Part shown: positions 1 through 26,980 of the stretch, piece after piece | How positions within the stretch are numbered: the first letter of the stretch is position 1 | How the letters are laid out: every line of letters starts with the position of its first letter | IMG/VR virus record: IMGVR_UViG_3300034105_000092 | Location: 1-26,980 of that record | DNA: 26,980 nt | Direction: 5' to 3' (one strand) | Source of the DNA: a virus | Made by a program: the position numbers and the translations under genes | Notes under the pieces: model-generated | What the model saw: only the letters and a program-made list of their open reading frames with translations | Told to the model about the DNA's origin: nothing | Database searches by the model: none

Positions 1-133
1 GAAGAAGTTCTGCCATGCTGTTGTCGATTTGAGCCTCCCTTTTGCCTAGGCGTATAATAACAGTAACTACCCCAATGGTGAGAATAGCTAATTGCAATAC
101 CGAAACATAGATACCAATGTTATTCTCTGTCAT
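1..133 (-). CDS. Small single-pass membrane protein, 3' end outside window
   Basis: An ORF too short for routine calling starts at 133 and runs off the left edge (44 residues visible). Residues about 5-27 form one hydrophobic segment (IGIYVSVLQLAILTIGVV and following), then a basic turn (RLGKRE) and a polar stretch. This is the pattern of a one-helix inner-membrane protein with a cytoplasmic or periplasmic tail. An AGGA ribosome-binding site lies about 8 bases upstream, and the gene starts 17 bases after the fibre stop. In T7 the gene after the fibre is the holin, followed by small terminase and spanin, so a lysis role (holin or inner-membrane spanin) is a reasonable guess from position and topology. 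No family motif proves it. Confidence 0.65.
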   Translation of the reverse strand, partial: MTENNIGIYVSVLQLAILTIGVVTVIIRLGKREAQIDNSMAELL

Positions 134-150
134 AAATATTCCTAAAATAA

Positions 151-3100
151 TTAAACAAGATACCAATGTATTGAAACACCTTTTAACCAATTATTAACAG
201 CAACTCCTGCTGGAGCACCGGCTGCACCATATAGATTAAAAGTAACTACCGATCCACTATTAAATGCGGTATAACTTTGTATAGCAATACTATATAAACT
301 ATCTCCAATACTATTGCTATAGCTTGTTCTATATAGTATTCCTTTCCATTTTTTACCATCTTGAGAAGTACCCGGAGCATAGGTTGTCTGCACCGCAGCC
401 TGACTACCTACCCAAGCATGATTAACGATTATTGGAAAACGACGATCATCAACATATCCCTTAGTAGTAACAACAGTAGCAGCATCATCTCTTATAGTAG
501 CTTCTGAGCTAATCTTAGCACTAGCAGTAATGGCACCAGTTACACCAAGACCACTGGTTAGCGAAATAACACCCGCTGAGTTAATTGTAAGTCTATCTGT
601 ATTAGCAGTTTTTACAATAAAGCTACCTGTAGCTGATGCACCAGTACCAAGAACTTGGTTAGTACTACCAGTAGTAAGATTACCAGCAATAGCCATGTAA
701 GTTCCAAGGCTTGCTGTAGTCGCATAAGGAGACAAGGCTGTGGTTAAAGCAGCTTGAGTAATAATCTCATTATTAGCGGTAGGAGCTGCAACTGTTGCTG
801 CACCTACAAGCCATGCTTTACCAGAAGCAGGAACTCTTAGTACTAGATCGCCAGCAGTAGCTGGAGATACAGTAGATACCTGTCGGTTAATACTTGTGGT
901 GCTATTAACAGCTCCAAGTAAAATCTTACCAGCATTATTTAGGAGAGTTAGCGTAGATGGTGAATCAATTGTGACATTACCAACTAGAGTACTAGTCCCA
1001 TCTACATTTAGATTTCCATCAACATCCAATGCTTTTGTAATATTTACTAAACCAGTACCATTAGGTGCTAGGTTAATATTACCATTAGTATCAGTACTAA
1101 TGATTGTGTTGTTGCTAGAGCCAAGGGTTAGATTCTTAGCAGTAATAGAAGCAAAAGTTGGTGTAGAACTTGTGTTGATAGACTGTGGTAGCCCCAGTGT
1201 AACAGAACCAGTTGAAGCTGTAACTGTTACTTGATCTGTTGTTCCAAGAAGTCCAGTTACACCAGCATTATTAATTGTTAGTATATCTGTTGTAGCATTA
1301 GCTGATAATGAAATACCTGTACCAGCGTTTACTGTAAAGCTAGCATTGCTAGAATCAGCAACCAAATTAGTTGCTGTTGGTGTTGTACCTACAATTACAG
1401 TACCAAAGTTATTTGGTTGTGTTGCTGTATTGGTAATAGTAATTGTCTTAGTGGTATTATTACCAGCAAGAGAAACTCCAGTACCCGCATTAAGAGTTAA
1501 GATTTGCGTATTACTAGCAGCAGCAATATTTACATCACCAGTAGTGGTTCCAGTTAAATCAACTCTACCATAGATAAGCTGTGAAGAACCACGGTCACTG
1601 TTTGTCAGACCAAATGTAGTACCTTCACCAACCGTACCAGTAAGTGTAAGACCAGTGGTAGCAGTAATAGCAGCAACATAGTTACCTGTAGTATGAGTAC
1701 CAAGGGTAATTGAATCGTTTACTGGAGATGTATTAAGTATAACATTACTAGTACCATCAAAGGAAACAGTCGGAGCAGTTACAGCTCCAGTAATACTAAA
1801 GGTACGACTATTTTGCAAAGCAGTAGCGGTAGATACATTGTCTCCAATGAAAGCAAGTGTCTTAGTTGCTCCTGAACTACGGAACTTTAGAATTCCATTG
1901 TTATTCCAAAGATCACCATTAACAAGAGTTCCGGGATCTAAGTTAGCAGAAGGAAGAAGAATGTTTGCGCTTGTACTAGTAGGAGCAGCAAGAGATAACT
2001 TTCCTGTCATCTGTTGTGCGCCAGTAAGTAGCATACTAGTAGCCGATAGATCTCTAACTGCCTTTGAAGATGCAGCTTTTGTACCGTCATCTAAAGTTGT
2101 AGAATTACTTAGATCTACTGCAGCAGTGCTTCCGCTAATACTAAGACCAGTACCAATTTTAATACCACCAATTTGTGTGCTACTTGCTGGCTTTAGAGAA
2201 ATAGCTCCTAGACTAGTGACAGCAATACCACCTTCAGTTCCATCAAAAATACTAACTAATCCTGCAGATGATGTTGTACCTGCTGCACCAGACACAAGAC
2301 GAGATAAACCAAAGTTTCTAATAATAACATTAGTTCCAGCAGTTATTGCAGTACTGGTATATAAATAAACTGTTTTTGTATTACCAGTAATATTTAAATG
2401 GAACCAGCCGGGAAATGCAGTAACCGATGTTGGAGCAGCAGTCTGTGGAACACATTTAATAGTACTACCTTCAATTTCAACCAGAACCATTGTACTAGTG
2501 GTTGCATATAATGGATTTTGTCCATCTATAAAATCAAAAGCGTATCTATTATAACCCGTAGGAGTATTTGCGGTTGGTGTAGGTACAACAGATCTATAGA
2601 CCTGTGGTAAAGTACTAGCAATTAGAATACCCGATGCAGCAGCATTTGCTAGAACAACACTTTCAAGTAAAGCAAAGTTAACAGCATCTGATCCAATAGC
2701 CATTCCGGGAGTTGGCGTACCAATTCCTGTTAATCTACTACCATTAGCAGTAATTACACCGTTGGATGCTACAAGAGCATTAGCAGTAAAGTAATCCAAA
2801 GGCACTGCATCAGTTGAATCTACTGGTGTAGCAACACCACGAATTCTTGTTCTATTACCACTACGCAGCGCAGTGAAGTTGGGTGAATCCCAGAAAACTG
2901 CATTACTAGTAACAACACTGGTTGGAATTCTTCCAGCATCAAATGTTCCTGTAGTAATCTTAGTAGTATCTAAGTTAGGGATATCAGTATTCAAGAGTGC
3001 TCTTGGTGTGATACTAGTAACTCGTCCTTTAGTATCAGTTACGATAGTTAAAGCTGGTTGAGTATTTCCAAATGTACCTTCTGTTCCTATGTTTGCTAAG

Positions 3101-4929
3101 CAACCATTAGGAAGACTGAATGTATTAAAAACTGTAGAATCAATAGAGTTAAGAGGAATGTTTGTTGGAATAAAGCCAAGAGGAAGTGTGCCTTGTCCTG
3201 TTGATGTATCTAGTTTAGCGATTGTAATAGAAGCATTACCAATAGCACTAGGGGGCAGCGTATAATTATCATTGGTTACACTTAATTTACTAAGAGGAAT
3301 ATTAGAAGGAAGATCTGCAGTACCCATACTACGATGAGAAGCTAAAAGTAATCGTCCTGTAGCATCATACTGCAGTTGAATCATATTGTCGACATTGCCA
3401 GCAGTAGCTTTACCATATGTATTAGCGTTAGTAACATTAGTAGTTGGTAAATCATTTACTTCAATACTACGATGAGCAGCTGAAGTAATAATACCCTTAT
3501 TATCTACTGTAAATCTAGTTAATGTATTTGTACCAGTACCACCTTGAGCACCATAATCATTAGCTGTTACTCCACTAGTTGGAAGATCGCTATTACCAAA
3601 ATTTCTATTACTTATTCCAGTTATTCTACCTTTATTATCGACACCAATTTGTAACATGTTATTGGCATTAGTAGCAGAGTTTTGTCCATAAGTTGTTGGA
3701 GTAATAGTAGAAACTGTTGGAAGATCTTCTACTGCCATATTACGGGAAGCAATAGTAGTAACTCTTCCTTTATTATCGACAGTCATAGATACCATGTTAC
3801 TGGCATTATTTGCTGATGCAGAACCAGCAGATTTAGAAGCATCAGAAGTGACACCACTGTTTGCTAAGTATTCTGTTGGTAAAGTAAATGTTTGATTAGC
3901 AATAGTACTTAGTTTTGATAGTGGAATATTACTAAGAACATTATTAGTTAGTGTACCAGTAGTAATATTAGTTGCATTTCTTACCTGATCTAGTGTAGCT
4001 GCATCTGTAGCATCTACAGCATCAGCCATTCCAGTAATACGCTTTGGTGCTTCTCCGTCTGGTGTTGCGGTAAACTCCCCAGAGAAAGGAACTGCTGTAC
4101 CACCATTCATTGTTGTTCTGTGTACTGTACCTTGTGTAATGGCATCGTAAACAACTGCAACATTGGTTGCAAAGGTTGCACCAGATATAACACCAGTACC
4201 AACACCTGTGCTAAACGCTACATTAACTTCACCAATAGACTTACTGTTTAAATCTTTGATGTAGTTATTGGACATCTTAAGATCGCTACCACCCAAGAAT
4301 GGACCATCAATTGCGTTCTCGTCGAACTTTAAGATAATCTCATTTCTAACTTTGGCGATAAGCTCTTGAATAATATACTTTAACTGATTAAACTGAAGGT
4401 TTAACTGTGTTGTAGTTAGTCTTGTGCCGGGAGCAAAGGTAACAATACTTTCAATAGATAGAGTCTTTCTTCTAATGATTACAATATCAGGTTGTCTTAC
4501 AACATTATTAACACTTGTACCAACATTGTTAACTAAGAAGTTAGGAATATCTATAGTTTGTTCATTTCCCTCTGAATCTAGAGTCTCTAATACAAATGTT
4601 CTAGAGTTTGGATAATATAAACTATTAGAAGTTGAAATAGTGCTAAGATCAACAACAGTTAGGATTTTTGTCTGTTCATTGATTGAATACCATGCTTTAG
4701 GTAGAATGAATATCTGCCGTCTATCAGCAATGGTAAATACATTCTCACCGAATTTTGTATCATATCCTGTATCAAAGATACGCTCGATTTCGATTTGATC
4801 TATTAGAGGAACATGAGGAAGAAAGCTAAGTGTGCTTAAGTCGAATGTCCTTGTAGAAATAGAAGGATCAAGTGCTCCTGAAAATGTCAGAGAAACTTGA
4901 GCAATTTCTAAGTTATTATATGTTGTCAT
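151..4929 (-). CDS. Large tail fibre protein with T7 gp17-like N-terminus
   Basis: This 1592-residue protein is far longer than T7 gp17 (553 aa). Its first ~200 residues look like the T7 fibre attachment domain: the part near residues 160-190 (TFAPGTRLTTTQLNLQFNQL, then a helical QEL stretch) matches the 'FtpGs..ra.dLN' end of that domain, so it should dock on the tail tube. Residues ~375-640 carry five copies of a ~46-residue repeat centred on VDNKGR-V/I-T. Further on are Thr/Asn/Ser-rich beta repeats with NAGTGVSL and LAPNGTG motifs, common in aquatic phage fibres. The final ~70 residues are a distinct C-terminal domain, presumably the receptor-binding tip. It starts 11 bases after tail tubular B with GGAG upstream. 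Role as fibre is well supported; the receptor is unknown. Confidence 0.9.
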   Translation of the reverse strand: MTTYNNLEIAQVSLTFSGALDPSISTRTFDLSTLSFLPHVPLIDQIEIERIFDTGYDTKFGENVFTIADRRQIFILPKAWYSINEQTKILTVVDLSTISTSNSLYYPNSRTFVLETLDSEGNEQTIDIPNFLVNNVGTSVNNVVRQPDIVIIRRKTLSIESIVTFAPGTRLTTTQLNLQFNQLKYIIQELIAKVRNEIILKFDENAIDGPFLGGSDLKMSNNYIKDLNSKSIGEVNVAFSTGVGTGVISGATFATNVAVVYDAITQGTVHRTTMNGGTAVPFSGEFTATPDGEAPKRITGMADAVDATDAATLDQVRNATNITTGTLTNNVLSNIPLSKLSTIANQTFTLPTEYLANSGVTSDASKSAGSASANNASNMVSMTVDNKGRVTTIASRNMAVEDLPTVSTITPTTYGQNSATNANNMLQIGVDNKGRITGISNRNFGNSDLPTSGVTANDYGAQGGTGTNTLTRFTVDNKGIITSAAHRSIEVNDLPTTNVTNANTYGKATAGNVDNMIQLQYDATGRLLLASHRSMGTADLPSNIPLSKLSVTNDNYTLPPSAIGNASITIAKLDTSTGQGTLPLGFIPTNIPLNSIDSTVFNTFSLPNGCLANIGTEGTFGNTQPALTIVTDTKGRVTSITPRALLNTDIPNLDTTKITTGTFDAGRIPTSVVTSNAVFWDSPNFTALRSGNRTRIRGVATPVDSTDAVPLDYFTANALVASNGVITANGSRLTGIGTPTPGMAIGSDAVNFALLESVVLANAAASGILIASTLPQVYRSVVPTPTANTPTGYNRYAFDFIDGQNPLYATTSTMVLVEIEGSTIKCVPQTAAPTSVTAFPGWFHLNITGNTKTVYLYTSTAITAGTNVIIRNFGLSRLVSGAAGTTSSAGLVSIFDGTEGGIAVTSLGAISLKPASSTQIGGIKIGTGLSISGSTAAVDLSNSTTLDDGTKAASSKAVRDLSATSMLLTGAQQMTGKLSLAAPTSTSANILLPSANLDPGTLVNGDLWNNNGILKFRSSGATKTLAFIGDNVSTATALQNSRTFSITGAVTAPTVSFDGTSNVILNTSPVNDSITLGTHTTGNYVAAITATTGLTLTGTVGEGTTFGLTNSDRGSSQLIYGRVDLTGTTTGDVNIAAASNTQILTLNAGTGVSLAGNNTTKTITITNTATQPNNFGTVIVGTTPTATNLVADSSNASFTVNAGTGISLSANATTDILTINNAGVTGLLGTTDQVTVTASTGSVTLGLPQSINTSSTPTFASITAKNLTLGSSNNTIISTDTNGNINLAPNGTGLVNITKALDVDGNLNVDGTSTLVGNVTIDSPSTLTLLNNAGKILLGAVNSTTSINRQVSTVSPATAGDLVLRVPASGKAWLVGAATVAAPTANNEIITQAALTTALSPYATTASLGTYMAIAGNLTTGSTNQVLGTGASATGSFIVKTANTDRLTINSAGVISLTSGLGVTGAITASAKISSEATIRDDAATVVTTKGYVDDRRFPIIVNHAWVGSQAAVQTTYAPGTSQDGKKWKGILYRTSYSNSIGDSLYSIAIQSYTAFNSGSVVTFNLYGAAGAPAGVAVNNWLKGVSIHWYLV
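3310..3855 (-). repeat. Tandem ~46-residue repeats inside the tail fibre gene
   Basis: Four consecutive copies each contain an N-N-M/T-hydrophobic segment, then V-D-N-K-G-R/I (degenerate YDATGR in the fourth), then a T/S-x-A-x-R-x-M/I segment and an acidic-D-L-P end. A fifth, more diverged copy (TDTKGRVTSI) lies near 3020-3042. In DNA the core is visible as related 'cctttattatcgac' blocks near 3770 and 3630. These are likely stacked beta elements of the fibre shaft. Confidence 0.8.
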
Positions 4930-4940
4930 TATTTCTCCGG

Positions 4941-7900
4941 TTAAGTATCAATGGTTGTGTATTTTTGTTTAAACTTACCCTTGAACTCTATGTTTGTAAT
5001 GTTTACTGGAGTTGGGTATTCACTGGTAATTCTAATAGTAGTTGAATCTGAGTATCCAAGAATCTTAGATACAAACTCACCTTGCTTTTGGAATATCTCT
5101 AGAGGTAAAGTATCTTCATAGATTGTATACTCCGGTCTTGTTGGAATATAACTTGTTGTGAAGGCAGGTCTACCTCTATGGGTTACTTCGATATCATAAG
5201 GTCCAGTGAAGTAGTGTCTAAAAATAGCACTACGGATATTCAATACACCATCTATAATATTATTATTCTCATCGCGTACAAAGAGAGTACTAAGTTCTAC
5301 ATTCATCTTAAACTTAAGACCAATGTATACATAGTAATTCCTAATTGCATAGTTTGCACCAATGACTACAATCTCTGTATACTGTCCTCCATTAGCATCT
5401 GTTTTATTAGTTACGCTAAAGGGTTGTATTGCTACATTACTGAGATCTTCATTTTGATCACTACCATCATTAAAGTATCCCTTAAAAAGGACAACAAAGT
5501 ACTTATCAATCTCAGTTATGTTGGTATGTCCGGGTATACGATAAGTAGTCATTGCGGTGTATGGATCATAGTTAGCATTGAAGTTAACAGGTTGATCCTC
5601 TGAGTTAATAATCTTCATCTTAAACATACGATCAAGACGAGGAACATATACATCTTCGTTTAACATATAGTTGCGGTAAAGATAATAGGCATAGGTATTA
5701 CTATCAACACTAGTTTCTCGTTTACTGACAACATACATGTTATTAGAATAGCACTGCAGTGTCTCAATAGACTCAGTATCATCTAGGATATAACGATAAA
5801 ATGAATTCTGTACAACCCGATCTCCACTAAACCGATTGACATACCCATAGATATGATTCCGCTGGTCATCATCCACAAAGAGTAGTGTGTCCTGTGCGGG
5901 GGCTGTGGCTGCAGTCCTGTAGTTCTTTGGTAGATAGCCAGCTGCTGTGCTTGAAACCTCTACAGCAGAGGCGTAGCCCATTGTACCCTTACCCGTAAAA
6001 AGGAAGAGTTTCTGGGAATCAAAGAAGTAGAGTCGTGATCCAATAAACTGTGGGTCTAGGATAGGCGCAGTACCGTAGTAGGTAACCGGGGCTACTGCTA
6101 CATTGCTTGGCGACAGTTCCATACCTGCAGAAGACATCAATTGGAATTGGATGTTAGCCTTGGTATTGATAAACATATACTCTTCAAAGGGAGTCATACT
6201 TGTGATCTCACAGTAGCTATTTGAGGAAACACGAATGTCAATCGGATCTGTGGTGATAATATTCTCTGCATCCTTAAGGAAGAGTGATTCATATTCACCC
6301 ATCTCAGATGAGAAGATAACATCATCAGCGGAGAACCACAGTCTATCTTTAAAGACTGCGATGGAGTTAATCTTTACATGCTTAAGCTTTTTGCGGTCTA
6401 CGGTCTTAAAGATACTCGGTCCCGGATTGGTTGTCTTGTCACCTGTGGTTCTAGCAGACCACTTGATTGGTTCAATATTCCATGCGGTTACATTGGATGC
6501 ATCAATGGATACCACAAGCTTCTGTGGCATTCTTTTGGGATCAATGTAAGAGTGTTCATCAGGTGTTCTAATCTTCTGGAGATAAGGTCTACCTGTTGTA
6601 GTGATTGCTGTTGTATGTGTTATGGTATTAGGACCCACTACAGTGACACCCGAATAAGTATAGATACCTTTAGTAGTATCATTTGAATCATAATAATAAG
6701 TCTGCTCAGCTGGGTTCCAACTAATGACTCTATAGTATCCACTTGTTGTGTTTAGATATGGGTTAAGTGTAAAGAAGATCTTACCACGACCATCTATAAT
6801 TCCATTGAGAAGTGTATCGCTATCATAGAGAGAGCGAAGCATTAGCTTAGCAGTATCATCTGTAGGACTACTTAGTTTGGAGTTATTAGAGAACCAATCA
6901 TCCTTTTCAGGGGGTAATCTAATCGTAGATAAATCATCTACACGACTTCCTAAGTAAGCTTGAGCTGAATTATAATAATAGTAATCATCAGCAGAGATAT
7001 AATCTGCATTGGTTATATTAATAGTATAGAGAGTACTGCCGATTGTAACGGCACTTGTTAATCCCGAAGAAATAGTTGCTACTCTTGTCTGACCCACATA
7101 GCCTGTAATGGTATAGGGACCACTGTTAGAAAAGGTAATTGACTGTCCTTTATAAGCATCATTAATAATAGAAGCTGAAGATGCTAAGGTTACTGTAGTT
7201 GCTGTAATAATAGAATTAGCAGCTACAGTACCAGTAACTTCTAATGAAGCAATACTAATGGAGTATCTTGTAGTCACATTATTGGCGTGTTGGGGTAAGA
7301 CTGGAAGAACTGTTGCTTGTCTGGTTGCACCAACATAGTCAGTTATTTTATGTCCAGTACTTACTTGCCCATCAGCAAAGGTTACTGACATAGTCATCCA
7401 ATTATAAGTATCATCTAGATTAGAAGCTGCATCAGATAAATGAATATGTGTATTTGGAGTACCACCACCCTCTATTTGTGAGATACCAGTTTCTAGTGCA
7501 GGTTTCCATCCAAGTAAGACATCATCTCCTGTGCTTGGTAGGTTATCCGCACCCGTGTCAAATACCTTGGCAACTTTAGCTGCCGTATAGTATTTAATCT
7601 TACGACCATTGACATCTGGGGTTGTAGTGACATCTCCGTTTAAATCAAATAACATACCATCAGTAGTTGCATTTCCAGTAACATCAGAACTGAATCCCGC
7701 TCGTACATTCTTATTAAGAACAACCACGCTTGATCCCAATGATACAGCCTTAAGAGATTCCTTGGCTGTCTTGCTGTTGTTTGGGTTGTGTGTAATATAA
7801 GCACGGCTAGTTGCACTGACTACAGCCTCAGTATTCTGATTAGCTGGAGTTAGATCTTCCCACTTACCTGTAGGGTAGACTCTAAAAATATAAAATAAAT

Positions 7901-8264
7901 TATGAGCAGTTGTGGTTGCACTAAAGTCAACTACAACAAGGAATGTATTCTCTTCATTAATACTGTACCAGTAATACCATAGATCATGGGTTGATGGCAC
8001 AGCCGCTAGGGCATACAAATCTAATCGAATAGCATTGGATGAGGTATCCCATGAGGTAGCTTCGGCTGCAGACTTCTGCGGTACAATCTCAAAGCCGGGT
8101 CGCTTCTCAAAGTTACGCTCTAGGGAAACTAAAGCATTGTCAATATTCTCTGCCTCGTTTGGTTGCCGTCTATTAGGCGACTGTCTACCAACAGAGTTGG
8201 TTGTAAAGACAGGAAGTTTGGTTGAGGCATAGCCAGCCTGTGGGCTGCGTCTGCGAATAGCCAT
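4941..8264 (-). CDS. Tail tubular protein B (T7 gp12-like nozzle)
   Basis: The 1107-residue product follows the smaller tail tubular protein and precedes the fibre, the gp12 position. Its N-terminus (RRSPQAGYASTKLPVF, then a GRQSPNRRQPNE segment and NALVSLERNFEKRPGFE) matches the conserved start of gp12-type nozzle proteins, which open with a loop describing the gate region and an RPGFE-like motif. The centre carries EEYMFINTKANIQFQL and a VDDDQRNHIYGYVNRFSG stretch typical of these beta-propeller tail proteins. It is about 300 residues longer than T7 gp12 (794 aa); residues ~275-415 hold two related beta domains that account for part of the excess. The start overlaps the previous stop by one base (TAATG), with GGAGG just upstream, indicating translational coupling. 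It would form the distal tail tube and hold the fibres. Confidence 0.9.
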   Translation of the reverse strand: MAIRRRSPQAGYASTKLPVFTTNSVGRQSPNRRQPNEAENIDNALVSLERNFEKRPGFEIVPQKSAAEATSWDTSSNAIRLDLYALAAVPSTHDLWYYWYSINEENTFLVVVDFSATTTAHNLFYIFRVYPTGKWEDLTPANQNTEAVVSATSRAYITHNPNNSKTAKESLKAVSLGSSVVVLNKNVRAGFSSDVTGNATTDGMLFDLNGDVTTTPDVNGRKIKYYTAAKVAKVFDTGADNLPSTGDDVLLGWKPALETGISQIEGGGTPNTHIHLSDAASNLDDTYNWMTMSVTFADGQVSTGHKITDYVGATRQATVLPVLPQHANNVTTRYSISIASLEVTGTVAANSIITATTVTLASSASIINDAYKGQSITFSNSGPYTITGYVGQTRVATISSGLTSAVTIGSTLYTINITNADYISADDYYYYNSAQAYLGSRVDDLSTIRLPPEKDDWFSNNSKLSSPTDDTAKLMLRSLYDSDTLLNGIIDGRGKIFFTLNPYLNTTSGYYRVISWNPAEQTYYYDSNDTTKGIYTYSGVTVVGPNTITHTTAITTTGRPYLQKIRTPDEHSYIDPKRMPQKLVVSIDASNVTAWNIEPIKWSARTTGDKTTNPGPSIFKTVDRKKLKHVKINSIAVFKDRLWFSADDVIFSSEMGEYESLFLKDAENIITTDPIDIRVSSNSYCEITSMTPFEEYMFINTKANIQFQLMSSAGMELSPSNVAVAPVTYYGTAPILDPQFIGSRLYFFDSQKLFLFTGKGTMGYASAVEVSSTAAGYLPKNYRTAATAPAQDTLLFVDDDQRNHIYGYVNRFSGDRVVQNSFYRYILDDTESIETLQCYSNNMYVVSKRETSVDSNTYAYYLYRNYMLNEDVYVPRLDRMFKMKIINSEDQPVNFNANYDPYTAMTTYRIPGHTNITEIDKYFVVLFKGYFNDGSDQNEDLSNVAIQPFSVTNKTDANGGQYTEIVVIGANYAIRNYYVYIGLKFKMNVELSTLFVRDENNNIIDGVLNIRSAIFRHYFTGPYDIEVTHRGRPAFTTSYIPTRPEYTIYEDTLPLEIFQKQGEFVSKILGYSDSTTIRITSEYPTPVNITNIEFKGKFKQKYTTIDT

Positions 8265-8941
8265 TAAAAACCTCCGGTACGAAAGTACCTAAACCGATTT
8301 GGATCACTTAAATTACGAGAACGCATTGCTGAACTTCTAGCTAGATTGTTATTACCGAAGATGTTCTTCTTCTTGTCATTCATATCTGCTGCTTTGCTCT
8401 TGAGAGTAAAGAGTTGCTCTTGGTATCCCAAGAAGGCATCAGTTGCTTCATCACCCTGAGTAATACTCTGGTAGTGACGCATAGCAGTAGCCATGATGGC
8501 TCTCTGTACTGAAGTCTCTAGGTTCTCCCAAGGTAACTTCATTGTAAATTCAATATAATATGGACCATCAGCAGACTTCCATACATCAGTATCATCAGTT
8601 ATGTTCCACATACGAGCAGGAGATGCATTGTTTAATACTCTTGCTTTGATTAATCCAAGTTCTGGACTAATGTGTTGTGAGATTAACTCAGCCGCTAGGA
8701 TACCTGACTCATCAGAATCTGGGGTAGGTAGAGCAATATAACCATCCGCTGTTAAAGTAAACTTACGAATATATTTGTTGTTGGCAAGACCTCTTAACTG
8801 ATGGTCAATGCTTGCTTGTTCAAGTAGAGTATCAGCAATACCAGTATCAATACCCGACTCACCTTCAAGGTCAGCTACAAGGTTCTCACCTGAAGCCAGT
8901 AGCATTTGATTAATTGCCTGTAGCTTAGTTATTAAGCCCAT
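8264..8941 (-). CDS. Tail tubular protein A (T7 gp11-like)
   Basis: This 225-residue protein (T7 gp11: 196 aa) sits between capsid and tail tubular B. Its start, LITKLQAINQMLLASGENLV, and the later motif W-E-N-L near residue 140 with an A-x-R-H-Y-Q segment (helix of an adaptor protein) are typical of the gp11/gp4-like gatekeeper family that joins portal to nozzle. It has a strong AAAGGAGG ribosome-binding site and lies directly after the capsid terminator, so its transcription depends on read-through or on a separate promoter. Its stop overlaps the start of tail tubular B by one base. Confidence 0.9.
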   Translation of the reverse strand: MGLITKLQAINQMLLASGENLVADLEGESGIDTGIADTLLEQASIDHQLRGLANNKYIRKFTLTADGYIALPTPDSDESGILAAELISQHISPELGLIKARVLNNASPARMWNITDDTDVWKSADGPYYIEFTMKLPWENLETSVQRAIMATAMRHYQSITQGDEATDAFLGYQEQLFTLKSKAADMNDKKKNIFGNNNLARSSAMRSRNLSDPNRFRYFRTGGF

Positions 8942-8963
8942 AGTAGCCTCCTTTAGTTGTTAG

Positions 8964-9000
8964 AAAAAACCCACCGACTCCCACTTAAGGGAGCCGGGGG
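8964..9000 (-). terminator. Intrinsic terminator downstream of capsid gene
   Basis: On the minus strand a run of C and G (CCCCCGGCTCCC) pairs with GGGAGTCGGTGGG around a six-base TTAAGT loop. The stem has about 12 pairs including one G-U and one bulged T, and is followed at once by six T residues. This is the textbook Rho-independent structure. It lies between capsid and tail tubular A, the same place as the T7 terminator T-phi, which lowers tail gene expression relative to capsid. Confidence 0.88.
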
Positions 9001-9066
9001 TAGATAAACGATCACCTCCGATTCAAACTAGTACTAGAAACTTGTTATGAAGGAGAAGAGTAATCA

Positions 9067-10344
9067 TTAGCTTGTGAAGTATTCGCCACCGAAGCCACCA
9101 GTGTAGTTAGTAGCAACAGTCCCTTTTAGGAAAGTTGCAATAGTATCACGAGTATCTGCAGTATTAGCGGCTGTGCAACCAGTAATAAGCTTGACCATCT
9201 CAGGCTTAATGATACCAGTACCCTTAAGCATGCTGCCTACGGTGAACTGAGTATTACGGCGAACATCCTGTACGGTGTCAACCTTCATGCCCATGAGGGA
9301 AAGACCAGCAACTGCTTCTGACTGGAAGATAATACCATAAGTTGCAAATCCAGAGCACTTCAAGTTATACTTGGAACCACCAATGTTATTAGCAGTGGCA
9401 CTGTGGTCGATTTTTGGAATATGGTTACTCTTAACAATCTTAACACCCATGTAATCAAGGCTGTCAGTCATTGCGTTCATGCCCTGTGAAATTGGAGCAC
9501 CAGCACCATATTCATCACTTCCAGTAAACAATGGGTTATTTGCGTAGTTACTAACAGTGTTGAGAACACCAGTAACTGCTGGTGCTCCAGTAGCATTATA
9601 ACCAGTGTAAGCAGATCTTGGGATACCAAGCGCACGAATAACTTGGAATACCTTTGGAGGTACAGCGCAATAAACACTGCCAACTGGAACATCATTCTCT
9701 TGGCAGGTAACGAGATAATCTTCAATTGCTTGAAGAACCTGAAGTCCTTCATTATCTGAAGTTGCGCCAATTAAATTAGCAACAGTTCCACTTGAAATCT
9801 GCTTTGGAGCATGGAATGCAGCCGCTGCAAGACCACGAGGATCTCCAGTTACTGGAGGTAAAGAACCTGCGGCTACGAGTGCCATCAGAATCTGACGGTC
9901 ACGAGTGTTAGCAAGGGTAAGTCCAGCCTGACGAGCCAACTCAGAGCGGTAATCCCACTGAGTAACAAGCAAGTCAACATTGTCGGTTTCAAAGTGAGCT
10001 GCCATTGGACGCTTATCAAGATTGACCTTGATAGTGGTCGAGGTAGAATTCGTGTCACCACTGTAACCACCGAGTTCAACACCCGAATTCCAAGATGGGT
10101 TAAGACCGACAGTGCCAGTGATTGGGAATTCGTAAGAGTATCCACCAGTAAGAGTCTTAGTGGTAATCATGTTTTCAAACATATTAAATTGATCATATGC
10201 ATTGATGACTTCACCCGACCAAAGTGGTAACCAAAGCTTATTAAGTGGAGTTGATCCACCTGAAGTTTCAGCTGCTGCTGCAGTACGAGGAAGTGTAAAG
10301 TCTCCAAAGGGGACATTTGTGCTAGCGAAAGTAGTTGCTGCCAT
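9067..10344 (-). CDS. Major capsid protein (T7 gp10-like)
   Basis: The 425-residue protein follows the scaffold gene. Recognisable HK97-fold features of the T7 group are LPLWSGEVINAYDQF near residue 40, a GGYSYEFPITG segment, VNLDKRPMAAHFETDNVD, and WDYRSELARQAGLTLANTRD near residue 130. These parallel the gp10 pattern 'fsGevl.af..', 'G.s..Fp..G', 'id..l.a...i.diDe' and 'yDvRs...q.G.aLA...D'. It is longer than T7 gp10A (345 aa). The start has only a weak AAGAAAG ribosome-binding site, but a structured 185-base leader precedes it and a terminator follows, so it is probably expressed as its own high-level unit. The stop TAA is followed directly by TGA. I see no slippery site suggesting a frameshifted minor capsid form. 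Confidence 0.92.
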   Translation of the reverse strand: MAATTFASTNVPFGDFTLPRTAAAAETSGGSTPLNKLWLPLWSGEVINAYDQFNMFENMITTKTLTGGYSYEFPITGTVGLNPSWNSGVELGGYSGDTNSTSTTIKVNLDKRPMAAHFETDNVDLLVTQWDYRSELARQAGLTLANTRDRQILMALVAAGSLPPVTGDPRGLAAAAFHAPKQISSGTVANLIGATSDNEGLQVLQAIEDYLVTCQENDVPVGSVYCAVPPKVFQVIRALGIPRSAYTGYNATGAPAVTGVLNTVSNYANNPLFTGSDEYGAGAPISQGMNAMTDSLDYMGVKIVKSNHIPKIDHSATANNIGGSKYNLKCSGFATYGIIFQSEAVAGLSLMGMKVDTVQDVRRNTQFTVGSMLKGTGIIKPEMVKLITGCTAANTADTRDTIATFLKGTVATNYTGGFGGEYFTS

Positions 10345-10395
10345 TGTAGTATTCTTTCTTAAAAAAGATCATATCATTCATATCAAATTATAAGA

Positions 10396-10440
10396 CAAAA
10401 AGTTCTCAACCGTTCGATTATTCCTAAGGGAGTCTTTTTG
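10396..10440 (-). promoter_or_regulatory. Hairpin in capsid gene leader (proximal)
   Basis: On the minus strand CAAAAAG-A-CTC pairs with GAG-AA-CTTTTTG around a ~22-base loop, giving 7+3 base pairs separated by a small internal loop. The 3' arm is U-rich, and TCTTATAATTTG follows, containing a perfect TATAAT. No matching -35 box stands 16-18 bases upstream, so a host promoter is not proved. The structure may be a weak terminator, an RNase III site or a mRNA-stabilising 5' hairpin. Confidence 0.5.
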
Positions 10441-10450
10441 TTGAGTGAGT

Positions 10451-10500
10451 TTAGCCAAGGGTCATCCATTACCATAAAGGGGGATTTACCCTTTGGCTAA
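10451..10500 (-). promoter_or_regulatory. Long hairpin in capsid gene leader (distal)
   Basis: The arms TTAGCCAAAGGGT and ACCCTTGGCTAA (minus strand) pair over 12 bases with one bulged A. An inner ATCC/GGAT pair set continues the stem. There is no U run after it, so it does not look like an intrinsic terminator. It is followed by AACTCACTCAA, which shares ACTCACT with the core of T7-type phage promoters but lacks the GGG start. It could be an RNase III processing site or a stability element between scaffold and capsid messages. Confidence 0.5.
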
Positions 10501-10529
10501 CCTCAGTCGATCCGCTGTCTTGTTACGGA

Positions 10530-11459
10530 TTATTTGGGTAATTTTTCAAAGTTAGTACGCATCATCCGCTGCTCAACATATGCACGATACTTAGGATCGG
10601 CATTGAAGCCCGGATGATTACGCTCTGCAGAGAACTCTCGCTTAGTTTGATAAGCGACAATACCCTGCTGAGTCGATGCAATAGGAACCTGTCCTCTTGC
10701 ACTTGGCTTGGGTTCTGCACCCTTGCTTGTCTGTGTGGTCTTAGCATACTTAGCCTGAAGCCCATAGAGGGCTACATCCCAAGATGCTGATGCTAGGTTC
10801 TGATTGACTGAAGCCTGTTCTGCAGGACTGAGGTTCTTGCTAGCCCAGACAAAGAGTTTACTCAACTCTTCCCGACCACCAACTAACTCAGATGCCTTAG
10901 TATAAGCCATCTCAATCTTAGCCTTCTGTCCCTGCATATATTCATTAACAACATAATCAGGAAGACCAGTCTTCTTCTTAATGACTTCCAATGTCTCAGC
11001 CGAAAGATCATTGTTAGCCGTGAACTCAATGGTCCACTGCTTCCAATCATCTGAGGATGCCGGGTTGTTTTCTACCTTGGCTACCTCTTCAACCTTGTTC
11101 TCTGGAATCTTTAAGACCTCTGGTAACAAAGGAATTACTTCCTTCACAGGTTCTACCACAGGCTTTCCCGTAACTGGATTAGTAGTTGACGGGGTTGTTT
11201 CATACTTCTTCTTCAGGTCTGCGACTTCTTGTCGTGACTGAGTGTATCCTTTTTGAGCAGTCTTTAAACTCTCAAACCAAGCTCCGGCATCCTTGAAGTT
11301 TTCAGGGACAGCCATACCTTGGTTTCTTACATAAGCATCAAAGGCTACTTTCTCACGAGCAAGCTGAGCATCCTCTGGAGTCGATGTAAGAGATTGTTCC
11401 GAAGACATGACTGGAGTCTCGGAGGATTGTTCCATCATATCGGGAGTCTCTTCATTCAT
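10530..11459 (-). CDS. Capsid assembly scaffold protein (T7 gp9-like)
   Basis: The 309-residue length is almost that of T7 gp9 (307 aa) and the gene sits directly before the capsid gene. The protein is acidic at the N-terminus (MNEETPDMMEQSSE), rich in Glu, Lys and Gln, and predicted mostly helical, with a Pro-rich linker around residues 90-140 and a conserved-looking helical part around 150-240 (DDWKQWTIEF, LPDYVVNEYMQGQK, LSPAEQASVNQNL). A basic C-terminal end (AYVEQRMMRTNFEKLPK) fits the scaffold helix that binds the capsid shell. No catalytic motifs are visible. Assignment is by position, length and composition together. A weak GAAAG site precedes the start. Confidence 0.85.
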   Translation of the reverse strand: MNEETPDMMEQSSETPVMSSEQSLTSTPEDAQLAREKVAFDAYVRNQGMAVPENFKDAGAWFESLKTAQKGYTQSRQEVADLKKKYETTPSTTNPVTGKPVVEPVKEVIPLLPEVLKIPENKVEEVAKVENNPASSDDWKQWTIEFTANNDLSAETLEVIKKKTGLPDYVVNEYMQGQKAKIEMAYTKASELVGGREELSKLFVWASKNLSPAEQASVNQNLASASWDVALYGLQAKYAKTTQTSKGAEPKPSARGQVPIASTQQGIVAYQTKREFSAERNHPGFNADPKYRAYVEQRMMRTNFEKLPK

Positions 11460-11480
11460 ATTGTGTATCTTTCGTTAAAT

Positions 11481-11576
11481 TTAATAAGGCTTCTTCTTGG
11501 AAGCGGCTTTCTTAACTGCCATCTTCTTGTCCATCTTCTTATCCATCATCATCTTCTTAGCTGGTTTCTTCTTCAT
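11481..11576 (-). CDS. Lys-rich 31-residue microprotein
   Basis: A short ORF encodes a 31-residue peptide with 14 lysines and repeated D/M-K-K-M units (MKKKPAKKMMMDKKMDKKM at its start, ending in KKKPY). It has a strong AAAGGA ribosome-binding site five bases before the ATG and begins 12 bases after the previous stop, with the scaffold start 21 bases beyond it. The whole gap is therefore used. The extreme positive charge suggests nucleic-acid binding, perhaps DNA packaged in the capsid or binding to the acidic scaffold. This is inference; no family is recognised. Confidence 0.65.
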   Translation of the reverse strand: MKKKPAKKMMMDKKMDKKMAVKKAASKKKPY

Positions 11577-11588
11577 AGTATTCCTTTC

Positions 11589-11900
11589 TTATGCGAATAC
11601 GCGATATGGAATCGCTGGTGCGGGATCAACAACAGGAAGCAACTCAATCTGTTCTTCAGTCATCTCAAAACAAACACGGATGTTTGTATGGAATCGTGAG
11701 TCAGTTGTGCCGGGTGTAATAACAATAAATTCTTCATCTACAGTTGCTGGCTTTGAAATTGAGCCAATATAATCAATAGCTACTAAACCAGTAGGGACTA
11801 AGGTTGTCACACCTTCGTGTACTTGTTCAGCAAGAATACCTGCAGCTACAAGAGCGGCATCAGTTTCTTCTTTAGTATCTGTTCGTAATTGATAATCCAT
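11589..11900 (-). CDS. Hypothetical 103-residue protein, possibly virion-associated
   Basis: The protein is acidic and has no membrane segment. The N-terminal half (MDYQLRTDTKEETDAALVAA) looks helical. The rest contains beta-like stretches: GLVAIDYIGSISKPAT, EEFIVITPG, and a RFHTNIRVCFEMTEEQIELL segment near residue 70. The D-Y-I-G-x-I and H-x-N-x-R motifs resemble those of small proteins found beside fibre genes of aquatic phages, from memory only. It begins 41 bases after the spike gene and may be a chaperone or accessory of the spike. No specific function can be given. Confidence 0.75.
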   Translation of the reverse strand: MDYQLRTDTKEETDAALVAAGILAEQVHEGVTTLVPTGLVAIDYIGSISKPATVDEEFIVITPGTTDSRFHTNIRVCFEMTEEQIELLPVVDPAPAIPYRVFA

Positions 11901-11941
11901 GATATCTTTCTTAGGTTTTGCAGAGGATGCAGTCCATGATG

Positions 11942-14900
11942 TTACAGGGTGGTTAAGGTGTTGATCTGTGATTGTGACAAAGCGGATGGATAAAACTTAA
12001 TCTGTCTAATTGTTCCAAACATAACTGCATTTGGAGCCGAATCTCCTGTACACCCAATACCCAAATGTGTTGCCACGGTTGGCAATGCAGTAGGTGCAGT
12101 TGCTACGCCAGTACTAGTAACTCCGTCATATGAACCAGAGAATGAAGATGAATCAATTGAAAGTGCAAATTTATGCCGAGTGCCATATGCAAGTCCAGTG
12201 GCAAAACTGCGCTCAGTATTTGTCGATGCTGCAATCTTTCGAGATGCCGTCATTGTCGGAGGGTTGTAGTAATAGATCTGGTTTCCATAAGAGAAAGTGC
12301 CACCTACTGTTCGATCAAAGACACGAAGAATGTCAAGGTACGCACCGCTTGGTGTATTTGGGATGCAGTCAACAAACAAGGTCTGCGGATAAGGATTGCC
12401 AGAGATGAATGATGAAGTAGGGATTGTGCAGTGATCCGCAACTCGTAGCACTGTGCTTGTTGAACCTGTAGGGATGTATGAACTTGCGCCAAAACCTAGT
12501 TCCGTTTGTGCGCCGTAGACAAGAATGTCTGCGGTTTCGCTGTTGACAGGTGGTCCAGTAATGTTATCCCAAAGCATGATTTGGAACTCAGCACTACCGT
12601 CTGTAACTGCAAACGTATGAGTAAACCGTTGCCACGTTGTGGTAACTACGCAGTTAACTCCGGCACTTGATCCCATCCTTAGACCAACATTTTGGATACC
12701 TGCTGCACCGTTTGCTATATTTGCTTTCATCCAAACGGACATGGTATATGTGTTACTTGGTACAGATAATATGGTACGGCGAATACGGGAAAATATGCCG
12801 TTAACACCGGATGCGCCATTTATTTTGTCAAAAACAATGCGTGTTACAGTTAATGCACCGTCAGGACCAGTAGAAGGATATAGCGGAGTAACTACAGGAT
12901 CAAGCGCACCATTTGCTACACCATCCCTAGTCCAGTTAGCGTTGTTAAAGTCGTTACTATATGTACATAAATTAGTAGTTGCTCCCTCAATCAACAACCC
13001 TTTCGGTTCTGTTGTATTGACTGTAACTGAGGCTGTTGTTGTTGGGATATAGTCGGTAGCTCCACCACTTGTTACATATTCAACTTGCATACCATAAATA
13101 GATATATCAAGTGGATCTATAAATCCTTTTAAAGTAATTTCAGTGATAGCATTAGCTCCGGCTGACAGATCTATTCTTGTCCATGTTGTAGGTATTGTTA
13201 CAGTAGACAACAAACTAGAAGACTGTTGTAAAAAACAAGTTTGTTCAGTAACTGCATTTGATTTTGCATAAAATGAAATTCTTGCTGTCTTACCAGAAAT
13301 CGCCGGAACACTAAGTGCTTGTGTTATACCAGCATCAGAATTAAGTGCTGTGATTTTTGTGGCTGTACCACTGAATCCGGGTGGTGCTGTATCAGTTGTA
13401 AGAGTTACAGAGTGTGTAGCATCTTTTTGCGCCCAAGGTGTACCTGCTGCTATAGTAAAGTTATTGGATTGTAATATTAAATTAGTACGGCTTGTCAGAA
13501 TGTTATTATCAAAACGAGGACTGTAATATGCAACGGCACCAAGTGCTGGCTGATATGTACGAACTGTAGAACCAGCTTCCAACTGCGCTCCATAGACATG
13601 GAAAGTTGCAGTCTGTGGAGAACCTGCTGTAAGAACCCGAATCTCAATGCCATCATTAGCCCCGGATGCTGTAAACGACATACTTACGCGCTGCCATGTT
13701 GTAGTTAACGTAGGAAAGAATGCACCTGTTGGTGTTGATGCTCTAGCAAATCGCACATTTGTAAGCGTTCCACTATCAGCCCTCATCCACATAGATATCG
13801 TGTAAGAAAGCCCAATACTAGTAGGAACACTTCGTGAGATAACAGCATCACCAGCCGTTGCGGTGTACACCAGTTTTACAGCAGATGTTCCACCATTTGG
13901 ATCTGTTTGCCCTGCTGTTCGTACAACGCCAGTGCCATATCTGTTCCAGAATGTTTCTGAATCTTGTCCTTGGCTATATGTCATTTCATTAGATGCAGCC
14001 AACTCTATATATCCGCTTGAGTTTATAAAGGTTGCATTACTAAGCCGGGTAAAAGTTATTCCTTTATTTATTAGGTCTGCACCAGTAGTCATAGGTACAA
14101 AATCTAAATCTAAAGTAGGTGCAACATATGTAGGATTGGTAATTTGTTGTAATTGTGAATTAGAAAGGCGGGTTGGGAAGTACTTAATTGACTTGACCAA
14201 ACCATTTATTACTAGACCACTAGTGCCACTATCCGCGTAAAGTTTGAGCGTATTCAATCCAACCGGAACTGCTCCTGTAACATCTGTTTTCATGTCTCCA
14301 CCGTTGCTACATATAGCAAAGTCGTTCAGCGAATAGGCACTACCAATACGCACATTACCAGAGGTGATTGTTGGATATAGTTCAGCACTGTTAACCCCAC
14401 CGCTATAGTAATCAACATATCCCTTTCTGATACCAATGCGGTTAGTTGCAGAAATACCTGTACCGACACTCAATTCAATACCTGAATTATCAGTAGCCAA
14501 TCCGTTGTAGGTTATATTGCTTATGACCGTACCTGCGGACTCGTTGAACCAACTACTGATACCGCTCATGTAGCAAGTGTCTAAAGTTCGCATGACCCCA
14601 CTCGCACCCGTAGGGATGTAGGAGGATGCGCCGGAGCCGAGTTCTAGTTGTGCGCCGTAAACAAGAATGTCAGGCGTTAATGATGTACTGTTGTTTCCAA
14701 GCATAAAGAATCCAACCAAAGCGGAACCAGATGTTCTCGTCGTTTGGAATCTTTGCCATGTTGGCGTGACGGTGAAATCTACCCATGTATCGTTTTGATA
14801 CAACGATAATGTATGGTTGCCTGATGTGTTCGACTTCATCCACAAAGACATTGTGTACGGGCTTGTCTGACTTGTGATGTAGTAAAGTCGCGGAGAACCG

Positions 14901-15787
14901 CCACCGTCTGCAACCGCAAATTGAAGACGAGTGCAGGTCGAGCCATTTGCTGGGTTTGTTGCTGTATATGGGTTGGTAACTGTTACAGTTCCTCCAGCAT
15001 TATTTCCACCTGTAAACCAACTTCCACCCTGAAGCGTGTTTGAGAACGGCAAGTAGTTCACCGATTGCCCCTCAATAAGCAGTCCCCTTGGCTCCCCAAT
15101 GTTCGTAGGGCTGTAGTCGAACCGAGGGGTGCTGTAATTCTGTGTTCCACTTGTTTGGATTAAGTCACCAGCAATTGAACCCGGTTGAACTTGCGCTCCC
15201 CAAACATACATAGTCGTACTTGCACTTACAGTCTGTGAATAAACAGCACCACCATCGTTTGTTCCGTTGGTTACATACTGACAACTAAATCGCTGCCATG
15301 TAGTTGTCAACGCTACGGTCAAAACCGCGCCAGTATTTGAACTCCCAATTCTTGCATTTGTTGTTTCACTTGCTGCACGAAGCCACACAGAAAATGTGTG
15401 AGTAATTCCAGATACAACAGTAGTTCCGGCAGTATTGAAGATTGCAGACGCTGCGTTATTAAAAAGAAGCGACTGTGCGTTTGTTCCACCAATGGGATCA
15501 GCAATTCCACCTCCAATCCAACTAACAGATCCGGTTGCATTCCAGCCCGGTACGCCTGGTCCGGGGTTGCTGTAAGTAAAGCAATTGGCATTGGCAAATT
15601 GAACATACCCACTTGAGTTCACAAAGGTCGCAGTACTAAGCCGACTAAATGTTATCCGTGGATCAAGCACACCCGTAGTAAAATCTAAGTTTAATGTAGA
15701 ACCATCCCCTCCCTCTATAGGAAGCAAACGATTCCGTTGTGTCCTCCATTCAGGAGGATCTAAAGTCCATGTTCGATTACGATGCAT
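11942..15787 (-). CDS. Multi-domain spike/fibre with repeated jelly-roll carbohydrate-binding-like domains
   Basis: This 1281-residue protein has a modular beta architecture. Two copies of a start module (LDF...ITFSRLSTATFVNSSGY near residue 33, ITFTRLSNATFINSSGY near 580) match phage head-spike-type domains, as do the PRF(D) and (R/K)GLLIEG...TN/VN segments. Five modules near residues 165, 346, 699, 870 and 1054 share TWQRF or TWTRI, followed by V/I-Y/W-G-A/M-Q-x-E/Q and, in three, a YIPT end: the layout of CBM-like jelly rolls. The C-terminal ~150 residues resemble a LamG/concanavalin fold ending in IRQIKFYPSALSQSQINTL. The start overlaps the preceding stop (TAATG), with GGAG upstream. Probably a surface spike that binds glycans; where it sits on the virion is not known. 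Confidence 0.85.
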   Translation of the reverse strand: MHRNRTWTLDPPEWRTQRNRLLPIEGGDGSTLNLDFTTGVLDPRITFSRLSTATFVNSSGYVQFANANCFTYSNPGPGVPGWNATGSVSWIGGGIADPIGGTNAQSLLFNNAASAIFNTAGTTVVSGITHTFSVWLRAASETTNARIGSSNTGAVLTVALTTTWQRFSCQYVTNGTNDGGAVYSQTVSASTTMYVWGAQVQPGSIAGDLIQTSGTQNYSTPRFDYSPTNIGEPRGLLIEGQSVNYLPFSNTLQGGSWFTGGNNAGGTVTVTNPYTATNPANGSTCTRLQFAVADGGGSPRLYYITSQTSPYTMSLWMKSNTSGNHTLSLYQNDTWVDFTVTPTWQRFQTTRTSGSALVGFFMLGNNSTSLTPDILVYGAQLELGSGASSYIPTGASGVMRTLDTCYMSGISSWFNESAGTVISNITYNGLATDNSGIELSVGTGISATNRIGIRKGYVDYYSGGVNSAELYPTITSGNVRIGSAYSLNDFAICSNGGDMKTDVTGAVPVGLNTLKLYADSGTSGLVINGLVKSIKYFPTRLSNSQLQQITNPTYVAPTLDLDFVPMTTGADLINKGITFTRLSNATFINSSGYIELAASNEMTYSQGQDSETFWNRYGTGVVRTAGQTDPNGGTSAVKLVYTATAGDAVISRSVPTSIGLSYTISMWMRADSGTLTNVRFARASTPTGAFFPTLTTTWQRVSMSFTASGANDGIEIRVLTAGSPQTATFHVYGAQLEAGSTVRTYQPALGAVAYYSPRFDNNILTSRTNLILQSNNFTIAAGTPWAQKDATHSVTLTTDTAPPGFSGTATKITALNSDAGITQALSVPAISGKTARISFYAKSNAVTEQTCFLQQSSSLLSTVTIPTTWTRIDLSAGANAITEITLKGFIDPLDISIYGMQVEYVTSGGATDYIPTTTASVTVNTTEPKGLLIEGATTNLCTYSNDFNNANWTRDGVANGALDPVVTPLYPSTGPDGALTVTRIVFDKINGASGVNGIFSRIRRTILSVPSNTYTMSVWMKANIANGAAGIQNVGLRMGSSAGVNCVVTTTWQRFTHTFAVTDGSAEFQIMLWDNITGPPVNSETADILVYGAQTELGFGASSYIPTGSTSTVLRVADHCTIPTSSFISGNPYPQTLFVDCIPNTPSGAYLDILRVFDRTVGGTFSYGNQIYYYNPPTMTASRKIAASTNTERSFATGLAYGTRHKFALSIDSSSFSGSYDGVTSTGVATAPTALPTVATHLGIGCTGDSAPNAVMFGTIRQIKFYPSALSQSQINTLTTL
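12507..12529 (-). repeat. Near-identical 23-base repeat inside the spike gene, copy 1
   Basis: The plus-strand bases tgtgcgccgtagacaagaat and the next three differ at one position in 23 from those at 14649-14671. Both encode the I-L-V-Y-G-A-Q part of a jelly-roll module. The flanking 'gtagggatgta' (YIPTG) is also shared. This suggests a fairly recent intragenic duplication. Confidence 0.75.
14649..14671 (-). repeat. Near-identical 23-base repeat inside the spike gene, copy 2
   Basis: Partner of the repeat at 12507-12529 (22 of 23 bases identical), encoding the same I-L-V-Y-G-A-Q motif of another jelly-roll module 2.1 kb away in the same reading frame. Confidence 0.75.
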
Positions 15788-16332
15788 TACATTGCTCCAT
15801 AGAAAGCATTACAACCATTAGTAACAACTGATCCTGTGAATTCAATTTCAATTAATTCACAACCAAGGGTATCAACTAACAGGAAGGCAGTATCATTTAC
15901 TCCAGTAGCTGAGTAAAGTTTTGCATCTCCTGCGGCTTTTGCAATAGTAGTAACAACTCTAAAACCTGTATCAGCATTTACTGTGATGTTATTGCCACCT
16001 ACAGCCATACTACTAGATGCAAAAAGACACATAGGAACATAAGCAATTACAGTTCCAGCAGGATTAATTACTTTATTCCATCCTGTAATTTTAATATTAG
16101 GAGTAGTAACAGTTGATTTAACAACAGGAATAATCTTTAAATAGTTTAAAGTAGAACTAGGAATTATAATAGCAGAAGCAGATGATGCTGGTGCTGCAGT
16201 TTGTGGGATGTTATTTGTAAATGAACTTACTGTATTTAGATTATCAGTTACTACTGCAGTTACCGATGATTTGAGTAGCTTCATTGGCTCTTGCACAGTC
16301 TTTAACTGTGACATTGTATGTGTATGAATCAT
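15787..16332 (-). CDS. Hypothetical 181-residue virion-like protein
   Basis: The protein begins MIHTHTMSQL, which echoes the THTHTLSNL motif near residue 55 of the 446-residue protein two genes upstream. Residues ~25-60 are Ser/Thr/Ala-rich and probably a linker. The remainder reads as a beta-sandwich (NYLKIIPVV, IKITGWNKV, NGCNAFYGAM at the end). There is no signal peptide or clear membrane helix. The start overlaps the stop of the 32-residue gene by one base (TAATG), and its own stop overlaps the spike start in the same way, so the three are probably translated together. Decoration or fibre-connector protein is my best guess; I do not recognise the family. Confidence 0.8.
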   Translation of the reverse strand: MIHTHTMSQLKTVQEPMKLLKSSVTAVVTDNLNTVSSFTNNIPQTAAPASSASAIIIPSSTLNYLKIIPVVKSTVTTPNIKITGWNKVINPAGTVIAYVPMCLFASSSMAVGGNNITVNADTGFRVVTTIAKAAGDAKLYSATGVNDTAFLLVDTLGCELIEIEFTGSVVTNGCNAFYGAM

Positions 16333-16430
16333 TATTTTTTATCTTTCTTTGGGTACACTATCTTTGTAGCGTCTTTGCCTGTGCATGTGGTAGTCTTACC
16401 ACAGTTACATTTGTATGTTTTTTTTGCCAT
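16332..16430 (-). CDS. Cysteine-containing 32-residue microprotein
   Basis: A short ORF encodes MAKKTYKCNCGKTTTCTGKD followed by a basic tail ending KKDKK. Three cysteines are placed C-x-C-x5-C, too few for a full zinc ribbon in one chain, though a dimer or a partner could complete one. It starts three bases after the stop of the 446-residue gene and its stop overlaps the next start (TAATG). That placement, with no spare bases, is the main support for it being a gene. No strong ribosome-binding site is visible, so translation probably depends on the gene upstream. It shares the MAKK start and basic, Cys-rich character with the 98-residue protein nearby. Confidence 0.6.
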   Translation of the reverse strand: MAKKTYKCNCGKTTTCTGKDATKIVYPKKDKK

Positions 16431-16433
16431 GTT

Positions 16434-17774
16434 TTACCAAGTAGAGATTGCTACACGCTTCCAAGTGTTGGTAGCCGTGCAGACATAGATGTAGTTGGTG
16501 TCGTGAACGATGTCCCCCTTGGTGCCTGTTGCTGTAGCAGAGGCTGGGGTCTTCTGAGTGGCAACCGATACGGTGTCACCTGTAATCAGCAACGAGCCAA
16601 ACAGTTTGGTGGATGTTGTTGCAGTTACGCCGATGACAGTTGTGTTAGTTCCAAGCCCAACTGCGCCCTTGCCGATGACGATTGAGTTAGTGTCACCGAC
16701 AGCGGCAACATCGGATTCAAATCCAATGACTACATTGTTGCTGCCTGTAGTAAGCAAGTCACAAGCGTAGCCACCCAATGCCGTATTGCTTGCGCCTGTT
16801 GTTACTGCACCAAGCGAGTGTGCGCCCAGAGCAGTATTGTTGGTTGCTGTTGTGGCAGCATCCATAGCATTACTACCGATTACAGTATTTCGATTTCCTG
16901 AACAACTAGCACTTAGTGCCACATATCCGATTGCCGTACTTCCGTATCCAGCATTGCCATATCCTGCACTTGCTCCAATAGCAACTAAGAATTGACCGCC
17001 TACCTTGTTTGCAGCACCTGCCGCAGAGCCAATAGCCGTAAGACCAGCACCAAGATTGCTTGCACCGGCATTAAAACCAATCGCAATGCAGTTTGCGGCG
17101 TTGTTGGCAGTTCCTGCATTGCCACCTACAAAAACATTGTTTACGCCTGTGTTAGAAACTCCTGAACCGGGACCAATAGCAACTAGATCATTGGATTTAT
17201 TTTGGTACGCCGCTTGATACCCAAACGCCAACACAGTATTCCCCGTGTTTACATCTGCCGCCTGAACACCAATAGCCGTAACACTTGTGCCAGAATTTGT
17301 GCCAAGCGCAAGCCGACCGATTGCAATGTTGGTATCGAAGTCTCCCGCACCACGACCAATCTTGTGTCCGTTGATGTAGGAATCTTTAGCAATACCAACA
17401 CCACCCGAAACAAGCAAAGCACCCGTAGCAGACGATGTTGATGCGGTTGTAGTAGAGAAGGTGTTAAGAGCAGTCCAAACATTTGTACCACCTAATCCAA
17501 CACCGCCCCCACCCGCTACGGTTGCCGCCGCCCATGCGCTTCCATTCCATTGGGGTACTTGATTTAAAGTAGCTCCACTTTGCGTTAAATTGGATAATGT
17601 GTGTGTATGTGTTACCTCTGCTTTTTCTGCTAACATTCCTTCAAACTTTGTGGTTTGAACTTTAGTTTCTAAAGCAACTGTAAGCTCAGCTGTTTTTTTT
17701 AAAGAAGAAGATAACAGAGTTTGTAGTTTTTTATTTAATAATTGCTGCTGTTGTAATGCTTTACTTGAACTCAT
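16434..17774 (-). CDS. Fibre-like protein with YadA-head-type beta-roll repeats
   Basis: The 446-residue protein opens with a Gln/Leu-rich helical stretch (residues 1-50), then a THTHTLSNL motif and an N-Q-V-P-Q-W-N-G-S-A-W segment common in phage fibres. After a Thr/Ser-rich GALLVSGGVGI section, residues 147-395 hold about 15 copies of x-x-[AVF]-[ILFV]-G (NIAIG, VTAIG, NTALG, NVVIG), spaced roughly 12-22 residues apart. That is the signature of the trimeric beta-roll of YadA-like adhesin heads. The C-terminus (GDIVHDTNYIYVCTATNTWK) is a common phage fibre ending. A trimeric surface fibre is the likely form. The start overlaps the previous stop (TAATG). Confidence 0.85.
   Translation of the reverse strand: MSSSKALQQQQLLNKKLQTLLSSSLKKTAELTVALETKVQTTKFEGMLAEKAEVTHTHTLSNLTQSGATLNQVPQWNGSAWAAATVAGGGGVGLGGTNVWTALNTFSTTTASTSSATGALLVSGGVGIAKDSYINGHKIGRGAGDFDTNIAIGRLALGTNSGTSVTAIGVQAADVNTGNTVLAFGYQAAYQNKSNDLVAIGPGSGVSNTGVNNVFVGGNAGTANNAANCIAIGFNAGASNLGAGLTAIGSAAGAANKVGGQFLVAIGASAGYGNAGYGSTAIGYVALSASCSGNRNTVIGSNAMDAATTATNNTALGAHSLGAVTTGASNTALGGYACDLLTTGSNNVVIGFESDVAAVGDTNSIVIGKGAVGLGTNTTVIGVTATTSTKLFGSLLITGDTVSVATQKTPASATATGTKGDIVHDTNYIYVCTATNTWKRVAISTW
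16590..17336 (-). repeat. About 15 YadA-head-like AIG repeats
   Basis: Degenerate coding repeats with the core [AV]-[IL]-G, often preceded by N-T or L-V and followed by an A-containing turn. Each probably forms one coil of a left-handed beta roll. Recognised in the translated protein rather than as identical DNA copies. Confidence 0.8.
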
Positions 17775-18070
17775 TACTTACACTTTTTATTTTTAGGACA
17801 TGATGTCTTAGACTTACCGGGTCCACCCCATAGGTCTTTGCATGCCCAGTATTTAGCAGTGAGTTTATTACTTGCGGAATCACACTTATGTCTAGCCTTG
17901 AAAGACTTACGAGCTTCAGGACTATAGTTGTTACCATATCCTGCTGCTCCATAATGAATGATCTTCTCTTGTCCATTAGCACAAGCCTTTACTACCCGCT
18001 TCTTATTGGGGTTAGGAGACTTAGTGGGTTTGTTACAAGACATGCTAGCTTTATTAACTTTCTTAGCCAT
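17774..18070 (-). CDS. Small basic cysteine-rich protein
   Basis: I place the start at 18070 rather than the longer frame at 18124, because AGGAGG stands eight bases upstream and the extra 18 residues would lie inside the portal gene. The resulting 98-residue protein has six cysteines (12, 30, 63, 77, 91, 97) and many lysines. Its centre (HYGAAGYGNNYSPEARKSFK, then ARHKCDSASNKLTAKYWACK) resembles a small domain seen in aquatic phages and large algal viruses, with the pattern G-Y-G-N...S-F-K-A-R-H-x-C...YW-x-C; I recall this from memory and cannot name the family with certainty. Cysteines could bind zinc. It overlaps the portal end by eight bases and the next gene by one. Function unknown. Confidence 0.8.
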   Translation of the reverse strand: MAKKVNKASMSCNKPTKSPNPNKKRVVKACANGQEKIIHYGAAGYGNNYSPEARKSFKARHKCDSASNKLTAKYWACKDLWGGPGKSKTSCPKNKKCK

Positions 18071-19676
18071 TAGGTTGTCCTCCTGTAAATGCAGACATGT
18101 CAGCACCAGAGTTCTGAAGAACATTCATGATACCCTGTCCACCATTCTGTGCAAGATCTTGTTGTCCTGCCTGTGCCATGATGTTACCCATTGCTCCAGC
18201 AGTTGCCTGTGTGGAAGCCTGAGCCATCTGCTGCTGAGCCTGTTGTTGTTGCATCATCATTTGCTCTTGCTGAATATCTTCAGCTGATCGTACCCAATTA
18301 CGGGCATCAAAGCCAAGAGAAGTAATCAACGCTCTAGCATACTCTTCCCATTTAAACGCAGCGGCTGCTTGCTCAGGTAGATTGCGAACCATCTCGCCCA
18401 TCTGCATAAGCTTTTGCAAATCAGTGTCACGACTCAAGGCTTGAAGACCAGTAATTACTTCAATAGATAATACACCTTCATCATCAAAGAACTGTTCATA
18501 CATTCTTGTATCAAGTTCTTCGTTTTCAATCATTAAAAATACAGATCGCTTGACAATTGGTTCCATAAGATCTCTAGCGATAGCACTGAATGCTCCACCT
18601 AAGACTGTCTCAAGTTCAGAACCAATCATACGAACAGCGGTAGCAGTCACGCGGTCGCCACTTGGTAGTGAGGAGGCAGACATTAAGAATGCCTGACCAA
18701 TCTCTCTACGCATAGTTTCAACAGCGGTCTGAGCGGCTGAGATCTGTGGGTTCATTGTCTGTGATGGTGACAGTACAAACACATCTGCTTGTCTCACGGG
18801 GATCCATGAGCCATTGGGTGCATCAGCAACATCATCTACCTCAGTAATACCGGATGGATCAATGCCCATCCAGAAGGCTGAGGCTGCTGCCATGCCATCA
18901 AGCAGTGCCTTAGTATAACCATCAAGACTTGATAGGTCGCCTAGGATATCTTCGCAGTGCGATCTCCCGTAGTTTTCTCCGGGTATGCCGTACCACCGTA
19001 GTACCGTCACAGGACATACTTCGTAGACACCGCTTGTCAGTAGGTTCCCATCGCCGTCTTCCTTTGTGTACTTCCATAGGTTGTCCTCCTTGAGATATTG
19101 ACAATATGTTTTTTTGTAACCTCTCTTAGCGGATTCGGGTAAAGAGAAGTGTGGACTAATTGCTTCTGGATCTACAAGATCATATTCAATATGAATAATT
19201 TCATTGACATCTCCAGCAACAGTACGCTGTACAGCATAGTTATCTAGACGAGTAACTCTAAACTTAAAGTCATCCATCTCATGTACTAAACAATCTCCAA
19301 CTACAATTAAATTTTGAATTGTTTGAAAGATTGTTTCTCTTAGGTTAGTACCAATAAGTTTGCGATAGACTTGATAACTCATAGTCTCAAGATACTGTCC
19401 AATTTCTGCGGTTGGTTCTACACCAGACCGAAGACCAAATTTAAAAAAGGGTGTGTCATTCAAAGGCATCATTGCTGACAGCATTCGACTAGCTAATGAA
19501 GTCACACCTCTCGCACCAACAGAGGATGTTGGCTGTGGTAGTTCCATCTCTTCCGTCCAACCCGAAGGTGGGAGAAGACTTGGAACAGTTAGTGCGGCAC
19601 ATAGCCGAGCACGGTATAGTTTAGATGTTCGCATTGCATCTAACATTCGGAAGCGTTCAACAAGATTGTTTTTCAT
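18063..19676 (-). CDS. Portal protein (T7 gp8-like head-tail connector)
   Basis: The 537-residue length is essentially that of T7 gp8 (536 aa). Typical features are the N-terminal LVERFRMLDAMRTSKLYRAR helix, the GARGVTSLASRMLSAMMPLN segment, F-F-K-F near residue 77, the VVGDCLVHEMDD strand, the GRSHCEDILGDLSSLDGYTK region and RVTATAVRMIGSELETVLGG in the stem helix. The C-terminus is Gln/Met-rich (EQMMMQQQQAQQQMAQAS), as in many relatives. Twelve copies would form the ring through which DNA is packaged. AAAGGAG lies five bases before the start. It ends in an eight-base overlap with the next gene, which suggests joint translation with the following virion block. Confidence 0.95.
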   Translation of the reverse strand: MKNNLVERFRMLDAMRTSKLYRARLCAALTVPSLLPPSGWTEEMELPQPTSSVGARGVTSLASRMLSAMMPLNDTPFFKFGLRSGVEPTAEIGQYLETMSYQVYRKLIGTNLRETIFQTIQNLIVVGDCLVHEMDDFKFRVTRLDNYAVQRTVAGDVNEIIHIEYDLVDPEAISPHFSLPESAKRGYKKTYCQYLKEDNLWKYTKEDGDGNLLTSGVYEVCPVTVLRWYGIPGENYGRSHCEDILGDLSSLDGYTKALLDGMAAASAFWMGIDPSGITEVDDVADAPNGSWIPVRQADVFVLSPSQTMNPQISAAQTAVETMRREIGQAFLMSASSLPSGDRVTATAVRMIGSELETVLGGAFSAIARDLMEPIVKRSVFLMIENEELDTRMYEQFFDDEGVLSIEVITGLQALSRDTDLQKLMQMGEMVRNLPEQAAAAFKWEEYARALITSLGFDARNWVRSAEDIQQEQMMMQQQQAQQQMAQASTQATAGAMGNIMAQAGQQDLAQNGGQGIMNVLQNSGADMSAFTGGQPNG

Positions 19677-19686
19677 TTACACTCCT

Positions 19687-20019
19687 TTATGTAGATACAC
19701 CATTATATAATGCGGAATAAAAATCTAATGCCTTAGCGTTACCGCCTTGGATACCTCTAGTACCTTGGGCTTCAGCTTGTGACTGAGCTTCCATAATTGC
19801 TTCTTGTTCCGCAGCGGTAGATGTCTGGACTGCTGCTTGCTCATCTGCCTTGGTTCTAGCCATAGCAATAGCTTCTCTAGCAACACGGCGAGTCTCGGAA
19901 TCTTCTGCTGCTTTTCTACGCTCTTCTTCTTGTTCCTTTTGGAAGGCGCGTTCGTCATCCATTAGTTTCTTTTGTTCATTATATGTCATACCACCACTAA
20001 TACTAGGGCTTCCACCCAT
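19687..20019 (-). CDS. Small helical protein upstream of portal
   Basis: This 110-residue protein begins MGGSPSISGGMTYNEQKKLM, then runs into a long, highly charged Glu/Arg/Ala/Gln helix (residues ~18-85) likely to form a coiled coil, and ends in a short GNAKALDFYSALYNG segment. Proteins with an MGGS start followed by a charged helix are often encoded directly before the portal in T7-like phages and some are virion proteins; T7 itself has gp6.7/gp7.3 here. The link is by position and style only. AGGAGG lies nine bases upstream, inside the end of the previous gene, and the gene starts one base after that gene's stop. Confidence 0.8.
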   Translation of the reverse strand: MGGSPSISGGMTYNEQKKLMDDERAFQKEQEEERRKAAEDSETRRVAREAIAMARTKADEQAAVQTSTAAEQEAIMEAQSQAEAQGTRGIQGGNAKALDFYSALYNGVST

Positions 20020-20020
20020 G

Positions 20021-20212
20021 TTACTTGCCTCCTTGCTGTTGCTTTAGCACAGCTTTTAATTTGTTTACGACTTCTATTTGCCCTGCTCTATATGCAGATC
20101 GTCTTGCAAACTTGCTTTCTTCACAGTCAGCATCGTATTCAAGGGGCTTGTATAGTTCTTCCAGAATTTTTATCAGGTCTGGGTCTATTCTCGGATACTT
20201 TTCTGATTTCAT
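20021..20212 (-). CDS. Hypothetical 63-residue protein
   Basis: A small, soluble, probably helical protein (YPRIDPDLIKILEELYKPLE, later SAYRAGQIEVVNKLKAVLKQ). The I-D-P-x-L-I-x-x-L-E start and the R-A-G-Q-x-E-V-V-x-x-L-K end resemble small proteins found at this place in other T7-like phages, from memory. It overlaps the 62-residue gene by 74 bases in another frame, which is long, but it supplies the AGGAGG site for the next gene and stops two bases before it. Its own ribosome-binding site (GAAGAG) is weak. Confidence 0.65.
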   Translation of the reverse strand: MKSEKYPRIDPDLIKILEELYKPLEYDADCEESKFARRSAYRAGQIEVVNKLKAVLKQQQGGK

Positions 20213-20327
20213 TTCTTAACTCTTCTATTTGAATATACAGATCTTTGATTAACTGTTTAACTTCAGGTAGATCTATTGGGGTAGATAAAGCTAAGCGAGT
20301 CTTTGATTGTTGAATGTTAGTGATCAT
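20139..20327 (-). CDS. Hypothetical 62-residue helical protein
   Basis: The start shares ATGA with the stop of the 276-residue gene, a common sign of coupled translation. The middle (LPEVKQLIKDLYIQIEELRN and EIRKV) is a good amphipathic helix or coiled coil. The tail (RPRPDKNSGRTIQAP) is basic and unstructured and lies in the overlap with the next gene. No function is recognised. Its position suggests a small virion or assembly factor. Confidence 0.6.
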   Translation of the reverse strand: MITNIQQSKTRLALSTPIDLPEVKQLIKDLYIQIEELRNEIRKVSENRPRPDKNSGRTIQAP

Positions 20328-21154
20328 TTGTTTTTACTGGCTTTCTTTGCAGCCCTAGCTTCTTGCTTTGCTTGCTTATTTGCAGCTTTAGTTTGCTGCT
20401 TGGTTTGTTTAGCAATTGATTTATTCAAATCAGCTAATTGTTTTTCAAGTACTGTTTCGTATTTTTCTATTTGGGTGTTCTGTAAAGTAGGATCAGATCT
20501 AAAGCGTAGTGTTTCTACATCTCTAAGAGTCTGTAGTTTAGCAGCGGCTACTTCTTCGGGTAGCTTATAGCTATAGATTTTATTTCTATTAGCATCGTAG
20601 CTAAAGCTTTTATCTTTATTCCTAGCTGCCTTATATGCATCCATATCAAAGCCAGCATCTGTGCTTCTACTATACCCTGTTTGTGCATTCTTTGTTACTG
20701 ATGAAAGATATTGTTCTAGAACACCAACCTTTTGTGCTTCACCTTCTTGTTTTAGAAACTCAGTGATGCGTTGCTGCTGTAGATCAAATTCTTCATTCTG
20801 TTTGGTAATTGCACCCATCTGCTCATCAGTTTGTCGCTTTGCTTCAGTCTCTGGATTAAACACATAGAAGGCAGCATCGTTATTTGCTGTGCTTATATCA
20901 TCACCCACAGTAAAACGAACATCCTTCATCTTTTCATAGAGAGGATTGTAGACATCAGCAAAATTAAGCTGGTCTTTCTTAGTCAGGGCAGTCTCTTTAG
21001 TAGCACTATAATAGGACGCTTGTCCTACATCTGCCATGTTTAAAAGACCACCCTGAATCCCAGCAATATCTTCTTTTAGATCAGTCTGTTTGGTAGTAAG
21101 AGCAGCAATAGATGCTGTTCTTTCTTCCATTGTTGGTTTCTTTTTTCTTGCCAT
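20324..21154 (-). CDS. Hypothetical 276-residue helical protein with basic tail
   Basis: The N-terminus is basic (MARKKKPTMEER) and is followed by helical segments. Residues ~125-160 and ~195-245 are rich in Gln/Glu/Lys (NEEFDLQQQRITEFLKQEGE; LEKQLADLNKSIAKQTKQ). The last ~35 residues are almost only Lys, Ala and Gln. No transmembrane segment, signal peptide or enzyme motif is visible. It follows the reductase gene after three bases with AGGA upstream. Its place between the nucleotide genes and the portal makes a structural or internal-head protein plausible, and the Lys-rich tail could contact DNA, but neither is shown. It does not resemble T7 gp14-16 that I can see. Confidence 0.75.
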   Translation of the reverse strand: MARKKKPTMEERTASIAALTTKQTDLKEDIAGIQGGLLNMADVGQASYYSATKETALTKKDQLNFADVYNPLYEKMKDVRFTVGDDISTANNDAAFYVFNPETEAKRQTDEQMGAITKQNEEFDLQQQRITEFLKQEGEAQKVGVLEQYLSSVTKNAQTGYSRSTDAGFDMDAYKAARNKDKSFSYDANRNKIYSYKLPEEVAAAKLQTLRDVETLRFRSDPTLQNTQIEKYETVLEKQLADLNKSIAKQTKQQTKAANKQAKQEARAAKKASKNK

Positions 21155-21157
21155 TAT

Positions 21158-23047
21158 TTATCCTGTTAAATCTATTATCTCACAAGCTCCTGCAGTACAG
21201 GCTAAGGTGTGAGATGATGTTGTTGTGTCTGTCTTCTCATATAAAGAGAGATGATTAAAGTCTACATCTATAACAGGAAACGAATTGTAAGTTTCTAGTG
21301 ATATAGATTCAAAGGGAGCTTGTGCATAGATATGATCTGACTTAGGTAAGAAAGATATACCGGAGATCTTATCAAAGTTTTCCCATACCCACTGTCCAAC
21401 AGGTAGGAATTCATTGTCAGCATAGTTAACAGTAATGCTTGGCTTGTGCTGACAGTAATGCTCTTGATAGGTTAACCATAAGTTAAGATGATCAATAGCT
21501 GATAGTTCATTCTGAGTTAATGATCCCGATGGAGCAGCCTGAACAAAGGTAAAGACTGCAGTTGAATCCGCATTCATTACACAGTCTTCTACTGGTACTT
21601 GGGCATCTCGCATCATGAAGTAGAGTGGATCCTTCTTGTCGATACGGACTCTTCTAAAGTAATGCTCAGCATACCGGGGATGTAATCCGCTGGCTGACGA
21701 AGCAAGACATGAAGTTGTACCTTCTGGTTTAATACAAGTAATTGATTTACTTGGATTGATACCCAGCTTCTTAGACCAGTCAAGGTTAGTCTTGATGGCT
21801 GTCTCTCGTAGATCCTCAAGGACATACTTAAGTCTGCCATGTCCTAATAGACCGGACATCAGCTTGTTATCAAAGATACCTGTCATGGATACACCAAGGA
21901 GTCTCTCTTCTTCACAGTTATCTTGCCATGTCTTATCTTTGGCTAAGTAAGGGAAGTAAGTAAACATGCTTTGGATAGTACCAATGATGGTAGCCATTTC
22001 AATTTTCTTTTCTAACGACTCTTGTGTATCAGTTGCATTGACAACAACAGTAGATAGATTACAGAATTGGTTAGGGCGTAGGATGATCTCACTACATGGG
22101 TTAGTCCCATAGTAATGATCCTCACTACGCTCTGCCTTGACTGCAATGTTCTTCATTGCATCACGATTACAAAGACCACGCTCTCCACTATGGGAGTTGT
22201 ATAAGTCTGTCCACTCTTCGAGGAACTGACCCATTGATGGTCTGCCATTATAGATGGCTGAGTTGTTTGCTAAGGCACGATGACTTGAGGCTTGCCACCA
22301 CGCACCACTCTTGCAAGTAGCCATCTCACGGTCTGCTAGGTCGCTTAGAGAGATCATAGCGGAGCGGCGTACACCACCCACGATGACTGACTGAGCAATC
22401 TTGCAGCAGATATCATGGCACTCAAGGGGCGTAAGTCTACGACCTTGGGCAGAATAGAATGTCTGTACTACAAATCTAAAGACTTCTTCTAGTGGGGCAG
22501 GACCGCTTGCTCTACCACCAAAGGTCTTTAGTCTTTCACCTGACTTACGAATCTTACTTGTGTCCCACTTAATGTGGATACCCTTGTAAAGATTGTCAAG
22601 TAAGTTGTTAAGTGCATCACACCAACCCTCGCGGCTATCCTCAACAAACATAACTGTATCAAACATCTTATGTATTGTTGGGATAGTCCCAAGTTTGTCA
22701 GTGCATCTACGCTCAACCGTATAGCCTACTCCAGTCCCGCACATCAGAATGTACATGAGGTTGGAGAAGGAAGTTGTTTTATTAATCTCAATGTATGAGC
22801 AATTGTATAGGGCAGTATGATCACGATCCAATGCTGGACCTGCGGTCATCAACCCCCGCATACTTGGCAGTACTTCAAGATTAAGAATAGCATCTCTGAT
22901 ATCTGTCCGTGTCAAAAGGACAGGGGCTTTACCAGTAAAGTAATTCCACCACCTATCGACAGTCTCATCCCAAGTCTCTCTACGATTTTCTTTATCAAGC
23001 CAACGACTGTAACGACTGATAGCAATAAACTTTTGAAATGTATCCAT
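21158..23047 (-). CDS. nrdJ: Adenosylcobalamin-dependent (class II) ribonucleotide reductase
   Basis: This enzyme reduces ribonucleotides to deoxyribonucleotides, using a radical from coenzyme B12. Visible features: NCSY near Cys83; LMCGTGVGYTVER near 101; GERLKTFGGRASGP near 170; GGVRRSAMISLSDL near 224; and NPCSEI (Asn316, Cys318, Glu320) with Cys329. The 11-residue step from Cys318 to Cys329 equals that between the thiyl Cys408 and Cys419 of the Lactobacillus enzyme RTPR. The end, LACTAGACEI, carries Cys617-x4-Cys622, matching the C-terminal shuttle pair (Cys731/Cys736) there. At 629 residues it is shorter than RTPR (739). No small-subunit gene is in the window, consistent with class II. 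Start overlaps the dUTPase stop (TAATG), with AGGAG upstream. Confidence 0.93.
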   Translation of the reverse strand: MDTFQKFIAISRYSRWLDKENRRETWDETVDRWWNYFTGKAPVLLTRTDIRDAILNLEVLPSMRGLMTAGPALDRDHTALYNCSYIEINKTTSFSNLMYILMCGTGVGYTVERRCTDKLGTIPTIHKMFDTVMFVEDSREGWCDALNNLLDNLYKGIHIKWDTSKIRKSGERLKTFGGRASGPAPLEEVFRFVVQTFYSAQGRRLTPLECHDICCKIAQSVIVGGVRRSAMISLSDLADREMATCKSGAWWQASSHRALANNSAIYNGRPSMGQFLEEWTDLYNSHSGERGLCNRDAMKNIAVKAERSEDHYYGTNPCSEIILRPNQFCNLSTVVVNATDTQESLEKKIEMATIIGTIQSMFTYFPYLAKDKTWQDNCEEERLLGVSMTGIFDNKLMSGLLGHGRLKYVLEDLRETAIKTNLDWSKKLGINPSKSITCIKPEGTTSCLASSASGLHPRYAEHYFRRVRIDKKDPLYFMMRDAQVPVEDCVMNADSTAVFTFVQAAPSGSLTQNELSAIDHLNLWLTYQEHYCQHKPSITVNYADNEFLPVGQWVWENFDKISGISFLPKSDHIYAQAPFESISLETYNSFPVIDVDFNHLSLYEKTDTTTSSHTLACTAGACEIIDLTG

Positions 23048-23559
23048 TAGACTCCTGTACTCCCAAACTTACCTTCGCCTCGTACAGTATACGGAAGTTT
23101 ATCTACAGAGACAAACGAGAACTGTGTGACGGGCATGAAGGCAATCTGTGCAACACGATCACCCCGTTTAAGAGTGTGTATTATTGTTGAATTGTTAATA
23201 AGTGGTAACCAAATCTCACCACGATAATCAGAATCAATGACACCAACTGAGTTGGCTAAGTTGATTCCCTTGTTAGAAAGACCTGATCTCATAAAGAGTA
23301 AACCTACATAGCCCTCAGGGATAGCTAAGCTAACCCCTGTGGGTACTCTAGTTACTACTCCGGGGAGTAGCGTAGCATCGTTAGTGATCTTCAGGTCAGC
23401 TCCGGCTGCACCCTTGGTATGGTAGGCTGGAGCACAGTCTCTATCATGGAGTACCATAGGGATCTTAGAATCGCTATGGATATAAGTAGAAGTATTGTAA
23501 TTGTTTTGATTAGCAATAGTTAAAGACTCAGTGTTGTATTGGTTTACATCAGTGTTCAT
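23047..23559 (-). CDS. dut: dUTPase
   Basis: It hydrolyses dUTP to dUMP and pyrophosphate, keeping uracil out of phage DNA and feeding dTMP synthesis. All five motifs of the trimeric family are present: AGADL (52-56), RSGLS (91-95), GVIDSDYRGEI (106-116, catalytic Asp), GDRVAQIA (133-140) and RGEGKFGSTG (160-169). I choose the start at 23559 (170 aa) over the longer frame at 23595, because AAGGGA stands about six bases upstream and the extra residues would lie inside the exonuclease gene. It overlaps the exonuclease by 11 bases and the reductase by one. The first ~30 residues are an Asn/Ser-rich extension. Confidence 0.95.
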   Translation of the reverse strand: MNTDVNQYNTESLTIANQNNYNTSTYIHSDSKIPMVLHDRDCAPAYHTKGAAGADLKITNDATLLPGVVTRVPTGVSLAIPEGYVGLLFMRSGLSNKGINLANSVGVIDSDYRGEIWLPLINNSTIIHTLKRGDRVAQIAFMPVTQFSFVSVDKLPYTVRGEGKFGSTGV

Positions 23560-24328
23560 TAGTGTTCCCTTGAGTATCACTCTTAGTAGCCCCAACTATT
23601 GGGTCAAACAATAGTACGGACTTAGTTTTCTTGTTATATTCACCATGTCTAAGGATGCGTACACACCTAGCCATAGCGAGACAGTAATCATATCCATATC
23701 TATCCATTTCCTGAGGCTTAGCTTGGTCATAAGCTGCCAATACGGCGGCTGTCCAGTTCCTTGGATGGACATACTTAAGCCACTTCTCTGCCTTGGCAGG
23801 TCCCCACTTCCAGATACCGGGGATATTATCAGTCGTATCACCCATGATCCACTGCTTGTGGAAGTTAAAGTCAGCGGTATAAGTATCAAGTTCCAGCGGT
23901 TTAACTTCTTTGTCTGGGTTCCAATGCCACCCCGGTACAGACCGGAGATCCTTGTCAATGGTTACGGCAATAGCCTTATTGCCTGAAGCCATAAGTCCCA
24001 TAATATCATCAGCCTCTAGGGTAGGAACAAAGAGTATGTCGTTCTGTTTAATTAAATCAACAGCATATGATAAACAATCTGGTGCTTGTTTCTTCACATC
24101 CCGATGAGCTTTATATGGTTCCCACACTTGTCTACGAAAGTTATCTTTACGATCACAGGAGATAGCCACATATACTTTCGTTACTCCTACTGGAGTCCAT
24201 GCCTTGACATCATGTTCGATGCGCTCCGCAAGGTACTCAATGCCTTCTTGGTCTGCCCAAAAGGCAGCACGATAGGCAATGATGTCTCCGTCAAGCACAG
24301 CAGTATCAGGTCTTGGTTGGCTTATCAT
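23549..24328 (-). CDS. 5'-3' exonuclease (T7 gp6-like, FEN family)
   Basis: The 259-residue protein has the metal-binding acidic residues of the flap-endonuclease family in order: LDGDIIAYRAA (Asp13, Asp15), NFRRQVWEPYKAHR (63-76), EADDIMG (105-111), TIDKDLR (Asp125, Asp127) and GDTTDNIPG (163-171), followed by the helix-hairpin-helix-like GPAKAEKWL. In T7 the gp6 enzyme (300 aa) removes RNA primers and degrades host DNA. It follows the polymerase cluster as expected for a T7-like genome. AAGGAA lies four bases before the start, which overlaps the dNMP kinase gene by 23 bases. Confidence 0.93.
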   Translation of the reverse strand: MISQPRPDTAVLDGDIIAYRAAFWADQEGIEYLAERIEHDVKAWTPVGVTKVYVAISCDRKDNFRRQVWEPYKAHRDVKKQAPDCLSYAVDLIKQNDILFVPTLEADDIMGLMASGNKAIAVTIDKDLRSVPGWHWNPDKEVKPLELDTYTADFNFHKQWIMGDTTDNIPGIWKWGPAKAEKWLKYVHPRNWTAAVLAAYDQAKPQEMDRYGYDYCLAMARCVRILRHGEYNKKTKSVLLFDPIVGATKSDTQGNTNEH

Positions 24329-25046
24329 CGTCTTCCTTATCTATAAAAATTTCCATGATCTCTTTAAACACAGTATCTCCATCAGGTAGTCTGTCTTCTC
24401 TTGAGGATAGGCACAGCTCACAGTTACACAAATCATCTAACATTGATTCGGAGAGTAGGTGAAACCATTCATCAAACTTTGTATTGCATTTAGTTTTGAA
24501 TGCTGCCTCACTCTCATCATTCTTTAGTGTGTAATGAAACATGTCTTCATATTGTTTATTGCCTGTCTCAATAGCAATTGCTAGTGCTTCAGACTCATGT
24601 GTTCTCCACTCTGCAAACTCCTCAGGGAGTTCACGCTCACCTGCTGATACAAAGACTGTAAGAGCACGGATGTCACGAGCAGCAGCAATCTCATTGGTAT
24701 AACGACAGTCATCAACAATGATAACCTTCTCATGCCAGATAGATGGGTCAGCCTTTAGGGCTGCTTGTTCTTCCTCATAGAGTTTCTTAATCTTAATACG
24801 GAATTGTTTAACCCAGTAGTCTGGATCTTGTTCTCTCATAGTAGAGCCAAGGGTCTGACAGAACTCACGATACTCTTCTTGATTGGTATCCTTAGTGTAT
24901 CCCTTCTTAGCCGCCTCTTCCTTAAGGGCAGCAGCAAAGGGAACAATCACTGGTGTATACTTATTGTTATAAGCGTACTCACTGATCCACTTTGCTAGTG
25001 TTGTCTTCCCGACTCTTGCTTGTCCACCGATCATTATCGTTATCAT
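24306..25046 (-). CDS. Deoxynucleoside monophosphate kinase-like P-loop protein
   Basis: Residues 8-15 form a Walker A loop (GQARVGKT) near the N-terminus, and VIIVDDCRYTNEIAAARD near residue 108 matches the D-x-R-[FY]-x-N-E motif of phage dNMP kinases such as T4 gp1. The enzyme would phosphorylate dNMPs released from host DNA to dNDPs, feeding the nearby reductase and polymerase. After the core, the protein has a C-terminal tail with CNCELC near residue 209 followed by an acidic end, not a usual part of the family as I know it. It overlaps the upstream gene by 68 bases. Substrate range cannot be judged; other P-loop nucleotide kinases are possible. Confidence 0.82.
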   Translation of the reverse strand: MITIMIGGQARVGKTTLAKWISEYAYNNKYTPVIVPFAAALKEEAAKKGYTKDTNQEEYREFCQTLGSTMREQDPDYWVKQFRIKIKKLYEEEQAALKADPSIWHEKVIIVDDCRYTNEIAAARDIRALTVFVSAGERELPEEFAEWRTHESEALAIAIETGNKQYEDMFHYTLKNDESEAAFKTKCNTKFDEWFHLLSESMLDDLCNCELCLSSREDRLPDGDTVFKEIMEIFIDKEDDDKPTKT

Positions 25047-25482
25047 GTAAGCTTTCCCATAGTTGTTTAGGGTTGAACAGATTGGGTGTATCCCAACCTT
25101 TGAATTTTAAATAGTCACATATAAAAGTAATACAATTGGTTGGTTGTTTCATACCAATGTGTTTACCTATGAGTGTATACACTAGCATCTTATAACTATT
25201 GAGTGGTTTATATTTGTAAGCAAAAGTAATATCTTCTTCACTCATCTCTATAGATCCTAGATCAAACTCATAGTACTTGCTTATCTTTAGTTGTTTAAGA
25301 TTGGCAAGTCTCATTACCTTTACTGGCTTACGATCTACCACTACAAAAGCAAATGGTATACTTAGATCAAACTCAATGTGAGCATGAGTATGACGGCTCC
25401 AAGATAGTAAACGAATGGCATAGTATCGCCACCCTTGTACCTTCTTGAAGTTATAAAATACAATTCTTCCATTAACTTTCAT
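24979..25482 (-). CDS. Possible permuted NlpC/P60-fold cysteine hydrolase
   Basis: I do not recognise this 167-residue protein firmly. It has SRHTHAHIEFD (His35) in the first quarter and PTNCITFICDYLKFKGWDTP (Cys117) near the end, followed by NLFNPKQLWESL. The order His first, Cys later, with the Cys at the start of a helix, is that of circularly permuted papain-like (NlpC/P60) proteins such as YiiX/YebB. The N-[CV]-x-x-F-x-x-x-[YF]-L pattern and the P-x-x-L-W/Y end resemble small phage proteins of that type. There is no signal peptide. Possible roles are peptidoglycan cleavage or an intracellular amidase or protease. It overlaps both neighbours (11 and 68 bases); the last ~22 residues are probably disordered. 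Confidence 0.72.
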   Translation of the reverse strand: MKVNGRIVFYNFKKVQGWRYYAIRLLSWSRHTHAHIEFDLSIPFAFVVVDRKPVKVMRLANLKQLKISKYYEFDLGSIEMSEEDITFAYKYKPLNSYKMLVYTLIGKHIGMKQPTNCITFICDYLKFKGWDTPNLFNPKQLWESLHDNDNDRWTSKSREDNTSKVDQ

Positions 25483-25804
25483 AGAAGATCGGCATCCCTA
25501 GATATGTAGCTAGTGAATGTTCAACCCTCGCACCTTCCGAATGCTCCCAACCACAGAGCATTACCATCCCAGTACATTGAAGGATAGCATCAATGTCACG
25601 CTTCATGCAAGCACGAAGATGATCTAATGAATCCTCAACAGTAGAGGGATCAAACCCTTCATCCTCATCCATCTTAGCGGGATTGTGGATCTTACCAACC
25701 ACAGGATTCTTAGTCCACTTCTTCTCAGCCTTATAGAAAGCCTCAAAGTTATGGTTAGGATATCCTCTCATAGGACCAGCAATATATAATTCTAACTTAG
25801 ACAT
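25472..25804 (-). CDS. DUF4406-like (nucleoside 2-deoxyribosyltransferase-fold) protein
   Basis: The 110-residue protein starts LELYIAGPMRGYPNHNFEAF, the hallmark of DUF4406 and related deoxyribosyltransferase-fold proteins (Y-x-A-G-P-M/I-x-G). It continues with a DHLRACMKRDIDAIL segment and VMLCGWEHSEGARVEHSLAT, where the W-x-x-S-x-G-A-x-x-E motif includes the likely catalytic Glu. It may handle nucleosides or nucleotides, fitting the surrounding dNTP genes, but the biochemical activity of DUF4406 is not established as far as I know. AAGGAG lies four bases before the start, directly after the polymerase stop. Confidence 0.88.
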   Translation of the reverse strand: MSKLELYIAGPMRGYPNHNFEAFYKAEKKWTKNPVVGKIHNPAKMDEDEGFDPSTVEDSLDHLRACMKRDIDAILQCTGMVMLCGWEHSEGARVEHSLATYLGMPIFYES

Positions 25805-25812
25805 GTGTCTCC

Positions 25813-26980
25813 TTAATGTGTATCAGCCCAGCACTTACCAATGCAGTACTCTGCATCAATACGAATATTCATCTTTAACATCTCACCTGCTGCAGTAGCA
25901 GCGGCAGTAACAGCCTTACCAAATTCATCTGCAGTATCTACCGGACATGAGTACTGTAGTTCGTCATGCACATAAGCCAGCTGCTTGGCTCCTGCGGGCT
26001 TGATAGCCTTGAATGCCTCGACCATCCAGTACTTGCTTACGATGGCTCCTGACCCCTGCAGCAGGGTGTTGAGGGCAGCGTGTTCGCTACGCACGGGTAC
26101 ACGCCTACCATCAGGCAGGAGCACACCCTTGTGCTTGAGTGCCTCATACTTTACCATGTCCTGTACCTTAGTAAGGGCAGGGATTTCTTTCTGAAAGCGT
26201 TCTCGTAATCCTCTAGCCTCACCAATACTACAACTACAAACTAAAGCAATCTTCTTGTCACCCGCACCATAGAGGTACGCATAGATAAAAGACTTTGCTA
26301 ATGCTCGTGAGCTGAGTCCAGCTGCCTTCTGATTGTGTGTATGAATGTCTCCTGTTAGGAGTACTTTACCATATTCACCGTTGTCATACTTAGCCATGAA
26401 GTGGGCAAGCATACGAAGCTCTAGCCCCGACAAGTCAGCACCAACTAACACCTGCTTGGGATCACATAGCCAGAGTTCTCTTGCTCTGTGGTCACCACTT
26501 ACCTGTGCTATGTTGGGCTGACTATGAGTACAACGACCTGTCGCTGCACCCTGTGGATTGATGTTGCCATGTATACGCTTGTCTCGACTATTGATTGATC
26601 GACTGTTCCAGTCCTCAACCATACCCATTAACTTGATTGCATTGAAATACTTTACGAGTGTCTTTGCTTCTGGATAATCTAACACAGCCAACACGGATTC
26701 ATCTACCTTTGGGTTTCCCTTCTCAGTCTCTTGTGGTTTCCATCCATACCTTTCGGTAAGACGGTTAGCTATTTGTTGTCGAGAACCGGGATTAAAGGTA
26801 TCTACTTTGTCTTTGAGTCTCTTGCCTGTCTTGGGCGAATGTCTAATGATAATCCGGTCAGGGAAGACTTGACGCATTTCATCTTCGATACCAAGCTTTT
26901 CCAACATAAGGTTTTTATACAACTCTTCTCCGGCATCAAGGTCATAATTAAATCCATTGCACACTTGCTCCATTAAAATT
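25813..26980 (-). CDS. Family A DNA polymerase, C-terminal part (5' end outside window)
   Basis: The visible ~388 residues are the palm, fingers and thumb part of a T7-type replicative polymerase. Motif A is DLSGLELR (about 180-187 from the first in-frame Met), motif B is RALAKSFIYAYLYG (223-236) and motif C is YVHDELQ (334-340) with the catalytic Asp. GRCTHSQPN lies before motif A. The frame is still open at the window edge, so the Met at 26973 is probably internal and the 3'-5' exonuclease domain (T7 polymerase is 704 aa) should lie beyond it. The residue matching E. coli Pol I 762 is Tyr, as in T7. It is the first gene of the replication cluster visible here. Confidence 0.95.
   Translation of the reverse strand, partial: ILMEQVCNGFNYDLDAGEELYKNLMLEKLGIEDEMRQVFPDRIIIRHSPKTGKRLKDKVDTFNPGSRQQIANRLTERYGWKPQETEKGNPKVDESVLAVLDYPEAKTLVKYFNAIKLMGMVEDWNSRSINSRDKRIHGNINPQGAATGRCTHSQPNIAQVSGDHRARELWLCDPKQVLVGADLSGLELRMLAHFMAKYDNGEYGKVLLTGDIHTHNQKAAGLSSRALAKSFIYAYLYGAGDKKIALVCSCSIGEARGLRERFQKEIPALTKVQDMVKYEALKHKGVLLPDGRRVPVRSEHAALNTLLQGSGAIVSKYWMVEAFKAIKPAGAKQLAYVHDELQYSCPVDTADEFGKAVTAAATAAGEMLKMNIRIDAEYCIGKCWADTH

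Follow-up and report, generated by a model that had tools for sequence, protein, structure and literature searches.

Likely relocation of the ejection-protein genes to a position after the terminase gene in an uncultured lineage of T7-like phages

In bacteriophage T7 the late genes are arranged in the order 12-(13-14-15-16)-17-18-19, with the genes for the internal core proteins placed between those encoding tail tubular protein B (gp12) and the tail fibre (gp17). Passages of PMC8954989 describe the ejection genes of such phages as an operon that opens with a gp14-like gene of ~180-240 aa, adjoining the larger gp15-like gene, with the likewise larger gp16-like gene next; in the same passages, the lengths of gp15 and gp16 are said to differ widely, and transglycosylase activity is described as phage-specific. 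Conservation of the T7 late gene order is wide, and a gene not found in its usual slot could be misread as lost. Among ten reference records, core genes directly follow gp12 in nine, the exception being podophage Lau218 (NC_024329). In seven of these nine the fibre is annotated behind the core genes, the next genes being collagen-like in CRP-125 and unnamed in YIMV22061. Polyvalent proteins, on which Iyer and co-workers have reportedly worked, provide a second point of comparison. The relevant passages of PMC5512222, which also discuss the N4 virion polymerase, present them as proteins that combine domains such as metallopeptidases and ART-PolyVal, are encoded near late genes and are likely injected.

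The window analysed here, 26,980 bases in length, is the entire sequence of a fragmentary virus record (IMGVR_UViG_3300034105_000092), and all its family-matched genes lie on the minus strand. Reading along that strand, these are a partial DNA polymerase, a nucleoside deoxyribosyltransferase/MazG-like gene, a dNMP-kinase-like gene, an exonuclease, a dUTPase and a ribonucleotide reductase, followed by the portal, tail/spike-like, scaffold-like and capsid genes, tail tubes A and B and the fibre. The gp8-like portal (18063-19676) matches phrog_449 (E 1.1e-101) and is 30-33% identical to the portals of named phages among the matches listed (30 phage records). The gp10-like major capsid protein (9067-10344) matches phrog_267 (E 9.2e-22) and, weakly, the Gp10A-like family PF21703, whilst the gp11-like tail tubular protein A (8264-8941), our query in the search for tail-tube relatives, matches PF17212 and phrog_446. 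Matches of the 1107-aa gp12-like nozzle or tail tubular protein B (4941-8264) to PF25675 (Phage_nozzle; E 1.4e-53) and phrog_457 (E 8.5e-58) are confined to its C-terminal half (residues ~560-1105 of 1107). The 1592-aa fibre (151-4929) has an N-terminal domain match to PF03906 (Phage_T7_tail; E 1.7e-5) that scores 25.0 bits, just below the curated cut-off of 25.2, and it has no PHROG match; its identity as gp17 is thus weaker than the gp12 call, yet appears reasonable. In the interval between portal and scaffold (11942-17774), the window encodes a 1281-aa protein with a carbohydrate-binding domain (PF02018) and a 446-aa protein with tail-repeat similarity, and these tail/spike-like genes may represent receptor-binding genes in an unusual place.

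On the minus strand the gp12-like ORF (8264-4941) ends and the fibre ORF (4929-151) starts 11 bases further on. This junction (4930-4940), as seen in the ORF map, the sequence itself and its relatives, reads TAA-CCGGAGAAATA-ATG; it includes a GGAG ribosome-binding motif and leaves no space for another gene. Both the 11-base spacing and the presence of gp13-gp16 at the equivalent place in T7 had been pointed out in the original prediction, and both are borne out. Of 80 tail-tube relatives, 52 cover the junction and a further 400 bases or more, the other 28 having been left out of the count because there was too little sequence beyond the junction or the gp12 end was not found. In all 52 a fibre-like ORF begins 9-15 bases past the gp12 stop (11 bases in 38 cases), and nothing occupies the place where genes 13-16 would normally lie. 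A separate contig (L126) is 100% identical to the window across the junction. The short junction is thus not an assembly accident.

The record comes to an end 150 bases past the fibre stop codon. Genes downstream of the fibre could not, therefore, appear in the window, and core genes described as missing from it can be said only not to be in their usual place. The last gene present is the start of an 84-aa gene (1-133; ATG at 133-131) that is cut by the record end and is 100% identical to its counterpart in L126 (L126:2699-2953). By eye, the N terminus of its product is hydrophobic, and there is a weak match to DUF2231 (E 0.14); the protein could be a candidate holin.

Overlapping contigs reveal what lies beyond. 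L126 is 100% identical to window positions 1-11498 and extends 2,820 bases further, encoding, past the fibre, proteins of 84 and 156 aa and a terminase (561 aa) before ending within the first bases of a 165-aa gene. L149 (which, reversed, is L173, the same contig) is 100% identical to window positions 1-1072 and 99.86% identical to L126 1-2900, and carries the terminase, the 165-aa gene, a gp14-like gene (248 aa) and a 349-aa gene. G019 (43,538 bases), 100% identical to L126 1-2900 and encoding the same 349-aa protein as L149, has the whole cassette, with the 561-aa terminase followed by proteins of 165, 248, 349, 1,430 and 3,232 aa; further on are a T7-type helicase-primase and other replication genes. 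The G019 fibre (1954 aa; L289 7227-13091) differs from that of the window, which points to a fibre swap between close relatives. G019 also encodes a 189-aa protein (L288:5474-6043:-) matching the citrate synthase C-terminal domain (PF00285; E 3.8e-12), and 189-aa ORFs are found at a like place in G001, G002, G003 and G006.

The same arrangement is seen throughout the relatives. Of 18 relative records, 16 were fetched (G017 and G018 were left out) and two of these, G007 and G016, end before the cassette; in all 14 that run far enough, genes for the gp14-like, ~350-aa and ~1.4-kaa (thousand-residue) proteins lie past the terminase in this order. Searching IMG/VR with the ~240-aa gp14-like protein identified 90 relatives, the best 80 of which gave 78 usable loci once L224 and L234, without a qualifying ORF, were set aside; some records belong both to this set and to the 14 above. 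In 78 of 78 loci the gp14-like gene is closely preceded by a terminase ORF, at spacings from a 10-base overlap up to 516 bases, and the ~350-aa gene comes next in 63, the other 15 loci ending within 900 bases. The full order is fibre, 84 aa, 156 aa, gp18-like small terminase, gp19-like terminase, (165 aa), gp14-like, ~350 aa, 1,076-1,755 aa and 3,232-4,337 aa. In T7 numbering this is 12-17-18-19-(14 and company), as against 12-(13-14-15-16)-17-18-19 in T7 itself.

Two of the smaller genes merit comment. In G001, a 74-aa gene before the terminase resembles T7 gp18 (PF11123; E 3.4e-4), scoring 21.1 bits, less than the cut-off of 27.5. The 165-aa gene, found in L173 between the end of the terminase (3812) and the start of the gp14-like gene (4297) and also at L119:13719-14216, measures 152 aa in G014 and G015 and is missing in some relatives, such as G008. 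Its product has no Pfam match better than E 0.19 and contains a GPRTGTS motif, which we take to resemble a P-loop or sulfotransferase start.

The gp14-like proteins are 212-278 aa long, some members exceeding 240 aa, and their genes are followed by those for proteins of ~350, 1,076-1,755 and >3,200 aa. No PHROG or Pfam family was matched at E 0.01 or better (the best PHROG, annotated as minor tail protein, was at E 0.066), an HMM built from ten gp14s gave no hit in 10 records and a tblastn search of 50,697 phage records gave no match. Profile comparison by hhalign against the same number of gp14s gave 43-57% (E 1-2e-4) over ~40 residues of the hydrophobic, Ala/Gly-rich N terminus. Controls scored at most 7.7% (60 full and 60 block shuffles) or 1.8% (two reversals), known gp14s ranged from 0.8 to 99.4% in a leave-one-out test, and when gp13, gp14, gp15 and gp16 were compared, gp14 alone was picked out. 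Simple hydropathy analysis finds one N-terminal hydrophobic stretch in six of six members tested, and likewise in T7 gp14.

Further clues come from structure prediction. An AlphaFold2 model of the gp14-like protein has a pLDDT of 58 overall and ~82 at residues 81-160. Foldseek comparison of the model with the PDB placed T7 gp14 at ranks 3 and 9 of 353, with E-values near 1 and with probabilities (0.96 and 0.94) that are the highest among the best 50 of the 353. With VIA-align, T7 gp14 ranked first (7ey7_A; Z 10.9, 2.0 Å, 101 of 102 residues, solved gp14 residues ~38-139), and entries containing T7 gp14 took ranks 4-5 (8e4g_a and 9jz0_0). Long-helix folds match easily, and a designed helical bundle reached Z 10.8 in the same search; the score by itself is thus insufficient, and it is the specific recurrence of gp14 that carries the assignment. 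By predicted fold and by position, with weak support from sequence, the ~240-aa protein is T7 gp14-like.

For the proteins that follow, sequence comparison is less informative. When the ~350-aa, ~1.4-kaa and largest proteins were aligned by hhalign to gp13, gp14, gp15 and gp16, nothing exceeded 4.2%. That value (E 0.01) belongs to the largest protein against the gp16 profile, known gp16s spanning 0.2-100% in leave-one-out comparison; the ~1.4-kaa protein scored 0.1% against gp15, a test in which five of ten known gp15s fall below 10%. In the leave-one-out controls T7 gp15 reached 15%, T7 gp16 2.6%, the S-SBP1 proteins 0.1% and 9.6% and the two from Lau218 (gp15/gp16) less than 0.4%, with other members at 85-100%. 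The missing profile link to gp15 and gp16 therefore says little, as many accepted members fail the same test. No match to the ~1.4-kaa protein was found by tblastn in 50,697 phage records. Its predicted model (pLDDT 72) has no confident match in the PDB, where helical-bundle noise is seen and there is no gp15 among the matches listed. In BFVD the top-ranked match is the internal virion protein of Pantoea phage LIMElight (E 4.5e-3, probability 0.25), with that of Acinetobacter phage Aristophanes third (probability 0.20). Named internal virion proteins occupy ranks 1, 3, 29, 34 and 48 of the best 50 amid unrelated viral proteins, none at E 0.001 or better, and the matches are a hint only. Gene order and relative size, in place of the sequence link that was not found, suggest that the ~1.4-kaa protein acts as gp15, forming the periplasmic tunnel, and that the largest protein takes the place of gp16.

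This last protein is a giant, 3,242-4,337 aa long in 11 complete aligned copies and 3,232 aa in the copy nearest the window (G019), or ~2.5-3.3 times the size of T7 gp16 (1,318 aa). Three records are left out of the alignment: G014, where the gene is split by the record ends, G010, where it runs off, and G004, which ends before it. The original prediction suggested looking for a very long virion protein; a protein of 3,232-4,337 aa does indeed end the cassette, and its presence in the virion is predicted. Residues up to about 1,300 and beyond 1,900 are well conserved and those in between poorly so, and the variable section, 127-1,009 residues long, matches ART-PolyVal (ADP-ribosyltransferase) above the Pfam cut-off in five of 11 copies and has no match in six. 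A HExxH motif is present in all 11 and invariant in the alignment; weak peptidase matches occur in one member each to Peptidase_M78 (E 0.0095) and to the phrog_87 metallo-protease (E 0.017). In PHROG the giant matches families of unknown function (best E 7.8e-37) and, weakly, 'pilot protein for DNA ejection' (E 0.13), and the G019 copy has no Pfam family match. In a tblastn search of 50,697 phage records with the first 2,647 of 3,740 residues, 84 records were matched, and in the best 20 of these the match is confined to residues 1338-1765, around the ART domain. No SLT transglycosylase was found by Pfam in the 11 giants or in 10 records, but its absence is ordinary, since only one of seven reference gp16s has this domain.

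The gene order, the near-identical sequence shared with the window and the resemblance in fold between the first core gene product and T7 gp14 are matters of observation, and we consider it likely that the ejection-protein cassette of this lineage was relocated, moving from its place ahead of the fibre to one behind the terminase; the window ends just short of it. Of the three fates put forward in the original prediction for the core genes, elsewhere, replaced or absent, the first is correct for gp14, found by fold and position in near-identical relatives of the window, and probably correct for the rest, gp15 and gp16 being placed by gene position only. Counting against relocation are the short gp14 profile match and the missing HMM and family matches, the weak, helical gp14-like model, the lack of profile matches to gp15 and gp16 and of an SLT domain, the 'DNA pilot' match of a 116-aa ORF inside the window, and the fact that the window itself has none of the cassette. 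Fibre, terminase and cassette genes share one direction, as expected for one late transcription unit, so that a block moved as a unit would keep its genes co-expressed.

How do other explanations compare? Since the contig is metagenomic, the junction might in principle be an assembly chimera, but with the same kind of junction in all 52 spanning relatives and perfect identity to a separate contig, we regard this as next to inconceivable. A more serious objection is that the core genes are truly absent, the phage ejecting its DNA without them or with window genes as stand-ins. No match to the gp13-16 families is found anywhere in the window with Pfam or PHROG, and the nearest hint comes from a 116-aa ORF directly after the portal (17774-18124), 71 residues of which align with phrog_220 ('minor head protein and DNA pilot'; E 3.9e-13) and which also matches phrog_7595 (unknown function). 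The window is only a fragment, however, and the cassette is present in every fetched relative that runs far enough. A gene of the same size as the 116-aa ORF, moreover, lies behind the portal in several relatives that also carry the cassette; as it is kept there, we read it as a probable extra beside the cassette rather than a stand-in. Nor are the two stand-ins named in the original prediction supported: the ORFs at 19687-21154 match no internal-virion-protein family, and for the suggested NlpC/P60 protein, PF00877 is matched in none of 11 records, the window among them, while neither Pfam nor PHROG gives a match to the 167-aa ORF at 24979-25482. True absence is thus very improbable.

Harder to dismiss is a hybrid cassette with gp14 as its one true T7 core homologue, where gp15 and gp16 were lost in favour of unrelated polyvalent proteins, an ejection module from another phage lineage. 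The ~1.4-kaa protein and the giant lack a sequence link to gp15 and gp16, an additional ~350-aa gene lies in between, and the giant far exceeds T7 gp16 in size, has no SLT domain and carries HExxH and ART-PolyVal, all of which fit this scheme. Against it, accepted gp15s and gp16s, those of T7 and S-SBP1 among them, often fail the same profile test, SLT is rare in reference gp16s, among viral models the ~1.4-kaa protein is closest in fold to an internal virion protein, albeit at low probability, and the order and relative sizes match gp14-15-16. We therefore see the hybrid as a possible but rather doubtful alternative to relocation of the whole cassette. Under relocation, too, the last protein of the cassette has probably become, or been replaced by, a giant polyvalent-type protein.

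If the relocated cassette works as its T7 counterpart does, contact of the tail with the host would release the gp14-like protein and open a pore in the outer membrane, after which the next cassette proteins would build a channel through which the DNA passes. The giant may be injected with the DNA, entering the cell in the same stream. There its HExxH metallopeptidase-like part might release or process other domains or breach a host barrier; its variable section, which in roughly half of the copies is an ADP-ribosyltransferase, could modify host proteins. More tentatively, and with somewhat less than even confidence, we suggest that the gp16 position of a T7-type injection machine is occupied in these phages by an ejected protein of 3.2-4.3 thousand residues, with conserved N- and C-terminal scaffolds (~1,300 and ~1,800 residues), an invariant HExxH motif and an exchangeable cargo bay of 127-1,009 residues whose host-directed enzyme differs from one sister phage to another. 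In that case the ejectosome would serve a second purpose, the delivery of effectors, and the post-terminase relocation would mark a separate, old T7-like lineage. Should the giant be ejected, sister phages differing in the cargo bay would make the loading of early effectors onto a podovirus injection machine testable, along with the size limit for proteins passing through the portal.

The lineage comprises 90 contig stretches identified by the gp14-like gene, all of them uncultured. T7-type RNA polymerase (PF00940) is encoded in nine of nine long relatives, though not in the window, which is truncated; a block of core genes immediately behind gp12, a feature of the T7-like late order in Autographiviridae, is not seen. 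The record ends overlap in five of nine long relatives, suggesting near-complete genomes of ~62-65 kb compared with 39.9 kb for the T7 record. Judged by portal, tail, packaging and T7-type polymerase, these phages are T7-like, but far from named phages. In gp12 and terminase trees they form a clade on a long branch. Lau218 is also long-branched in the gp12 tree, where its placement is unsure, and absent from the terminase tree, and the trees leave the tie to this phage unsettled. A terminase search in bacterial and archaeal genomes yielded no clue to the host. In the open-access literature (titles and abstract openings) no description of a core cassette after the terminase was found, which is weak evidence of absence. 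As the cassette is kept at a new place, synteny-based annotation would miss it.

How, then, does this locus relate to known systems? As in the T7 gp14-gp15-gp16 ejectosome, a gp14-like protein with a match to the gp14 fold is followed by proteins of rising size, and there are counterparts of gp8, gp11, gp12, gp17, gp19 and, probably, gp18 together with a T7-type RNA polymerase. The differences from T7 are the position of the cassette, after the terminase and not between gp12 and the fibre; the additional ~350-aa gene; and a last protein of more than twice the T7 size that is without SLT and has HExxH and, in some copies, ART-PolyVal. For phage phiM1, the N-terminal helices of the ~1.4-kaa model align with an ejectosome protein (8vb2; Z 7.8, 115 residues, rank 35), a match that is not evidence by itself, as designed bundles and other unrelated helical proteins rank higher.

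With polyvalent proteins, including the N4 virion RNA polymerase as presented in passages of PMC5512222, the giant shares very large size, proximity to late genes and a metallopeptidase-like motif, joined in some copies by ART-PolyVal. ART is absent from six of the 11 giants and from the G019 copy, and the peptidase assignment rests on the motif and its weak matches. The giant departs from these proteins in ending a T7-like core cassette and in having no Pfam or PHROG polymerase-domain match in the copies scanned, and its injection is a prediction.

The nearest parallel in gene order is Lau218, where the fibre directly follows the gp12-like gene, with a 4-base overlap, and a gp14-like gene, scoring 93% as gp14 in the leave-one-out profile comparison, is found beyond the fibre. 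Unlike in the present lineage, the Lau218 core block precedes the small terminase gene, in a stretch examined that is without a large terminase, and its core proteins are of ordinary size (180, 767 and 1174 aa). A fibre-first order was thus known already from Lau218, whereas the position after the terminase and the giant protein are seen in none of the ten reference records.
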